Shown piece by piece: positions 1 to 64,000 of a stretch of DNA of 64,000 bases (positions are counted from its first letter, which is position 1; every line of letters starts with the position of its first letter). Both the position numbers and the translations under genes were made by a program. This DNA comes from Rhodobacteraceae bacterium NBU2976 (lineage in GTDB: Bacteria; Pseudomonadota; Alphaproteobacteria; Rhodobacterales; Rhodobacteraceae): contig JALPRQ010000001.1 of assembly GCA_023630215.1 (NCBI GenBank), positions 558,001 to 622,000 on the forward strand, in the 5' to 3' direction. Below the pieces are notes generated by a model. It made no database searches and had not been told where the DNA came from. It was given only the letters and a program-made list of their open reading frames with translations.

Positions 1-45
1 AACTGTCTGTTGACGGAAAGAGGCAATCGGGCCAGCATCCAAGAT

Positions 46-540
46 ATGTTTCGCGTGCTACCGTTCAATGAGAGCTATTGGAACGAAGTTTGGTCTCTGC
101 TGGAGCCGGTCTTTCGTGCCGGAGATACCTATGGCGTTTCCACCGACATCACAAAAACAGATGCATACCGGATGTGGATCGAATTGCCCGCCGCCACTTT
201 TGTTACCCTTGGCGTAAAGAACGAGGTGCTGGGTACGTTTTACATTAAACCCAACGTCGCTGGTCCGGGCTCGCATGTCTGTAATTGCGGGTATGTGGTT
301 GCGGACGCGGCACGCGGGCAGGGCATAGCGTCGATGATGTGCGAGTTTTCCCAAAACGAAGCGCGCCAGATGGGGTTTACGGCGATGCAGTTCAATTTCG
401 TCGCCTCGACCAATGTCGGGGCGGTTGGCCTGTGGCAGAAACATGGGTTCGAAATCGTCGGGACATTGCCCGCCGCATTTCAGCATCCCGCGCAGGGGTT
501 TGTGGATGCGTATGTAATGTTTAAGGATTTACGAGACTAG
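46..540 (+). CDS. GNAT family N-acetyltransferase
   Basis: This 164-residue protein is predicted to transfer an acetyl group from acetyl-CoA to an unidentified amine. It has the GNAT fold signature: a central strand ending in NCGYVV, followed by the acetyl-CoA pyrophosphate loop RGQGIAS, and a C-terminal strand with the pattern NVGAVGLWQKHGFEIVGT that is typical of the family. The reading frame stays open upstream to a TTG at position 10. The ATG at 46 is preferred because the domain begins right after it, but neither start has a clear Shine-Dalgarno sequence and the true start could lie outside the window. It is not obviously co-transcribed with its right-hand neighbour, which is on the other strand. 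The substrate cannot be read from the sequence. Confidence 0.8.
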   Translation: MFRVLPFNESYWNEVWSLLEPVFRAGDTYGVSTDITKTDAYRMWIELPAATFVTLGVKNEVLGTFYIKPNVAGPGSHVCNCGYVVADAARGQGIASMMCEFSQNEARQMGFTAMQFNFVASTNVGAVGLWQKHGFEIVGTLPAAFQHPAQGFVDAYVMFKDLRD

Positions 541-884
541 GGCGTCTGACCCCGCCCCGTCGCTCCGTTCGGTCATCAGGGGACAGCCCGCCCGCAACGT
601 GCGTCTCCTTATACGTGTCCGGATCATCGGAAAAAACTGAGAATATGTCCGGGGTACAATAAATCTGTTATCGCACTTCACCACCCGCCCGGAATCAAGG
701 CGCAGCCGCCGGGTGAGCGCCTGCCCGCCCCACCGGGCTGGCGCTTTCGTGGCAGGGTGCCAATGCGTGAACGTAAGAGTCGGTAAGAGCATAAAGTGCC
801 AAACGCGCCCTTGGCTGCGCCACCCCGACGGTCAGGCGCTCGCCCTCCACCACAAACGCCTGACCCTAAATTTTACATAGGGCG
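541..884. other. Intergenic region with a stem-loop, no gene seen
   Basis: This 344-base gap lies between the 3' ends of the GNAT gene and trpS. It is GC-rich, with several short complementary tracts, and I see no convincing coding sequence. Reading frames here lack a start with ribosome-binding site and lack recognisable domains. The only clear structure is the inverted repeat listed at 830-865. Confidence 0.5.
830..865. repeat. Inverted repeat downstream of trpS
   Basis: The 9-base arms GGTCAGGCG (830-838) and CGCCTGACC (857-865) are perfectly complementary and enclose an 18-base loop. The repeat lies 20 bases past the trpS stop codon. It has no T-run on the trpS strand, so it is not a textbook intrinsic terminator. 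It could stabilise the trpS mRNA 3' end or assist Rho-dependent termination. Confidence 0.45.
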
Positions 885-1904
885 TTACCCCCGCACGAAC
901 CCCACAATGTCGTAGGTCTTCGCCAAAATCGGCTCTGCAATCTCGCGTGCGCGCTCCGCCCCGCGGCCCAACAGGCGGTCAATCTCGGCTGGGTCGTTCA
1001 TCAGCTCCGCCATGCGCGCCGAAATCGGCGACAGCTTCGCCACCGCCAGATCGGCCAGCGCGGGCTTGAACTGCCCCCACTGCGCCCCGGTATATTCGGC
1101 GATCACCGACTCGGCGGTCATGTTATTCAGGCCGGCATAAATCTCCACCAGATTGCGGGCTTCGGGGCGGTCTTTCAGCCCGTCCAGACTGTCCGGCAGC
1201 GGCTCCGGATCCGTCTTTGCCTTGCGGAACTTCTTGGCGATCGTGTCGGCATCGTCAGTCATGTTGATCCGTTCCATGTCCGAGTCGCCGGATTTGGACA
1301 TTTTCTTTGTGCCATCACGCAGATTCATCACCCGCATCGCCGGACCTTCGATCACTGGTTCGGTAATCGGAAAGAAGTCGACGCCAAAGTCATTGTTGAA
1401 CTTCTGCGCAATGTCCCGAGTCAATTCGACATGTTGTTTTTGATCGTCGCCCACTGGCACATGGGTGGCGTGATACAGCAGAATATCCGCTGCCATAAGT
1501 GCGGGATACGCATAAAGACCCAAGGATTGTTTCTCGGCATTCTTGCCGGCTTTCTCCTTGAATTGGGTCATGCGATCCATCCAGCCCACACGGGCGACGC
1601 AGTTGAATATCCAACCCAGTTCAGCGTGGGCGGCAACCTGACTCTGGTTGAACAGAATTGATTGCTCGGGATCAATGCCGCTGGCCAGATAGGCGGCGGT
1701 CAGTTCTCGGGTGGCATGTTTCAATTCCGCGGGATTTTGCCAGACGGTGATCGCGTGCATGTCAACAACGCAGTAGATGGTTTCAAACCCCTGTCCCTGC
1801 ATATCAACAAAGCGCTTGATGGCACCCAAATAATTTCCAAGCGTCAGCCCACCCGAGGGCTTGATGCCGGAAAAGACGCGACGCGTGTGGACCGCTTCCG
1901 TCAT
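885..1904 (-). CDS. trpS: Tryptophanyl-tRNA synthetase
   Basis: This 339-residue enzyme charges tRNA-Trp with tryptophan in the cytoplasm. It is a class I synthetase. The HIGH-type motif appears as TLGN in [13 protein letters not shown] near the N-terminus, and the KMSKS loop is present as [10 protein letters not shown]. The length matches bacterial TrpS (about 330-350). The frame runs further upstream, but the ATG at 1904 is chosen because it follows an AGGAAG ribosome-binding site and fits the conserved N-terminus (FSGIKPSGG). It is divergent from the rhomboid-like gene, with fewer than 80 bases between the starts. Confidence 0.97.
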
Positions 1905-1981
1905 GGCAATTCTTCCTTTACATGGTTTCGATAGTGCGCGACTTATCGCGCCAGCCGCGACCAGCGTCAACAGGAGTCGGT

Positions 1982-2680
1982 ATGTTTGACCCGAATGCCA
2001 ATGTTTCGCCCATCAATCGGATCCCGCCGGTAATCCTGATCATATTTCTGGTGTCGGTGGGCTTTGAGGTGGCGTTCCAACTGACCGAGCGGGACATGAT
2101 CGGGCACCCCGAATGGCTGGGATTGCGCAATAGCACGATTCAACAGTTCGGATTCATCAATTCGGTCTTTGACTATATGCTTACCGTTCGGGATATCGGG
2201 GTGGATACATTGCCCCGATTTTTAACCTATCCCTTCCTGCATTACAGCCTTCAGCACAGTATATTCGGCGTGTTGATGTTCTTGGCGGTGGGCAAAGGGG
2301 TGGCTGATCATTTTCACCCGATGGCGGTTTTGGCCCTATTTATGGGCGTGTCGATTGCGGGGGCGCTGGCGGTTGGAGTGCTGGGCAGCCACAATCACTA
2401 TCTGATCGGATTATTCACACCGATATACGGGTTTCTGGGCGCAATCGTCTGGATGCTGATTTACAAGCCGCATCTGGCGCGGCGCGGATCCAGAACCGCG
2501 TTTCAGATAGTGGGATTCCTGATCGTGATGCAGGTGGTGTTTCATTTTGCGATCCGTCATGACGATGAATGGTTGAACCGGTTCGCGGCACTGGGAACCG
2601 GGTTTCTATTGTCATTTGTGTTGGCGCCCGATGGGCGGGCCCGATTGCGAAGTTGGGTTGACGCTGCGCGTCAACGCTGA
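1982..2680 (+). CDS. Rhomboid-like membrane protein, catalytic residues missing
   Basis: This protein of about 232 residues has six or so hydrophobic segments laid out as in rhomboid intramembrane proteases. In active rhomboids the fourth segment carries G-x-S-G with the serine nucleophile. The matching segment here reads [12 protein letters not shown], with Phe and Thr in place of Ser and Gly, and the last segment (FAALGTGFL) lacks the catalytic His. It is therefore probably a pseudoprotease that binds or chaperones membrane proteins. The ATG at 1982 follows a CAGGAG ribosome-binding site, although the frame is open from 1922. The 3' end overlaps that of murJ by 10 bases. The rhomboid assignment is by pattern and the function is unknown. 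Confidence 0.75.
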
Positions 2681-4218
2681 CGCCGCATGACCGAGGTGAT
2701 GTCCGACAGCGAACTGGCGCGCAGTATGATCACCGACAGACCATAGGTTGCGATGCCCGTCAGGACCAGCACCAGCAGCCAGACATACCGCCAGCCGGGT
2801 GTTGTCAGGCCCGTGCCGATCAGTTGGGATACGCCCCATATGACAAGCCCCATGATCACGCTGGCCAGAATGATCCGGCCGAGCCGCAGTTTTAGACGGG
2901 CGTCCATTGCTGCCGCGTCGCCATAGCGGCGCGCACCAAGCCACAGCATTACCAGCATCACCCATCCGGCAACCGTGGTCCCGATGGCCGCTGCCAGATA
3001 GCCAAGGACGGGCATCAGTCCGACCGCCAGCACCAGATTGATTACCATAGAGGCCAGCGCATAGTAGAACGGTGTGCGGGTATTTTCGCGTGCGAAGTAG
3101 ATGGGTGACAGAACTTTTGCCAAAACAAAGGAAGGAAGTCCAAATCCATAGATCACAACCGCCAATGCCGTTGCCTCGGCATCCGACCGTTCGAATGCGC
3201 CACGTTCGAACATGACCGAGACCAGCGGCATCGCGATGGTCATCAGCGCGGCAGCGGCGGGCAAGGATAACAGCAACGTAAATTCGGCCGCGCGGTTGAT
3301 TGACCAGCGTCCCCCTTCGGTGTCATCGGCGCGCAGACGACGCGACAGGTCAGGCAGAAGGACAACGCCAATGGCGATCCCCACCACCCCCAGCGGCAAC
3401 TGATAAAGTCGATCGGCATAGTTCAACCAGGCGACCGCCCCGTCAAATTGCGAAGCCACCTGTCGTCCGATGAGCAGATTGATTTGCACCACGCCCCCCG
3501 CCAGTGCTGCCGGGGCGGCGATCAGGGCCAGGCGCTTCAGTTCCGGAGTCATTTTTGGAACGCGTAACCGAAGCGCCATGCCGGCCTGTGCCGCCGCCCA
3601 CCAGACCAGCGCCAATTGCGCGATCCCCGCGAGCGGAACAGCAAAGGTCAAGGCCCAGCCGATGTCCCAACCCAGTTGCACCGCAAAGATCATGGCGGTG
3701 ATCAGAATCACATTTAGCAAGACAGGTGCCGCGGCTGCGGCTGCGAACCGACCCAGCGAGTTCAGCACACCGGAAAACAGCGCCGCGAGAGAGATGAACA
3801 GGATATAGGGAAAGGCGATCCGGCCGAAATCGGTCGCCATGGTAAAGCGTTCATCCCCGACATAACCGCTGGCCATGGCCAGCACCAACCAAGGCATGAA
3901 CAGCTGCGCAACCAGGGTGAAGATAATCAGCACGCCTGCCAGACCTGACAAGGCATCCTCGGCAAATCCCTTGGCGTCTGACCCGTCCTCTACACGTTTG
4001 GCGAACATGGGGACAAAGGCGGTGTTAAACGCCCCTTCGGCAAAGAAACGGCGGAACATGTTGGGAAGGGCAAAGGCGATCAGGAATGCCTCGGCCACCG
4101 GACCAGACCCCAGAAAGGCGGCGATCATGATGTCGCGCACAAACCCCAGAACCCGACTGGCCAATGTCCAGATGCCAACCGTGAAGAATCCCGAAATCAG
4201 CCGGATCTGACGGGTCAT
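2671..4218 (-). CDS. murJ: Lipid II flippase MurJ
   Basis: This 515-residue polytopic inner-membrane protein of the MviN/MurJ family moves lipid II, the peptidoglycan precursor, from the cytoplasmic to the periplasmic face. About 14 hydrophobic segments are visible. The N-terminal stretch with LASRVLGFVRD, the AFLIAFALPNMFRRFFAEGAF-type region and a later PLGVVGIAIGVVLLP stretch are family hallmarks. The start codon overlaps the glnD stop (ATGA), so the two genes are translationally coupled. The length is normal for alphaproteobacteria. Confidence 0.97.
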   Translation of the reverse strand: MTRQIRLISGFFTVGIWTLASRVLGFVRDIMIAAFLGSGPVAEAFLIAFALPNMFRRFFAEGAFNTAFVPMFAKRVEDGSDAKGFAEDALSGLAGVLIIFTLVAQLFMPWLVLAMASGYVGDERFTMATDFGRIAFPYILFISLAALFSGVLNSLGRFAAAAAAPVLLNVILITAMIFAVQLGWDIGWALTFAVPLAGIAQLALVWWAAAQAGMALRLRVPKMTPELKRLALIAAPAALAGGVVQINLLIGRQVASQFDGAVAWLNYADRLYQLPLGVVGIAIGVVLLPDLSRRLRADDTEGGRWSINRAAEFTLLLSLPAAAALMTIAMPLVSVMFERGAFERSDAEATALAVVIYGFGLPSFVLAKVLSPIYFARENTRTPFYYALASMVINLVLAVGLMPVLGYLAAAIGTTVAGWVMLVMLWLGARRYGDAAAMDARLKLRLGRIILASVIMGLVIWGVSQLIGTGLTTPGWRYVWLLVLVLTGIATYGLSVIILRASSLSDITSVMRRQR

Positions 4219-6995
4219 TGGGCGGCAACCTCCTGACCTTTTTCGATTGCCTCATGCAGACGTTTTTCGATGCTTTCCTGCCGGGATTTTGAATGGATCT
4301 TATGCCCGAACAGGTCTTTGACATAAAACGCATCGACGGCTTGTTCGCCATAGGTGGCGATAATTGCAGAAGAGATCGAGATGTTGCTGTCGGTCAGGGT
4401 TCGTGCCAGATCAAACAACAGACCCGGGCGGTCACGCGTGTCGACCTCGATGATCGTGAAGATATCCGAGCCTTCATTGTCAAAGGTGATCGCGGTGGGC
4501 ACGATGAATTCGCGCTCGCGCTTCTTGAATTTGTCCTTGGTCTTGAGCGCATCTCGGGCAATCACTTCGCCTTTCAGCGTGCGAGAGATCATGCGTTGCA
4601 ATTGTTTCAGACGGGATTCGTCATAGGGTTTCCCCTCGATATCCTGAATCCAGAATACCGCCGTCGCCAACCCGTCCGAAGACGTATAGGTCCGCGCGTC
4701 CACCACGTTCGCCCCGGCCAAGGCCAGCGCCCCGGCGAAGCGGGCGAAAATACCGGGGTGGTCGGGCATGACGAAACAGGCGCGGGTTGCGTCGCGGTTC
4801 TTGTCCGGTTCGACGTGGCTGACGGGTTCATCCGGCTTGGCATTGCGTACCAGTTCGGCGAAAATCTGATGGGTTTCGGTGTCCAGCCCCAGCCAGTACG
4901 GGCGGTAATGACGATCTTGCTCGGTCTTGATGTCAGACAGTTTCCAACCCTTCAACACCTTTGCCAGTTCGTCTTTTGCGCCCTGTTCGCGGTTCATGCC
5001 CGCAAAGGCCTGTTCGCCATCGCGCAGCAGCAGGCGGGTCTGGGAATAAAGATCGCGCAGCAGCACGGCCTTCCAATTGTTCCAAACACCCGGACCAACC
5101 CCGCGAATGTCGCAAACGGTCAACACGGTCAACAGCTTCAACCGTGTGCGGCGCTGCACGGCTTCGGCAAAATCCTTCACGGTGCGCGGATCAGACAGGT
5201 CACGTTTTTGCGCAACGTCTGACATCAGCAGGTGATTTCGCACCAACCAAATGACGGTTTCGGTTTCGTCTTCGTCCAGCCCCAAACGTGGGGCGACTTT
5301 GGCGGCAATTTCCGCGCCCGCTTCGGAATGGTCCTGGGGCAGACCCTTGCCGATATCGTGCATCAAGAGGGCAACATATAATATTCGGCGGTTTACCCCT
5401 TTTTCGAGAATCGAGGACGCCACCGGCAGGCTTTCTTTTAATTCGCCATGTTCAATTTGCGCGAGGGTCGAAATGCATTGGATTGTATGTTCATCAACCG
5501 TATAGGAATGATACATGTTGAACTGCATCATTGCGACGATGCGGCCGAATTCGGGCATAAAGGCGCCCAACACACCGATTTCATTCATCCGCCGCAAGGC
5601 GCGTTCGGGGTTACCGCGGTTCAGCAACAAATCCAAAAAAATCTTGTTCGCTTCGGGATCGTTGCGGACATTTTTGTCCAACAGCTTCAGATTTCGCGCC
5701 ACCAGCCGCATCGCGTCAGGATGAATCAGGATATCGGATTTCAGGGCCTCATCAAACAGCCTGAGTATGTTAAGCGGATCTTTGAGAAAGCTTTTCGGAT
5801 CCTTGATATTCAACCGCCCGTTATCGAGTGTATAACCGTCAGCCGTTGGATCTGCGCGGAATGTGATTGCGTTCAGGATTGATCGCCCGAAAGAGGGTCG
5901 GTTCTTGACATGCTCGGCCTCTAATGTGGCGAGGAATATCCGCGTCAGTTCGCCAACATGGGTGGCGTGATGGAAATATTCTTGCATGAAATGCTCGACT
6001 GCGCGGCGTCCACTGCCATCCTTGAAACCAAGCGCACGGGCGACTTCGACCTGCATGTCGAACGTCAGTTGTTCGGTTGCGCGGCCCGCGCATAAATGCA
6101 AGTGGCAGCGCGCGGTCCAAAGGAATTTTTCTGCATCTGCGAAGATTTTGAATTCTTCAGCCGTATAGACCCCACGTTCAATCAGGGCTTCGGGGCTGTC
6201 GACATGGTAAAGATATTTTGCGATCCAGAACAGGGTCTGGAGGTCACGCAATCCACCTTTGCCTTCCTTGATATTGGGTTCTACCACATAGCGCGCGCCA
6301 CCGTTTTTCCGGTGTCGCTCGTCGCGCTCTTCCAGCTTGGCTTCGACGAATTCCGGGCCAGTATTGGCAAACAGTTTTGACCAGAGCTGTTTGTCAAGCT
6401 GGTTGGCCAGTTTCTGATCCCCGTAGAGATAACGATGTTCTAGCAATGCGGTGCGGATGGTGATGTCCTCGCGTCCAAGGGACAGACAGTCTTCGATAGT
6501 ACGCACAGCGTGGCCGACCTTCAGTCGCAAGTCCCACAGGATGTAAAGAGCGCTTTCGATAAAGGCTTCTACCGCCTTGTTCGCCCGTTTCGGCGTCAGG
6601 AAGAGTAAGTCCACGTCCGAAAATGGCGCCATTTCGGCGCGTCCGTAACCACCAACCGCAAGAACACTGATATCATCGAGTGAGCGGGCTTTCGGGTGTA
6701 TCCAGACGCGCGCGATTTCAAGAACCTGTTCTACGATAATGTCGGTAATTTGCGTATAGGACCGGATGGCGCTGGGCGCTTGATAAGGATCGGACTTTAG
6801 CGCATCTGCAAGCCTGTCGCGACTGTCGACATAGGCATCGCGCAGGATCGGCACAACGGCGGCACGGATGGCGATTTCGTCCGAAAGCCCCTTGAGCGCG
6901 CCCTTGATTGATCGCCGCAAGTCGGCGATGTCCAGAATCGCTGTGGGGGAGTCATGTGACCCCCCCACAGCCTGTTTCGTCATTTCAGCACTCAT
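4215..6995 (-). CDS. glnD: Bifunctional [protein-PII] uridylyltransferase/uridylyl-removing enzyme
   Basis: This 926-residue cytoplasmic nitrogen sensor uridylylates PII proteins when glutamine is low and removes UMP when glutamine is high. The domains in order are: a nucleotidyltransferase with GGYGR (115-119) and the metal-binding DVD (127-129); a uridylyltransferase-linked helical domain; an HD domain with MHDIGKG and a following DHSEAG that removes UMP; and two C-terminal ACT domains that sense glutamine. All active-site motifs look intact. It is the upstream gene of a pair with murJ (4-base overlap) and lies 3 bases downstream of the LpoA-like gene on the same strand, so the three may be one transcript. 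Confidence 0.97.
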   Translation of the reverse strand: MSAEMTKQAVGGSHDSPTAILDIADLRRSIKGALKGLSDEIAIRAAVVPILRDAYVDSRDRLADALKSDPYQAPSAIRSYTQITDIIVEQVLEIARVWIHPKARSLDDISVLAVGGYGRAEMAPFSDVDLLFLTPKRANKAVEAFIESALYILWDLRLKVGHAVRTIEDCLSLGREDITIRTALLEHRYLYGDQKLANQLDKQLWSKLFANTGPEFVEAKLEERDERHRKNGGARYVVEPNIKEGKGGLRDLQTLFWIAKYLYHVDSPEALIERGVYTAEEFKIFADAEKFLWTARCHLHLCAGRATEQLTFDMQVEVARALGFKDGSGRRAVEHFMQEYFHHATHVGELTRIFLATLEAEHVKNRPSFGRSILNAITFRADPTADGYTLDNGRLNIKDPKSFLKDPLNILRLFDEALKSDILIHPDAMRLVARNLKLLDKNVRNDPEANKIFLDLLLNRGNPERALRRMNEIGVLGAFMPEFGRIVAMMQFNMYHSYTVDEHTIQCISTLAQIEHGELKESLPVASSILEKGVNRRILYVALLMHDIGKGLPQDHSEAGAEIAAKVAPRLGLDEDETETVIWLVRNHLLMSDVAQKRDLSDPRTVKDFAEAVQRRTRLKLLTVLTVCDIRGVGPGVWNNWKAVLLRDLYSQTRLLLRDGEQAFAGMNREQGAKDELAKVLKGWKLSDIKTEQDRHYRPYWLGLDTETHQIFAELVRNAKPDEPVSHVEPDKNRDATRACFVMPDHPGIFARFAGALALAGANVVDARTYTSSDGLATAVFWIQDIEGKPYDESRLKQLQRMISRTLKGEVIARDALKTKDKFKKREREFIVPTAITFDNEGSDIFTIIEVDTRDRPGLLFDLARTLTDSNISISSAIIATYGEQAVDAFYVKDLFGHKIHSKSRQESIEKRLHEAIEKGQEVAAQ

Positions 6996-6998
6996 ACA

Positions 6999-8186
6999 TC
7001 AGAATCCGACACCACCAAAGTTTCTAGGGGCGGGTTCTATGACAATTGCGGTGCCATCCTCAACCTCGAGAATGGCAAGACCACGCTGATTAAGCCCATT
7101 CGGGGTAAATCGGAATATTCCGTTCACGCCAACAAATCCGGCCGGGTTGGTGATACGCGCGGCTGAAAATGTGTCTGTGGCCCCTTCGGCACGTGCGGCT
7201 TTGATCATTGCACCAACCGCGGCAACAGCGTCATAGGCAAGCGGTGCGAGGTTATGCGGTTCCGTGCCAAACTGTGCGATGTAACGCCCGGTGAACTGCG
7301 CGCCAAGCGACGGGTCCGGCACAGCAAACAACGCGCCTTGTGCAGACGGTTGTTGTAACAGTTCCGTCGAGGCATCCCAACGCGTCAGTCCCATGAATTG
7401 GGTATTGCGTGGGGTGATTCCCTCGCTGCCAAGAGCGGCCATAATGAATGGCAGACCACGGGTCGGCGTGTCGGTGAACAGGATGGTTTGAACGGCATTG
7501 GCCTTCATTGCGGCGGCCACTGTCGGCGCGGCCTCGCTGAGCCCTTGCATATTCAACGGATAGGAAGCGGAACCCGCCAGATTTGCCCCGACAGCGCGCG
7601 CGGCAACCTGGGCGGCGGTTAGTGCGGATTCCCCTTCGATCCCGTCCTGATAGACCACGCCAACGTTAGCTTTGCCTTGCGCGACCGAATAGCCATATAG
7701 GCGCGTTGCCACATCTTCGAATGTGGTCCCAAGAATAAATATATTCCCCCCCGCAATCGCCGAGTTGTTCGAGAAGCTGATCACCTGAATATTGTTCTGT
7801 GCAGCCACTGCGGCGACCGCAGGTGTGACCGTGCTGTAAAGCGGGCCAAGAATGATCTGTGCCCCTTCACTGATGGCGCGGGTGGCCTCGGCAGCAGCAA
7901 TATTGGGGTCAGCGGCCGTGTTATAGATACGCAGGTCAATCATCGACCCGCCTAGGTCGGATTGGGCCATGCGCGCGGCGTTCACAAGAGCATTTGCCAA
8001 ATCCTCGTTCGCCGCTTCACCCGAGCCACGGGGAACCATCAGGGCAACGGTAATCGGCTGGTTGGGATCAACAGCGGCGGCGGGACCGGTGATGGGCATC
8101 CCGTCACAGGCCGCGAGCGTCAACGCCGCCAAGCCCAGCAGGAATGCCCGGGCGGGACGCAGAATTGCGGTAAGATTTTTTAACAT
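6999..8186 (-). CDS. LpoA-like penicillin-binding-protein activator lipoprotein
   Basis: This 395-residue exported lipoprotein has an N-terminal hydrophobic segment ending in a lipobox (LTLAAC), so it should be lipidated at that Cys. The rest is a type I periplasmic-binding fold as in Leu/Ile/Val-binding proteins, with GSGEAANEDLANALVNAARMA followed by ILGPLYSTVTPAV. LpoA-family proteins stimulate penicillin-binding proteins during peptidoglycan synthesis. In gammaproteobacteria lpoA sits beside rsmI and yraN; here it is divergent from rsmI-yraN, which supports the assignment. The ATG at 8186 is preferred over one four codons upstream because it leads straight into the signal peptide. An amino-acid-binding role is possible but less likely. 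Confidence 0.8.
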   Translation of the reverse strand: MLKNLTAILRPARAFLLGLAALTLAACDGMPITGPAAAVDPNQPITVALMVPRGSGEAANEDLANALVNAARMAQSDLGGSMIDLRIYNTAADPNIAAAEATRAISEGAQIILGPLYSTVTPAVAAVAAQNNIQVISFSNNSAIAGGNIFILGTTFEDVATRLYGYSVAQGKANVGVVYQDGIEGESALTAAQVAARAVGANLAGSASYPLNMQGLSEAAPTVAAAMKANAVQTILFTDTPTRGLPFIMAALGSEGITPRNTQFMGLTRWDASTELLQQPSAQGALFAVPDPSLGAQFTGRYIAQFGTEPHNLAPLAYDAVAAVGAMIKAARAEGATDTFSAARITNPAGFVGVNGIFRFTPNGLNQRGLAILEVEDGTAIVIEPAPRNFGGVGF

Positions 8187-8289
8187 ATTTCCTCGCAATA
8201 TCAGGAGTGTATCAGTAGACTCGTTTCGGGGCAGATTACGGATTGAACCCTGCCAAGTAAACGAAAGCTTTTAGGAAGGGGGATCGGGT

Positions 8290-9141
8290 GTGACTGAATC
8301 GGCTGCACCGCTGGCGGCGGGACTATATCTTGTGTCCACTCCGATCGGAACCGCAGCAGATATTACCTTGCGGGGGTTGGATATTCTGTCCCGGGCGGAT
8401 GTTCTGGCCGCCGAGGATACGCGCAATTCTCGGAAATTGCTGGATATTCATGGTATTAAGCTGGCTGGCAGGCCGTTTCTCGCCTATCACGACCATTCGT
8501 CAGAAGGGGATCGCGCACGATTGGTCCGTGCCGTGGCCGAAGGGAAGGCTGTCGCCTACATGTCGGATGCGGGAACACCCCTGATTGCGGACCCCGGCTA
8601 TAAGCTGGCGGCCGCGATGATTGCGGATGGTTTGCCCATCACAGCCGCGCCAGGTGCATCAGCTTTGCTGGCTGCACTTGCCGTGGCAGGCTTGCCCACG
8701 GATCGGTTCATGTTCGCGGGATTCCTGCCGGTCAAGGCGCAGGCGCGACGCGCTTTCATCGAGGGCTTGGCAACGATTCATGCCACGCTGGTTTTTTATG
8801 AATCCCCACGCAGGTTGGCAGATACGCTGGCACTGATGGCGGACGTGCTGGGCGATCGTCCCGCGGCGGTTTGCCGTGAGCTGACCAAAAAATTCGAGGA
8901 GGTGAGGCGCGGCTCATTGTCCGATCTGGCCAACGCCTACCCCGAGACGCCCAAAGGCGAAATTGTGATTGTTGTCGGTCCGCCGGGGGAAGAACCCGCG
9001 AACGAAGGCGATCTGGATTCCGCGCTTGACGCCGCGCTTGCCGAGATGTCGGTCAAGGATGCGGCAGCGTTTGTGTCGCAACAATTGGGATTGAAACGCA
9101 AACAGGTTTATGCCCGGGCGCTGGAGCTGGCAGGGAAATGA
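8290..9141 (+). CDS. rsmI: 16S rRNA (cytidine(1402)-2'-O)-methyltransferase
   Basis: This 283-residue SAM-dependent enzyme methylates the 2'-OH of C1402 in 16S rRNA. It belongs to the tetrapyrrole-methylase fold family. The diagnostic segments are LYLVSTPIGTAADITLR at the N-terminus, AAEDTRNSRKLL, and MSDAGTPLIADPGYKL followed by GASALLAAL. It starts with GTG at 8290 after a purine-rich AGGAAGGGGG ribosome-binding site. Its stop overlaps the yraN start by 4 bases (ATGA). Confidence 0.95.
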   Translation: MTESAAPLAAGLYLVSTPIGTAADITLRGLDILSRADVLAAEDTRNSRKLLDIHGIKLAGRPFLAYHDHSSEGDRARLVRAVAEGKAVAYMSDAGTPLIADPGYKLAAAMIADGLPITAAPGASALLAALAVAGLPTDRFMFAGFLPVKAQARRAFIEGLATIHATLVFYESPRRLADTLALMADVLGDRPAAVCRELTKKFEEVRRGSLSDLANAYPETPKGEIVIVVGPPGEEPANEGDLDSALDAALAEMSVKDAAAFVSQQLGLKRKQVYARALELAGK

Positions 9142-9488
9142 CGAACCATCACAATGGCCTGGCCGCGGAAGATATCGCTGCGCGGCTGTATGAAGCCCAG
9201 CAGGGGAAAGTCCTCGCGCGCCGATGGCGAAAGCGCGGGGGTGAAATTGACTTGATTGTTGACCTGTCCGGGGTGCTGGTCTTTGTCGAGGTGAAGGCGC
9301 GCAAGTCCCTGAATGACGCCGCAGGTGCTGTCAGTCCCGCACAACAGCAGCGATTGTTTCGCATGGCGGAACGTTACCTTGCCGAAACCAACCGTCCGCT
9401 GGATACCGACATGCGGTTTGATCTTGTGATCACCGACCGTAATGGCGGTGTCGAAATTCTGGAAAACGCGCTGGCCGAGATTTGGTAA
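9138..9488 (+). CDS. yraN: UPF0102/YraN family protein
   Basis: This 116-residue protein of the YraN family has a restriction-endonuclease-like fold of uncertain role. The family pattern is visible: GLAAEDIAARLYE, then RWRKRGGEIDLIV with the conserved Glu-x-Asp, and VFVEVKARKS with the conserved Glu-Val-Lys. These positions match a PD-(D/E)xK-type metal site. It is translationally coupled to rsmI, an arrangement conserved in many proteobacteria. No biochemical function is firmly established for the family. Confidence 0.92.
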   Translation: MTNHHNGLAAEDIAARLYEAQQGKVLARRWRKRGGEIDLIVDLSGVLVFVEVKARKSLNDAAGAVSPAQQQRLFRMAERYLAETNRPLDTDMRFDLVITDRNGGVEILENALAEIW

Positions 9489-9543
9489 CGACGGAATAAT
9501 CATCGCGGCACGTAATACCCTTGTTCAACACAGGGTGAGGTTA

Positions 9544-9636
9544 ATGTCCCGGCGCATGATCATTTTCTATGCCTGCATCATGGCGATCAGCTGCTTGCTT
9601 CTGGTGCTTAACTCTGTCGAGGTGTTGATCATCTGA
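9544..9636 (+). CDS. Possible 30-residue single-pass membrane peptide
   Basis: A short frame between yraN and gshB encodes a peptide with the N-terminus MSRRM followed by about 20 hydrophobic residues ([18 protein letters not shown]). This is the charge pattern of a small positive-inside membrane protein. It starts at an ATG 7 bases after GTGAGG, a weak ribosome-binding site. It could equally be chance. No homologue is recognised from memory. Confidence 0.3.
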
Positions 9637-9716
9637 CATTTTCCGGGGTTTGGCGTCAACAGGTCTGGTATTCGCTGATCCAGTCGCTACATTCTGCGCT
9701 CAAGACGGAGAATTAC

Positions 9717-10664
9717 ATGTCCCTGAAAATTGCGATCCAGATGGACCCAATCGGCGCGATCAACATCAATGCCGACAGCACATTTCGTATTGCCGAAGAA
9801 GCGCAGGCGCGCGGGCATTCGTTGTTTTATTATACGCCTGACAAGCTGGCCTTTCAGGAAGGGCGCGTAACGGCACGGGGCTGGCCGTTAACAGTGCGTC
9901 GCGAAGAGGGGAACCATTTCACGCTGGGCGCAGAGCAGGAAATTGATCTGGCGGATTGGGACGTGGTTTGGCTGCGCCAAGACCCGCCCTTTGACATGGG
10001 CTATATTACCACGACGCATATTTTGGACATGATCCACCCGGACACGCTGGTGGTGAATGATCCGTTCTGGGTGCGAAACTACCCCGAAAAGCTGTTGGTG
10101 CTGCAATTCCCGGACCTGACGCCGCCGACCACCATCGCGCGGGATATGGCGACGCTAAGGGCGTTCAAGAAAAAACATGGCGATATCATCCTGAAGCCGC
10201 TTTATGGAAACGGTGGCGCGGGCGTGTTCCGGCTGGACCCGAACGACCGGAATTTCGCCTCGCTCTATGAGCTGTTCACCGGGATCAACCGCGAGCCGCT
10301 GATCGCGCAGAAATTCCTGCCGGATGTTTCGGCAGGTGACAAACGGATCATTCTGGTCGATGGGGAACCGGTCGGCGCGATTAACCGTGTCCCCGCCGAG
10401 GGCGAAACCCGGTCCAACATGCATGTCGGCGGGCGGCCCGAAAAAATCGGCCTGACGGAACGCGAACGCGAGATATGTGCCGCCATCGGACCACTATTGC
10501 GCGAAAAGGGGCAAATTTTCGTCGGGATCGACGTGATCGGCGGTTGGTTAACTGAAATCAACGTGACCTCTCCCACCGGTATACAGGAGCTGGAGCGGTT
10601 TGACGGGATCAATGTTGCAGAGAAAATCTGGGAAGCGATCGAGGGACGTGTAGCGACGCGTTAG
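9717..10664 (+). CDS. gshB: Glutathione synthase
   Basis: This 315-residue ATP-grasp ligase joins gamma-glutamylcysteine and glycine to make glutathione in the cytoplasm. The N-terminal substrate domain starts [14 protein letters not shown]. The flexible loop over the active site appears as [12 protein letters not shown], and the metal-binding C-terminal part has [21 protein letters not shown], all typical of GshB. The ATG at 9717 follows a GGAGAA ribosome-binding site. The 3' end overlaps the convergent MFS gene by 4 bases. Confidence 0.96.
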
Positions 10665-11836
10665 ATCGCCGTCATGCCGCGCCGTGTCGCCCACCAGACC
10701 CACGTCGCCACAAATAGCAATCCCACCCCCGCCCAACCATAGGCAGGTAATATCCCGGTCTGTGTGGCAAGCCAGCCGAACGCCAGCGCCAGCAGCAATG
10801 CGGTGATGTTCTGGAACACTTCCATAACCGAAGTGGTTGTTGCGCGCGCTCGTCCCTCGATCACTTGCTGAAATCGAGCATGGGCCAGGATGATCGGTGG
10901 GATCGCGATAATATAGGCGGCCTCTAGCACAATGACGAACCACGCGTTGGTGGCGAAGGCGGACAGGATGAACAGTCCCCCGGCCAGTCCGGGCAACAGC
11001 CACGCAATAGCGGGACGATGCGCCAACCGATGTGCAGTCACGCCGGCAATGGCATGGGCGATCATGCCCACAACCCCCGCCACGCCAAATAGCCATAGCG
11101 GTAGATTGACGGCGGTGTAATAAAGCTGATCGAATTCTTCCAACTCCTCGAACGCGATGAGGCCAATCGCGATATAAAGCGTCACGAACCGCAAATTGGG
11201 AAGCGTGCGAAATTCGATGAAAGCGATGCGGAAATTCTGCCAATAGGGTTCGGGCGTGTGCCCGCGTGCCCTTCGCGTGTCCTGCAACCATACCGCTGAT
11301 ATTGCCCCAGCGAGCAACGGCGGGATTGATAACCACAACGCGGCCCCCATACCGAAACGCGCGGCGACAAGGCCCCCGAACAACAATCCAGCCCCTACCC
11401 CCAACGATTTGGCGGCGGACATACGACCATAGTAACGGTCAAACTCGGGGGACAGGCCCGCCTCCTCGGCACGTTCAAATAGCAGCGCCTCCGCTGTGCC
11501 GGAATATAGGGCGCCCGCCATTGACCACATGGCAAAGCCGACGCCATACATCCATACGTTCCCGTCGGCAAAAGCCCAAGCGACGAAGGTGAAGACTTTT
11601 AGAAGCGGGGCGGCGATAAGCAGCCAGCGCCGGTCCAACCTGTCAGAAAGCGCGCCGGTGAACAGCTCTAACACAAGGGCAGAGGCTGACCAGAAGGCAA
11701 GCAAAGCGCCGATCTGTACATAGCTTAGCCCGTTCAGTTCGAACCACGCGGCATAGATCGCGTAAGCGAGCATAAAGTCAAAGAAAAACGCATAGGCGTA
11801 GAGCGCGCGTGTAAATGGCGTGAAGGCGACGGTCAT
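10661..11836 (-). CDS. Major facilitator superfamily transporter
   Basis: This 391-residue inner-membrane protein has about 12 hydrophobic segments. It carries the MFS loop 2-3 signature in the form [14 protein letters not shown], matching the G-x-L-x-D-R-x-G-R-R type motif. The length is typical for a drug or metabolite MFS carrier. The N-terminus [20 protein letters not shown] leads directly into the first segment. It converges on gshB and is divergent from leuB. The substrate cannot be inferred from sequence or neighbours. Confidence 0.85.
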
Positions 11837-11966
11837 GCCGCGAATTTACGCTTCGAGCGGAGTTGCCGTCCAATGAAACATTGTGCCCCACACAAAGCCG
11901 GTTCGCGCTTGACCTCGCAAGCGCCGCGATTTACCCAAGCGCCAACAATTTAAAGGAGCTTTCGCC

Positions 11967-13070
11967 ATGTCCAACCCTTCGCTCTTGATCCTTGCCGGTG
12001 ACGGTATCGGCCCCGAAGTCATGGAAGAGGTGAAAAAGATCATCACCTGGTATGGCGACAAGCGTGATCTGAAGTTTGACGTGTCAGAGGATCTGGTCGG
12101 TGGCTGCGCCTATGACAAGCATGGGACGCCGCTCCATGATGACACGATGACCAAGGCGCAGGAAGTTGATGCGGTGCTGCTGGGTGCCGTGGGTGGGCCA
12201 CAGTATGATAGCCTCGATTTTTCGGTAAAACCGGAACGTGGATTGCTGCGTCTGCGCAAGGAAATGGACCTGTTTGCCAACCTACGCCCCGCGCAATGCT
12301 TTGATGCGCTTGCCGATTTTTCGTCGCTGAAGAAAGACGTGGTTGCCGGTCTGGACATCATGATCGTGCGCGAGCTGACCTCGGGCATCTATTTCGGTGA
12401 ACCGCGCGGAATATTCGAAGAAGGCAACGAACGCGTCGGGATCAACACGCAGCGTTACACGGAAAGCGAAATCGACCGCGTCGCCCGCGCGGCGTTCGAA
12501 CTGGCGATGAAGCGGAACAAGAAGCTTTGTTCGATGGAAAAAGCCAACGTGATGGAAAGCGGTATCCTGTGGCGCGAGGTCGTGACCGAAGTGGGCAAGG
12601 ATTACCCCGAGGTGGCACTGTCCCACATGTATGCCGACGCGGGGGCGATGCAGCTTTGTCGCTGGCCCAAACAGTTCGACGTGATCGTCACGGACAACCT
12701 GTTTGGTGACCTGTTGTCTGATGCGGCGGCGATGCTGACCGGGTCGTTGGGGATGCTGCCGTCTGCCAGCCTTGGTGCGCCGATGGAAAATGGCCGCCCG
12801 AAGGCGCTGTATGAACCGGTTCACGGGTCCGCGCCTGACATCGCGGGTCAGGGCAAGGCGAACCCGATTGCCTGTATTCTTAGCTTTGCAATGGCGCTGC
12901 GCTACAGTTTTGATCTGGGCGCCGAGGCCGAGCGTCTGGAAGCTGCCATCGAAACCGTGCTGGCCGATGGCGCACGCACTGCGGACCTGTTGGGACCCGA
13001 AGGTGGCACACCGATTTCCACGTCGGAAATGGGTGATGCGATTGTCGCGGCGCTGGAGAAAAGCCTCTAG
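11967..13070 (+). CDS. leuB: 3-isopropylmalate dehydrogenase
   Basis: This 367-residue cytoplasmic enzyme oxidises and decarboxylates 3-isopropylmalate with NAD+ in leucine synthesis. The N-terminus [14 protein letters not shown], the substrate-binding segment [15 protein letters not shown], the [14 protein letters not shown] segment and the metal-site region [16 protein letters not shown] are all present. Late in the protein, [18 protein letters not shown] is the usual NAD-binding segment. An AAAGGAG ribosome-binding site precedes the ATG. No other leu genes are nearby. The gene is followed closely by tRNA-Pro. Confidence 0.98.
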
Positions 13071-13107
13071 ATTTCCTTTTGGTGACGGTATAGACAGCCG
13101 TCCGAGT

Positions 13108-13184
13108 CGGAGTGTAGCGCAGCCTGGTAGCGCACCTGCTTCGGGAGCAGGGGGTCGGAGGTTCGAATCCTCTCACTCCGACCA
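13108..13184 (+). tRNA. tRNA-Pro (CGG anticodon)
   Basis: This is a 77-base cloverleaf with CCA encoded. The acceptor stem is CGGAGTG pairing with CACTCCG, the anticodon stem is CCTGC/GCAGG around the loop TTCGGGA (anticodon CGG), and the T-loop is TTCGAAT. It reads CCG proline codons. Confidence 0.96.
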
Positions 13185-13191
13185 GTTTCCC

Positions 13192-13590
13192 CTAAAACCA
13201 CATATCGCGGACATGCTTGCCGTCGTCTGGCTGGTCCTCCCACGTTTCGAACCCGTCGAAATGGCGGATCGGTAGGTCGGCAACCGCGGCGGGATCATTG
13301 GCGAGACGAGCATTCACTGCGATGCGGGTGCGACCGTCCTTGTGCGGCTTGCAACCTCGCCAATAGGCGATGCAGCCGCAGTTCGGACAATGGTGGAATT
13401 CGATATCCCCGTCACCCCAAGTGTATATTGTGGTTTTTCCAGCGGTTTCGATCTCTTCGCTGACCCAACCATACATCCATAAGGTTCCATAGCGTCGACA
13501 AATCGTGCAGTTGCAGGCAGTGGCTGTGCCGGGATCGCCAGTATAAGTCCAGTGAACTGCGCCGCAATGGCAGGATCCGGAAATCGGCAT
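13192..13590 (-). CDS. GFA family (glutathione-dependent formaldehyde-activating-like) protein
   Basis: This 132-residue zinc-binding protein of the GFA/CENP-V fold has cysteine motifs SCHCGAV at the N-terminus, CNCTICRRYG about 20 residues later and CPNCGC further on, the usual ligands for two zinc ions. The family is named after a formaldehyde-glutathione enzyme, but most members have no proven activity. The ATG at 13590 is chosen because the Cys motif follows immediately and the preceding sequence (GGGAGAGCGTC) offers a ribosome-binding site. It ends 7 bases from tRNA-Pro and lies downstream of aglR on the same strand. Confidence 0.85.
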   Translation of the reverse strand: MPISGSCHCGAVHWTYTGDPGTATACNCTICRRYGTLWMYGWVSEEIETAGKTTIYTWGDGDIEFHHCPNCGCIAYWRGCKPHKDGRTRIAVNARLANDPAAVADLPIRHFDGFETWEDQPDDGKHVRDMWF

Positions 13591-13606
13591 GACGCTCTCC
13601 CTCTGC

Positions 13607-14626
13607 TTAGGCGGGAACTGGACCCGTCGAAGACCCAAGAGTCAATTCAGCTTCCCATAGTTCATGGCCAATCTGATCCGGATCGGCAATCATTTCAATC
13701 AGCATCTGCGCACAGCGTTTTCCGGCCTCGCGGATCGAAGATCGGGTGGAGGTGAAACGCGGAACGTCGCTGCCGACATGGAGATAAGATATCTGGTCGT
13801 CATAGGTCACAACAGATATGTCGCGACCAAGTTCCAGCTGCTGTTCGATCAAATACCGTTCGATCCCCATCGCGACGATGGTGGACGAGACCAAGAAAGC
13901 AGTTGGCGCGTCGGGTTGAGACAACATCTCACGCGCTTCGATATAGCCATATCGTTCCGTCATGTCCGAGGAGCGCATCAAGCGCGGGTCTGGGGTCACA
14001 TTCTTGGCGCGAAGGGCGGCTTCGTAACCGTCGCGCCGACGGATCGCGAAGCCCATACGTTCATCGCCGTTGAGCAGGGCAATGCGGCGATGCCCAAAAT
14101 CCAAAAGAAAATCCGTCGCCCGTTTGAATGCACCAAAATTATTGACATCCATCCAGCAATGCTCGGGATTGTCGTCTTCGGTCCGGCCATGAACAAGGAA
14201 CGGAAGGCCGATATCCTGCAACAACTTGATGCGTGGGTCATTCCGGCGCGGACCATGTACGATCACGCCGTCAACAATGCGCCGCGTTGCCATATCGCGA
14301 TAGGCTTTCTGCTCCTCGCGGTCCGAGACCACAGACAAGACCATATGATAGCCGTTCGCCGAATACACCTCGCCTGCGCCTGCGATAAAGTCGGTGAAAA
14401 TCGGATTGACGATCTCCTGATGCGACAAGGGCAGAATGTGCCCAATGGCATTGGCCTTCCCAGTAGCGAGATTCTGTGCCACAGTTGAGGGACGATAATT
14501 GTGTTCCCGTGCAGCTGCCTGTACCCGTGCCCGAGTTTTTTCGTTCACCTCCGGATAACCATTAATCGCGCGACTGACCGTAGTTTGGGACAGTCCAAGA
14601 TATTCGGAAAGTTCCTTTAGGTTCAT
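13607..14626 (-). CDS. aglR: LacI family regulator of the alpha-glucoside operon
   Basis: This 339-residue DNA-binding protein has an N-terminal LacI helix-turn-helix (LKELSEYLGLSQTTVSRAINGYPEVNEKT) and hinge, followed by a sugar-binding domain of the periplasmic-binding fold (AIGHILPLSHQEIVNPIF and the VSVVTYDD-type segment near the C-terminus). It is divergent from aglE, the position aglR takes in rhizobial agl clusters, so it most likely represses aglEFGAK in the absence of alpha-glucosides. A perfect LacI-type palindrome lies in the shared promoter region. The assignment to the agl system rests on position. Confidence 0.9.
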   Translation of the reverse strand: MNLKELSEYLGLSQTTVSRAINGYPEVNEKTRARVQAAAREHNYRPSTVAQNLATGKANAIGHILPLSHQEIVNPIFTDFIAGAGEVYSANGYHMVLSVVSDREEQKAYRDMATRRIVDGVIVHGPRRNDPRIKLLQDIGLPFLVHGRTEDDNPEHCWMDVNNFGAFKRATDFLLDFGHRRIALLNGDERMGFAIRRRDGYEAALRAKNVTPDPRLMRSSDMTERYGYIEAREMLSQPDAPTAFLVSSTIVAMGIERYLIEQQLELGRDISVVTYDDQISYLHVGSDVPRFTSTRSSIREAGKRCAQMLIEMIADPDQIGHELWEAELTLGSSTGPVPA

Positions 14627-14647
14627 CGTTTTACCTGACTTAAGGCT

Positions 14648-14662
14648 TCCAAAGCGGGTTTA
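14648..14662. promoter_or_regulatory. Possible LacI-type half operator near aglR
   Basis: The sequence CCAAAGCGGGTTT, 22-36 bases upstream of the aglR start, shares the half-site CCAAAGCG (complement CGCTTTGG) with the palindrome at 14761 but is not symmetric. It could serve autoregulation or DNA looping between two AglR dimers. Confidence 0.3.
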
Positions 14663-14758
14663 AAATTTACACGTTTGTTAGACGGCGAAATTTATTTCGT
14701 CAAAGAAATTTTTAAATATACTTGACTTTTTTGGTGCCCAGTCACAGGGTTGAAACTA

Positions 14759-14772
14759 TCAAAGCGCTTTGG
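14759..14772. promoter_or_regulatory. LacI-family operator upstream of aglE
   Basis: The perfect palindrome AAAGCGCTTT (14761-14770) has the central CG of LacI-family operators. It lies about 70 bases before the aglE start and 34 bases after a -35-like TTGACT at 14722. This places it over or just after the likely transcription start, where a bound repressor would block aglE. No convincing -10 box is visible. Confidence 0.65.
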
Positions 14773-14841
14773 AAAATCCGGTCGGCGCTGCGAATCGCAA
14801 AGATGTGTCGTCATGATGATGACTATTGGGAGGAGACCTTT

Positions 14842-16197
14842 ATGAAAAATACACTCACTTTGAGTGCTGCTACGCTTGCGCTTACTGCAAGCATGGCATC
14901 CGCCGAAGGACATATGATGTTTGCCCCGGGTGAAGGAGACTTCAACTGGGACAGCTATAATGCGTTTGCCGATTCTGTTGATCTGGGTGGCGAGCAGGTG
15001 ACCGTTTTCGGTCCATGGCTTGGCCCCGACCAAGAGCTGGTTGAAAGCGTATTGGTCTATTTCGCCGAAGCGGCAAATGCGGACGTGCGTTACACCGGGT
15101 CCGACAGTTTTGAACAGCAGATCGTGGTTGATGCCGAGGCTGGCTCTGCCCCGAATGTTGCGGTCTTCCCGCAGCCGGGTCTGGCGGCTGATCTGGCCGC
15201 ACGCGGCTTCCTGTCTCCGCTTGCGGATGGCACGGCGGATTGGATCCGTGACAATTATGCCGCTGGGCAGTCCTGGGTTGATCTGGGCACCTATGCGGAT
15301 GGCGACGGCAACGAAGACTTGTATGGTTTCTTCTATAAGGTCGATGTGAAATCACTGGTCTGGTATGTGCCGGAAAACTTCGAAGATGCAGGCTATGAAG
15401 TCCCGACCACCATGGAAGAGCTGAAAGCGCTGACTGAACAGATCGTCGCTGACGGTGGCACCCCATGGTGTATTGGTCTGGGGTCCGGTGGGGCTACTGG
15501 CTGGCCGGCAACCGACTGGGTTGAAGACCTGATGCTGCGCACGCAGGAGCCCGCCGTTTATGACGAGTGGGTCGCAAATTCCATGCCCTTCACCGATCCG
15601 CGCGTTCTGGAAGCCATCGACGAATTCGGCTGGTTTGCGCTGAACGATGATTTCGTGGCCGGTGGTGCCGGAGCAGTTGCGTCGACCGACTTCCGTGACA
15701 GTCCGAAAGGTATGTTTGCCTCGCCGCCGCAGTGCTACATGCACCGTCAGGCGTCCTTCATCCCATCCTTCTTCCCGGAAGGCACTGTTGTGGGTGAAGA
15801 TGCGGACTTCTTCTACTTCCCGGCATATGCGGAAAAAGACCTCGGCTCTCCGGTTCTGGGTGCGGGCACATTGTTCGCCATCACCGGTGACAGCGAAGGT
15901 GCTCAGGCGCTGATCGAGTTCCTGAAAACCCCGATCGCGCATGAGCTGTGGATGGCGCAGCAGGGCTTCTTGACGCCGCATAAAGGTGTGAATACGGACC
16001 TCTATTCGTCCGACACGCTGCGCGCGCTGGGTGACATTCTGTTGGGCGCAACCACCTTCCGTTTCGACGCATCCGACCTGATGCCCGGTGCGGTTGGTCA
16101 AGGGTCCTTCTGGACCGGTATGGTTGACTATGTCGGTGGGAAACCAGCGGCAGAAGTCGCGGCGGAAATCCAATCCTCCTGGGATGCTGCTAAGTAA
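14842..16197 (+). CDS. aglE: Alpha-glucoside ABC transporter, periplasmic binding protein
   Basis: This 451-residue family 1 extracellular solute-binding protein has a signal peptide MKNTLTLSAATLALTASMASA and then a mature protein with the D-x-x-D-W...F-x-x-P pattern of AglE. It delivers alpha-glucosides such as sucrose, maltose or trehalose to the AglFG membrane channel. The ATG at 14842 is chosen over upstream in-frame starts because of the GGGAGGAG ribosome-binding site and the signal peptide. The order E-F-G-A-K and the divergent LacI regulator match the Sinorhizobium agl operon. A stem-loop follows the stop codon. Confidence 0.93.
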   Translation: MKNTLTLSAATLALTASMASAEGHMMFAPGEGDFNWDSYNAFADSVDLGGEQVTVFGPWLGPDQELVESVLVYFAEAANADVRYTGSDSFEQQIVVDAEAGSAPNVAVFPQPGLAADLAARGFLSPLADGTADWIRDNYAAGQSWVDLGTYADGDGNEDLYGFFYKVDVKSLVWYVPENFEDAGYEVPTTMEELKALTEQIVADGGTPWCIGLGSGGATGWPATDWVEDLMLRTQEPAVYDEWVANSMPFTDPRVLEAIDEFGWFALNDDFVAGGAGAVASTDFRDSPKGMFASPPQCYMHRQASFIPSFFPEGTVVGEDADFFYFPAYAEKDLGSPVLGAGTLFAITGDSEGAQALIEFLKTPIAHELWMAQQGFLTPHKGVNTDLYSSDTLRALGDILLGATTFRFDASDLMPGAVGQGSFWTGMVDYVGGKPAAEVAAEIQSSWDAAK

Positions 16198-16211
16198 GCA
16201 CCCCTAAATCA

Positions 16212-16242
16212 CGGTGGTCCGGACACATTTCCCGGGCCACCG
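16212..16242 (+). promoter_or_regulatory. Stem-loop between aglE and aglF
   Basis: An 11-base-pair stem (CGGTGGTCCGG at 16212-16222 with CCGGGCCACCG at 16232-16242, one G-T pair) with a 9-base loop lies 15 bases after the aglE stop. The following CCTTTATTCG is not a proper U-tract, and the downstream genes are clearly in the same operon. It therefore most likely protects aglE mRNA from 3' decay or causes partial termination. Confidence 0.7.
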
Positions 16243-16286
16243 CCTTTATTCGTTAAAGTATAAGAAAACCGACTGGGGAGGACGGA

Positions 16287-17522
16287 ATGCATCCAGCATT
16301 GCAAGGATTGCTGACGATTGTCATTGGTGTGGGTGGCTGCGTCGGATATTTCTATTTTTCCAACCAGATACTGGACAAGGTGATTTTTCCCGCCCGTGGC
16401 GAAAATGCCGGTCGGAACATCAATCGCGCCAATATGGTTCGCCCTTGGTTATTCCTGCTGCCCGCGCTGATCGCGCTGGGGCTGTATCTGGCCTACCCGG
16501 TCTTTGAAACGTTGCGGCTGTCGTTGACGGATCGCGACGCGGACGGAGCGTTTGTGGGGCTGGCAAATTACCGCCAGATGCTGGACGAGCCGAAATTCTG
16601 GGAAGCGTTGCAGAACAACATGCTGTGGCTGATTGTGGTCCCGGCGGCCTCGACCGCGTTTGGGTTGCTGGCGGCTCAGCTGTCGGACCGGATCAAATGG
16701 GGCAATATCGCCAAATCCCTGATCTTCATGCCGATGGCGATTTCCTTTGTCGGCGCGGCGGTGATCTGGAAGCTGGTCTATGACACACGGCCCATCGAGC
16801 AGGATCAGATTGGCGTGCTGAACGCCGTCTGGCTGTTGTTTGACGAAGGGTCGATCTGGTCCACCATTTTCCTGACCATTCTGCCCATCCTGTTTCTGGC
16901 GGTGTTCGCCATCGTGGTGGCGCTGATCGGCTGGTTGTTCGTGAAACCTATGTTCCGCAGTGCGGAAAAGATTGGCGCGGCGACCATCCCCCTGCGCCTG
17001 CTTGTCGCGGCTGGTGGGGCGTGGCTGATCTGGGAAAGTGTGACCTCCATCATCGGGATTGCTGGGGCGGACCTGCCCTATGGCGAGCCGCAGACATGGC
17101 TGACGATCCCGTTCTGGAACAATTTCTTCCTGATGGTCGTGCTGGTCTGGATTCAGACCGGGTTTGCCATGGTGATCCTGTCTGCCGCACTACGCGGTAT
17201 CCCCGAAGAAACAATCGAGGCTGCGATTGTTGACGGCGCGAACCCGTTTCAGGTGTTTTTCAAGATCAAAGTGCCACAGATCATGGGCACAATCGTCGTG
17301 GTCTGGACGACCATTACCATCGTTGTGCTCAAGGTCTTTGACATCGTGTTCGCCATGACCAACGGCCAATGGGAGACGCAGGTGCTGGCAAACTACATGT
17401 ATGACAAACTGTTCCGTGCCAATGACTGGGGCGTTGGATCGGCCAGCGCGATGGTCATCATGCTGCTGGTGACGCCGATCCTTGTCTGGAACGTCTATAA
17501 CGCCCGTAAGGAGATGCGCTGA
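16287..17522 (+). CDS. aglF: Alpha-glucoside ABC transporter permease
   Basis: This 411-residue inner-membrane protein is the MalF-type half of the channel. It has an N-terminal membrane anchor, a further set of hydrophobic segments, and the EAA loop that contacts the ATPase, visible as IPEETIEAAIVDGANPFQ. It is longer than a minimal permease because of an additional membrane hairpin at about residues 190-260. The start follows a GGGGAGGACGG ribosome-binding site. The stop and the aglG start share one base (TGATG). Confidence 0.93.
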   Translation: MHPALQGLLTIVIGVGGCVGYFYFSNQILDKVIFPARGENAGRNINRANMVRPWLFLLPALIALGLYLAYPVFETLRLSLTDRDADGAFVGLANYRQMLDEPKFWEALQNNMLWLIVVPAASTAFGLLAAQLSDRIKWGNIAKSLIFMPMAISFVGAAVIWKLVYDTRPIEQDQIGVLNAVWLLFDEGSIWSTIFLTILPILFLAVFAIVVALIGWLFVKPMFRSAEKIGAATIPLRLLVAAGGAWLIWESVTSIIGIAGADLPYGEPQTWLTIPFWNNFFLMVVLVWIQTGFAMVILSAALRGIPEETIEAAIVDGANPFQVFFKIKVPQIMGTIVVVWTTITIVVLKVFDIVFAMTNGQWETQVLANYMYDKLFRANDWGVGSASAMVIMLLVTPILVWNVYNARKEMR

Positions 17523-18670
17523 TGGATAATATCGCTGGAAGCAAATCGAGCCTCAGCTGGGCGGTCCATATCTCGCTGGCATTGCTGGTGGCGCTGTGGC
17601 TGTTCCCAACCGTGGGTCTGCTGGTGTCATCCTTTCGGACGTCTGACCAGATCGCAACAAGCGGCTGGTGGGCGTCGATGTTTGCACAGGAACAGAACCT
17701 GACGCTGCGCACGTCCGACCCGGATGACACGCGGGTGGAGAGAGATGGGATGTTTGTTGTCGAAGGACAACTGTTCGAGGGTGACGTGCCGGATATTTCC
17801 GTCTGGGGCGTGAACTCGCGTGAGATTGACGCTTATTTTCCGGGGGACACCGCTGATCTGGGCGATGGGGAGACCTTTACCCTGAACGCGGACGGCACCT
17901 ATATCTGGACGGGGAACGAGGATCAGATTTCCGGGCGCGGTCAGCGAGCATTTGTAACGGCGGAAACACCGCCCGAATTTACGACACAAAACTACCAGAA
18001 CGTGCTATTTGACCCATCAAACCGCGAGGGCATGGCGAAGGCCTTTTTCAACACGCTGACGGTAACCATCCCGGCAACAATCATCCCCATTCTGGTGGCG
18101 GCGTTTGCAGCCTATGCGCTGGCATGGATGGACTTCCCGGGCCGGGCGCTGCTGATCGCGGCGGTTGTTGGCCTGTTGGTCGTGCCGTTGCAATTGGCGC
18201 TGATCCCGTTGCTGAAATTTCATAACGAGATCGGGATCGGGAAGGGCTACATAGGTGTCTGGATGGCCCATACGGGGTTCGGGTTGCCCTTGGCAATTTA
18301 TCTGCTCCGCAACTATATGGTTGGCCTGCCGCGTGACATTATCGAAAATGCCAAGGTGGACGGCGCAACCGATTTCCAGATTTTTGTGAAAATCATCTTG
18401 CCGCTGTCCTTCCCGGCACTGGCGAGCTTTGCCATCTTCCAGTTCCTGTGGACATGGAATGACCTGTTGGTGGCGCTGGTGTTCCTGATCGACTCGTCCG
18501 GGGAAACCACCGTGATGACGAAACAAATCGTCGAGTTGCTGGGCACGCGCGGCGGCAATTGGGAAATCCTTGCGACCTCGGCGTTCGTCAGTATCGCTGT
18601 GCCGCTGATGGTGTTCTTCCTGATGCAGAAATATCTGGTACGCGGGCTGCTGGCAGGATCCGTTAAATGA
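17522..18670 (+). CDS. aglG: Alpha-glucoside ABC transporter permease
   Basis: This 382-residue MalG-type permease is the partner of AglF. After the first membrane segment there is a large polar, presumably periplasmic, insert of roughly 100 residues with a run of Asp/Glu-rich short strands. The remaining segments contain the EAA loop LPRDIIENAKVDGATDFQ. The large periplasmic loop is usual in AglG. It overlaps aglF by 1 base and aglA by 4 bases, so translation is coupled along the operon. Confidence 0.93.
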   Translation: MDNIAGSKSSLSWAVHISLALLVALWLFPTVGLLVSSFRTSDQIATSGWWASMFAQEQNLTLRTSDPDDTRVERDGMFVVEGQLFEGDVPDISVWGVNSREIDAYFPGDTADLGDGETFTLNADGTYIWTGNEDQISGRGQRAFVTAETPPEFTTQNYQNVLFDPSNREGMAKAFFNTLTVTIPATIIPILVAAFAAYALAWMDFPGRALLIAAVVGLLVVPLQLALIPLLKFHNEIGIGKGYIGVWMAHTGFGLPLAIYLLRNYMVGLPRDIIENAKVDGATDFQIFVKIILPLSFPALASFAIFQFLWTWNDLLVALVFLIDSSGETTVMTKQIVELLGTRGGNWEILATSAFVSIAVPLMVFFLMQKYLVRGLLAGSVK

Positions 18671-20313
18671 ATGTGGCAAGGGATATGCATGTGGACCTAG
18701 CAGCAGACAAGGACTGGTGGCGCGGTGCGGTGATCTATCAGATCTATCCACGCTCGTTCCAGGACAGCAATGGCGACGGGATCGGCGATCTGGCCGGGAT
18801 CGTGGACCGCCTGCCATATGTTGCCAGCCTTGGGGTTGATGCGATCTGGATATCGCCGTTCTTCACCTCGCCGATGAAGGATTTCGGGTATGACGTTTCG
18901 GATTACCGTGACGTGGACCCGATGTTCGGGACGCTGGCGGATTTCGACCGGCTGATCGACACGGCGCATGGGCTGGGGCTGAAGGTGATGATTGATCTGG
19001 TGCTGTCGCACACGTCCGACCAGCACCCGTGGTTCGTTGAAAGCCGTTCCAGCCGGGACAATCCCAAGGCCGATTGGTATGTTTGGGCGGACGCAAAACC
19101 GGACGGAACGCCACCCAACAATTGGCTGTCGATTTTTGGCGGTCCGGGCTGGGAATGGGATGCGGGGCGGCTGCAATATTACCAGCACAATTTCCTGACC
19201 GCCCAGCCGGATTTGAACTTCCACAATCCGGATGTGCAGGATGCGCTTCTGGACGTTGTCCGTTTCTGGTTGGAACGCGGTGTAGATGGGTTCCGGCTGG
19301 ACACGATCAATTTCTATTTCTGCGACAAAGAATTGCGCGATAATCCGGCCCTGCCGCCGGAGGAACGAAACGACAGCATCGCGCCAGCCGTGAATCCCTA
19401 TAACTACCAGCGGCATCTATATGACAAGAACCGGCCGGAGAATTTGGATTTCCTCCGCCGTTTGCGCGCGCTGATGGACGAATACCCTGCGATTGCTGCT
19501 GTGGGTGAGGTTGGTGATGCACAGCGAGGTATGGAGATCATGGGCGAATACACCCGTGGCGATGATCTGATGCAGATGTGCTATGCGTTTGAATTCCTCG
19601 CCGGTGATCCGCTGACGGCGGATCGTGTCAGCGAGGTGTTGCAGCACTTCGCGACTGCGGCTGCTGATGGCTGGGCGTGCTGGGCCTTTTCCAATCATGA
19701 CGTTGTCCGCCATGCCAGCCGCTGGGGGCTGGATGACGCGGCGAAACGGATGTTCATGTCGCTGCTGATGACCCTGCGCGGGTCGGTGTGTCTGTATCAG
19801 GGCGAGGAGCTGGGCCTGACCGAAGCCGACGTCGCGTTCGAAGATCTGCAAGACCCTTACGGCATCCAGTTCTGGCCGGAATTCAAGGGCCGCGATGGCT
19901 GTCGGACCCCGATGGTCTGGACGTCCGAAGTACCAAATGGCGGCTTCAGCGATGGCAAACCTTGGCTGCCCGTGTCCCCTCAGCACCTGCCGGTGGCGGT
20001 CGCGACGCAGGAAAACAACGCGTTTTCGATGCTGGCTCATTACCGCCGCATGATTTCGTTCCGCAAATCGCACCCGGCCATCACCAAGGGCACGATGGAG
20101 TTGAACGCGCCCGAAGGGACTGTCATCAGCTTCTTCCGCCGCGACGCGGACGAGACTTTCTTCTGCGCCTTCAACATGGGCACCGAGGCCCAAGACATCG
20201 CCCTGCCGGATGGCGAGTGGCACATGCATGACGGGTTGGAATTCAGCGCCCGGATCAAGAACGACAAAATTCACATACCCGCGCATCAAGCGTTCATCGC
20301 GCATAAAATATAA
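18667..20313 (+). CDS. aglA: Alpha-glucosidase, GH13
   Basis: This 548-residue cytoplasmic glycoside hydrolase family 13 enzyme splits imported alpha-glucosides to glucose and a second sugar. The family motifs are intact: the nucleophile Asp212 in GFRLDTINF, the acid/base Glu281 in AVGEVGD, and the transition-state Asp345 in SNHDVVR, plus the conserved DLVLSHTSDQHPWF segment. No signal peptide is present, consistent with action after uptake. Its start overlaps the aglG stop (ATGA). Confidence 0.95.
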   Translation: MNVARDMHVDLAADKDWWRGAVIYQIYPRSFQDSNGDGIGDLAGIVDRLPYVASLGVDAIWISPFFTSPMKDFGYDVSDYRDVDPMFGTLADFDRLIDTAHGLGLKVMIDLVLSHTSDQHPWFVESRSSRDNPKADWYVWADAKPDGTPPNNWLSIFGGPGWEWDAGRLQYYQHNFLTAQPDLNFHNPDVQDALLDVVRFWLERGVDGFRLDTINFYFCDKELRDNPALPPEERNDSIAPAVNPYNYQRHLYDKNRPENLDFLRRLRALMDEYPAIAAVGEVGDAQRGMEIMGEYTRGDDLMQMCYAFEFLAGDPLTADRVSEVLQHFATAAADGWACWAFSNHDVVRHASRWGLDDAAKRMFMSLLMTLRGSVCLYQGEELGLTEADVAFEDLQDPYGIQFWPEFKGRDGCRTPMVWTSEVPNGGFSDGKPWLPVSPQHLPVAVATQENNAFSMLAHYRRMISFRKSHPAITKGTMELNAPEGTVISFFRRDADETFFCAFNMGTEAQDIALPDGEWHMHDGLEFSARIKNDKIHIPAHQAFIAHKI

Positions 20314-20327
20314 GGGGGAGATTAACC

Positions 20328-21419
20328 ATGGCTGACCTGAAACTGACAGATGTCGCGAAATCCTACGGCCCGGTAAATGTGCTGGAGCATATCAACCTCG
20401 ACATCGAAACTGGCGAACTGATCGTGTTCGTTGGCCCCTCGGGCTGCGGGAAATCGACGTTGCTACGTATGATTGCCGGTCTGGAAAAGATCACGGGTGG
20501 CGAATTGCAGATCGACGGGCAGCGCATGAATGACGTGCCCCCGGCGCAGCGCGGAATTGCGATGGTGTTCCAGTCTTATGCGCTTTATCCCCACATGACC
20601 GTGCGTGACAACATGTCGTTCGCGCTGAAACTGGCGAAGAAAACGCCGGCGGAAATCGATGCGGCGGTGACAAAAGCGGCGAAAATCCTGCAACTGGAAC
20701 CCTATCTGGATCGTCTGCCCAAGGCCTTGTCCGGTGGTCAGCGTCAGCGCGTTGCGATCGGGCGCTCGATCGTGCGGGACCCGAAGGTTTATCTGTTTGA
20801 CGAACCGCTGTCGAACCTCGATGCCGCCTTGCGCGTGGCGACCCGGATCGAGATTGCGCAGCTCAAGGAATCCATGCCGGACTCGACCATGATCTATGTG
20901 ACGCATGACCAAGTAGAGGCGATGACATTGGCGTCGCGCATCGTCGTACTGGCGAACAAAGGCATCGCGCAGGTTGGCAGCCCGCTAGAATTATACGAAC
21001 GTCCCAACAGTGAATTCGTAGCGCAGTTCATCGGATCGCCCGCCATGAACCTGTTCCCCGGAGAGGTCACATCCACCGGCGCAAGCACGGCGCTATCCCT
21101 TGTCGGCGGTGGTCACGCGACCGCCCCGATTGCCTCGGTCGATGGGGATAAGGGTCAGACCTTCAACCTTGGCGTTCGTCCCGAAGATATGATCGTGACC
21201 GAAGGAGATAATTTTATCTTCGAGGGCGACGTGAATTACATCGAAGCGCTGGGAGAGGTGACCCTCGTCTATTTCCAATCCCACAGTGGCGAGCATCCGG
21301 TGATTGCCAAACTGCCCGACATCCAGCGCTTTGACAAAGGCCAGAAGCTGCGTTTGACGGCTGACCCGGCAAAAATGCACTTGTTTGACACAAAAGGGGT
21401 GTCGCTGCTGTATCGTTGA
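20328..21419 (+). CDS. aglK: Alpha-glucoside ABC transporter ATP-binding protein
   Basis: This 363-residue MalK-type ATPase powers the AglEFG importer. Walker A is GPSGCGKST, the signature is LSGGQRQR, and Walker B plus D-loop are VYLFDEPLSNLDA. An H-loop follows in YVTHDQVEA. The C-terminal 120 residues form the TOBE/OB-fold domain typical of MalK-type proteins, which can bind regulators. An AGGGGGAG ribosome-binding site precedes the ATG. It is the last gene of the agl operon. Confidence 0.94.
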   Translation: MADLKLTDVAKSYGPVNVLEHINLDIETGELIVFVGPSGCGKSTLLRMIAGLEKITGGELQIDGQRMNDVPPAQRGIAMVFQSYALYPHMTVRDNMSFALKLAKKTPAEIDAAVTKAAKILQLEPYLDRLPKALSGGQRQRVAIGRSIVRDPKVYLFDEPLSNLDAALRVATRIEIAQLKESMPDSTMIYVTHDQVEAMTLASRIVVLANKGIAQVGSPLELYERPNSEFVAQFIGSPAMNLFPGEVTSTGASTALSLVGGGHATAPIASVDGDKGQTFNLGVRPEDMIVTEGDNFIFEGDVNYIEALGEVTLVYFQSHSGEHPVIAKLPDIQRFDKGQKLRLTADPAKMHLFDTKGVSLLYR

Positions 21420-21489
21420 CGCTTTTCAGATGGCGTAAATTGACCTATACATCCCCAACGCCCGACAGGACGGGTGATGGGGAGTTATC

Positions 21490-22089
21490 ATGCCAGTTTC
21501 AAAATCCATTCGTATTTTTGCCCTAGCAACCGGTCTTCTTGTCTCGGTGTCGGCGGCGGCATCCTTGTTCGAGACAAGCGCGACCGCGCAGACACAGGAC
21601 GGAGATTCGCTGCCAATTGAACGCACTGATCCCAGTGCAACCACAGCAATTTATGGCGATTGGACTGTAAACTGTAGCACCGTTGGCGAAAGTGATGCGA
21701 AGCGCAAGATATGCGAATCCGTCCAGATCATTCGTGTCCGCCCCTCTAATCAAGCGATTGCCAAGATTGCGATTGGCAAGCTGCCCGAAGCCGATGAGGT
21801 CACAATTGTGATTCAGACACTGGCTGGCGTTTGGTTGCGTGATCCTGTGGTGTTTGCGGCCAGTGCACAAGAGGGAGCTCCCAGTGTCGAAGCAAGCTAT
21901 ACCCGCTGCCTGAACGGCGCCTGTTTTGCCGAGGCAGTGCTACCAACCAGCATGATTTCTGCCCTGATTGGTGCGCCGGATGCGGCATCTGCTCTGATGA
22001 CCTATACAGGTCGCCAACGAACCAATCTGCGCATTGACGTATCATTGGACGGGTTCGCGGCAGCCCTTGCCGCCGCGCTGGAAAACTAG
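21490..22089 (+). CDS. IalB-family (invasion-associated locus B) exported protein
   Basis: This 199-residue protein has an N-terminal signal segment (IRIFALATGLLVSVSAAASL). The mature part fits the IalB family: it opens with YGDWTVNCS, continues with a CESVQI segment, and later has RCLNGACFAEAVL. The four cysteines probably form two disulfides. IalB proteins are widespread periplasmic or outer-membrane-associated proteins of alphaproteobacteria with no defined biochemical role; the name comes from Bartonella. It is 70 bases downstream of aglK on the same strand but has its own GGGGAG ribosome-binding site and is probably independent. It converges on xylG. Confidence 0.85.
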   Translation: MPVSKSIRIFALATGLLVSVSAAASLFETSATAQTQDGDSLPIERTDPSATTAIYGDWTVNCSTVGESDAKRKICESVQIIRVRPSNQAIAKIAIGKLPEADEVTIVIQTLAGVWLRDPVVFAASAQEGAPSVEASYTRCLNGACFAEAVLPTSMISALIGAPDAASALMTYTGRQRTNLRIDVSLDGFAAALAAALEN

Positions 22090-22098
22090 ACGCTCGCG

Positions 22099-22848
22099 TC
22101 AGGTCAGATGTTCGGGCTTCTTGCCCAGAATGATCATGGCGAGGATATCATCTTCGGTAACCTCGTCCACTTTCACGACGCCCACCAGCTCGCCGTTTTT
22201 CATCACGGCTGCGCGGTCACATAGCGCTTTGACCTGATGAACATCATGGTCGATCAGAAAAATACCAATGCCTTCGGATTTTAACTGGTCGATCAGTTCT
22301 GCCACCATTTGCGTTTCGTGCGGTCCCAATGCGGCAGTGGGTTCGTCCATGATCAGAATCTTGGCGTTGAAATAGACCGCGCGCGCAATGGCAACAGACT
22401 GGCGCTGTCCACCCGACAGGGCCGACACGGGGGCCGAGAATTTTTGGAAATTCGGATTCAGACGCCCCATGATCTTGCGAGTTTCCGCTTCCATAGCATC
22501 GTCATCAACCAACCCGAATTTGTTCACAAGTTCTCGCCCAAGAAACAGGTTGGATGCGGCATCAAGATTATCGGCAAGCGCCAAGGTCTGATAGATCGTT
22601 TCGATATGATAGGAACGGGCGTCGCGCGGATTGTTGATCGTCGCCTTTTCACCGTTGACATAAATCTCGCCCGCGTCCGCTTTATAGGCGCCCGACAGGC
22701 ATTTGATCAAAGTGGATTTGCCCGCGCCGTTATGGCCCAGCAGGCCGACCACTTCGCCAGGATAAAGATCAACCGAGACATGGTCGACAGCTTTGATCCC
22801 GCCAAAGGAAATCTGGATATCGCGCATTTCGACAAGAGGTGTGGACAT
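22099..22848 (-). CDS. xylG: Xylose-type sugar ABC transporter ATP-binding protein (single domain)
   Basis: This 249-residue ABC ATPase energises xylose-type sugar uptake. Walker A is GHNGAGKST, the signature is [14 protein letters not shown], and Walker B is [11 protein letters not shown]. Enterobacterial XylG is about twice as long because it carries two ATPase domains in tandem. This one has a single domain and must work as a homodimer, as in the FrcA-type systems of rhizobia. The ATG at 22848 is preferred over upstream in-frame starts because the preceding sequence belongs to the permease gene. It ends the xylF-xylH-xylG unit. Confidence 0.85.
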
Positions 22849-22850
22849 GA

Positions 22851-24380
22851 TTATGCGCCTCCATTCTGGAACAATAGACCGATAGCAATTTGAACAATGG
22901 CGAGGATCGCCAGAACCAATGCGGATCTGGGCCAGATGATCCGCCAGAAATAGGTAACAGCCAACGCCAATACCGTGACCAGCAATCCCCAGGTCCAACT
23001 GACGAAGAACGTAATCAGCAGGGCTGCCATGATCAGGTGGAACAGGATGGTCGCCGGGCGGATGGCGTGATTGCGCGACGCAATGTCGATTAACACAGCT
23101 TCGACCAGCACCGCGCCGACCACGATGGATTGCAACGGGGCATCAACGCCAACCATCGCCATCCCGGATTGAAGTGATTGCATAATCAGGGCGCCGATGA
23201 TCGCGCCGTAAATTGTGCCGATACCTCCGGAAAGGGCCGTGCCGCCAATAACAGCAGCAGCAATCACACGCAATTCATCGAGTGTTCCAAGATCGTTGCC
23301 GACCGCCCCCAAACGAGCCGAGGCGATAACTGAGGCGATTGCCGTCAACGCACCCATCAAGGCGAAGATTTTGACCGTTAGCCAACGTGTGTTGATCCCG
23401 GACAATTCTGCGGCATCCGGGTTACCGCCCGTCGCATAGATATAGCGGCCAAAGCGGGTGCGCTTGGCGATGAATGTCATGACAATGGCGACTGCCAGAA
23501 CGATCACCACCGGAATCGCTATCCCGTGGGCAAGGCTGATACCCTCGGCGGGGATCTCCATTCCGCGGGCCTCGGCGATACGGATCGCCGCACGTTCCGG
23601 GATTGGATAAGCAACCATCAGGGCGGCGAACCCCATGATCAGCAGCATAACGATGCCGCCGAGGGCCAGTTCCGCCCAAACCGGTTTTACGGTAAAGCCA
23701 TGTGCCGCCTTGTTCCGGCGGCTTGTGTAGAGCATCAAAAGCGCCGCGAGTGATGCGACCACGCCCAGAAGCCATGACAGGTTCGCGCCCAGCGTGCCCT
23801 CGGCACCACCGCCGAGCAGTTTGAAAACCGGGTCCAATGGGGACACCGTTTGGCCGGAGGTGACCCACCAGGCCGCACCGCGCCAGATAAGATAGCCTCC
23901 AAGCGTAACGATAAAGGCGGGGATCGTCAGATAGCCAACAAGCCACCCCTGAAACGCGCCGATCGCAATGCCGACGCCCAGACCCGCCGCAACGGTGATC
24001 ACCCAGATCGCGGGATGACCAAGGCCAAGATATTGGGGCAGAATATGCAGCTGCAACGTGCCCATGATCATCCCGATCAAGCCCAGCATGGAGCCGACGG
24101 ACAGATCAATATGTCGGGTGACAATCACGAACACCATTCCCGTCGCCATGACGGCCACGGAAGCGGTTTGCACAGACAAGTTGAACAGGTTGCGCGGAGA
24201 CAGGAAGTTTCCGTCAATCAGCTTGGCATAAATGTTCCACCAGGGTGGAGTGCCCTCTATCTGTGGGTTGTCCGTGACATACTGAAACAGCAGCCAGACC
24301 AATAGCAACGCGCCGATCATACCCAGTAGTCGTGTATCTACACCTAGGTCCTTGATCAGTTTTTTGGCGAAATTCATCAT
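22851..24380 (-). CDS. xylH: Xylose-type sugar ABC transporter permease with C-terminal extension
   Basis: This 509-residue permease of the ribose/xylose (BPD_transp_2) family has the segment [17 protein letters not shown] and the cytoplasmic [12 protein letters not shown] loop that contacts the ATPase. It is longer than the usual 390-430 residues. A central insert of about 50 residues lies near residues 220-270, and a hydrophobic extension of about 75 residues follows the family's normal end ([13 protein letters not shown]) with two or three extra membrane segments. The start is one of two adjacent ATGs after a GGGGG tract, and 24380 is chosen. It lies between xylF and xylG. Confidence 0.85.
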
Positions 24381-24460
24381 TATGCCCCCGAAATAAACGC
24401 ATCGGTCTTCGCACACAGGTGCGAATGTCTACTGTATACCGATTTCAGAAGATGGTGATA

Positions 24461-24486
24461 GGCTCTCCGTCCGAAAACGGAGAGCC
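24461..24486 (-). promoter_or_regulatory. Stem-loop between xylF and xylH
   Basis: A perfect 10-base-pair stem (GGCTCTCCGT at 24461-24470 with ACGGAGAGCC at 24477-24486) with a 6-base loop lies 10 bases after the xylF stop. There is no U-tract on the transcribed strand. It probably stabilises the xylF message or reduces read-through into xylH. Confidence 0.75.
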
Positions 24487-24496
24487 AAGGTTACCT

Positions 24497-25522
24497 TTAG
24501 TCGCAAACAGCGCGTGTACCTGCTGCAACACCTGCGCAGAGCGCGTCTTTGGTGATCCAGCCAGCGTCAAGCACGACATTCAGGTTGTCGGCGGTGATCG
24601 GAACGGGTGCCAAGAAGACAGCGTTCACGTCATTGCCACCAGGAGTGGTGAACTTGACTGCACCGTCAACAGCATCACCCATGGCACCACCGGCAAGTGC
24701 AACAGCGATTTCGCCAGCCGCACGACCCAGTTCACGAGCGTCTTTCCAGACCGATACCGTCTGTGTTCCCAATGCAACGCGGTTCAGCGCAGCGTGGTCA
24801 CCGTCCTGACCGGATACTGGAATGCCTTCCATACCCTGTGCGGTCAGCGCAGCAACAACACCACCAGCCGTACCATCATTCGACGCAACAACAGCGTCAA
24901 CGCCGTTGTTGGTTTCGGTCAGGATCTGCTCCATGTTGCGTTGTGCGTTCGCGGGCAGCCAGCCGTCGGTGTAAGCTTCACCAACGATTTCGATGTCACC
25001 AGCGTCGATTGCCGCCTGCAGGATTTCCTGCTGACCACCACGCAGGAAGTCTGCGTTCGGGTCGGTCGGCGAACCTTTGATCATGACATAGCGACCGCTT
25101 GGTGCGGCTTCCAGAACGGCAGCAGCCTGCATACGACCAACTTCGACGTTGTCGAAAGTCAGATAGAATGCGCGGCTGTCTTCGATCAAACGGTCATACG
25201 CAATGACCGGAATGCCTTCGTTAGCGGCGGCGTCTACAGCCGGACCAACTGCCGATGCGTCCTGTGCCAGAATGATCAGCACGTCAGCACCCTGAGCGAT
25301 CAGGTTTTCAACGTCGGTCAGCTGTTTCCCTGAAGAGCTTTGTGCGTCAGCAGAGATATAGGTAGCGCCAGCGGCTTCCAAAGCGGCTTTAATAGCAGCT
25401 TCGTCAGTTTTCCAGCGTTCTTCCTGAAAGTTGGACCAGCTTACACCAACTGTCTGCGCCATAACCGAAGTGGTCATGCCGAGGCCTACCGCCACAGAGG
25501 CGATAAATCCGAGTTTTTTCAT
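24497..25522 (-). CDS. xylF: D-xylose-binding periplasmic protein
   Basis: This 341-residue binding protein has the signal peptide MKKLGFIASVAVGLGMTTSVMAQ. The mature part follows E. coli XylF closely in pattern: ERWKTDEAAIKAALEAAGA, QGADVLIILAQD, IPVIAYDRLI, DGWLPANAQRNMEQIL, VVASNDGTAGGVVAAL and SGQDGDHAALNRVALGTQT. It therefore most likely binds D-xylose. A Cys pair near the C-terminus (KDALCAGVAAGTRAVCD) may form a disulfide. The ATG at 25522 follows GGGAGGATATT; upstream in-frame ATGs have no such site. It is divergent from a ROK regulator, as in alphaproteobacterial xyl clusters. Confidence 0.92.
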   Translation of the reverse strand: MKKLGFIASVAVGLGMTTSVMAQTVGVSWSNFQEERWKTDEAAIKAALEAAGATYISADAQSSSGKQLTDVENLIAQGADVLIILAQDASAVGPAVDAAANEGIPVIAYDRLIEDSRAFYLTFDNVEVGRMQAAAVLEAAPSGRYVMIKGSPTDPNADFLRGGQQEILQAAIDAGDIEIVGEAYTDGWLPANAQRNMEQILTETNNGVDAVVASNDGTAGGVVAALTAQGMEGIPVSGQDGDHAALNRVALGTQTVSVWKDARELGRAAGEIAVALAGGAMGDAVDGAVKFTTPGGNDVNAVFLAPVPITADNLNVVLDAGWITKDALCAGVAAGTRAVCD

Positions 25523-25600
25523 AATATCCTCCCAATCTGATATTTCGCGGCAACACTCGCAGATTCGCCGCGATTTGTTGACTATGATATATTTAATTTT

Positions 25601-25632
25601 GAGACGCAAATTTATTATATTGATATGCAAAT
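25601..25632. promoter_or_regulatory. xylF promoter with paired direct repeats
   Basis: Two copies of GA(G/T)A(C/T)GCAAAT lie at 25601-25611 and 25622-25632, exactly 21 bases (two helical turns) apart. A perfect TATAAT on the minus strand (25614-25619) sits between them in the right orientation for xylF, which starts about 90 bases further on. The layout suggests a ROK repressor dimer covering the -10 region. No strong -35 box is visible. Confidence 0.5.
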
Positions 25633-25698
25633 CAAAAAGTTCTTGCTGGACAAGCTTAACCCGGACATTGTTCTTTAGCCGCGAGGAGCGAATAGGCA

Positions 25699-26925
25699 TT
25701 GACGGATCAAAAAGACAAGCTGCGTGCAGATCATCGTAAACCCGGCAATGCGCTGGTTTTTGCGGTAATTCAGCGTGATGCGCCACTGGCACGAATTGAT
25801 ATTGCCCGCGAAACAGGGCTTAGCCCCGCCACCGTTACCAGCATTACCGCTGACCTACTGGCGCGCGGATTGGTGCAGGAAGTGGAAACCCCCGGTGATC
25901 AGTTAACCGGAAAGCGCGGGCGGCCACGAGTGGATCTTAAGATTCGGGGCGAAGCGCACCTGGTCGCGGGTTTGAAGCTTTCGGACAAGCTTGCCTCTAT
26001 CGTTTTGCTGGATTTTGAAGGTAATCGTATCAGCGAACATATTGCGGCCACACCAAATTCCGTGCTGAGTTCACAGGAAGCCGTGGCATTTATGAAATCA
26101 TCGCTGACGGACGCGCTGTCACAGCAGGACCTGTCATTGTCGGATCTGTCCGCGGTGGGATTGGGAATGCCGGGTTTGATTGATGCGGATGCCGGAATGG
26201 TCCATTGGTCGCCCAGCATCTCCGAGCGCAATGTCCCCTTGCAGAAGCTAATGTCTGATGCGCTTGGCGTTCAAAGCTTTATCGACAATGATGCCAACTT
26301 GGTTGCCAAAGCGGAACAAATGTATGGCGTTGGCAAGAATATCGAAAATTTCCTGGTTGTGACGGTCGAACAGGGCGTGGGTATGGGCATCGTTGTGAAC
26401 GGCGAGCTTTATCGCGGCACCAAAGGGCGAGCCGCCGAATTGGGCCACACGAAAGTGCATCAGGATGGCGCATTGTGTCGGTGCGGGCAGCGCGGATGTC
26501 TGGAAGCCTATGTGGGCGACTATGCCTTGCTGCGCGAGGCTGCGACAGCGCGGGTCGCGGTGCAGGGCGAAGACGCAACAGACCAGATGAAATCGCTGTT
26601 TGCCGCCGCCGATAGCGGCAACGAAACTGCCCGCGGGATCATCAGGCGGTCAGGTCGCATGTTTGCGATGGGGTTGGGGAATATCGTGAATATTTTCGCC
26701 CCTGAACTGATCATCGTTTCCAGCGAGCGGATGGAGGGCAATCCCGAATATATCGCCGCCGTTCTGGATGAAATGCGTGACTCGGTTGTTCAAATCGGCG
26801 GTCCCGCCCCCGAAGTGCAATTGCACAAGTGGGATGTGTATATGTGGGCGCTTGGAGCAGCATCCTATGCAATTGAAAAAGTTACCGAACTGTCGCTTGC
26901 GGGGTCACTTGCGGATAAATCTTAG
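25699..26925 (+). CDS. ROK family transcriptional regulator, XylR-like
   Basis: This 408-residue protein has an N-terminal winged helix (IARETGLSPATVTSITADLLARGLV) and a ROK sugar-kinase-like domain. That domain contains the ROK zinc motif CRCGQRGCLEAYVG and the ELGHTKV segment. ROK regulators of this length repress sugar operons until the sugar binds. It is divergent from xylF, so xylose control is likely. The start is a TTG at 25699, ten bases after GAGGAG; no ATG is placed as well in this frame. Its last 59 bases overlap the next gene. Confidence 0.87.
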   Translation: MTDQKDKLRADHRKPGNALVFAVIQRDAPLARIDIARETGLSPATVTSITADLLARGLVQEVETPGDQLTGKRGRPRVDLKIRGEAHLVAGLKLSDKLASIVLLDFEGNRISEHIAATPNSVLSSQEAVAFMKSSLTDALSQQDLSLSDLSAVGLGMPGLIDADAGMVHWSPSISERNVPLQKLMSDALGVQSFIDNDANLVAKAEQMYGVGKNIENFLVVTVEQGVGMGIVVNGELYRGTKGRAAELGHTKVHQDGALCRCGQRGCLEAYVGDYALLREAATARVAVQGEDATDQMKSLFAAADSGNETARGIIRRSGRMFAMGLGNIVNIFAPELIIVSSERMEGNPEYIAAVLDEMRDSVVQIGGPAPEVQLHKWDVYMWALGAASYAIEKVTELSLAGSLADKS

Positions 26926-28444
26926 CCTTTTGGGGATATTGCTGGCGTCACAAGCAACGAGCGCGCCGGTCTTTGTCCGGGTCATGCCCGAGCTTGATCA
27001 TCAGTATATCGGTGGATGGGAACATTTCGTCGGCGGTGGCGTTGCCGTGTTCGATTGCAATGGTGACACTCTGGCTGACCTCTATCTTGCCGGGGGCGAA
27101 GCAGATGCGATTCTGTTGGTCAATCAGTCAGGTGCGGACGTCGCCTTTGCCGAACAAACCCCTGACAGTCTGCGTTTGACCGGGGTGATTGGTGCCTACC
27201 CGTTTGATTTCGATAATGATGGATGGCTTGATCTGTTCGTGTTGCGGGTGGGTGAGAACCTTTTGATGAAGGGATTGCCAGACTGCCAGTTTCAAAATGC
27301 TGGCGCAGAACTGGGCTATCGCGACGTGGAAGCATGGTCGACGGCCTTTTCCGCGACTTGGGAGGATGGCGAGACCTTTCCAACATTTGCCGTCGGCAAT
27401 TACGTCGACCGAAACGATCCCAATGGTCCGTTTCAGGCGTGTGACACGAATTACCTGTATCGGCCGTCACAATATGACACGCCTATTGCGCTGGACCCCG
27501 GATATTGTCCGCTATCGATGCTGTTCACGGATTGGGGACGGAACGGGCGACAGGATTTGCGGGTCAGCAACGACCGGCATTATTACGTTCGCGGAGGCGA
27601 AGAGCAGATGTGGGCGATGGAACCCACTCCGCGCTTGTTCACCGAGGCTGACGGGTGGCGGTCATTTTCGATCTGGGGCATGGGAATCGCGTCCGAGGAT
27701 CTTACCGGTGATGGACTGCCCGAGATTTATCTGTCCTCGATGGGGGATCAGAAATTCCAAATGCTGGACGTGACCGCGACGGGACCAACCTATCAGGATG
27801 CCACCTACAGTTTCGGCACGACTGCGCATCGCCCGTATATCGGTGATGAGGGTCGCCCCTCGACCGGGTGGCATATTGCCTTTGGTGATGTGGATAATGA
27901 CGGGCGGTCGGATGCGTTTATCGCGAAGGGAAATGTCGAACAGATGCCCGACGCAGCGATGGAGGACCCCAACAACCTGTTGATGCAACAGCCAGATGGG
28001 ACATTTGCGGAAATCGGTGACGTTGCCGGTATCGCGACAACCGACCGTAGTCGTGGGGCAACATTGTGGGATTTCAACAATGACGGTTTGTTAGATATCG
28101 CCGTGGTAAACAGGCGTGCGCCGGTGGAAATTTATCAGAACCGCACCGCCGATGCCGGAAACTGGATCGCGTTCAATCTGCGTCAGGACGGGGCAAACAG
28201 GTTTGTTATTGGTGGTTGGATTGAAGTGCAAACGCCTGACGGCTCGCGGTTTCGCGAACTGGTGGTAGGCGGTGGGCATGCCGGTGGCGGGTTGGGCACG
28301 GTGCATGTCGGTTTGGGTTCCGAGAGCGAGGCAAGGTTGCGGGTCCATTGGCCCGATGGCGGAACGAGCGACTGGGTTACGCTTGACGTCAACCAACCCT
28401 ATCAGATCAGCCGTTCGGGACAGAACCTATTGGTCGATCGGTAG
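26867..28444 (+). CDS. Exported VCBS/ASPIC-UnbV repeat protein (CRTAC1 family)
   Basis: This protein of about 525 residues has a signal peptide ending near LLASQATSA. It contains at least five calcium-binding-type FG-GAP/VCBS repeats (DCNGDTLADLYL, DFDNDGWLDLFV, DLTGDGLPEIYL, DVDNDGRSDAFI, DFNNDGLLDIAV) that predict a beta-propeller, and then a C-terminal ASPIC/UnbV domain (GGWIEVQTPDG, VHVGLGS, RVHWPDGGTSDW). The family is secreted or surface-bound and its function is poorly defined. The likely start at 26867 lies inside the 3' end of the ROK gene in another frame; a later start is possible. The 3' end overlaps that of the cytochrome peroxidase gene by 18 bases. Confidence 0.82.
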   Translation: MQLKKLPNCRLRGHLRINLSLLGILLASQATSAPVFVRVMPELDHQYIGGWEHFVGGGVAVFDCNGDTLADLYLAGGEADAILLVNQSGADVAFAEQTPDSLRLTGVIGAYPFDFDNDGWLDLFVLRVGENLLMKGLPDCQFQNAGAELGYRDVEAWSTAFSATWEDGETFPTFAVGNYVDRNDPNGPFQACDTNYLYRPSQYDTPIALDPGYCPLSMLFTDWGRNGRQDLRVSNDRHYYVRGGEEQMWAMEPTPRLFTEADGWRSFSIWGMGIASEDLTGDGLPEIYLSSMGDQKFQMLDVTATGPTYQDATYSFGTTAHRPYIGDEGRPSTGWHIAFGDVDNDGRSDAFIAKGNVEQMPDAAMEDPNNLLMQQPDGTFAEIGDVAGIATTDRSRGATLWDFNNDGLLDIAVVNRRAPVEIYQNRTADAGNWIAFNLRQDGANRFVIGGWIEVQTPDGSRFRELVVGGGHAGGGLGTVHVGLGSESEARLRVHWPDGGTSDWVTLDVNQPYQISRSGQNLLVDR

Positions 28445-29707
28445 GCCGCTTGGCACCGAAGGCGGAATACCCAATCGACCATCCAGACTCTGTTGATCGG
28501 TGAGGGTGCTCAGAAAGGCGACAATCGCATCCACCTGATCATCCGTAAGCAGGCGGCGCTCCAGACTGTTCGCCTTGGCAATGGCGGCTAGTTCGTCCGG
28601 ATCGTCCATGATTGCCCAATCATTTACCCCCGGCAATTCCGGCAAAATCGCCTGACTGCGTTCGTAGGAATAGAGACTTTGGATGGGATCAAGATGATGG
28701 CGCACGATCCCTTCGAGCGTCGCAAATGCGCCCGAGTGCCCATAGGGAGCGGTGGCAACGATATTGCGAAGACTTGGTGTACGAAAGGCGTAGGCATCGT
28801 CAATCTGACCGGTAACACGCATTCGACCGATATCACGGAAATGGTTTTCAAAGCGCGCAGCTTTGCCGGGTCCAAATTGTGGCATGGCGATCGCATGAAA
28901 TTCCTGATCGGTTTGGAAGGTGCCACGATGACATTGACCGCAGCCGGCCTCGCCGTAAAACAGGGACATTCCATAAAGTTGAATGTCTGTGAAATCCACC
29001 TCTTGGCGCATGAACTGATCGAAAAGACTATTGTCTGCGCGCCATTCAAACACAATAAAATCCGCGATGGCGTCTGAAATGTGGGTAAAATGGATGTCGG
29101 TCTCGGCACCGATAACCTGATCAAACGCCTGTCGATATTCGGGAATCTCGGCAACACGGGCAGCGATCAGGTCCCATGCGCCACCGGTTTGGGACAGGTT
29201 TCCCAGCCGAACCTGTTCCGACACGTCATTTTCTGAATAATGCCCTGCCATTTCGTCGCCTGACAGAACCGGGAACATGGCCTGAGCCGACAATATCGAG
29301 TGAAAACCCAGCGCCATGTCTTCGCCCAAAGGGGTGCGGATCATGTTGGGTTTGTTGATATCCTCTTCGAGGCGGCCATCATGAAACATCGACGTGAACC
29401 CCAGCGCCCCCAGATTGAACAAGGCGGGGGCATTACGCGGGATCCGTTGCTCGGGCGGATTGGTGGGATCAATGATCCGGTCAGGTCCCAATCCCAACCC
29501 ACCTTCGCCCAGCGATAGCGACACACCGTCGGAGGTTCCGAATTTTGGATGATGGCACGTCGCGCAAGAGATGTTGCGATTTCCCGACAGGATCGGATCA
29601 TAAAACAACAACCAGCCCAATCGTACATTTGGGGAAACATCATAGTCTTCGGCAACACTGGCAATGGCCCAGAATGCGCATAGAAGTATCGTCAAAACCA
29701 AACGCAT
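28427..29707 (-). CDS. Di-haem cytochrome c peroxidase/MauG family protein
   Basis: This 426-residue periplasmic protein has a signal peptide (MRLVLTILLCAFWAIASVAE) and two c-type haem attachment sites, CATCH near residue 50 and CGQCH in the C-terminal half, as in bacterial cytochrome c peroxidases and MauG-like enzymes. The first haem domain carries GTSDGVSLSLGEGGLGLGP and RNAPALFNLG; the second ends with RTPSLRNIVATAPYGHSG, a strong family hallmark. It may reduce peroxide or oxidise a protein partner. The ATG at 29707 follows GGAGGGGGG. It is convergent with the VCBS/ASPIC gene. Confidence 0.92.
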   Translation of the reverse strand: MRLVLTILLCAFWAIASVAEDYDVSPNVRLGWLLFYDPILSGNRNISCATCHHPKFGTSDGVSLSLGEGGLGLGPDRIIDPTNPPEQRIPRNAPALFNLGALGFTSMFHDGRLEEDINKPNMIRTPLGEDMALGFHSILSAQAMFPVLSGDEMAGHYSENDVSEQVRLGNLSQTGGAWDLIAARVAEIPEYRQAFDQVIGAETDIHFTHISDAIADFIVFEWRADNSLFDQFMRQEVDFTDIQLYGMSLFYGEAGCGQCHRGTFQTDQEFHAIAMPQFGPGKAARFENHFRDIGRMRVTGQIDDAYAFRTPSLRNIVATAPYGHSGAFATLEGIVRHHLDPIQSLYSYERSQAILPELPGVNDWAIMDDPDELAAIAKANSLERRLLTDDQVDAIVAFLSTLTDQQSLDGRLGIPPSVPSGLPIDQ

Positions 29708-29873
29708 ATTTCCCCCCTCCAGATATTTCCGGTAGATTGAACTGCCGACGTAAATTCTACCAGTAACAAATTGCCGAACCATCTGAAAAGTGATGTAAGG
29801 CCGCTTACGCCCAATTGCGAATTGCTATATGCTGGCCCGCAAGAGAGCGAAAATTCCTGACGCAGGAGTGTAA

Positions 29874-31727
29874 ATGCGGATTGCCGTTGGCATAAGCGCC
29901 TTGATTGCCATGTCGTGGATTGCGCCACCAGTGCAGGCGTTAGAGCTTTTCGGGTTTCGCCTGTGGGGGGAAGAAAAGGTCGTCCGCGAGGAAGGTACGT
30001 TTGCCTATTCCTTGTCCATATCCGTTCCGGATGTCAGAAACGGTTTGCTGGAAAAGCTTGAAGGGGCATCGCTACTTGTTGGGGATCAAGATCAACCGAT
30101 CTTGAATTCTGCCGGTCTCTTGAGCCGCGCTAACGGAGACTATCGTCGCCTACTGGCCGAACTTTATGCCGAAGGATATTACTCGGGGCAGATATCCATA
30201 AAGGTGAATGGTCGCGAAGCGTCAAGCTACCTGCTGACCCAGACCTTACCGATGGATAGCCATGTCGAAATTGAAATCATCGCGGGGGAGCGGTTCACTT
30301 TCGGGACGCTAGATATAGCGCCAATTCCTGACCGACTTGAGCTATCCGATACGTTTCAGGTCGGTGCGGTGGCAAAGGCACAAACGATTCTTGATGTTGC
30401 CGATGATGTGATCGAGGCATGGCGGCAGCAGGGACATGCGCTGGCACAAGTTGTCGGGCGCGATGTGGTTGCAGATCACCGTGATGATCGATTGGATGTG
30501 CAGATTCGGATCGATCCCGGACCTGTCCTGTCCTATGGTCCCGTTTCGGTGACGGGCACCAAACGTGTCGACCCAGAGTTTGTGCGCTACATGACGGGAT
30601 TGCAGCCGGGCGGTCAATTTGATCCAGATGATCTCGAGCGTGCGCGCGAGCGTCTGGTCGGATTGGGGGTGTTTCAATCGGTCGTAATCACCGAAGGTCA
30701 GACCGCATTGCCAGGGGATCAGATTGATATCGGGTTCGATGTGGCTGAAATGCCGCGCCGACGATTTGGTATTGGTCTGACATTGTCCAATCTGGACGGG
30801 CTGGGAGCCAGCGCCTATTGGTTGCACCGCAATCTGTTTGGCCGGGCAGAATCGTTTCGTCTTGACCTTTCCGTTGATAAAATCGGCGTAGAAAATGGTT
30901 TCGACCGCTATGATTACGCAATCGGTGCGGCATTTCTGAAGCCGGGGGTGATCACACCTGATACGGCATTTTTTGCGAATGGCGAGATTCGGCATTACGT
31001 CTTTGAATCCATCCGCTCGCGCGAGGCGGATGTCGCAATCGGGCTTCAACATCAGATCGAAGACCTGCAACTTTCTGGTGCGATTTTTGCAGCTTATAAC
31101 GATATCGAGGATGATCTGGGTTTACGCAGGTTTCGTCTGGTCGGGTTGGAGCTTGGGGCGATCTGGGACAATCGTGATAACCCGTTTAATCCGGCTCGTG
31201 GGTTTTACGCTGAACTGGACCTTATACCATTTGCAGAGTTGGTTTATGAAAATGCGGGCGTACATGCCAGCGCTGAATTTCGTGGCTACCAAGTTCTGGA
31301 TGCCAACGAAACATTCCGGATCGCCGAGCGTGTGAGGATCGGAACTCTGATTGGTGTGTCGGCCAATCAAGCGCCCGCCGATATGTTGTTTTTTGCGGGC
31401 GGCAGCGAAACAGTTCGGGGGTATGATTTCCAATCTATCGGCATAGATAATGGTGGCAACTTTACCGGAGGTCTTTCGACCCTAAGCTTGGGAGTGGAAT
31501 TTCGTGCCGCGATTTCTGACTCGTTTGGGGCCGTGGCATTTTTTGATGCTGCCAATGTCAGTAGTGACCCATGGCCGCCAGCGGGACAATGGTTCCGTGG
31601 AATCGGCGTTGGATTGCGATATAACACCGGTTTCGGTCCGTTGAGGGTGGATATCGCCCGCGGGTTGGATTTGCGCCCGGGTGACCCGAACTATGCCATC
31701 TATGTCGGATTGGGGCAGGCCTTTTGA
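29874..31727 (+). CDS. tamA: Outer-membrane translocation and assembly protein TamA
   Basis: This 617-residue outer-membrane protein of the BamA/TamA (Omp85) family has a signal peptide MRIAVGISALIAMSWIAPPVQA. N-terminal POTRA domains follow; the last is recognisable as YGPVSVTGTKRVDPEFVRYMTGLQPG. A C-terminal 16-strand barrel has the Omp85 motifs VRGYDFQSIG and a closing GFGPLRVDIA segment ending in Phe. It helps insert some outer-membrane proteins and connects to TamB. The stop overlaps the tamB start (TGATG). Confidence 0.94.
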   Translation: MRIAVGISALIAMSWIAPPVQALELFGFRLWGEEKVVREEGTFAYSLSISVPDVRNGLLEKLEGASLLVGDQDQPILNSAGLLSRANGDYRRLLAELYAEGYYSGQISIKVNGREASSYLLTQTLPMDSHVEIEIIAGERFTFGTLDIAPIPDRLELSDTFQVGAVAKAQTILDVADDVIEAWRQQGHALAQVVGRDVVADHRDDRLDVQIRIDPGPVLSYGPVSVTGTKRVDPEFVRYMTGLQPGGQFDPDDLERARERLVGLGVFQSVVITEGQTALPGDQIDIGFDVAEMPRRRFGIGLTLSNLDGLGASAYWLHRNLFGRAESFRLDLSVDKIGVENGFDRYDYAIGAAFLKPGVITPDTAFFANGEIRHYVFESIRSREADVAIGLQHQIEDLQLSGAIFAAYNDIEDDLGLRRFRLVGLELGAIWDNRDNPFNPARGFYAELDLIPFAELVYENAGVHASAEFRGYQVLDANETFRIAERVRIGTLIGVSANQAPADMLFFAGGSETVRGYDFQSIGIDNGGNFTGGLSTLSLGVEFRAAISDSFGAVAFFDAANVSSDPWPPAGQWFRGIGVGLRYNTGFGPLRVDIARGLDLRPGDPNYAIYVGLGQAF

Positions 31728-34700
31728 TGCGGTTGCTTCTGACAATTGTCGTGTGTCTGGGCTGGGTTTTGGGGTCCGGTGTCAAAGCGCAGACCGAAGA
31801 TGACAATGGTTTTCTGGTCAATTTGCTGCAGGACAATCTGTCGGGACCCGGACGATATGTTCGCTTGTCCGATGTTGATGGGCTGCTAAGTTCAAATGCA
31901 CGTATCGGCGCGATTACCGTTGCGGACGATCAGGGTGTCTGGTTGACAATATCCAATGCTCAAATTTCGTGGACCCGCTCGGCCCTGTTCCGACGGGTTC
32001 TGGATGTGGAGTTTCTGACGGCTGAGACGATCGAAGTCACGCGGAAACCAATTGCAGATCAAAGCCTGCCAGCGGCACAAGCGCGATCCTTCGCCATTCC
32101 CGAATTGCCCATCGCGGTGGACATCACACAAGTGTCGGCCGAGGAAATCATCCTGCCAGCGGAAGTTCTGGGGATTGATGCCCGGCTGACGTTTGAATCG
32201 TCGGTCCTTTTGGATCAGGAGGGGTTGCGCCTGTTGTTCGATGGGCAACGTTTGGATGGTCCGGGTGGCGATTTGACGATCGATTTGGGATTTATTCGCG
32301 AAGGATCAGTCATGTCGCTTGATGTCGATATGTCCGAACCTCAAAACGGGGTCATTGCCAATGCGCTGGGGATTGTTGGGGAACCGGCCTTGCGGGCCTC
32401 GGTCAGTGGTGAAGGGCCGGTGTCTGATCTGGCGATCACGTTGGCGGTTGAGGCAAATGAGACCCAGATCGTCAATGGGATCGTGAACCTGCGGTCAGAT
32501 GCACAGGAATATATTTTTACCGCTGATCTGGCGGCGCGTCTGGCTGACTTTGTCGATGAGCGGTATCAGTCTTTTTTCGATGGTGAAAGTGTCCTGACCC
32601 TGACGGGACGCACACGTGAAACTGGTGCGGTTGATATCGAGACATTTGTGATTGCCACGTCCGAACTATCTGTGACGGGATCCATGCTGATGGAACCGGG
32701 CGGCTTTCCCGAAATGTTGATGCTGGACGGCGAGATTCGTTCGGATGACGGATCAGAGGTGCGGATTCCGATCGGTGAAAATGGCCTGTCGGTCGCGTCT
32801 GGTGATTTGACGGTGCGCTTCGGAACAGATGGCAGTGAGGCGTGGGTCGCCCGGCTGAACCTGACCGATGTTGCGGGAGAGATGTTGGTTGCGCAGGAGC
32901 TTGGTCTTCGGTTCGAGGGCAAGGCGGTGGAAACAGATATTTCGCCTCTTAACAGGGTATCTGGCACTTTGCAGGCCAACATATCAGGGGCGGCATTTAC
33001 CGATTTAGGGCTTGATGATGTGATCGGAGGAAATATTGATCTTAGCTCTCGCGTTGACTGGCAAACTGACGGACCGCTGGTATTGCATTGGTTGCGTCTG
33101 TCGACTGCCTCCATGGAAGCCGAGGCCAGGGGAAGAGTTCAGGGCCTGACATTTGATGGACGGGTAGAGGCGGACATTCGAGACATTTCGCGATTTGCCC
33201 GCTTGGCCGGTAGACCGATTTCCGGTGCCGTTGTCGGAGAAATGGTCGGCACGTTTACGTTATTGGATTATGTTTCGGACATCCGCTTTGACGTGCGTGC
33301 CCAAGATCTTGAAACGGGTGTCAGGCAGGTTGATCCCTATTTGGTGGGTGAATCCGAATTGGAAGGGCGATTCCAACGTGATGTCACGGGGACATATCTA
33401 CACGATGCGGTAATTCAGTCGGCGTTGGCGGATATCAAGGCAGATATCGGTCTGACGGATACAGATGTTGAAGCCACATTATCCGCCAATTTGACAGAAG
33501 TTGCCCCGATCTTGTCACCGCTTGCTGGCGAGGGCGATTTGAATGTCCGACTGTCAGGCCCGTGGGAAGCCGTGACCGTCAGCGGGGATGTGGTAACCTC
33601 AAACGGAGCAGAGTTGCGGGTCGAAGGGAGTGCGGGAGATCGGTTGGCATTGGCGGTAACACTGGAAACGATCCCACTGGGCATCATGAACACCTATATG
33701 TCCCAGCCGCGTCTGTCAGGTTTGGTAAGTGGTCAGGCGGATATTTCGGGAACACCCGCTGATCCGACGATCGGTTTTTCGCTACAAGCAGATCAGGTGC
33801 GGACTTCGGCGACGGCGGACTATTTTGCCGCGCCGCTTGATATCACGGCAACTGGGGAATGGTCAGCGACAGGTCTGACGCTTCAACAAACGAAATTGGT
33901 TGGTGACGGTCTTGCGTTGACAATTGCGGGAACGATTGACCGGTCCTTTGAGACATTGTCCGCCCGCATAAATGGTCGCGCGGCCCTGCGATTGGCTGCG
34001 CCGGTTCTGTCGCGCGCAGGTATTGTGGCCGATGGAGAGGCTGATCTGGATGTCGACATATCAGGTCAGATTGTGTCGCCCCGGGTAAACGGTCGCGTTA
34101 CCATTTCAGGCGCGCAATTTGCGGTGACCGGACAGAATATCCGACTGACCAACGCAAATGTCCGCGCGGTTCTGAGCGGTCAACAGGTGAGATTGGAACA
34201 GGCGACAGCTGATATTCAGGGGGGCGGTGGCGTGTCCGCACAAGGAACGTTGGGCATTTCAAACGGATTCCCGGTGGACATGACGGTGCAATTATCAAAT
34301 GCCGCCTATTCCAATGGGCGCAATATCTCGACCAGTCTGGATGGTCAGTTGAATGTCTCCGGTTCCGTTGCAAACGGTCCGTTAATTGCAGGTGACATCA
34401 AACTTGGCCCGACCGAGATACAATTGTCAGCAAGCTCGACCCAGTTGGCCAATTTGGTCGGGGTTCGCCATGTCGCGCCGCCCAATGCGGTTGTGTCGAC
34501 ATTGGCGCGCGCAGGTCTGACATCGGAGGGGACGGAGATCGAAACTTCGGGAGGGTCGCTGCGGTTGGACATACAGGTGTCGGCGCGGGATCAGCTGTTC
34601 GTGCGCGGGCGCGGGGTCGATGCCGAATTCGGTGGTCAGATTCGCGTCGGGGGCAGGTTGGGGGCGCTGGAAGCGGTCGGCGGGATCGACATGATCCGTG

Positions 34701-35251
34701 GCCGGATCAACGTGTTGGACCGTCGCCTCGATTTCACACGTGGAGTTGTCACTTTATCGGGCAATCTTGACCCCCGGATCGATTTCCTCGCGGAAACGCG
34801 GGTTGCGGATACGCTGATCGGGCTGCGCCTGTCGGGGTCAGCTTCGGCCCCGGATCTGGCACTGTCCTCCAGCCCGCCATTGCCCGAAGACGAATTGCTG
34901 GCACGACTGATCTTTGGACGGGATCTCAGCCAGCTTTCGCTGTTTCAGATTGCTCAGCTGGCCTCGGCGGTTGCGGCCCTAACGGGAGAAGGAAGTGGGG
35001 GGCTTGTCGAAGGGCTGCGCCAGTCCGCGGGGCTTTCCAACCTTGATATCCGCACGAATGACGATGGGGAAACCGCCGTTGCCGCCGGGCAATCGCTGGG
35101 TGAAGGGTTCTACACAGAAGTGGAAGTCGCCTCGGATGGGGAGACCACCTTGAATATCAATCTGGATGTCATGGAGAACGTCACGGCCAAAGGCAGTGTT
35201 TCCAACGATGGCGAAACCAGTATCGGGATATTTTATGAACGGGATTATTAG
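31727..35251 (+). CDS. tamB: Translocation and assembly module protein TamB
   Basis: This 1174-residue protein has an N-terminal hydrophobic signal anchor and a very long stretch of amphipathic beta-strands, as in the AsmA-like family that forms a hydrophobic groove across the periplasm. The C-terminal DUF490/TamB domain is clear: RGRINVLDRRLDFTRGVVTLSG, DLALSSSPPLPEDELLARLIFGRDLSQLS and a closing GETSIGIFYERDY. It works with TamA in outer-membrane protein assembly, and AsmA-like proteins also carry phospholipids to the outer membrane. The ATG at 31727 shares a base with the tamA stop. Confidence 0.94.
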   Translation: MRLLLTIVVCLGWVLGSGVKAQTEDDNGFLVNLLQDNLSGPGRYVRLSDVDGLLSSNARIGAITVADDQGVWLTISNAQISWTRSALFRRVLDVEFLTAETIEVTRKPIADQSLPAAQARSFAIPELPIAVDITQVSAEEIILPAEVLGIDARLTFESSVLLDQEGLRLLFDGQRLDGPGGDLTIDLGFIREGSVMSLDVDMSEPQNGVIANALGIVGEPALRASVSGEGPVSDLAITLAVEANETQIVNGIVNLRSDAQEYIFTADLAARLADFVDERYQSFFDGESVLTLTGRTRETGAVDIETFVIATSELSVTGSMLMEPGGFPEMLMLDGEIRSDDGSEVRIPIGENGLSVASGDLTVRFGTDGSEAWVARLNLTDVAGEMLVAQELGLRFEGKAVETDISPLNRVSGTLQANISGAAFTDLGLDDVIGGNIDLSSRVDWQTDGPLVLHWLRLSTASMEAEARGRVQGLTFDGRVEADIRDISRFARLAGRPISGAVVGEMVGTFTLLDYVSDIRFDVRAQDLETGVRQVDPYLVGESELEGRFQRDVTGTYLHDAVIQSALADIKADIGLTDTDVEATLSANLTEVAPILSPLAGEGDLNVRLSGPWEAVTVSGDVVTSNGAELRVEGSAGDRLALAVTLETIPLGIMNTYMSQPRLSGLVSGQADISGTPADPTIGFSLQADQVRTSATADYFAAPLDITATGEWSATGLTLQQTKLVGDGLALTIAGTIDRSFETLSARINGRAALRLAAPVLSRAGIVADGEADLDVDISGQIVSPRVNGRVTISGAQFAVTGQNIRLTNANVRAVLSGQQVRLEQATADIQGGGGVSAQGTLGISNGFPVDMTVQLSNAAYSNGRNISTSLDGQLNVSGSVANGPLIAGDIKLGPTEIQLSASSTQLANLVGVRHVAPPNAVVSTLARAGLTSEGTEIETSGGSLRLDIQVSARDQLFVRGRGVDAEFGGQIRVGGRLGALEAVGGIDMIRGRINVLDRRLDFTRGVVTLSGNLDPRIDFLAETRVADTLIGLRLSGSASAPDLALSSSPPLPEDELLARLIFGRDLSQLSLFQIAQLASAVAALTGEGSGGLVEGLRQSAGLSNLDIRTNDDGETAVAAGQSLGEGFYTEVEVASDGETTLNINLDVMENVTAKGSVSNDGETSIGIFYERDY

Positions 35252-35608
35252 ACGTTGAGCGGGGTTGCCCGCGGGAAACCGATGGTTTCGCCCCGTCAAT
35301 TGCACGCGAAATAAAGATTAAACGTATTTATCAGACAAAATCGTTGACAGACCTCCCTTGCTCCGTTCCCATACGGAAAACGTGAAACGTTATTATTGGC
35401 GATTCTAACGCGCATAAAGCGCGAGCCAAATTACAGGTACTAAATCGTACCAAAAGGGGGGAGATCGGTTGTCGCTGGCGTGGTTCGCAAGTCCCGTGAT
35501 TGTAGAGGTGTCTGCAGATTTGCCATCTGCTGGACAATCTTCATATCGGTCCTGCCAACGTTTGGCACCGCTTCCTGAACTTAGCGATCTTACTTCTATG
35601 GAGGGGCA
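35252..35608. other. Intergenic region before the sugar-acid operon
   Basis: This 357-base region holds no convincing gene. It contains a small hairpin (GAAACC/GGTTTC, 35275-35289) just after tamB, a -35-like TTGACA at 35344 without an obvious -10, a GCGC-N5-GCGC repeat near 35410, and the inverted repeat at 35436-35451. It must carry the promoter of the transport operon starting at 35609. Confidence 0.5.
35436..35451. promoter_or_regulatory. Possible operator upstream of the sugar-acid ABC operon
   Basis: The inverted repeat GGTAC-TAAATC-GTACC resembles the short symmetric sites of FadR/GntR regulators in size and spacing. A FadR-type regulator is encoded in the same cluster at 44883-45641. 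No second copy was found by eye before the other promoters of the cluster, so the link is tentative. Confidence 0.35.
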
Positions 35609-36709
35609 ATGGCTCAGGTAAAGCTCAGCGCAATTGGAAAGCGTTTCGGGGCAGTCAAGGTTATCAATGGTATCGATTTGCAAATCGATGACGGAGAGTT
35701 TGTTGTCTTCGTAGGCCCATCAGGCTGCGGAAAGTCAACGCTCCTGCGTATGATTGCAGGGTTGGAAGATATCAGCGAAGGGGATCTGTTCATTGGCGAC
35801 CGCCTGTGCAACGACGTCGCGCCGCGAGATCGTGGTGTGGCGATGGTGTTCCAGTCCTATGCGCTTTATCCGCATATGACAGTATATGAGAATGTCGGCT
35901 TCTCGTTGAAAATGGCGAAGGTGCCTGCGGCAGAGCGCGATGCCAAAATCCGCGAGGCAGCAAAGCTTCTGAAGATGGAAGAATTGCTGGAACGTAAGCC
36001 GGCGCAATTGTCCGGTGGTCAGCGTCAGCGTGTCGCGATTGGTCGGGCGATTGTGCGCGAACCCAAAGTCTTCCTGTTTGATGAACCTTTATCCAACCTG
36101 GACGCCGCCTTGCGCGTTGATATGCGCATGGGGATTGCGCAATTGCATCAGGATGTGAAAGCCACAATGATCTATGTCACCCATGACCAAGTCGAGGCGA
36201 TGACGCTTGCCGACAAGATTGTCGTGCTGGATCAAGGAAAGGTCATGCAGGTTGGCGCACCGCTGGAACTGTATCACCATCCGCAGAATCTGTTCGTGGC
36301 CGGGTTTATTGGCTCGCCAAAAATGAACCTTTTGACCGTCGACGCAAAAGGGGCGGGTGCCGGCAAAATCACGGTGTCTTCTGGTGATCTGGCGGCAACA
36401 ACTTTTGACATTAACGAAACCATCACGTCGGAATCTGTCGTGATGGGTATTCGCCCGCAAGCTTTGAAACTGGTTCCGACGGATCAGGCGCAACTGCCCG
36501 CAACCGTGCGTATCGTTGAACATCTTGGAAATGAAACCGTGATCAATGCGGAACTGGCCAGTGGTGGAAACATCCTTGCCATCGTGCCGGGCGATGCCCC
36601 GCTAAAATATGGTGAAAAGATTGGTCTGTCGTTTGAAACAGCAGACGCGCACCTGTTTCATACTTCGGGACCTCGGATAGAAACAGTTTCGAAGGCAAAA
36701 GCAGCATGA
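35609..36709 (+). CDS. MalK/UgpC-type ABC transporter ATP-binding protein
   Basis: This 366-residue ATPase serves the carbohydrate importer encoded downstream. Walker A is GPSGCGKST, the signature LSGGQRQR, and Walker B with D-loop VFLFDEPLSNLDA. The C-terminal regulatory TOBE domain contains VMGIRPQALKL. It is a paralogue of aglK in this window. The ATG follows GGAGGGG at unusually short spacing (2 bases). The stop overlaps the start of the dehydratase gene (ATGA), linking transport and catabolism in one operon. Confidence 0.9.
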   Translation: MAQVKLSAIGKRFGAVKVINGIDLQIDDGEFVVFVGPSGCGKSTLLRMIAGLEDISEGDLFIGDRLCNDVAPRDRGVAMVFQSYALYPHMTVYENVGFSLKMAKVPAAERDAKIREAAKLLKMEELLERKPAQLSGGQRQRVAIGRAIVREPKVFLFDEPLSNLDAALRVDMRMGIAQLHQDVKATMIYVTHDQVEAMTLADKIVVLDQGKVMQVGAPLELYHHPQNLFVAGFIGSPKMNLLTVDAKGAGAGKITVSSGDLAATTFDINETITSESVVMGIRPQALKLVPTDQAQLPATVRIVEHLGNETVINAELASGGNILAIVPGDAPLKYGEKIGLSFETADAHLFHTSGPRIETVSKAKAA

Positions 36710-37863
36710 AAATCACTGCAGTAAAAACTGCGGCCACACTTGGCCATTGCATGCATCTGTGGGTCAAGGTCGAGACCGACGCCGGCATTACCGGTATTGG
36801 CGAGTGCGTGCATGGCGAAGAGGAAGCAATCGCGATCCTCAAGGCGTTGGAGCCCCGGTTAATCGGACGCGATCCGTTTGCGATCGATGCCACTTTTGAA
36901 GACCTGCGCCGCCGCCACGTGTTTCAAGGTGGCTTTGCAGGGGCGCTGATCACCGCATTGACGGGATTGGAAATCGCGCTTTGGGATCTGAAAGGTAAGG
37001 CGCTGGAAGTTCCGGTTTACGAGCTGATGGGCGGTAAGTTCCGGGACAAGATCCGCGTCTATGCTGACTGCGAAGTCTCGCCGGGATTAGACTTTGACGA
37101 AACCAAACGTATGGTCGACGAAATTCTGGAACGCGGGTTTACCGCGCTGAAAATCGACCTGGATATCTTCGCCTATGGTCATATCGGATCGGAAACCGAA
37201 CATTACGTAAAAGACGTGTTCAACATGACTCCCAACAAGTGGGAGCATGACCGCATGGTCAAGCTGGCCGAAATGGTTTGCGAGGCCGCCGGGCCAGAGG
37301 TGGAGGTCGCCTGCGACCTGCATACGCGTCTGGACAAGCATTCCGCTATTCGGTTGGCGCGTGATCTGGAACATCTGAACCTGATGTGGCTTGAAGAGCC
37401 GATCCCACCCGAAAATGTCGATACGATGCGCGAAATCACGGCGGCGACCTCGACACCTATTTGCGCGGGTGAGAACTTGTATCTGCGCTCGGGCTTTCGT
37501 GAATGGATCGAGAAGCACGCAGTCGACATCATCATGCCCGACATTCCCAAATGTGGTGGCCTGTCGGAATGTCGCAAGATTGCCAACATGGCCGAGATAT
37601 ACTCGATGCCATTCGCGCCACACAATGTGTCATCGCCCATCGGAACGATGGCATCGGCACAGGTTTGTGCCACCATTCCGAATTTCTTGGTTCTGGAATT
37701 CCATTGGACGCAGCGCGACTGGTGGTCAACGATCATTACCGAGAAGCGTGACATCATCAAAAACGGGTTCATCGAGATCGACAACGCGCCGGGAATTGGC
37801 GTGACGTTGGACGAAGAGGTTGCCAAGGAACATCAATTCCCGGGCACAAGTTGGTTTGAATAA
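36706..37863 (+). CDS. Enolase-superfamily sugar-acid dehydratase (mandelate racemase type)
   Basis: This 385-residue enzyme of the mandelate racemase/muconate lactonizing family is probably an acid-sugar dehydratase giving a 2-keto-3-deoxy acid. The Mg2+ ligands are visible as Asp204 (ACDLH), Glu230/231 (WLEEP) and Glu256 (CAGENLY), with the general-base His306 in FAPHNVSSPIGT. The capping domain has GIGECVHGEEEAI and ALWDLKGKALEVPVYELMGG. The pattern is close to D-galactonate or mannonate dehydratases, but the exact substrate cannot be read. It lies between the ATPase and the binding protein. Confidence 0.87.
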   Translation: MKITAVKTAATLGHCMHLWVKVETDAGITGIGECVHGEEEAIAILKALEPRLIGRDPFAIDATFEDLRRRHVFQGGFAGALITALTGLEIALWDLKGKALEVPVYELMGGKFRDKIRVYADCEVSPGLDFDETKRMVDEILERGFTALKIDLDIFAYGHIGSETEHYVKDVFNMTPNKWEHDRMVKLAEMVCEAAGPEVEVACDLHTRLDKHSAIRLARDLEHLNLMWLEEPIPPENVDTMREITAATSTPICAGENLYLRSGFREWIEKHAVDIIMPDIPKCGGLSECRKIANMAEIYSMPFAPHNVSSPIGTMASAQVCATIPNFLVLEFHWTQRDWWSTIITEKRDIIKNGFIEIDNAPGIGVTLDEEVAKEHQFPGTSWFE

Positions 37864-37969
37864 TTGGAGGCACTATCGAGAAGTTTTGAAGTTTCCATTC
37901 GCCTTTGTCCCATTGCGGCAGGGATGAAGTCGAAAAAGCCAAAGCCGCAATCCTTTAGGGAGGAATGAA

Positions 37970-39349
37970 ATGTCTACTAAGTTTACACGCCGCGGATTGC
38001 TGCGGTCCGGTGCCGCAGTTGGCACCAGCCTTATTGCAGGCCGCGTTATGGCGCAGGATGCTGCGTTGCCCGAAGGGGCGGCCGGCAAGCTGACCGTTAT
38101 CCAACGCCAGGAATATTTCCAGGCGGCGCAAGACAATTTCCGCACAATTTGCGAAGATTTTGCATCTGCAAACAGCGCAACGCTGGATATTTCAACAACG
38201 AACGCCGAAGCCTTTGGTGACTTCCTTGGCAAAATGTCGGCAGCGGTTCGTGCGGGCAACCCGCCTGATCTGGCCTATACGTCGAACGTATCGATCAGCC
38301 AGATGAAACTGCTGGATCTGTTGGAAGACATGACAGACCTGGTTGACGAAGCGATTGCACAGTATGGCAACGTCATGACCGGCATCAATGCCGAGGAATT
38401 TGCCAAGATTGATGGCCGTTGGTGGGCAGTGCCCTTCATCGCCAACACCACGGGTACGTTTATCCGCGGGGACAAGCTGGCAGAGAAAGGGATTGATCCC
38501 AAAACACTGACGACTTGGGACGCTCGGCGCGAAGCCGCACTGGCGATTTCCGATCCGGACAACGGTTTTTATGGTTGGGGTCTTACGGTCAATCAGTCCG
38601 GCGATGGCTGGGGTGTTGCGACCGGGATCATCAACGCGTTCTTGGGGCACTTCACCGATGAGACAGGCACCAAGGTGCAGTTCAATTCGCCCGAGACCGT
38701 GGCCGCGTATCAGTGGGTCGCCGAGACTTATGACCGTAACGGCAAATATGCGGCGATGCTGCCTCCGGGTGTGGAAAGCTGGGGTGATATCTCGAACAAC
38801 GAAGCCTATCTGGCCGGTCAAATCGGGTATACGCACAACGCATTCTCGGTCTATGCGGCTGCGAAGCGCGACAACAATCCGGTCTTCCCGCACACGGTTC
38901 TTCTGCGCCAGCCTGACGCCAACAACGGCGATAGCCGTGACGGTGGACAGACAGGCGGTTGGCTGACGGTGTTCAAAGGGGCACCGAACGCGGATTTGGC
39001 GAAGCAGCTGGTTCTTGACCTTCTGAAACCCGAAAACTTCAACAAGATGTCTTCGGTTGCCGGTGGTCTGTTCATGCCTGCTTTTGAAAACCAGTGGACT
39101 GACGAGCTGATCGCAGCTGATCCGAACTTCGCGATCATCAAAGAGCAGGTCTCTGTGCCCGAGCCGTTTATCGGTCCAAGCTGGCCTGCTTCACCCAACG
39201 CCGCGATCGACGCGATCCGTGCACAGGGTATCGTCGAACAGTCGATGGGTAACGTCATCGCCGGTCGTATGACAGCAGAAGAAGCCGTTGCCGACGCGCA
39301 CCAGAAAATGGTGGAGCTGTTCGAAGAAGGCGGCCTTCCGCAAGACTGA
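37970..39349 (+). CDS. Extracellular sugar-type solute-binding protein, Tat-exported
   Basis: This 459-residue family 1 binding protein for a carbohydrate ABC importer has the N-terminus MSTKFTRRGLLRSGAAVGTS, with a twin-arginine motif followed by a moderately hydrophobic segment ending in VMAQD. This suggests export by the Tat pathway, presumably already folded. The mature part has the usual PPDLAYTS and RWWAVPFIANTTGTF segments. A strong GGGAGGA ribosome-binding site precedes the start, and a stem-loop follows the stop. The ligand is likely a sugar acid or oligosaccharide acid, given the dehydratases nearby. Confidence 0.88.
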   Translation: MSTKFTRRGLLRSGAAVGTSLIAGRVMAQDAALPEGAAGKLTVIQRQEYFQAAQDNFRTICEDFASANSATLDISTTNAEAFGDFLGKMSAAVRAGNPPDLAYTSNVSISQMKLLDLLEDMTDLVDEAIAQYGNVMTGINAEEFAKIDGRWWAVPFIANTTGTFIRGDKLAEKGIDPKTLTTWDARREAALAISDPDNGFYGWGLTVNQSGDGWGVATGIINAFLGHFTDETGTKVQFNSPETVAAYQWVAETYDRNGKYAAMLPPGVESWGDISNNEAYLAGQIGYTHNAFSVYAAAKRDNNPVFPHTVLLRQPDANNGDSRDGGQTGGWLTVFKGAPNADLAKQLVLDLLKPENFNKMSSVAGGLFMPAFENQWTDELIAADPNFAIIKEQVSVPEPFIGPSWPASPNAAIDAIRAQGIVEQSMGNVIAGRMTAEEAVADAHQKMVELFEEGGLPQD

Positions 39350-39359
39350 TAACCAAATC

Positions 39360-39386
39360 GGGCGGGCGTCTATTTGTCGCCCGCCC
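39360..39386 (+). promoter_or_regulatory. Stem-loop between binding protein and permease genes
   Basis: A perfect 9-base-pair GC stem (GGGCGGGCG at 39360-39368 with CGCCCGCCC at 39378-39386) with a 9-base loop lies 10 bases after the binding-protein stop. It is followed by TACCACAC rather than a U-tract, so it probably stabilises the upstream message instead of ending transcription. Confidence 0.75.
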
Positions 39387-39412
39387 TACCACACAGGCTT
39401 AAGAGGTCACGG

Positions 39413-41374
39413 ATGAGCACCCACGACGAAATCGCAACCTACACTGCCCAGGACAAATCGCGTCAACGTAGAAAACGTGTGCGTTCCATATTGGGTAAGG
39501 ACTGGAATGTTGCGTATCCTTTCGTTCTACCCATGGTCATCATCATGGTGGGCTTGATCCTTTGGCCTTTTATCGAAGCCATTCGCCTTAGCGGCACGGC
39601 ACTGAATTTTCTGACAGGAGAAACATCCTGGGTTGGTTTTCGCAATTATGCGCGATTGCCCGGCAACTCGGACTATATCCTGTCGATGGGGAATACCCTG
39701 ACCTTTACCTTCTGGTCGTTGCTGTTCAAATTTATCGTGGGCATGACAATTGCCATGATCCTGAACAGCCGGCTGCCATATCGAAATTTGTTATCCGGTA
39801 TAATGCTGTTGCCTTGGATCGTGCCGGAAATTGTGACCGCGCTGACTTGGAAAAGCATCTATGATCCACTGTTTGGCAGTTTGAACCCCATCTTGCTGGG
39901 GTTGGGGATTATTGATGAGCCTCAGGGTTGGTTGTCAGACCCACAATTGGCGATGTCCTCCATTATTGTCGTTAATATCTGGAAGGGGATTCCGTTCTAC
40001 GTTTTGCTCCTGCTGGCAGGACTAAAAGCCGTTGACCGAGAACAACTGGAAGCCGCCGAGATGGATGGCGCTAGTGTCATTCAACGCTTCCGCCATGTCA
40101 CCCTACCGTCGATGAAATATGTGATCATCGTGACGATGTTGCTCAGCTTCATTTCAACCTTTAACCAATTCGGACTGCCCTTCCTGATGACACAAGGTGG
40201 TCCGTCGGGGGCGACGAAGCTCTATTCGATCCTTGCCTATGAAAAGGCGATTGCATCCTTGCAATATGGCCCGGGTGCTGCGATTGCGTTTTCCGTCGCG
40301 CCGCTGATGGCAGTGCTGATCTGGATGCTGGCACGTTTCATGCGTCAGGATGTGCGGTCCGAGAACACCTCTGGGAAAAAGAGCATTTTCGACCGGATTG
40401 GCGACGTGTTTGGCAAAATCTTCGCGCTGTTTATGGATCTGGTTTTCTGGCCGTTTGAAAAAATTCTAGAAGGGCTGACATGGTTGACCCGCCGCATCCG
40501 CGTTGCGCGTGGGCGTCCGGCGCATCAGCCGATCCTGACCCGAACCGGACAGCGCAAAGCCAGCCTTGGGCTGCGTTTGGCGATCCTTGCACCCTTTATG
40601 GTGTTCGTTGTGTTCCCATTCTATTGGGTGGTGATCACGTCGTTAAAAACCACGCCACAAATATCCGAGCGCCGCTCTATATTCTGGCCTGAACCGTTCA
40701 CACTTGATCAGTATCGAGACCTGCTGTTTAGCACGCCGTTTTCAACTTGGCTGTGGAACTCGGTTCTGGTGGCGTTGGTCAGCACGCTGATCTCGGTTGC
40801 TTGTGCGTCGCTGGCTGCCTATGCGCTATCGCGGCTGAAATTCCGGGGCGCGGGGATGCTGACGACTTTCCTGTTGATCACCTATCTGTTGCCGCCAACG
40901 CTATTGTTCATTCCGCTCTATCAGATCCTGTCGAATATCGGCATGATCAACAGCTACAGCGCCCTGATGATCACCTATCCGACCTTCCTGATGCCGTTCG
41001 CCACATGGGTATTGCTGGGCTATTTCCGCTCCATCCCCGTGGAGCTGGAAGAGGCCGCGATGATCGACGGGGCATCGCGTCTCTATACCTTCTGGAAAAT
41101 TACGTTGCCGCTGGCGGCGCCTGCGATCCTCGCCGTGACGCTGTTTGCGTTCACGACCGCGTGGAACGAGTTCCTGTTCGCCTTCGTGTTCATCACGTCA
41201 GAGAATTTGCGCACGCTGCCCATCGGGTTGCAGTCGCTGGTGGTCGGGGACATCCTTCCATGGGGTAAGCTTATGGCGGCCTCGTTGCTGACGGCGATCC
41301 CGGTTGCGATCCTGTATATCTACGCGCAGCGCTTCCTGGCGGACGGTCTGACCGTTGGTGGGGTGAAGGGATAA
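39413..41374 (+). CDS. Fused two-domain carbohydrate ABC transporter permease
   Basis: This 653-residue inner-membrane protein contains both membrane domains of a MalFG-type importer in one chain. The N-terminal half (to about residue 320) has its own EAA loop, EQLEAAEMDGASVIQRF, at about 210-230. A linker of about 60 residues rich in charged residues follows. The C-terminal half begins near residue 385 with a new first membrane segment (PFMVFVVFPFYWVVITSLK) and has a second EAA loop, VELEEAAMIDGASRLYTF, at about 542-560. Most such systems use two genes. No stop or frameshift lies between the halves. The ATG at 39413 follows AAGAGG. Confidence 0.92.
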   Translation: MSTHDEIATYTAQDKSRQRRKRVRSILGKDWNVAYPFVLPMVIIMVGLILWPFIEAIRLSGTALNFLTGETSWVGFRNYARLPGNSDYILSMGNTLTFTFWSLLFKFIVGMTIAMILNSRLPYRNLLSGIMLLPWIVPEIVTALTWKSIYDPLFGSLNPILLGLGIIDEPQGWLSDPQLAMSSIIVVNIWKGIPFYVLLLLAGLKAVDREQLEAAEMDGASVIQRFRHVTLPSMKYVIIVTMLLSFISTFNQFGLPFLMTQGGPSGATKLYSILAYEKAIASLQYGPGAAIAFSVAPLMAVLIWMLARFMRQDVRSENTSGKKSIFDRIGDVFGKIFALFMDLVFWPFEKILEGLTWLTRRIRVARGRPAHQPILTRTGQRKASLGLRLAILAPFMVFVVFPFYWVVITSLKTTPQISERRSIFWPEPFTLDQYRDLLFSTPFSTWLWNSVLVALVSTLISVACASLAAYALSRLKFRGAGMLTTFLLITYLLPPTLLFIPLYQILSNIGMINSYSALMITYPTFLMPFATWVLLGYFRSIPVELEEAAMIDGASRLYTFWKITLPLAAPAILAVTLFAFTTAWNEFLFAFVFITSENLRTLPIGLQSLVVGDILPWGKLMAASLLTAIPVAILYIYAQRFLADGLTVGGVKG

Positions 41375-41452
41375 CTGTTAATGCCGGGGGATCATCCCCC
41401 GGCTTGACAGCTTGGCCGCTTTCTTGTCCGCTGAGACAAAATTTCACCAGAT

Positions 41453-41698
41453 ATGAAAGTGCCGACGATGCCCGCCGATACCCCTGTTGCAAAGGTCAAA
41501 GGACCCGCATCCTATTTCCCGTCCATTGAAAAGACATACGGCAAACCCGTATCCGAGTGGCTGGACCTGATCGGCACGAAAACCGACCTGAAGCATATGG
41601 AGATCGTAAACTGGCTAAAAGCCGACCATGGCCTTGGTCACGGTCACGCCAATGCGTTGGTAGCTTTTAAGCTAGCCGAGTTGAAAAAGGGCAGTTGA
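41453..41698 (+). CDS. DUF4287 domain protein
   Basis: This 81-residue protein matches the DUF4287 pattern: PASYFPSIEKTYGKPVSEWLDLI, then LKHMEIVNWLKADHGLGHGHANALVAF. The family is small, soluble, widespread and uncharacterised. The start could be the ATG at 41453 or the one five codons later; neither has a strong ribosome-binding site. It sits between two sugar-acid transcription units and its stop abuts the end of the UxuA-like gene, but I see no reason to link it to that pathway. Confidence 0.75.
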   Translation: MKVPTMPADTPVAKVKGPASYFPSIEKTYGKPVSEWLDLIGTKTDLKHMEIVNWLKADHGLGHGHANALVAFKLAELKKGS

Positions 41699-42694
41699 TC
41701 AGCCGGTGACGGAACCCGGAACCTCCGCCCCAACCACTTGCAACAGCGCACGGATATACCCAAAGCAAAAACTGAACGCGACGGCGCGGTCGGCGTCGGC
41801 GTCCAACTGCGGGACGTGGTCCGGCATGACCATATATTTATACCCAACCTCCGCCAACACACGAATCGCTTCGACCATATCGACGTCCCCTTCCTCCGGG
41901 AAGGTTTCCATGAAAGACAGCTTGCCGCCTTTGATATTGCGGAAATGGATGTTGAACAGTTTGTCGCGAGTGCCGAACCAGCGCAGGATGTCACCCATCT
42001 CGGCCCCCGGATCGTCCAGCATTTCAGCCACCGACCCGATGCAAAAGTTAAGGCCGTGATAAGGGCTTTCGTACATCTGCACCAGTTTCTTCAACCCCTC
42101 AACAGTCCCTAGCACCCGCGTTACGCCGCGATAGCCGGGCGGGGTATACGGGTCGTGTGGATGGCAGGCGAGGCGGACTTTATTTGCTTCCGCCACCGGA
42201 ACGATGCGGGACAGGAAATAGTTGATCCGCTCCCAGTTTTCGTCTTCGCTGACCTCGCCCGCAAGTCCCGGCGCGGCGTTCTGATCCGCAAGGTCCCAGC
42301 GAAATGCCGCGTTGCGCGATCCGCCGCGACCCGGCTCGTCCGGCGTGCGGGGAATGCCGATCAGGTTGAGGTTATATTTCACCGCCGGGATACCCGCCCT
42401 CGCGACATTTTCGATCAGGCGGCAGATGGAGTCGATCTGTTCATCCCGCTTCGGTCCCGCGGTCAGGATGTCGGGGCTCGCCTGCTGTTCGACGGGGCGG
42501 GAATTCATCGGCAGCTCGACCATGTCGAGCGTCACCCTGCACCTTTCCAACCGTTCGCGATGGCGGATCAGATCGTCCAGCGTCCAGTCATGTGGATTGC
42601 CAGCAGGGTCGGCGCAGACATGCGTCACACCCAGCTGGGCAAAACGGCGAAACTCCGCATCCGTTGTGACCCGATTTTGCGTGCCAAGATACAT
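41699..42694 (-). CDS. Divergent mannonate dehydratase (UxuA)-like protein
   Basis: This 331-residue TIM-barrel protein resembles UxuA. It has the GIPAVKYNLNLIG segment near residue 110, a metal-site His region LACHPHDPYTPPG, NFCIGSVAEM, and a late FNIHFRNIKG segment. Compared with the canonical uxuA at 62.7 kb, the HPDDPP motif is altered to HPHDPY, the protein is 60 residues shorter, and the GLPRIM segment is replaced by GVTRVLG. It may dehydrate or isomerise a different sugar acid. Its ATG shares a base with the stop of the upstream dehydratase (TGATG), so the two are coupled. Confidence 0.78.
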   Translation of the reverse strand: MYLGTQNRVTTDAEFRRFAQLGVTHVCADPAGNPHDWTLDDLIRHRERLERCRVTLDMVELPMNSRPVEQQASPDILTAGPKRDEQIDSICRLIENVARAGIPAVKYNLNLIGIPRTPDEPGRGGSRNAAFRWDLADQNAAPGLAGEVSEDENWERINYFLSRIVPVAEANKVRLACHPHDPYTPPGYRGVTRVLGTVEGLKKLVQMYESPYHGLNFCIGSVAEMLDDPGAEMGDILRWFGTRDKLFNIHFRNIKGGKLSFMETFPEEGDVDMVEAIRVLAEVGYKYMVMPDHVPQLDADADRAVAFSFCFGYIRALLQVVGAEVPGSVTG

Positions 42695-44004
42695 CACCAG
42701 ACCAGATGGTTCAGGAAGCCGACACGCTCCGCGTTCCATTCGTCCGTGGGGGCGAAATAGTCGGACCAGTCGATCAGGTGCTCGCGCACGGCATCCTCGA
42801 CGATATCGACGCCCATACCGGGAGCGTCCGGCACCACAACATAGCCGTCATCGGACATGTATTTCGGCTCTAACCCGGTGACCAGTTCCGTATACCACGG
42901 GATGTCGAGCGCATGATTTTCCAACGCCATCAGACTGGGAATGGCGGCGGCCAGATGTACGTTCGCCATGAAGGCAATGGGTGAACAACAGGCGTGTAGC
43001 GCGGTTGGGATGCCGTAACGCTCCGCATGATCGGCGATTTTCTTCGTTTCCGTTAACCCGCCCGAGGACAGCATGTCCGGGTGGATAATATCGAAGGCCC
43101 GTGTCTCAATCGCTTCCTGAAAGCCTTCGAACAGATACAAATCCTCGCCCGCTGCGACCGGAGTCAGCAACGCATCGGCAACCTTTTTGTGGCCCTGAAT
43201 GTCGGTCCACGGAAGGACATCTTCCACCCACGCCAGATTATAGGGCTCAATCGCCTGACCGATGCGGATCGCCTCGTCCGCGGTCACAAACCCTTCGCCA
43301 AAATGATCGGTGCAGAGGCTGATTTCCGGCCCGACCTCATCGCGAACGGCGGCGCAGACCTCGCGCACATACTCCAACCCAGCCTCGGATATCCGTGCGC
43401 CTGCACCGCGACCCGGTGTGTGATGCTGGCGATACTGGGGATATTCATATTTCGTGTCCGACCCGACCATCGCGCCCGGATGACTTTCAAACATGCGGGC
43501 CGACAGATCGAACTTGATGAAGGTAAGGCCAAGGTCTTTGCGCGATTTGACCACTTTGCGGAAATTCTCGGGGGTCGGATCTTTGGGCGTTGGTGTGTCG
43601 CCATAAACCCGCACGCGGTCACGGAATTTACCACCGAGCAACTGGTAGCACGGCACGCCATAAACCTTACCGACCAAGTCCATCAGAGCGATTTCAATGG
43701 CGCAGACGCCGCCTGCCTCACGGCTTTCATATCCATAGCGTTTGATGCGGCGAAAGATGTATTCCACATTGCACGGGTTCTGCCCCACGATCAGCGGCTT
43801 CAGTCGCAGCGCAGTGTCAGGATGCGCGCCATCGCGGACCTCCCCCAGACCATAGACGCCTTGATTGGTGTCAATCCGGATGATCGGATGAATCCCCTGC
43901 GCCCGGATCGTGGCGACACGGATGTCCGTAATACGAAGCTGCGTTGGCTCGGACGCGCGGCTGACCGCATTTTCTATTCCGGCGGCCCCTGAGTCGTTGG
44001 TCAT
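42694..44004 (-). CDS. Second enolase-superfamily sugar-acid dehydratase
   Basis: This 436-residue member of the mandelate racemase group differs from the one at 36.7 kb. Its metal ligands lie in CTDHFGEG, AWVEDVLPW and AAGEDLYLF, and the general-base His is in TALHACCSPIAF. Its capping domain contains YGLGEVRDGAHPD and GKVYGVPCYQLLGGKFRDRV. It is probably a dehydratase for a hexonate or uronate-derived acid. The ATG at 44004 follows GGGAGGAAAC. It is the first gene of a two-gene unit with the UxuA-like protein and is divergent from the RraA-like gene. Confidence 0.85.
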   Translation of the reverse strand: MTNDSGAAGIENAVSRASEPTQLRITDIRVATIRAQGIHPIIRIDTNQGVYGLGEVRDGAHPDTALRLKPLIVGQNPCNVEYIFRRIKRYGYESREAGGVCAIEIALMDLVGKVYGVPCYQLLGGKFRDRVRVYGDTPTPKDPTPENFRKVVKSRKDLGLTFIKFDLSARMFESHPGAMVGSDTKYEYPQYRQHHTPGRGAGARISEAGLEYVREVCAAVRDEVGPEISLCTDHFGEGFVTADEAIRIGQAIEPYNLAWVEDVLPWTDIQGHKKVADALLTPVAAGEDLYLFEGFQEAIETRAFDIIHPDMLSSGGLTETKKIADHAERYGIPTALHACCSPIAFMANVHLAAAIPSLMALENHALDIPWYTELVTGLEPKYMSDDGYVVVPDAPGMGVDIVEDAVREHLIDWSDYFAPTDEWNAERVGFLNHLVW

Positions 44005-44145
44005 GTTTCCCTCCCGATTATGTGCGCGAAGCAGACGCAACAGCGCGAAGATTGATCAAGTTTTGCACGCGTCCCTTGCAAGATCACTAAAAACCGTGTT
44101 CACGTTAATACAGTGCCGCAAAAAGGCAATAGAGGAGGAGAAACT

Positions 44146-44880
44146 GTGGATATTAAACCGATCACCCGGCCGTCAAAAGCGCTGGTGGAAGCCGTCCGGG
44201 AGGTTGGCGCTGCCACCGCCAGTGCAACCCTCGCCCATATGGGCTTGCGCAACTGTTTCATTCAGGGACCGACACCGTTCACCCCCGGCAAATGCATCGC
44301 AGGCCCGGCCGTCACTCTGCAAATGATGCCTAAGCGCGAGGACATGTTTGAAGAAGGCGAATATGCTGACGTCGAAAAGCAGCTACACCGGCATGTGCTC
44401 TATCAAGTGTCCGAAGGGGATGTGGTTGTTGTGGATGCGCGTGGGGACATGTCCTCGGGGATATTCGGCGACATGATGTCGACCTATTTCAAGGGTCTGA
44501 AAGGCGCTGGCATGGTCATTGACGGCTGCGTGCGCGATTGGGGCAAGATCCAGCAGCTGGATATCCCGATGTGGTTGCGCGGCGTTACCCCGAACTATCA
44601 TGCTCAGACAAACATCATGCCCTATGCCGTGAACGTCACGGTTGCCTGCGGCAACGTTACTGTTGTCCCGGGTGATATTATCGTGGCGGATGATGATGGT
44701 GCGGTTTGTGTCCCGGTGGCCTTGGCAGAAGAGATGGTCGACAAAGCCCACAAGGATCATGGTTGGGAAGAATTTTCGCGCGAAAAGCTGCTCGCCGGGG
44801 AGTCGCTCAAACGGTATTATCCGCTCCACAAGGATGCGTATCCTGAATATGAGGCCTGGTTAAAAGCCAAATCCAAATAG
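44146..44880 (+). CDS. RraA-family protein, putative 2-keto acid aldolase
   Basis: This 244-residue protein has the RraA/HMG-aldolase fold. The substrate and metal motif is present as GDMSSGIFGDMM followed by GAGMVIDGCVRDWGKI, with the conserved Gly and Asp-x-x-x-Arg-Asp arrangement. Members in sugar-acid clusters act as class II pyruvate aldolases, whereas RraA itself inhibits RNase E. Here the neighbours favour cleavage of a 2-keto-3-deoxy acid. The start is a GTG at 44146 right after GAGGAGGAG; an in-frame upstream ATG-like start lies inside the ribosome-binding region and is less likely. Confidence 0.82.
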   Translation: MDIKPITRPSKALVEAVREVGAATASATLAHMGLRNCFIQGPTPFTPGKCIAGPAVTLQMMPKREDMFEEGEYADVEKQLHRHVLYQVSEGDVVVVDARGDMSSGIFGDMMSTYFKGLKGAGMVIDGCVRDWGKIQQLDIPMWLRGVTPNYHAQTNIMPYAVNVTVACGNVTVVPGDIIVADDDGAVCVPVALAEEMVDKAHKDHGWEEFSREKLLAGESLKRYYPLHKDAYPEYEAWLKAKSK

Positions 44881-44882
44881 GG

Positions 44883-45641
44883 TTACCGAGACGGGTTGAC
44901 GCCAGATTGGTCGAGGCCCATCTCTTCGACCCGAGCGATATATTCGTCCGAATTCGCCAGGAGCGCCCGGACGGCCTGCCGCGCGCCCGCTTCGTCCTGA
45001 TCGCGAATGGCCTGTTCGATAGCTTCGTGAAGCTGTTGGGCGTGGCGCAATTGTCCGGCGACGCGGTTGATCATGAAGAACAACCGATCAAGTGTGGATT
45101 CGATCAGCGATCCAAGCGGGAGGAGAAGCTCATTCCCAGCGGCATCAAGGATCGCATTGTGAAAAGCGACGTCGGCCAGACTGCGATCGGACAAGTTTTT
45201 GGCATTCCCCATCGCGTGACAGGCTGCGGTGATCCGGTTCATTTGTTCATCAGTGCGTTTACGCGCGGCAAGTGCAGCGGCTTCGGGTTCAAAAATATGT
45301 CGGAATTCCTGTAGCGAGGTCAGAAACTTGGTGTGACCGGGCACCTCGGCATACCAGGACAGGACATCGTGATCGAGCAGGTTCCACCGTTCTCGTGGCG
45401 CAACCCGACTGCCAATGCGCGGGCGCGACGCCAACAATCCCTTTGCCGCGAGCATCTTGATCGCTTCACGCACAACTGAACGGCTGAGGCCAAACTCTTC
45501 GCTCCAGGCAGCCTCGTTCGGCAGGATCGATCCTTCGGGATAAATCCCGCCGACGATACGCTTGCCAATTTCCTTGGCGACAGCCGCATGAGCACCCGTA
45601 CCGCCGCGCGGCAGATAATTGTTTATCGCCAAATGTTGCAT
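44883..45641 (-). CDS. FadR-subfamily GntR transcriptional regulator
   Basis: This 252-residue regulator has an N-terminal winged helix (IVGGIYPEGSILPNEAAWSEEFGLSRSVVREAIKML) and an all-helical FCD ligand-binding domain with the metal-site pattern FHNAILDAAGNELL and a His near HEAIEQAI. FadR-type regulators of sugar-acid clusters are usually released by the pathway substrate or by 2-keto-3-deoxygluconate. It is the only regulator among the two dehydratase units, so it most likely controls them. It converges on the RraA-like gene with 2 bases between the stops. Confidence 0.9.
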   Translation of the reverse strand: MQHLAINNYLPRGGTGAHAAVAKEIGKRIVGGIYPEGSILPNEAAWSEEFGLSRSVVREAIKMLAAKGLLASRPRIGSRVAPRERWNLLDHDVLSWYAEVPGHTKFLTSLQEFRHIFEPEAAALAARKRTDEQMNRITAACHAMGNAKNLSDRSLADVAFHNAILDAAGNELLLPLGSLIESTLDRLFFMINRVAGQLRHAQQLHEAIEQAIRDQDEAGARQAVRALLANSDEYIARVEEMGLDQSGVNPSR

Positions 45642-45814
45642 GTTTTTCCGTCAGACTGCGATCATCAGCGGCACATTACTGCAATTATGTCAGGGTTGCA
45701 CGGGTCCTGTGCTATAATCTGATACTTATTTTAACAATTCCCACTTTCTGCCACCTGATTGCGCGGTTTGTTGGCGGTGGAACGGCGCTGTGAGATTAAA
45801 ATGAAAATGGTTTA

Positions 45815-45904
45815 TGGCGGAGACGAAGGGATTCGAACCCTCGATACCGTTCCCGGTATACTCCCTTAGCAGGGGAGCGCCTTCGACCACTCGGCCACGT
45901 CTCC
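45815..45904 (-). tRNA. tRNA-Ser (GCT anticodon)
   Basis: This 90-base class II tRNA on the minus strand has CCA encoded. The acceptor stem is GGAGACG/CGTCTCC, the anticodon stem is CTCCC/GGGAG around CTGCTAA (anticodon GCT), the long variable arm is typical of serine tRNAs, and the T-loop is TTCGAAT. It reads AGC and AGT codons. Confidence 0.96.
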
Positions 45905-45973
45905 GTCGACGGGTTTAGCCTTTTGGACTGTCATTTCACAAGGGGTTTTTTCCGGAGAGTATAAATTAGAAAA

Positions 45974-45999
45974 CGCCCCCCACATTTCTGTGGGGGGCG
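45974..45999 (-). terminator. Intrinsic terminator of the fasciclin gene
   Basis: A perfect 10-base-pair stem (CGCCCCCCAC at 45974-45983 with GTGGGGGGCG at 45990-45999) with loop ATTTCT is followed on the minus strand by TTTTCTAAT. It lies 18 bases after the fasciclin stop. Confidence 0.88.
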
Positions 46000-46016
46000 A
46001 GATTAGTCTGAAGGGT

Positions 46017-46583
46017 TTACATCGCCGGCAGAAGCACCGCGTCGATGACGTGGATTACACCATTGGACTGTTTGACATCAGCGATGGTGACATTGGCAAC
46101 ATTGCCATTTTCGTCTTCGATCATGATTTCGTCACCCATATAGGTTGCCTGCAAGGTGCAGCCACCAACAGTTTGCACCGGATGTTTGCCGCCATCATCG
46201 TCGATCATGCCTTTGATCGCCATGGACATGGCATCTGCCGCGACGACGTGACAGGTTAAAATCGTTGTCAGCTGATCCAGGTTTTCGGGTTTGAGCAGTT
46301 CTTCAACGGTTCCTTCCGGCAGTGCTGCAAAGGCGTCATTGGTTGGCGCAAATACGGTGAACGGACCTTCGCCCTGAAGTGTTTCGACCAGACCAGCAGC
46401 CTGAACCGCAGCGACAAGAATTGTGTGATCGGCAGAATTTACAGCATTTTCGACAATATTCTTGTCCGCAAACATTTCAGCACCGCCAACCATGGGATTT
46501 GCGCCTGAATGGCCTGCAGCAAAAGCAGCACCTGCAAAAAGTGCAGCTGCAGAAGCGGCAGCGATGGTTTTGTTCAGTTTCAT
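46017..46583 (-). CDS. Secreted fasciclin-domain protein
   Basis: This 188-residue exported protein has the signal peptide MKLNKTIAAASAAALFAGAAFAAG and one fasciclin (FAS1) domain. The two FAS1 motifs are visible: H1 as GPFTVFAPTNDAFAAL and H2 as NGVIHVIDAVLLP. FAS1 proteins take part in adhesion or cell-surface interactions; bacterial single-domain forms are mostly uncharacterised. The ATG follows AAGGAATG. It has its own strong terminator and is likely monocistronic. A small inverted repeat (CGGAC/GTCCG, 46607-46621) lies just upstream of the start and could be regulatory. Confidence 0.92.
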   Translation of the reverse strand: MKLNKTIAAASAAALFAGAAFAAGHSGANPMVGGAEMFADKNIVENAVNSADHTILVAAVQAAGLVETLQGEGPFTVFAPTNDAFAALPEGTVEELLKPENLDQLTTILTCHVVAADAMSMAIKGMIDDDGGKHPVQTVGGCTLQATYMGDEIMIEDENGNVANVTIADVKQSNGVIHVIDAVLLPAM

Positions 46584-46721
46584 ATTTTCATTCCTTTTTT
46601 TCTAACCGGACATCAGGTCCGAGAGTGAAAAGAATTACGGCCGCTTATGGTCGGCGGATGACATTCAACCATGACATGTTCGTTATAGACATGTGAACGC
46701 CTCCCCCAACTTTGGGTGCCG

Positions 46722-47408
46722 TCAGCGGTTGCTCAAGCGATGAAACTGATGGGTGAATACCGCAACGCCAATGATCGGGACGAAGAGATTCACCACCGGC
46801 ACAGACAGCGGGATCGCAAGCACGATGCCGGTCAACCAGATTTCTACAGCGTTGTTTTTACGCAGGCGCGCAGCCTCTTTATTGTCTAAGCGACGGGCGG
46901 CGACCAAATGGAAATATTCCCGCCCTAACAATAATCCATTGACGATGTAAAAGATTACCGGCGCCAAGACCGTCGAAAGCAGATAAATCACCAAGGCTAA
47001 AATATTCGCCCCAATCAAGATCAACGTGAATTTCAATGCTTCATTCAGGCTTTCGGCAAGGTTTTGTTGGCGTGCCGGGGGCAATAGTGGGTAGTGCTTT
47101 CGTTCGACCGCATTCGCGATACTGTCCAGGAAAAACCCAATAAACATTGAGGCAACGGGAAACATCAGAAATGCAGACATCACCAAGACAGTGATCAATG
47201 CCGCTGCGTTCAAACCCCAAGACACCCACCCAACCTCGCCGATCCACGGAAGTGTGAAACTGTCCGGGATTATCCAGCCGATCAGAACCACGCTGCCAAA
47301 AGAGACGATGCCAAGCAACACTATCGTCAGCCCGAGTGATCCCCAAAGGACGAGCTGAAACCGCCGATCCAGCAGCTGTGCAATAGCACGCGCCAGATCG
47401 TTTATCAT
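46722..47408 (-). CDS. EI24-domain (CysZ-like) membrane protein
   Basis: This 228-residue membrane protein of the EI24 family has about five hydrophobic segments. The family pattern includes PVASMFIGFFLDSIANAVERKHYP, then GREYFHLVAARRL and a last segment ending VNLFVPIIGVAVFTHQFHRL. The E. coli relative CysZ is a sulfate permease; most alphaproteobacterial members are untested. Its start overlaps the stop of the nitroreductase gene (ATGA), so the two are co-transcribed. Confidence 0.85.
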   Translation of the reverse strand: MINDLARAIAQLLDRRFQLVLWGSLGLTIVLLGIVSFGSVVLIGWIIPDSFTLPWIGEVGWVSWGLNAAALITVLVMSAFLMFPVASMFIGFFLDSIANAVERKHYPLLPPARQQNLAESLNEALKFTLILIGANILALVIYLLSTVLAPVIFYIVNGLLLGREYFHLVAARRLDNKEAARLRKNNAVEIWLTGIVLAIPLSVPVVNLFVPIIGVAVFTHQFHRLSNR

Positions 47409-47983
47409 TTGTTAATCCACTGGACTTTGGTTGCCAGATCAGGGCGCGGCCGTTCTGGCGGGGCCATTTTTTCTGTGCCGATATGGATGAAACCTGCGAC
47501 GAATTCGTTCAGGCCAAGTCCAAGACCGGCATCAAGGAACGTGCGATCCATGGCCATCGGACCGGTCAGCCAATTTGCCCCCCAACCACTGGCCAAAGCG
47601 GCATTCAGAAGCGCAAGACAAACGGCTCCTGCTGATAAAATCTGTTCAATTTCCGGCACTTTTTCGGACTCAACCGGGGCGGCAATCACCGCGACCGCAA
47701 GGTGGGAGTCTGCAAATTGCAGGCTGGTTTTTTCGACAAGCTCCGCATCCATGCCTGTTTCTTTGGCGCGTGTTCGTGCCAGCTCGGCCAAACGGTTCAA
47801 CGCCTCGTCTTCAAGCACAAGAAACCGCCAAGGCTCCAGCTTGCCATGATCGGGAGTTCGCGCTGCGGCAGTCAGGATTGGCATAAGGCTTGTGCGATCA
47901 GGCACGGGCAGTGTCAGTGTCTTGGCTGGACGCGAACGGCGTGTCAGCAGAAATTCCATTGCGGCAGTATTTGAACTTGGCAT
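47405..47983 (-). CDS. Nitroreductase family protein
   Basis: This 192-residue FMN-dependent oxidoreductase resembles the short YdjA-type nitroreductases. The FMN phosphate-binding RRS (LLTRRSRPAK) is near the N-terminus, RTPDHGKLEPWRFLVLED follows, and GWGANWLTGP lies towards the C-terminus. It uses NAD(P)H to reduce an unknown electrophile. The ATG at 47983 is chosen because family proteins begin just before the RRS motif, though its ribosome-binding site is weak; the frame extends 23 codons upstream. It is translationally coupled to the EI24 gene. Confidence 0.88.
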   Translation of the reverse strand: MPSSNTAAMEFLLTRRSRPAKTLTLPVPDRTSLMPILTAAARTPDHGKLEPWRFLVLEDEALNRLAELARTRAKETGMDAELVEKTSLQFADSHLAVAVIAAPVESEKVPEIEQILSAGAVCLALLNAALASGWGANWLTGPMAMDRTFLDAGLGLGLNEFVAGFIHIGTEKMAPPERPRPDLATKVQWINK

Positions 47984-48124
47984 CAAGTATCCATTCTTTT
48001 GGTTGAACTTGTTTGCGAATGATAAAATGTCAAGGCGATGCCGCGGAATCATCGGGTTTTACCCTAGTGTTTTATGGGCGAAGGGCCTAATAACCACGCA
48101 ATAACCATTACCCCGGGGACACAC

Positions 48125-49456
48125 ATGGAACTTACCTTCAAACGATCAGATTTCGGCGCAGATTTCACTTTCGGCGTTGCGACCTCAAGTTATCAGATCG
48201 AGGGGCATCGCCACGGCGGCGCAGGGTCTACGCACTGGGACACTTTCGCCGCAACGCCGGGCAATGTCGTCAGGGGAGAGAACGGGGATATAGCCTGTGA
48301 TCATTATCACCGATGGGAAGAAGATCTGGATCTACTCCAGGCGGGCGGATTCGACGCTTATCGATTCTCGACAAGTTGGGCCCGTGTGATGCCCGAAGGG
48401 ATCGGTCAGGTGAATGCCGAGGGCCTCGATTTTTATGACAAGCTGGTGGATGGGATGCTGGCACGCGGGATTGATCCCTATTTGACACTGTATCATTGGG
48501 AAATGCCGTCTGAACTGGCAGCCAAAGGCGGATGGCAAAACCGCGATGTTGCAAAGTGGTTTGCCGACTATACCGAGGTCCTGTTGAAGCGGCTGGGCGA
48601 TCGCGTCAAAGCTGTTGCCACAATCAATGAGCCATGGTGCGTCGCTTGGCTAAGCCATTTCATGGGGCTTCACGCGCCGGGATTGCGCGATATTAAAGCT
48701 ACCGCACATGCGATGCACAACGTTTTGCTGGCGCATGGCACGGCAGTTCAGGCGATGCGGGCAATGGGTCAGAAAAATCTGGGACTCGTCACCAATTTTG
48801 AATGGGCAATGCCTGGCGACCAGTCAGACCGCGCCAAAGACCTTACCGACCTCTATGTCAGCATTTACAATCGATGGTTTGTGCAGGCCGCCTTTACCGG
48901 GACCTATCCGGAAAACGTTCTGGAAGGGTTGGGTCCGCACATGCCCAAAGATTGGGAATCAGATATGGAAACGATCGCTTCACCGGTCGATTTTCTGGGG
49001 GTCAATTATTATACTTGCCGCCGCGTCGTTGAAGCGCCTGACTCTCTCTGGCCGCATATCGCCGACAAACCCGGGGACCTGAAAAAGACCGCGATGGATT
49101 GGGAAATCCTACCCGATGGTCTGTTCAACATCCTGACGTTCCTGCGCAACGAATACACAGGCGACACCCCGATTTATATCACCGAGAACGGTTTGGCATC
49201 ATATGATCTGGTCGAAAATGGCGCGGTATTTGACCCGGACCGCGTGGAATATCTTGACCAGCATATTCACGCGGTAAAGCGTGCAATTGATGCAGGTGTT
49301 CCGGTCAAAGGGTATTTTGCTTGGTCGTTGCTTGACAATTTCGAATGGGCGCTGGGCTATGATAAACGTTTTGGTTTGGTCCATGTCGATTTTAATACAT
49401 TGAAAAGAACGCCAAAATATTCATACGATCTGTTAAAGAACGCACTGACTCGATGA
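48125..49456 (+). CDS. Beta-glucosidase, GH1
   Basis: This 443-residue cytoplasmic glycoside hydrolase family 1 enzyme cleaves beta-glucosides or related beta-glycosides. Diagnostic segments are FGVATSSYQIEG at the N-terminus, the acid/base Glu169 in TINEPW and the nucleophile Glu354 in YITENG. A late WSLLDNFEWALGY segment is the usual aglycone-site region. No signal peptide is present. The ATG at 48125 is preferred over an upstream in-frame ATG because the family N-terminus starts there. It is followed after 30 bases by the carrier-thioesterase gene, so it may belong to the same transcript. Confidence 0.95.
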   Translation: MELTFKRSDFGADFTFGVATSSYQIEGHRHGGAGSTHWDTFAATPGNVVRGENGDIACDHYHRWEEDLDLLQAGGFDAYRFSTSWARVMPEGIGQVNAEGLDFYDKLVDGMLARGIDPYLTLYHWEMPSELAAKGGWQNRDVAKWFADYTEVLLKRLGDRVKAVATINEPWCVAWLSHFMGLHAPGLRDIKATAHAMHNVLLAHGTAVQAMRAMGQKNLGLVTNFEWAMPGDQSDRAKDLTDLYVSIYNRWFVQAAFTGTYPENVLEGLGPHMPKDWESDMETIASPVDFLGVNYYTCRRVVEAPDSLWPHIADKPGDLKKTAMDWEILPDGLFNILTFLRNEYTGDTPIYITENGLASYDLVENGAVFDPDRVEYLDQHIHAVKRAIDAGVPVKGYFAWSLLDNFEWALGYDKRFGLVHVDFNTLKRTPKYSYDLLKNALTR

Positions 49457-49486
49457 AATTACCTCGTACCCTTGGAGTGATGAGCG

Positions 49487-50482
49487 ATGGAACAGTTTGC
49501 GGCTGACGTGAAGAGACTTTGTTCGCTGTTCGAACAAGAACTGAAGCAACCCGTTTCCGAGGGTGACGATTTTTTTGACCTGGGCGGGGACTCGCTGATG
49601 GCGCAAGCCCTGGTTACCGCGATCAATGACGAATTCGGTTCGATCTTCAATGTCTCGAACATCATGGACTTTCCGACGCCCGCCGATTTTGCACGTGCCC
49701 TGTCACAGGGCAACACCCCCGGCGACCTGATCAATCCATTGTTCGGGTCAACGGGAGAAGATCCATTGTTGTTCGTCCATGGGGCGCTTGGGGGCAATTT
49801 TCAGTTGCGCTTGGTGGGTGATGACATGCGCTCGCGCTGGAAGATCGCCGGTGTCCGGGCGCGCGGCTATGTTCGTGGAGAAACGTTTCACGCCACGCTG
49901 GACGAGATGTTGAATGACTATATGGATCAGGCCGAGGAACATTTCGGCTCGTTGCCTAAATTTATTGCCGGGAACTGCGCAGGGGGTATGATCGCCCTCG
50001 AACTCGCCAGCCGTATCTATCATAAGACTGGTGAACAGATGACGCTGTTTATTATCGATCCACCTGCGACATTTCTAAAGTATCATCAGGAAAAACGTGG
50101 TGTGCATCGCGGATGGTATTACCGCTATATCCGCGTCTATCATCGCTTACTTTACAAGGTCCTGCGTGCCCTTCGGCTGGAAAACACCAAAGAAGGGCGC
50201 CGAACCTACGGTCGTTTGGTTTTCTATCATATTGTGGAATTCGTTAAGGATATCTATCCCAAGCCGTTTCCGTGCAATATGCTTGTGTTCGTCGGCAGCA
50301 GCCTGATGGACGTGTCCGTGCCGGGTATTCAGACGTGGGCGGACGATCAGGTGAACGTGCAGTTCCTACCGCTTCCCGGGCGTCACAATGCCATACATCG
50401 CGAAAACAAGGATGTCATAGATACGGAAATCCTGCGATTCGTTGAATCTCTGGACGTGCCGACTGCGATGGCGAGCAGGTAA
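49487..50482 (+). CDS. Carrier protein-thioesterase didomain protein with Cys nucleophile
   Basis: This 331-residue protein has two parts. Residues 1-75 are a phosphopantetheine carrier domain with the attachment Ser36 in DLGGDSL. Residues 90-325 are an alpha/beta-hydrolase of the NRPS thioesterase type, with the oxyanion segment FVHGALGGNF, a nucleophile elbow G-N-C-A-G-G with Cys164 where most such enzymes have Ser, a candidate Asp191 (LFIIDPP) and a candidate His300 or His304 (GRHNAIH). It would hold an acyl group as a thioester and release, cyclise or couple it. It has a GGAG ribosome-binding site and directly abuts the adenylating enzyme gene. No condensation or ketosynthase domain is nearby. 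Confidence 0.87.
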   Translation: MEQFAADVKRLCSLFEQELKQPVSEGDDFFDLGGDSLMAQALVTAINDEFGSIFNVSNIMDFPTPADFARALSQGNTPGDLINPLFGSTGEDPLLFVHGALGGNFQLRLVGDDMRSRWKIAGVRARGYVRGETFHATLDEMLNDYMDQAEEHFGSLPKFIAGNCAGGMIALELASRIYHKTGEQMTLFIIDPPATFLKYHQEKRGVHRGWYYRYIRVYHRLLYKVLRALRLENTKEGRRTYGRLVFYHIVEFVKDIYPKPFPCNMLVFVGSSLMDVSVPGIQTWADDQVNVQFLPLPGRHNAIHRENKDVIDTEILRFVESLDVPTAMASR

Positions 50483-51919
50483 ATGTTTGCCGAAATCCTG
50501 ATCGAACGGATCCGAGCCGCGAATAACAACCTTCTGATTGCGGACAGGACACGGCGGTTTAGCGGCAAAAAAATTGACATTCTTACAGCTGATACCGCAC
50601 TGAGACTACTGGAAGATGCGGTTAAACCCGGTGATCGCGTTGGTGTTGCCTATCGTGACCCTGTTCAAGGGCTAATCGTTTTTATTGCGGCATTGCGGGT
50701 TGGGGCTGTCCCAGTATTCATCGACTTCCGCATGAAGCCAGATCAATGCATTGGTCTTATTGAACTGATGGGATTGATACGTCTCTATGGTGATCGCCAA
50801 TTGCCTGGGCGGTCGGAAAGCGTGGTTCTGCAGGTAAACTGGGCGGCAGACCCGTCAGAAACGGATATACTTATCCCACAACCTCAGCACTCGAACGGGT
50901 TCATCGCGTTGTCGTCGGGAACAACTGGTATACCCAAGGCCTATGTTCTGAATGACACCGTAATATCAAACCGGATGCTGGATACGATATCCTATCAACC
51001 GCGTGAGCACAAAGGATTGCTGGTGCTGCTGTCCTTGTCCTTTGCCGGAATGCACAACCTGCTTTTCCCCGCTTTATTGAATCAGGTGCCGGTTCACTTC
51101 ATGCCATTGATGTTTTCGACCAACGAATTGATCAGCATGTTGAAACGAAAAGATATCACTGGTGTGACGATGCCCCCGCCAATTCTGATGGATCTTCTGG
51201 ATGCCATCGGACCGGTCGAGACACCTGCATTTGAACATTTGCGTTTGCTGAAGTGCGCAGGTGCGCCGGTCACATCGGAGGTGGCGGTTAAGGCATATAC
51301 ATATCTGTCGAACAGCTTTGAAAAAGGTTATGGGTCCACCCTGTCGAATACCAATGCGCGTTTGTTGGGCGATGATATCATCAGGCATCCCGATGCGATC
51401 GGTCGCCTTTGCCGCAATATCCGGCTGGAAGTGCTTGACCCCCTGACACTTGAACCGCTTCCAGTGGGCGGGACCGGAATATTGGCGTTTCACTCCAATA
51501 TGAATGCCAGTGACATTTTTTCTTCCACGCCCACTGACGAACGTATCATCGGCGATGCTGCCATACCTGGCGATATTGGTTACATGGGGCATGATGGGCT
51601 CCTATACGTTACGGGACGTATGTCGGACGTTATCGTACGTGGAGGGATCGCCATTTTGCCAAAGGTGATCGAAGATCATGTGCGGAGCCAACCCGGAATT
51701 CGTGACATCGCGATTGTCGGCGTTGATGACCTTCGACTGGGACAGGAGATTGTCGCCTTTGTCGTCGCAGAGGGATTGAGTGAAGCAGAAGTCGAAAAGG
51801 TGCTGATAAGCACGGTCGATCAGGACAAGCGACCACGCAGAATCGTGTTGGTCAATACCCTTCCGGTGACGGTGAACGGCAAATTGGATCGGCTAAAACT
51901 GCGAACAATGGTGCCGTAA
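50483..51919 (+). CDS. Stand-alone adenylating enzyme (AMP-dependent synthetase/ligase)
   Basis: This 478-residue enzyme of the ANL superfamily activates a carboxylic acid as acyl-AMP and transfers it to a thiol. The P-loop is SSGTTGIPK (144-152), the A7/A8 region is GDIGYMGHDGLLYVTGRMSDVIVRG (363-387), and the catalytic Lys467 lies in VNGKLDR, so the small C-terminal domain is complete. The A4 region reads SLSFAGMHN and lacks the Asp that contacts the alpha-amino group in amino-acid-activating domains. This points to a non-amino-acid substrate. It starts immediately after the stop of the carrier-thioesterase gene, its likely thiol partner. A CoA ligase role is the alternative. Confidence 0.87.
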   Translation: MFAEILIERIRAANNNLLIADRTRRFSGKKIDILTADTALRLLEDAVKPGDRVGVAYRDPVQGLIVFIAALRVGAVPVFIDFRMKPDQCIGLIELMGLIRLYGDRQLPGRSESVVLQVNWAADPSETDILIPQPQHSNGFIALSSGTTGIPKAYVLNDTVISNRMLDTISYQPREHKGLLVLLSLSFAGMHNLLFPALLNQVPVHFMPLMFSTNELISMLKRKDITGVTMPPPILMDLLDAIGPVETPAFEHLRLLKCAGAPVTSEVAVKAYTYLSNSFEKGYGSTLSNTNARLLGDDIIRHPDAIGRLCRNIRLEVLDPLTLEPLPVGGTGILAFHSNMNASDIFSSTPTDERIIGDAAIPGDIGYMGHDGLLYVTGRMSDVIVRGGIAILPKVIEDHVRSQPGIRDIAIVGVDDLRLGQEIVAFVVAEGLSEAEVEKVLISTVDQDKRPRRIVLVNTLPVTVNGKLDRLKLRTMVP

Positions 51920-52233
51920 GGTAAAGCCAAGCGAATTTTAACGCTCAACAAATGCGCACCGATCAAATAAATGTGACTATTAATTAATCATATAGCCTCA
52001 ACGTGCTAAATAATGGTCACATACCAATACACCCAATCCCACAATCTGTTCATATGACGATGCTGCTCACAGGCGAAGGTCTGAAAGTGGAAAGGTGTGC
52101 GACGACGAGGGGCGTTAACAATCTCGCCGCCGCACGGTGCAACGATAACGCTGCCGGGGGGATGGTATATCATGGCCTTTAAAAATCAATCCAAATGGTC
52201 AAATTCCTGCCGGCTCATCGTAGGAGAAAGATT
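51920..52233. other. Intergenic region before the urea transporter operon
   Basis: This region of about 314 bases is AT-rich in its first half and holds no gene. It contains the inverted repeat listed at 51971-52022 and the small palindrome ATTAATTAAT near 51980. I looked for a sigma-54 (GG-N10-GC) promoter, as expected for nitrogen control of urea uptake, and did not find a good match. Confidence 0.5.
51971..52022. promoter_or_regulatory. Inverted repeat upstream of urtA
   Basis: The 7-base arms ATGTGAC (51971-51977) and GTCACAT (52016-52022) are perfectly complementary and separated by 38 AT-rich bases, about 210 bases before urtA. They could be paired half-sites for a regulator. The match may be chance. 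Confidence 0.25.
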
Positions 52234-53517
52234 ATGATGAACCCCAAAAAGCTTGCTTTGGGTTTAGGACTGACTGCGTCACTGATGGCAACAACGGCCC
52301 TGTCGCAGGAAACAATCAAGGTTGGTATTCTGCATTCGCTATCCGGAACGATGGCCATTTCAGAAACGACGTTGAAAGACGTCATGCTGATGCTGATCGA
52401 AGAGCAGAACAAAAAAGGCGGCATCAATGGCATGATGCTGGAACCGGTGGTTGTTGACCCGGCCTCGGATTGGCCGCTGTTTGCGGAAAAAGCCCGCGAG
52501 CTGATCGAAGGTGAAGGCGTCGACGTAGTGTTCGGTTGCTGGACTTCCGTGTCGCGTAAATCGGTTCTGCCGGTGTTTGAAGAACTGAACTCCATCCTGT
52601 TCTACCCCGTCCAGTACGAGGGCGAGGAATCCCAGCGCAACGTGTTCTACACCGGTGCTGCTCCGAACCAGCAGGCGATTCCGGCTGTTGACTATCTGAT
52701 GAATGAAGAAGGTGTCGAGCGTTGGGTTCTGGCGGGCACGGATTATGTCTATCCGCGCACGACGAACAAAATCCTCGAAGCCTATCTGATGTCCAAAGGC
52801 GTGTCCGCTGACGACATCATGATCAACTACACGCCGTTCGGTCATTCCGACTGGCAGACCATCGTGTCCGACATCAAGGCGTTTGGTTCCGAAGGTCTGA
52901 AAACCGCTGTTGTGTCCACGATCAACGGTGACGCCAACGTACCATTCTATAAGGAACTGGCGAACCAGGGCATCGACGCCGCCGACATTCCGGTTGTCGC
53001 CTTCTCGGTTGGTGAGGAAGAACTCGCCGGTCTGGACACCGGTCCGCTGGTTGGTCACTTGGCGGCTTGGAACTACTTCATGTCGGTCGACAGCCCGGAA
53101 AACGATGAGTTCATCGAAACCTGGCAGGCCTTTATCGGTGATGAAGACCGCGTGACCAACGATCCGATGGAAGCCCATTACATCGGCTTCAACATGTGGG
53201 TCAAAGCAGTTGAAGCTGCAGGCACCACTGACGCTGACGCTGTGATTGACGCGCTGATCGGTGTGTCTGTGCCGAACCTGACGGGTGGCTATTCCTCCAT
53301 GGGTGCGAACCACCATATCACCAAGCCGGTGCTGGTGGGCGAGATTCAGGATGACGGCCAGTTTGACGTTGTGTGGGAAACCACGGGTCTGGTGCTCGGC
53401 GATGAATGGTCCGACTACCTGCCGGAATCCGCGAAGCTGATCTCGGATTGGCGCGCGCCGCTATCCTGCGGCAACTTCAACGTAGAAACGGGTGAGTGCG
53501 GCGGTTCTGCCGAGTAA
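52234..53517 (+). CDS. urtA: Urea ABC transporter binding protein
   Basis: This 427-residue periplasmic protein of the amide/urea-binding family has a signal peptide (MMNPKKLALGLGLTASLMATTALSQ). The mature N-terminus IKVGILHSLSGTMAISE is the UrtA/AmiC hallmark, followed by VVFGCWTSVSRKSVLPVFE and LFYPVQYEGEESQRNVFYTGAAPNQQ, which separate it from Leu/Ile/Val-binding proteins. It starts at the first of two tandem ATGs after TAGGAG. A strong stem-loop lies between it and urtB. All five urt genes follow in order. Confidence 0.96.
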   Translation: MMNPKKLALGLGLTASLMATTALSQETIKVGILHSLSGTMAISETTLKDVMLMLIEEQNKKGGINGMMLEPVVVDPASDWPLFAEKARELIEGEGVDVVFGCWTSVSRKSVLPVFEELNSILFYPVQYEGEESQRNVFYTGAAPNQQAIPAVDYLMNEEGVERWVLAGTDYVYPRTTNKILEAYLMSKGVSADDIMINYTPFGHSDWQTIVSDIKAFGSEGLKTAVVSTINGDANVPFYKELANQGIDAADIPVVAFSVGEEELAGLDTGPLVGHLAAWNYFMSVDSPENDEFIETWQAFIGDEDRVTNDPMEAHYIGFNMWVKAVEAAGTTDADAVIDALIGVSVPNLTGGYSSMGANHHITKPVLVGEIQDDGQFDVVWETTGLVLGDEWSDYLPESAKLISDWRAPLSCGNFNVETGECGGSAE

Positions 53518-53523
53518 CCTAAC

Positions 53524-53559
53524 TGCGAGGGACGGCACCTCCTCCCGTCGTCCCTCGCA
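53524..53559 (+). promoter_or_regulatory. Stem-loop between urtA and urtB
   Basis: A perfect 11-base-pair stem (TGCGAGGGACG at 53524-53534 with CGTCCCTCGCA at 53549-53559) with a 14-base loop starts 7 bases after the urtA stop. It is followed by CTAAAATATCG and no U-tract. It probably favours accumulation of the urtA message over the downstream genes. Confidence 0.8.
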
Positions 53560-53579
53560 CTAAAATATCGAGCCTGTCG

Positions 53580-55169
53580 ATGCGTAAATTTCTTCTGACA
53601 ATCCTGTTCCTTCTGGCTGCGTTGCCCCTTCGCGCGCAAAGCTTCGAAGAGCTGCTTTTGCAACTGCCCGAGGGCAGCTATTCCGACCGCGCCGCCGTGG
53701 CTGCGGCAATAGCGGCCACCGGTGACGACCGCGCTGCAGGTGTGCTGGAGGTTCTTGCCGAAGGAAATCTGCATATCCTCAAATCTGATGGGTCCATTGT
53801 CGAGATTCGCGATGTGAACGGCGACGATATTGCCTTTTCCGCGCTGGACGGGACCGAGGTTGGCGAGATCGGTCGTGGGGATACGGACAAAATCAAAGTG
53901 AATAACGGTTTGCGTCGCGATTTGCGCGCCCTTCTGGGGTCGATGTCACTGCTGAACGCTGATCCTAACAAGCGCGCCGAGGCCGCTCAGGCCGTGTTCA
54001 AAGATGGCGATCCGGGGCAGATCGAGTTGCTGGATAGTGCGATAGCGGCAGAGACCGAAGCTTGGGTTGCCGACCTTATGCAAGAGGCACGGGCGGTCGC
54101 AGTGTTGAATTCTGATATGGATACAGAGGCGAAGCTGGCTGCCGTCAAAGTGCTGGCAGACCGGGGTGATCAGGACGCCAAAGGGGTCCTGTCGCAGTTC
54201 GCCAATGACGAGGCGCTGGCACTGCCGATTGCCACAGCTCTCTCGCAGATCGAACGCACCCAACAGCTGTGGCAGGTTGGGCAGAATGTCTGGTACGGTC
54301 TTTCACTTGGTTCGGTCCTGCTGCTAGCGGCGATTGGGCTTGCCATTACCTTTGGGGTCATGGGCGTGATCAATATGGCGCATGGCGAATTGGTGATGTT
54401 GGGGGCCTATTCCACCTTTTTCGTACAGGAACTGATCCGCAACAATGCCGCATGGCTGTTCGATTATTCCTTGCTGATCGCCGCTCCGGTGGCGTTTCTG
54501 GTTGCCGGTTCGGTCGGTATCGGGATCGAACGCGGGATTGTCCGCCACCTTTATGGTCGCCCGTTGGAAACCCTGCTTGCGACATGGGGCGTTAGCCTGA
54601 TCTTGCAACAGACGGTGCGCTCTATCTTTGGGCCGAATAACCGCGAGGTTGGCAATCCAGAGTGGATGTCCGGTGCGTTCGAGCTCGGCGGGCTGACGAT
54701 TACATACGGGCGTATGTGGATCTTGATCTTTGCGCTAGTGGTGTTCGCAGGTCTGATGCTGCTGCTGAAGAAAACCGCGATGGGTTTGCAAATGCGCGCC
54801 GTCACCCAAAACCGCGAGATGGCGGCGAATATGGGTATCCGGACAGGTCGCGTTGATGCGCTGACCTTTGGTCTTGGGGCCGGGATTGCCGGACTGGCAG
54901 GCGTGGCGCTCAGCCAGATCGACAACGTGTCTCCGAACCTTGGGCAAAGCTATATTGTCGACAGCTTCATGGTGGTTGTGTTTGGCGGTGCCGGTAACCT
55001 GTGGGGGGCCTTGGCGGGCGCGTTCAGTCTGGGCGTCGCAAACAAGTTTCTGGAACCGTTCACGGGGGCCGTGCTGGGGAAAATCCTCGTCCTCGTCTTT
55101 ATCATTCTGTTCATTCAAAAGCGTCCGCGGGGTTTGTTTGCCCTCAAAGGTCGCGCGGTGGAGGCGTAA
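53580..55169 (+). CDS. urtB: Urea ABC transporter permease UrtB
   Basis: This 529-residue inner-membrane protein is a LivH-type permease. The first 240 residues form an extra exported helical domain preceded by a signal peptide (MRKFLLTILFLLAALPLRAQ), which is characteristic of UrtB. The membrane domain has GVMGVINMAHGELVMLGAYST and MGIRTGRVDALTFGLGAGIAGLAGVALSQ in two successive segments, the family's pore and coupling regions. The stop TAA is directly followed by the urtC start. Confidence 0.95.
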   Translation: MRKFLLTILFLLAALPLRAQSFEELLLQLPEGSYSDRAAVAAAIAATGDDRAAGVLEVLAEGNLHILKSDGSIVEIRDVNGDDIAFSALDGTEVGEIGRGDTDKIKVNNGLRRDLRALLGSMSLLNADPNKRAEAAQAVFKDGDPGQIELLDSAIAAETEAWVADLMQEARAVAVLNSDMDTEAKLAAVKVLADRGDQDAKGVLSQFANDEALALPIATALSQIERTQQLWQVGQNVWYGLSLGSVLLLAAIGLAITFGVMGVINMAHGELVMLGAYSTFFVQELIRNNAAWLFDYSLLIAAPVAFLVAGSVGIGIERGIVRHLYGRPLETLLATWGVSLILQQTVRSIFGPNNREVGNPEWMSGAFELGGLTITYGRMWILIFALVVFAGLMLLLKKTAMGLQMRAVTQNREMAANMGIRTGRVDALTFGLGAGIAGLAGVALSQIDNVSPNLGQSYIVDSFMVVVFGGAGNLWGALAGAFSLGVANKFLEPFTGAVLGKILVLVFIILFIQKRPRGLFALKGRAVEA

Positions 55170-56270
55170 ATGCTGCAACGTCTGATCGACCGCCGTATGG
55201 GGTTTTTCCTCGGCGCACTGTTTGTGGCCGTGGTGCTTATCCCGCTCGGGAACCTTGTGATCGCCGGGCAGCCAGTGCCATCCTATGTCGTGGCGCTGCT
55301 GGCGAAATATCTGTGCTACGCACTGCTGGCCGTCGCGCTAGATTTGGTGTGGGGCTATTGCGGGATTCTGTCGTTGGGGCACGGCGCATTCTTTGCACTT
55401 GGTGGGTATGCGATGGGGATGCACCTGATGCGCGAAATCGGGGATCGCGGTGTGTATGCCAACCCTGACCTGCCCGATTTCATGGTGTTCCTCAACTGGC
55501 AGGAATTGCCGTGGTTCTGGTATGGCTTTGACAGTTTCATCTTTGCCTGCCTGATGGTTTTGCTGGTGCCCGGCTTGCTGGCGTTTGTGTTCGGCTGGTT
55601 CGCCTTCCGCAGCCGGGTGACGGGCGTTTACCTGTCGATCATCACGCAGGCGATGACCTATGCGCTGATGCTGGCGTTTTTCCGCAATGAAATGGGGTTT
55701 GGCGGCAATAACGGCCTGACGGATTTCAAGGATGTGCTGGGCTTCAACCTGCAATCGGACGCCACCCGGTCGGGGCTATTCGTGCTGGCGGCACTGGCGC
55801 TGACTGCCGGGTTGCTGATTTCAAAATTCATCACCACCTCGAAGCTCGGCAAGGTGCTGATCGCCATTCGCGACGCCGAAAGCCGCACGCGATTCACCGG
55901 CTATCGGGTGGAGGGGTACAAGCTGTTCGTCTTCGTCGTGTCCGCCATGATGGCGGGGGTTGCGGGGGCGATTTACACGCCAATCGTGGGCATCATTAAC
56001 CCCGGCGAGTTTAGCCCCGCCAATTCCATCGAGATTGTCATCTGGGTCGCGCTCGGTGGGCGGGGCACGTTGGTTGGGGCGGCCATTGGCGCGATCATCG
56101 TCGCGCTGGCGAAAACGCTGCTAACGGGCTGGTTCCCGGAATTCTGGTTGTTTGCGCTGGGGGCGATGTTCATCCTTGTGACGATCTATCTGCCGACCGG
56201 CGTTCTGGGTAAATTCGAGCAGATCGTCAAACGCAAACCCAAACCCGCGACCAAAGAGGTGACGGCATGA
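55170..56270 (+). CDS. urtC: Urea ABC transporter permease UrtC
   Basis: This 366-residue LivM-type permease pairs with UrtB. Typical segments are DLVWGYCGILSLGHGAFFALGGYAMGMHLM (given here only as the region around residues 54-83) and the coupling region IAIRDAESRTRFTGY. A SLGHGAFF motif and late GRGTLVGAAIGA mark the family. It begins directly after the urtB stop and overlaps urtD by 4 bases (ATGA). Confidence 0.95.
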   Translation: MLQRLIDRRMGFFLGALFVAVVLIPLGNLVIAGQPVPSYVVALLAKYLCYALLAVALDLVWGYCGILSLGHGAFFALGGYAMGMHLMREIGDRGVYANPDLPDFMVFLNWQELPWFWYGFDSFIFACLMVLLVPGLLAFVFGWFAFRSRVTGVYLSIITQAMTYALMLAFFRNEMGFGGNNGLTDFKDVLGFNLQSDATRSGLFVLAALALTAGLLISKFITTSKLGKVLIAIRDAESRTRFTGYRVEGYKLFVFVVSAMMAGVAGAIYTPIVGIINPGEFSPANSIEIVIWVALGGRGTLVGAAIGAIIVALAKTLLTGWFPEFWLFALGAMFILVTIYLPTGVLGKFEQIVKRKPKPATKEVTA

Positions 56271-57004
56271 GTTCGCAACTGTATCTGTCCGGCGTCAACC
56301 GATCCTTCGATGGGTTCAAGGCGATCAACAATCTGTCGCTGATCATCGAAAAAGGCGAGTTACACGCGGTGATCGGCCCAAACGGCGCCGGCAAGACGAC
56401 CATGATGGACATCATCACCGGCAAAACTCGCCCCGACAGTGGCGAGGTGTTCTGGAACAATGACATTGACCTGACCAAAGTTGACGAAGCCGGGTCCGCG
56501 CGCCTTGGCATTGGACGCAAGTTTCAAAAGCCAACGGTTTTCGAAACCCTGACGGTCGAGGACAATATCGCATTGGCGCTAAAGGCGGATCGCGGGGTGT
56601 TTGCGACGCTGTTTGACCGCCGTAGCGCTGATCAACAGGCGGAGATTGATCGTCTGTTGGAGCTGGTGCGCCTCAGCGCCGACCGCGACCGCATGGCCGC
56701 TGATTTATCGCATGGGCAAAAACAATGGCTGGAAATCGGGATGCTGTTGGCGCAGGACCCCGAATTGCTGCTGGTCGATGAACCGGCTGCGGGCATGACC
56801 GACGCCGAAACCATGCGCACCGCCGAATTGCTGCGCGAGATTGCAGGTGAACGGTCAGTCGTGGTTGTCGAGCATGACATGGAGTTCGTCAAAGCGCTGA
56901 ATTGCAAGGTGACGGTGTTGCATCAGGGTTCGGTTTTGGCGGAGGGGTCGCTGGAACATGTCTCCGCCAACCCCGAAGTTGTCGAAGTTTATTTGGGGCG
57001 CTGA
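56267..57004 (+). CDS. urtD: Urea ABC transporter ATP-binding protein UrtD
   Basis: This 245-residue LivG-type ATPase has Walker A GPNGAGKTT and Walker B LLLVDEPAAGM. The ABC signature is degenerate, reading LSHGQKQWLEIG, which is the normal form in UrtD. The segment GRKFQKPTVFETLTVEDN is also typical of UrtD. It forms a heterodimer with UrtE. The start overlaps the urtC stop and urtE begins 1 base after its own stop. Confidence 0.95.
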   Translation: MSSQLYLSGVNRSFDGFKAINNLSLIIEKGELHAVIGPNGAGKTTMMDIITGKTRPDSGEVFWNNDIDLTKVDEAGSARLGIGRKFQKPTVFETLTVEDNIALALKADRGVFATLFDRRSADQQAEIDRLLELVRLSADRDRMAADLSHGQKQWLEIGMLLAQDPELLLVDEPAAGMTDAETMRTAELLREIAGERSVVVVEHDMEFVKALNCKVTVLHQGSVLAEGSLEHVSANPEVVEVYLGR

Positions 57005-57005
57005 G

Positions 57006-57701
57006 ATGCTGACGGTCGAAAATATCAATCTGCATTACGGCGCGTCACAGGCGTTGAAATCCGTGTCCCTGACCGCCGAGGCGGGCAAAGTGACAACCGT
57101 TCTGGGGCGCAACGGGGTGGGGAAAACCTCGCTGACACGGGCCATCGTGGGACGCAATGACATTTCCGCCGGGACGATCACGTTCGAGGACGACGACATC
57201 GCCAAAACCTCCGCCCCGATACGTGCGCTGAAGGGGATTGCATCAGTGCCGCAGGGGCGCGAGATTTTTCCCCTGCTAACAGTGAAGGAAAATCTGGAAA
57301 CCGGATTTGCCTGCCTGCCTCGGGGTAAGAAACACATCCCGGACGAAGTGTTCGAACTGTTCCCGGTGCTGAAGGAAATGCTCTCGCGGCGCGGTGGCGA
57401 CCTGTCCGGTGGTCAGCAGCAGCAATTGGCAATTGGTCGCGCGATGGTGACGCAGCCGAAATTGCTGGTGCTTGACGAACCGACCGAAGGCATCCAACCA
57501 TCCATCATCAAGGACATTGGCCGCGCCATCGAGTTCCTGCGCGACAAGGGCAATATGGCAATAATCCTGGTGGAGCAATATTTTGAATTCGCCCGCGATC
57601 TGGCGGACGAATTCCTGGTTATGGATCGGGGCGAGGTTGTACTGTCAGGTTCCGCCGCCGACATGGACGAAGCGCATGTCCAAAGCCTGCTGACGGTTTA
57701 G
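57006..57701 (+). CDS. urtE: Urea ABC transporter ATP-binding protein UrtE
   Basis: This 231-residue LivF-type ATPase is the partner of UrtD. Walker A is GRNGVGKTS, the signature LSGGQQQQLAIGRAM and Walker B LLVLDEPTEGIQPS, with the family segment SVPQGREIFPLLTVKENL. The ATG at 57006 is preferred over an in-frame start inside urtD because the protein N-terminus (MLTVENINLHYG) is the usual one. It ends the urt operon, and its stop codon overlaps the stop of the convergent dioxygenase gene. Confidence 0.95.
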   Translation: MLTVENINLHYGASQALKSVSLTAEAGKVTTVLGRNGVGKTSLTRAIVGRNDISAGTITFEDDDIAKTSAPIRALKGIASVPQGREIFPLLTVKENLETGFACLPRGKKHIPDEVFELFPVLKEMLSRRGGDLSGGQQQQLAIGRAMVTQPKLLVLDEPTEGIQPSIIKDIGRAIEFLRDKGNMAIILVEQYFEFARDLADEFLVMDRGEVVLSGSAADMDEAHVQSLLTV

Positions 57702-58645
57702 CCCTTCCAGCTTGCGGCGCCCAGCAGCTTGCGACCCAGATCGTTCAGCTGTGCCTCGGGGTACTTGTTCTTCTCCCAGCGGCGGGGATCACCGGCAAAC
57801 GCCTTGCCAGCAGGGGCGATTTTTTCGCGGAACAAACGCAGGCGGGTTTCACGCAGATCGTCGTTATCCTCCTGCGCCGGGAACATCGAGATATACTGCG
57901 CCATGCGCACATCGTCCGAGCGGTTTACCTTGATCCCGTGTGCCATCAGCGAGTTAAAGATCAGCATATCCCCTGATTTCAACTGCGGCTGGATCAACTC
58001 GTAATCGCCAATGTCAGGATGGAAACCGTCGCGGTCGGCGGGTTGGGTTTTCTTCCACTCGTCAAAATCGTGGAACAGGTCCGGCACGCACTGGAAGCCG
58101 CCCATTTCCGGCGTTGTATCGACCAGCGTGACAATCGCCTGCACGTTATGGATCAGCGGATCGCGTGTCGTGTCGATGTCCCAATGCAGGAACCCATCGA
58201 ATTTCGACTTGTCCTTGTTGGGGGGGTTGAGGTTCGCGCGGTCAATCGTGACCCAAAGGTCCTCGCGATCCCAGATATCGACGAAGACGTCATAGATTTT
58301 CTGTGACTGGCGGTTATCCCAAAGGGTCTGGTGATGATACGCCTCCACCATGCCGGACCCGTTCAGATCCTTCAGGCCATATTCCAGCAACTGCGGTTTG
58401 TACCAGGTGGACGGGTCGTTCGCGTCCATCTCCTGAAACTCCCACAGAAATTCTTTCAGCGCCTCAACTTGCGCTTGCGGGATCACCTGCGGCACGATGA
58501 TGTAGCCGTAGCTCTGCCATGTCGCGAACTGTTCCTCTGTCAGCACGCGGAGTGGCAGTTTCTTCTTGATCGTCCGTAAATCGATATTGACCCCGGTCGC
58601 ATCCGCATTTCCCGCATTGTCCGCAATGTCCTGTAAGGCTTCCAT
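57698..58645 (-). CDS. Phytanoyl-CoA dioxygenase (PhyH) family protein
   Basis: This 315-residue member of the PhyH family of Fe(II)/2-oxoglutarate oxygenases has the iron-binding HxD in FLHWDID and the distal His in LMAHGIKVNRS, and Arg in the following segment may bind 2-oxoglutarate. The reaction is likely the hydroxylation of a small molecule; family substrates range from fatty acyl-CoA to ectoine and phosphonates. It is divergent from an AraC regulator with 122 bases between starts, which suggests inducible expression. The substrate is not known. Confidence 0.88.
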   Translation of the reverse strand: MEALQDIADNAGNADATGVNIDLRTIKKKLPLRVLTEEQFATWQSYGYIIVPQVIPQAQVEALKEFLWEFQEMDANDPSTWYKPQLLEYGLKDLNGSGMVEAYHHQTLWDNRQSQKIYDVFVDIWDREDLWVTIDRANLNPPNKDKSKFDGFLHWDIDTTRDPLIHNVQAIVTLVDTTPEMGGFQCVPDLFHDFDEWKKTQPADRDGFHPDIGDYELIQPQLKSGDMLIFNSLMAHGIKVNRSDDVRMAQYISMFPAQEDNDDLRETRLRLFREKIAPAGKAFAGDPRRWEKNKYPEAQLNDLGRKLLGAASWKG

Positions 58646-58739
58646 GTCTCTCTCCCATAATCATGTCTCCTTCTGCGCACAGAGTGGCGGAGGGCACGAG
58701 GCAGGTCAGCCGAGGATTTTGACAATTTCTGATACTATT

Positions 58740-58766
58740 CGGCCATATTAGTCGCTATAGTGGCCG
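58740..58766. promoter_or_regulatory. Inverted repeat at the araC-type start
   Basis: CGGCCA (58740-58745) and TGGCCG (58761-58766) are symmetric and 15 bases apart, ending one base before the ATG of the AraC-type gene. A -35-like TTGACA lies at 58719-58724. The ATG has no Shine-Dalgarno sequence, so the transcript may be nearly leaderless and the repeat may mediate autoregulation. Confidence 0.4.
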
Positions 58767-58767
58767 T

Positions 58768-59622
58768 ATGAAGCCATATATAGAAAGTCTGGACAAGTTC
58801 GATGGCGGGACGTTCAAGTTCTTCCACCGTCGGCTGCTCGACTTCCCATTCGACTGGCATTACCATCGCGAATACGAACTGACCCTGACCATGAACAGTC
58901 ATGGTCGCCGTTTCGTTGGCGACAGTCGCGAAGCCTACGCCCCCTTCGATCTGGTGCTGATCGGCCCGAACGTGCCGCATAGCTGGCACGCGCATCGTAC
59001 CGCCAGCGACGACCCGTTGCACGAGGCGTTCGTGTTCTGGTTTACCGAGGAAACGCTGTCCACGCTGATGTCGGCGTTCCCGACGTTTGACATCTATCGC
59101 CCGTTGCTGGATGCGGCCCGCCATGGGATTTTGTTCGACCAAGCCACGGCGGAATGCTACCACGATCTAGCACAGGCGCTGGTGACTGCCCCGGAACCTC
59201 AGCAATTCGCCCTGCTGATCGAGGCGCTGAACCTCCTGTCCGGCGGCATGGACGGCGCGCGAACGCTGTCGCAAGCCGCATTTGGGGATACGTCGACCAC
59301 GATGACCGAACGCACGCGACTGGACCGTGTCATCGCCCTACTGAATGATTTCGAATCCAACCTGACCGTCGATCAGATCGCCGAACAGCTCAACATGAGT
59401 CCCAGAACGCTGTCGCGGTTTTTCCGTAAGCGGACCGGTAAGTCGCTGATAGATTTCCAGATCGAGGCACGGCTGAATTTTGCGGTCGGGCATCTGATGA
59501 CGTCGGATGACCCGATTTATATCGCGGCAGAAAAGGCCGGGTATCAAAACCTGTCGCATTTCAACCGCCAGTTCCGCGCAAAGTTCGGGGTGACCCCCAA
59601 GGAAATGATTGGTCAACGCTAG
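58768..59622 (+). CDS. AraC family transcriptional regulator
   Basis: This 284-residue regulator has an N-terminal cupin-like sensor domain (FPFDWHYHREYELTLTMNSHG, with clustered His residues) and a C-terminal pair of helix-turn-helix motifs. The second contains NLSHFNRQFRAKFGVTPKEM, the AraC hallmark, and the first is VDQIAEQLNMSPRTLSRFFRK. Such proteins usually activate sugar or metabolite genes. It is divergent from the PhyH gene, its likely target. It has no ribosome-binding site before the ATG. Confidence 0.92.
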   Translation: MKPYIESLDKFDGGTFKFFHRRLLDFPFDWHYHREYELTLTMNSHGRRFVGDSREAYAPFDLVLIGPNVPHSWHAHRTASDDPLHEAFVFWFTEETLSTLMSAFPTFDIYRPLLDAARHGILFDQATAECYHDLAQALVTAPEPQQFALLIEALNLLSGGMDGARTLSQAAFGDTSTTMTERTRLDRVIALLNDFESNLTVDQIAEQLNMSPRTLSRFFRKRTGKSLIDFQIEARLNFAVGHLMTSDDPIYIAAEKAGYQNLSHFNRQFRAKFGVTPKEMIGQR

Positions 59623-59709
59623 CGCCCCCCAGTGACGCGGTTCCCTTCCAGTTTTATCCCAGTAACTTTCAAAACGTGTGCGCCAGGCGCCAGGCCGACA
59701 GCAAAAAAA

Positions 59710-59731
59710 CCCGCCGGAAGTCTCCGGCGGG
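59710..59731. terminator. Bidirectional intrinsic terminator
   Basis: A 9-base-pair stem (CCCGCCGGA at 59710-59718 with TCCGGCGGG at 59723-59731) with loop AGTC has seven A residues before it and GTTTTCC after it. It can therefore end both the AraC-type gene (plus strand) and the PstS-OmpA gene (minus strand). Confidence 0.92.
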
Positions 59732-59756
59732 TTTTCCTGTTCAGGTGATCACAAGA

Positions 59757-61322
59757 TCAGTTGTTACGGATCCACACTTCAACCCGGCGGTTCAGCGCGC
59801 GCCCGTCTTCCGTGTCGTTACAAGCTGCCGGGGACAGCGGACCGAAACCGAGGGTGGTGATGTCCACATTGTCCAGACGGCCACCAGCAGCTTCTTTCAG
59901 GGCATCAGCCACTTCGTCTGCCCGCTGCTCGGACAAGGTCAGGTTCGCTTCGAACGGGCCGACATTGTCGGTGAACGCCACGATCGCGATTTCAAAATCA
60001 TCGGATTGGGCTTCCAGATATTCCAGCAACCGTTCAAGATCGACCAGTGCCTTGTTATCGAGCTTGGTCGAACCGGCCCGGAAACGGAAGGTCGTTGACA
60101 GACGATCCCAATCCAATAGCTCGACCAACAGCTGACGCATCAGCGATACTTCATAAGCATCCGTAGTTGTGCGGATCAGTCCGCGCATACGTCCACCCAC
60201 ATTGTCTTGGGGTTGACGTACGACTGACAGGTTGATGAAGCCGGCTTTTTCGACCACGCCGTCAGCGGCGGAAGAGGTCATGAACTCCAACAGGGCAGCC
60301 GCGTCTTCGGACAGATTGTCGAGGCGATTATAAACGTACAGACGACGCTGGAACGGATATTCTTCGGTTTTGGCCGAGAAAGCATCGGGTCGAGTGCGGA
60401 TATCGCATTCGGTGATAATGTTGAGGCTTTTTGCCCCGCGCTGGAACGCAACCGCTGCAAAACCGATACCGGCAGGGTCATCAACCACGGCGCGCGACAT
60501 TTCGACGTTATCACTCACAACGGTGGCAAGCCCGGTCACGGTCAGGTTGCGCGGGTCTAACGTACGGTTCAGGAAGGTTTGTGCCGTCGCTGAATCAACT
60601 TCACGTGTATAAACTTTAATTGGTAGATCAGCGCCACCGACCTGCGACCAGTTGGTGATCTGACCCGCATAAATTTGTGAGATTTGATCAATCGACAGCG
60701 TATCAACCGGGTTGTTCGGGTTCACGAGGACCAACAAAGAGTCAACCGCGACAACGTGTTCCTGATCAATCGAGACCATGTTTCCCGCGCCAGCATCACG
60801 AAGCGCACGCGCTTCATCGGGACGGATACGTCGAGCTGCCATACCGATTTCCGCTTCTTGCGCCAGCAAGGCGGAAAATGCATCTGACGAACCGGTTGAC
60901 GAAACAACAATCGTCGCAAGCTCGTCGCCAAACCCTTGGTCCGAAACCAAGGTCGCGGTTTTTACTGTCGGGTCGTTGGAGGTCTGGATGGATGTTTCCG
61001 CGTCAAGCGAAGCCGCAAAACCTTCCAGCAACAGCGGCATCAGCTCGTCACCAACAGTATCCGAACCTGCAATTCGAAAGTCAGCCGACGCTGTATCAAT
61101 TTGCGGGCAGGCAGAGCCTTCACAACTTACACGCGCGGCGCTCATGCGCATCTGACCCAACTGGGTTCGGATGGTGTAGAATCCATCTTCGAAGGAAATC
61201 AATTCACCCGAAACATCCACCGATCCGTCGTTGGCCTTCAACACGACGGTCTGTGCAAATGCCATCGGGGACGCGATCATGCTGACCGCGAATAATGTGG
61301 CAGTAGACAATTTTCGCATCAT
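59757..61322 (-). CDS. PstS-like phosphate-binding/OmpA fusion protein
   Basis: This 521-residue exported protein has a signal peptide (residues 1-23, ending AFAQ), a short N-terminal domain of about 50 residues, a PstS-type binding domain starting FRIAGSDTVGDELMPLLLEGF (about 80-340), and a C-terminal OmpA domain. The OmpA domain carries FTDNVGPFEANLTLSEQRADEV and NRRVEVWI, which bind peptidoglycan. The protein could anchor a ligand-binding domain to the cell wall. The start is the first of two ATGs at 61322 after AGGAAAAGG. It lies 100 bases downstream of the PilJ-domain gene on the same strand and is ended by a strong terminator. Confidence 0.87.
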   Translation of the reverse strand: MMRKLSTATLFAVSMIASPMAFAQTVVLKANDGSVDVSGELISFEDGFYTIRTQLGQMRMSAARVSCEGSACPQIDTASADFRIAGSDTVGDELMPLLLEGFAASLDAETSIQTSNDPTVKTATLVSDQGFGDELATIVVSSTGSSDAFSALLAQEAEIGMAARRIRPDEARALRDAGAGNMVSIDQEHVVAVDSLLVLVNPNNPVDTLSIDQISQIYAGQITNWSQVGGADLPIKVYTREVDSATAQTFLNRTLDPRNLTVTGLATVVSDNVEMSRAVVDDPAGIGFAAVAFQRGAKSLNIITECDIRTRPDAFSAKTEEYPFQRRLYVYNRLDNLSEDAAALLEFMTSSAADGVVEKAGFINLSVVRQPQDNVGGRMRGLIRTTTDAYEVSLMRQLLVELLDWDRLSTTFRFRAGSTKLDNKALVDLERLLEYLEAQSDDFEIAIVAFTDNVGPFEANLTLSEQRADEVADALKEAAGGRLDNVDITTLGFGPLSPAACNDTEDGRALNRRVEVWIRNN

Positions 61323-61422
61323 TTTACCTTTTCCTGCTATACCCATCGTTTTTTCCCATCCTCTGTTCTGTGTCTTTGGACAAGCCGACAGGCTTTGTAT
61401 CCATTTGGCTCTGTTCATTTTT

Positions 61423-62334
61423 TTATCTCGAAACATACAGATCTACCGCCTTCGCCATCTCGCTCAGCAGGTCGAGATTTCCTGCGCTTATCGTGGCGAT
61501 TTCTTCTTGAGTCGGGTCTGCCCCTGCACCGATCTTATCATATATCGCTTTCAAGGGTCCCCAAACTTCTGCGACCACGCCCAACTGTGCCGCGATTTCG
61601 TCATTTGGTGGGGCAATGATACCCATCGCAGGCATACCATTGGTGATCGCCTGCAGTGAGGCATCGAACAAACCGACTGTTTCCATCAGGATCGCGCGTT
61701 CTTCTTCGACACGATGACCTGCCGCGATGTAACAGAACTCCTTGGCCATTTTCTGGCTCAACATACGCTGCCGGCCATAAAGATTGACACTTACGGCGTC
61801 CGACATCTCCATCGACGTTGCGCCGGTATATTCCTGTTCGATCAGACTAACTGCTTCGTTGGCGGCATTTAGCAGCGCGAGATTTGCCTCAAGCAACCTT
61901 TCATCAGCTGCCGACGTGACCGTACCGTCTTGTAGAATGGTTTCAACTTCGGCATTGAATTTCGTCCATTGGTCCTGAACAATTTCCAGTGCGGCGAGCG
62001 TGCGCGCATCTGCTTCTGGAAGCAGTTCACGCGTACCACCACCTTCGACCAATTCGATCAAAGAATTGGTGAACAACGTGTGGTCCGAATCCAACGAAGC
62101 AAGATGAGCTTCGGTATCCACCCCCAACTCTACAAAACAGATGGATTTTGCCATGCGCTGTGACAGCATTCGCTGCCGACCGGCGATATCAATTCGATAG
62201 GCCGCAGCGTTATTGAATGCGATCTCTTCGGTTTCTGCAACGTCTTGCGCGACAACAAAAGTTCCCATTAAAGGTGTAAACGCCAGCGAAGCTGCCAACG
62301 TCATCGCTAATTTCGAATGCGAAATTCCGCTCAC
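61423..62334 (-). CDS. Exported PilJ-type (type IV pili sensor N-terminal) double-domain protein
   Basis: This 303-residue protein has a signal peptide (LAMTLAASLAFTPLMGTFVVAQ) and two copies of the PilJ/NIT-type sensor segment, GRQRMLSQRMAKSIC and GRQRMLSQKMAKEFC, about 125 residues apart. Unlike PilJ or NarX it has no membrane signalling or methyl-accepting region and would be free in the periplasm. The start is a GTG at 62334, chosen for the GGGAGGAG directly upstream; there is no ATG as well placed. It is the first gene of a likely two-gene unit with the PstS-OmpA fusion. The ligand is unknown. Confidence 0.8.
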   Translation of the reverse strand: MSGISHSKLAMTLAASLAFTPLMGTFVVAQDVAETEEIAFNNAAAYRIDIAGRQRMLSQRMAKSICFVELGVDTEAHLASLDSDHTLFTNSLIELVEGGGTRELLPEADARTLAALEIVQDQWTKFNAEVETILQDGTVTSAADERLLEANLALLNAANEAVSLIEQEYTGATSMEMSDAVSVNLYGRQRMLSQKMAKEFCYIAAGHRVEEERAILMETVGLFDASLQAITNGMPAMGIIAPPNDEIAAQLGVVAEVWGPLKAIYDKIGAGADPTQEEIATISAGNLDLLSEMAKAVDLYVSR

Positions 62335-62721
62335 CTTTGCTCCTCCCAAAAAGCTTAAAATTCATCAATTAAGAAAAGCTCACCAATTAATCGTGGTCAA
62401 ATCAAGGCGGATGCTAGGCAGGAATCGTGCTAATCCTTTGAAATGGCGTGGGGTTTTTTGATGCCAGAACGCAATCAGTTGGTGTTTGAGACGCACATTG
62501 AACCCAAAAATCCTAATTATATCAATAAATTAACAAGATACCGACAAGATAATATCGTGCCCGTCGCCGCGGGCAATATGTGATGATTTCCGGTCGATCA
62601 CCGAGGTAAAATTTTTATTAACTGGTTAAGGTTGAGAGGCCTGACTTGCACAAATCAAACAGTATTTTTCCGAATCATTTCGACATCTAAAATGACGGCT
62701 AGATTAACTACGTCGTGCAAG
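62335..62721. other. Intergenic region, AT-rich, no gene seen
   Basis: This 387-base region lies between the PilJ-domain start and the uxuA stop. It must hold the promoter of the PilJ-domain gene. It has several TTAA motifs, including TTAA-N4-TTAA at 62618-62629, and 8-base arms ACTTGCAC and GTGCAAGT 63 bases apart (62644-62722), but no convincing coding frame and no intrinsic terminator for uxuA. Confidence 0.45.
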
Positions 62722-63897
62722 TTACTGAGACAAAGCGGCAATTACACCGCGTAGCTCCGCCAACCCTACCAACCGTCCGATCAGCGGATATCCGGGATGT
62801 GTTCCGCGGCCCAAGTCAGACAGAATCTCATGACCATGGTCCGGGCGGAACGGGATCACCACATCCTCCCGCCCATTTCGCGTGCGGCGGGTCTCTTCGT
62901 CCAGCAACGCGCGGATCAGATCGACCATGTCAGTGTCCCCATTCAGATGCGCGTCCTCTTCGAATGACCCGTCCGGGTCTTTGCGCACATTACGCAGATG
63001 GGCGAAATGGATCCGATCCGCAAATTCGCGGGCAATTGCAGGCACATCATTTGCCGGATTTGCACCAAGTGACCCGCTGCATAATGTCAGCCCGTTCACC
63101 CTTGTGTCCTGCTGCGCATATAACCACGCAATATCGTCGCGGTCCGACATGATCCGGGGCAGGCCCAGAATGTCGCGTGGTGGATCGTCAGGATGCACGC
63201 ACATCTTGATGCCCAGCTCTTCCGCCGTCGGAATGACCTCTGCCAGCCAGCGCGCATAATTTGCCCGCAGACCGTCGCGGTCGATCCCGTCATATGTCAC
63301 CAGCGCCGCCCGTAGCCCTTCGACATCGTACCGGTCATAGGCGCCTGGCAACCCCGCCATGATCGCCGCGAGCAAGGTCTCGCGGTCAGCGTCGGTTGAT
63401 TGCTGGAACCAGATCGCGGCCTTTTGTACCACCTCGGGCAGATAATCTTCTTCAGCGCCGTCACGCTTCAGCATATGAATTTCAAAAGCCGCCATCAGCG
63501 TTGCCTCGAACCGTAGCGAGGTCCCGCCACCCTTCAGCGGTTGATCCAGCCGCGTCCGTGTCCAGTCCACGACCGGCATGAAATTATAGCAGATCGTCGT
63601 GATCCCGCAGGCCGCAAGATTCGCCATCGACTGCCGGTAATTCGCGAACAGTTTTGACAGATCGCCGGTCCCGCGTTTGATATCCTCGTGGATTGGCAGG
63701 CTTTCGGCGACATTCCAGTGAAGCCCCAAATCCGGTTTCGCAATCAGCGCTTTGCGCGCCTCAATCGCCTCTACCGACCAGACCTCTCCATAGGGGATTT
63801 CATGCAGTGAGGTTACAATCCCCGTCGCCCGGGTCTGTGCGATCTCGGGTAGCGAGATTTTGTCGAGCGGTCCATACCAGCGCCAGGACTCAAGCAT
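62722..63897 (-). CDS. uxuA: Mannonate dehydratase
   Basis: This 391-residue enzyme converts D-mannonate to 2-keto-3-deoxygluconate in hexuronate catabolism. It has the canonical UxuA segments: WRWYGPLDKISLPEI at the N-terminus, ICYNFMPVVDWTRT, KMCVHPDDPPRDILGLPRIM with the metal-binding His, LTLCSGSLG, HFAHLRNV and a C-terminal RPDHGHEIL segment. The ATG at 63897 is preferred over an upstream in-frame ATG because it fits the family N-terminus (MLESWRWYG) and overlaps the preceding gene by 8 bases. Confidence 0.95.
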   Translation of the reverse strand: MLESWRWYGPLDKISLPEIAQTRATGIVTSLHEIPYGEVWSVEAIEARKALIAKPDLGLHWNVAESLPIHEDIKRGTGDLSKLFANYRQSMANLAACGITTICYNFMPVVDWTRTRLDQPLKGGGTSLRFEATLMAAFEIHMLKRDGAEEDYLPEVVQKAAIWFQQSTDADRETLLAAIMAGLPGAYDRYDVEGLRAALVTYDGIDRDGLRANYARWLAEVIPTAEELGIKMCVHPDDPPRDILGLPRIMSDRDDIAWLYAQQDTRVNGLTLCSGSLGANPANDVPAIAREFADRIHFAHLRNVRKDPDGSFEEDAHLNGDTDMVDLIRALLDEETRRTRNGREDVVIPFRPDHGHEILSDLGRGTHPGYPLIGRLVGLAELRGVIAALSQ

Positions 63898-64000
63898 GTT
63901 GGAATGCCTCCACAGAGGCGCGTGCGCCATTGGATTTTAGCTGCTCATATGCACTGGAAAGGGCAGCGCGGAAGGCTGCATTCGCGGCGAGTTCCGTCGG
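63890..64000 (-). CDS. uxuB: C-terminal end of a probable fructuronate reductase (mannitol dehydrogenase family)
   Basis: The last 36 codons of a minus-strand gene run in from the right edge, ending in a TGA at 63890-63892. The residues (NAAFRAALSSAYEQLKSNG and VEAFQHA at the end) are compatible with the C-terminal helices of long-chain mannitol dehydrogenases. The position immediately before uxuA is that of uxuB, which reduces D-fructuronate to D-mannonate. The identification rests mainly on context because most of the gene lies outside the window. Confidence 0.55.
   Translation of the reverse strand, partial: PTELAANAAFRAALSSAYEQLKSNGARASVEAFQHA

Follow-up and report, generated by a model that had tools for sequence, protein, structure and literature searches.

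A candidate split system of acyl activation, carrier and thioesterase functions with an altered ligase metal site in a Rhodobacteraceae genome

Introduction

Fungal and bacterial A-T-TE synthetases of the atromentin and ralfuranone type carry a ligase, a carrier and a thioesterase (TE) in a single chain, with no condensation or reductase domain. In a second group of systems, of the EntE, DhbE and DltA/DltC type, a stand-alone acid ligase loads a carrier that is encoded by another gene. Some NRPS thioesterases, including SulM, ObiF and AB3403, use cysteine as their nucleophile, and a GxCxG motif and a PCP-TE arrangement are found in ObiF and AB3403. The Cys TE of ObiF is reported to receive its acyl group by transthioesterification, and its Asp lies on strand 6 (PMC6668435). 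Among class I ANL enzymes, which include acyl- and aryl-CoA ligases such as MatB, FadD13 and 4-chlorobenzoyl-CoA ligase, the Mg2+-binding A5 glutamate (index 490, Clark et al. 2018) is given as 100% conserved in 374 members; its mutation is described there as costing about 50-fold in CBL (E306Q) and leaving no detectable activity in FadD (E361A) (PMC6122825).

Here, we compare these systems with a gene pair from Rhodobacteraceae bacterium NBU2976, found in a stretch of 64,000 nucleotides that we refer to as the window. Like A-T-TE synthetases, the pair comprises ligase, carrier and TE, with no condensation or reductase domain. Unlike them, it consists of two abutting ORFs rather than one chain, its ligase is CoA-ligase-like and lacks the A5 glutamate, a keto-acid substrate is not established, and relatives of the pair are linked to a TAXI-TRAP transporter. 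As in the EntE, DhbE and DltA/DltC type, the separate ligase would be expected to load a carrier from another gene, but this carrier is fused to a TE of its own, no downstream acceptor module was found, and the ligase again differs by its missing glutamate. The ligase has the class I ANL fold and most of its catalytic motifs but lacks one of the positions reported to be invariant, which is Leu287 in the window copy and a residue other than Glu in all seven pair ligases (index 490 in PMC6122825). The TE shares the motif and arrangement of the Cys-nucleophile enzymes, yet stands outside any NRPS module. We tentatively prefer to read the pair as a split, condensation-free system of acyl activation, carrier and release with a remodelled metal site, a reading that we consider plausible though short of probable.

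The gene pair and its neighbourhood

An earlier reading made from the sequence only had placed two abutting genes at 49487-51919, with carrier and thioesterase fused and the ligase separate. Both points are borne out: the coordinates are exact, the TAA stop of the carrier-TE frame (50480-50482) is followed directly by the ligase ATG at 50483, and Pfam recognises carrier, TE and ligase domains in the two ORFs (Table 1). As related pairs were found in five other genomes, the pairing is beyond chance. That no condensation, ketosynthase or reductase domain accompanies the pair also agrees with our Pfam scan of 10 of the 15 proteins predicted in the region from 41.7 to 59.6 kb, which detected neither these domains nor further NRPS modules. 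The gene list of the window contains no NRPS-sized long gene near the pair.

Table 1. Positions of the gene pair and of its key codons in the window.
Feature	Position	Strand	Basis
Carrier-thioesterase didomain protein, 331 aa	49487..50482	+	ORF, Pfam, PDB sequence match, AlphaFold
Stand-alone AMP-binding ligase, 478 aa	50483..51919	+	ORF, Pfam, AlphaFold, nearest folds
Ser36 codon, expected phosphopantetheine site (GGDS)	49592..49594	+	Computed from translation
Cys164 codon, predicted TE nucleophile, GNCAG replacing GxSxG	49976..49978	+	93-row PCP-TE alignment
Leu287 codon, position of the Mg2+-binding A5 glutamate	51341..51343	+	52-ligase alignment

With the phosphopantetheine motif GGDS36 in its PP-binding domain (PF00550, E 4.7e-15, residues 10-72), the first ORF qualifies as a predicted carrier, and Ser36 is invariant across the seven aligned pair carrier-TE proteins. 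Its Thioesterase domain (PF00975, E 1.5e-9, residues 93-202) covers only profile positions 2-113 of 226; together with the aligned nucleophile, Asp and His, it indicates a probable NRPS type I thioesterase. The triad predicted from the alignment is Cys164, Asp191 and His300. Asp191 and His300 are invariant in all seven pair proteins; Asp191 aligns with the usual TE aspartate, in contrast to the strand-6 Asp of ObiF. The nucleophile is cysteine in six of the seven, versus 7 of the 86 other rows of the PCP-TE alignment. These other rows are not independent: 47 of them belong to one close group, and an unrelated split pair (L066) is also among them. A search of PDB sequences matched the protein to the PCP-TE parts of AB3403 and EntF; AB3403 is the best solved-structure match, and its cysteine aligns with Cys164. 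The AlphaFold model of the carrier-TE protein is shallow and weak (mean pLDDT 66.1; top structural matches 4zxh and the EntF PCP-TE 3tej) and was left out of any argument on geometry.

Related pairs and their phylogeny

Our scan of genome contigs found at least six related pairs in at least five other genomes, namely G236, G201, G482, a Rhizobiaceae-group MAG and Maritalea mobilis, the last of which contains two pairs at one locus. In G482, transporter genes stand between the ligase and PCP-TE genes. Embedding in a larger assembly line, named beforehand as an observation against a system of this kind, was not seen at the six pair loci: long NRPS-like genes are absent from the 14-17 kb around each relative, and none adjoins the pair in the window. 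Taxon-restricted searches for G482 (its order) and G201 (its genus) covered one genome each and are uninformative, and the high scores of the seven pair proteins in searches with profile A3 arise by construction, as the profile was built from them.

Several other arrangements were examined and set apart from these pairs. Ligase matches in G088, G075, G098 and G061 have no adjoining PCP-TE. Among the listed PCP-TE matches of the window carrier-TE in relatives, most lie within long NRPS-like frames, and three apparently stand-alone carrier-TE frames (L067, L215 and L216) are parts of larger NRPS genes broken by contig ends. The split pair in G721 (L066) is of a different, unrelated kind and was excluded from the clade; its ligase keeps the A5 glutamate and falls elsewhere in the tree. 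Single-chain ligase-carrier-TE proteins do exist (L068 and L218). The ligase part of L068 falls in the sister group of the pair ligases in the tree, and that of L218 matches the pair ligases by search only. As both keep the A5 glutamate and have a serine TE nucleophile, they are not exact counterparts of the pairs.

In the ligase and PCP-TE trees, which were built by a quick method, both window proteins have long branches. The window ligase falls within the pair-ligase group with an SH-aLRT support of 99 (set of six), which remained 99 when the long-branched L063 was left out (set of five). All seven pair ligases as one group are weakly supported, at 79, or 83 without L063 and 53 without the window ligase. 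Five of the pair TEs form a clade in two trees (support 99 and 100), with the window TE and L065 outside it in both. There, the window TE joins L048, whose TE belongs to a longer NRPS-like frame in G196 (support 94 and 98), but its placement is uncertain, and its grouping with the five pair TEs is not rejected (p-AU 0.694).

Transporter linkage and a possible catabolic role

A search of genomes for the pair and its conserved neighbours, proposed with the sequence-only reading, returned the pairs described above and a transporter. Genes for a TAXI solute-binding protein and a DctM protein stand at the pair locus in four of the five other genomes, in varying gene orders. With the same TAXI and DctM queries (E <= 1e-15), such a transporter was found at 1 of 78 control loci of other ligases (L073-L150), the exception being Nesterenkonia (L073). 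The window itself contains no TAXI-TRAP transporter detectable with these queries, and the three PF16868 proteins of its genome are far less similar to the TAXI proteins of the pair loci than the latter are among themselves. A review regards TAXI-TRAP transporters as a neglected group; it describes one TAXI protein as glutamate/glutamine-binding and reports that deleting another had an effect on growth with several organic acids (PMC5812351). The locus offers a testable context for these transporters, and a minimal carrier and TE system with a candidate importer makes its substrate searchable from the binding-protein side. The TAXI-TRAP link of the relatives, the cysteine nucleophile of the TE and the loss of the A5 glutamate were all absent from the sequence-only reading.

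An uptake transporter at four of five related loci would also suit a role in nutrient use instead of natural-product formation: an imported acid would be loaded onto the carrier in place of CoA, altered there by some general enzyme supplied in trans, and freed through hydrolysis by the TE. The sister group of the pair ligases points the same way: four of its six rows are plasmid genes in catabolic-looking clusters with an amidohydrolase and, in part, acyl-CoA dehydrogenase, isochorismatase-family, and tricarboxylate-type or ABC uptake genes. Nesterenkonia, whose more distant ligase is linked to TAXI-TRAP, has neighbouring genes that by eye resemble those for enoyl-CoA hydratase and 3-hydroxyacyl-CoA dehydrogenase. 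However, the gene lists and the Pfam domains of selected neighbours revealed no modifying enzyme common to the pair loci, and within the 17 kb displayed of the four plasmid clusters no gene is annotated as a carrier or NRPS, although L068, also in the sister group, has a carrier-TE fused to its ligase. Keeping a substrate on a PCP is, moreover, typical of specialised metabolism. We regard a catabolic role as unlikely, while the strongest of the alternatives.

Catalytic residues of the ligase

The second ORF has AMP-binding (PF00501, E 1e-29) and AMP-binding_C (PF13193, E 1e-10) domains, and its AlphaFold model (mean pLDDT 88.4) has MatB, FadD13, amide bond synthetases and aryl-CoA ligases as nearest folds. 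Its closest matches are acyl- and aryl-CoA ligases. A domains for alpha-amino acids have Asp directly after the A4 phenylalanine, a position that is Ala in the window ligase and not Asp in any of the seven pair ligases. In an alignment of 52 ligases, counted after removal of one identical row (L036), the A5 glutamate is absent from all seven pair ligases, whereas 44 of the 45 others keep it. A broader count gave glutamate in 156 of 157 non-pair rows, after rows of less than 300 aa or repeated rows had been removed (206 to 165) and the duplicates of pair ligases, L053 (G201) and L001 (window), taken out. The sequence-only reading had the two genes supply adenylation, carrier and thioesterase functions; the latter two stand as predicted domains, but adenylation by the second protein is uncertain because a normally conserved Mg2+ ligand is absent.

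The pair ligases might therefore no longer be ATP-dependent adenylators, and instead transfer an acyl group from a ready-made donor to the carrier, or have a binding or sensing function as partners of the PCP-TE. In addition to the glutamate, five of the seven have lost the P-loop lysine that 43 of the 45 other ligases retain. Against this, the window copy still has that lysine, and the P-loop Ser/Thr, A7 Asp, A8 Arg and A10 Lys are present in all seven pair ligases (D364, R379 and K467 for the last three in the window). The A10 lysine serves the adenylation half-reaction, and its retention throughout the pair ligases argues for continued adenylation. We regard a non-adenylating role as quite improbable. 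If active, these ligases would demonstrate how an ANL enzyme can dispense with a glutamate reported as fully conserved in 374 members (PMC6122825), and would bear directly on ATP and metal handling in ANL enzymes.

Proposed mechanism

The gene pair, its domains, its recurrence, the TAXI-TRAP linkage in relatives and the residue patterns are observed. For the split acyl-activation, carrier and release system that we prefer, we infer the partnership of ligase and carrier-TE, the class of substrate, the kind of product and the following steps. The ligase would most likely turn a small carboxylic acid, other than an alpha-amino acid, into an acyl-AMP, with a metal site that works without the usual A5 glutamate. 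It would then pass the acyl group to the pantetheine on Ser36 of its partner carrier, from which the fused TE may take it onto Cys164, assisted by Asp191 and His300. Release could be hydrolytic, or could occur through self-condensation, lactone formation or transfer to a small acceptor. For the relatives, import by the TAXI-TRAP transporter encoded at the same locus is the most likely source of the acid; as this transporter is absent from the window locus, the window copy would have to obtain its acid by another route. A more far-reaching proposal is that the pairs represent a new ANL branch that lacks the "invariant" Mg2+ glutamate, functions exclusively with a dedicated carrier fused to a mostly Cys-type TE and usually has its own TAXI-TRAP importer, and that converts a small acid into a carrier-derived product by altered activation chemistry. 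This is possible but rather doubtful.

The TE could alternatively join two (aryl) keto acids loaded by the ligase, as in an atromentin- or ralfuranone-type synthetase whose single A-T-TE chain has been split in two. The pair has the same three functions and no C or R domain, and the two pairs at one Maritalea locus would fit such a scheme. Against this, the ligase is CoA-ligase-like, its sister group is largely found in catabolic-looking clusters, and no keto-acid-forming gene was recognised by Pfam in the ten neighbours scanned. The comparison with these synthetases, which the sequence-only reading had drawn from domain content, is a formal analogy and did not hold up beyond that; as an account of the pair, it is no less improbable than a ligase without adenylation.

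In the window genome, the one phosphopantetheinyl transferase match is acpS, next to pdxJ, and no Sfp-type transferase was detected by a search that divergent Sfp types may escape. The five other pair genomes have one AcpS-sized match each, and four of them had a second candidate at first look that did not pass. A degenerating remnant of a TAXI-TRAP-linked system, with no present function, could be read into the window copy from the undetected Sfp-type transferase, the long branches of both window proteins, the transporter missing from its locus, the in-frame stop in the ligase of one relative (L063) and the lack of a match to the window pair in 12 same-genus genomes searched (five of them less than 93% complete). 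This reading is scarcely credible: neither ORF is interrupted, the two still abut, and Ser36, the predicted triad and the residues of A3, A7, A8 and A10 are all present.

Occurrence in plasmids, viral contigs and the literature

Among the papers listed by our searches of the open-licence PMC literature, we found no description of the pair locus or of ligases without the glutamate. A plasmid search with the window carrier-TE (P0001) returned 215 records, all below 60% identity, and the 20 of these that were listed are mostly annotated as NRPS/PKS. With the Maritalea carrier-TE, 42 records were found, mostly NRPS among the matches listed. The G201 ligase gave 173 records, with a carrier-TE annotation in none of the five examined, and P0002 gave no record at E 1e-30. 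Viral contigs contained no match for query A2 and one NRPS-like match for query A1.

Recurrence of the carrier-thioesterase/ligase pair

The carrier-thioesterase (PCP-TE, P0001) and ligase genes of the window abut, the ligase start codon following directly on the PCP-TE stop codon. The sequence-only reading described this two-gene pair correctly, including Ser36 as the carrier serine, and this small system is real and recurs. The family 1 glycosidase gene lies just upstream on the strand of the pair, with 30 bases between them, and may form one transcript with it; the gene lists of the relatives' pair loci showed no neighbouring glycosidase that was noticed. ABC transporter genes, encoding a Peripla_BP_5 binding protein and a branched-chain-type permease, start 275 bases downstream. 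Where the transporter operon ends, a PhyH-family gene lies on the opposite strand, with no link to the pair seen.

Features of the window and of stretches (L) read in other genomes (G)
Location	Positions	Strand	Feature
Window	48074-49456	same as pair	family 1 glycosidase
Window	49487-50482	same as ligase	PCP-TE (P0001), 331 aa; Pfam PP-binding, Thioesterase
Window	50483-51919	same as PCP-TE	ligase, 478 aa; Pfam AMP-binding and its C-terminal domain
Window	57698-58645	opposite	PhyH family
L042 (G098)	8116-10595 and 17854-18861		ligase locus; Gly at the A5 glutamate position
L063 (G236)	5773-8715		related pair
L066 (G721)	6487-9302		second split pair, PCP-TE then ligase
L068 (G695)	5316-7865		single-chain ligase-carrier-TE protein
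L073 (Nesterenkonia)	3441-8479		TAXI-TRAP genes divergent from ligase
L218 (G742)	6357-8984		single-chain ligase-carrier-TE protein

P0001 had no match at E <= 0.001 in 12 same-genus genomes (68-100% complete). Across 101 relatives, 394 family genomes and 385 class genomes (the latter two lists at E <= 1e-10 only), its matches over more than 100 residues had at most 35% identity, and carrier-only matches in the 101 relatives reached 43%. Larger NRPS-like proteins contain most of the matches listed. Stand-alone-sized PCP-TE frames were few, four of them with a ligase gene nearby: G236 (L063), G201 (L064), G482 (L065) and G721 (L066). When a species-genome collection was scanned with a three-row ligase alignment, the top two matches among those listed (2e-56 and 2e-54; the third was 1e-31) came from a Rhizobiaceae-group MAG (L071) and Maritalea mobilis (L072). 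In both, PCP-TE genes adjoin the ligase, and M. mobilis has two pairs. The stronger finding is that these loci make up a small family, linked to a transporter and with ligases that break a superfamily rule.

An NRPS-like protein is widespread in the host family. PCP-TE matches at E <= 1e-30 occur in 159 of 394 family genomes (e.g., L160-L185); most of those listed belong to frames some 2,150 aa long, and the rows that were aligned have a Ser TE.

Pair ligases lack the A5 glutamate

In an alignment of 52 ligases, none of the seven pair ligases has the A5 glutamate (the window ligase has Leu), against 44 of the 45 others; a wider, cruder count found it in 156 of 157 non-pair rows. The sole exception among the 45 is the G098 ligase, adjacent to the pair clade in the tree. 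Clark et al. (PMC6122825) describe this residue as Mg2+-binding and 100% conserved in 374 class I enzymes, with a 50-fold cost for CBL E306Q and no detectable activity for FadD E361A; an aryl-CoA ligase review (PMC8388817) likewise assigns Mg2+ binding to it. The P-loop lysine is also missing from five of the seven pair ligases, the window ligase being one of those that keep it (43/45 among the others). All seven retain the P-loop Ser/Thr, A7 Asp, A8 Arg and A10 Lys, which speaks against general decay. The window ligase model (35 sequences, mean pLDDT 88.4) best matched MatB, FadD13, amide bond synthetases and aryl-CoA ligases, which do not fix the substrate.

At the G098 locus (L042), the ligase is followed by a short-chain dehydrogenase gene, and some 8 kb away there is an NMT1_3/TAXI-type binding protein; no PCP-TE was found near the ligase.

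Phylogeny of ligases and thioesterases

In the ligase tree, the window ligase probably belongs with the pair ligases: it falls within a set of six of them with an SH-aLRT of 99, and still 99 in a set of five when the long-branched L063 is left out. The branch that sets all seven apart is weakly supported (79; 83 with L063 omitted, 53 with the window omitted), and the L065 and G098 ligases are loosely placed. The sister group comprises six rows (joint support 100): Variovorax, Comamonas, Rhizobium and Roseomonas plasmid ligases, one G088 ligase and the fused protein L068. The plasmid ligases are accompanied by amidohydrolase genes and, in some cases, by genes for acyl-CoA dehydrogenase or an isochorismatase-family protein.

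Five pair TEs form one clade in two trees (support 99 and 100). Neither tree puts the window TE, whose branch is very long, in this clade; both join it to a TE from G196 that is part of a longer NRPS-like frame (94 and 98). A tree uniting the window TE with the five had a slightly better score after a search and was not rejected (p-AU 0.694). The TE nucleophile is Cys in six of the seven pair proteins, versus 7 of 86 other PCP-TE rows, many of which are close kin. In ObiF (PMC6668435), transthioesterification brings the acyl group onto the Cys TE, and beta-lactone closure follows. The PCP-TE model was weak (5 sequences, mean pLDDT 66.1), with the PCP-TE parts of AB3403 and EntF as best matches.

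Transporter link

A TAXI-type solute-binding protein (PF16868) and a DctM protein are encoded within a few kb of ligase and PCP-TE in L064, L065, L071 and L072, loci that were found via PCP-TE or ligase, never via the transporter. Gene order and orientation vary among the four, with the transporter genes of L065 sitting between ligase and PCP-TE, and the TAXI proteins share 30-43% pairwise identity. As a control, of 78 other ligase loci listed by that scan (L073-L150, with up to 7 kb on either side), one had a TAXI/DctM match at E <= 1e-15, that of Nesterenkonia (L073). The same queries gave no match within the 17 kb read at L063. No TAXI-TRAP transporter lies beside the window pair. The window genome encodes three TAXI-like proteins, which resemble the pair TAXI proteins far less than those resemble each other. 

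The Nesterenkonia ligase keeps the A5 Glu; further genes there resemble enoyl-CoA hydratase and 3-hydroxyacyl-CoA dehydrogenase, with no PCP-TE match.

Proposed function and possible fused counterparts

We favour the pair as a split system for acid activation, carrier loading and release. The ligase would activate an acid as acyl-AMP, with the metal held in some other way, and the acid would be loaded on the carrier and then released by the TE. None of the seven ligases has lost the A10 lysine, which serves adenylation, and this suggests continued formation of acyl-AMP. In amino-acid A domains the A4 position holds the alpha-amino group; as it is never Asp in the pair ligases, the substrate is likely an acid without such a group, and the TAXI-TRAP genes of the relatives point to a small organic acid (review: PMC5812351). 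Partnership of ligase and PCP-TE is supported by the single-chain protein L068 and, less directly, by L218.

The lost A5 glutamate counts against this favoured reading, as does the question of the phosphopantetheinyl transferase. The sole transferase found in the window genome is the housekeeping AcpS beside pdxJ. The five other pair genomes gave one AcpS-sized match each; in G742, the genome of L218, a frame of 235 aa also matched. This carrier is served either by AcpS or by a divergent transferase that escaped detection.

L068 and L218, which have a CoA-ligase-like first domain, are possible fused counterparts of the pair; in both, the A5 Glu is kept and the TE nucleophile is Ser. The likeness to atromentin-type synthetases, drawn in the sequence-only reading, is formal.

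The L063 ligase has an in-frame stop; genes that by eye look transposase-like surround this pair, and a sulfotransferase gene is near. The L066 pair is unrelated, its ligase keeps the A5 Glu, and the genes upstream of it encode homoserine O-succinyltransferase and PLP enzymes of Cys/Met metabolism.
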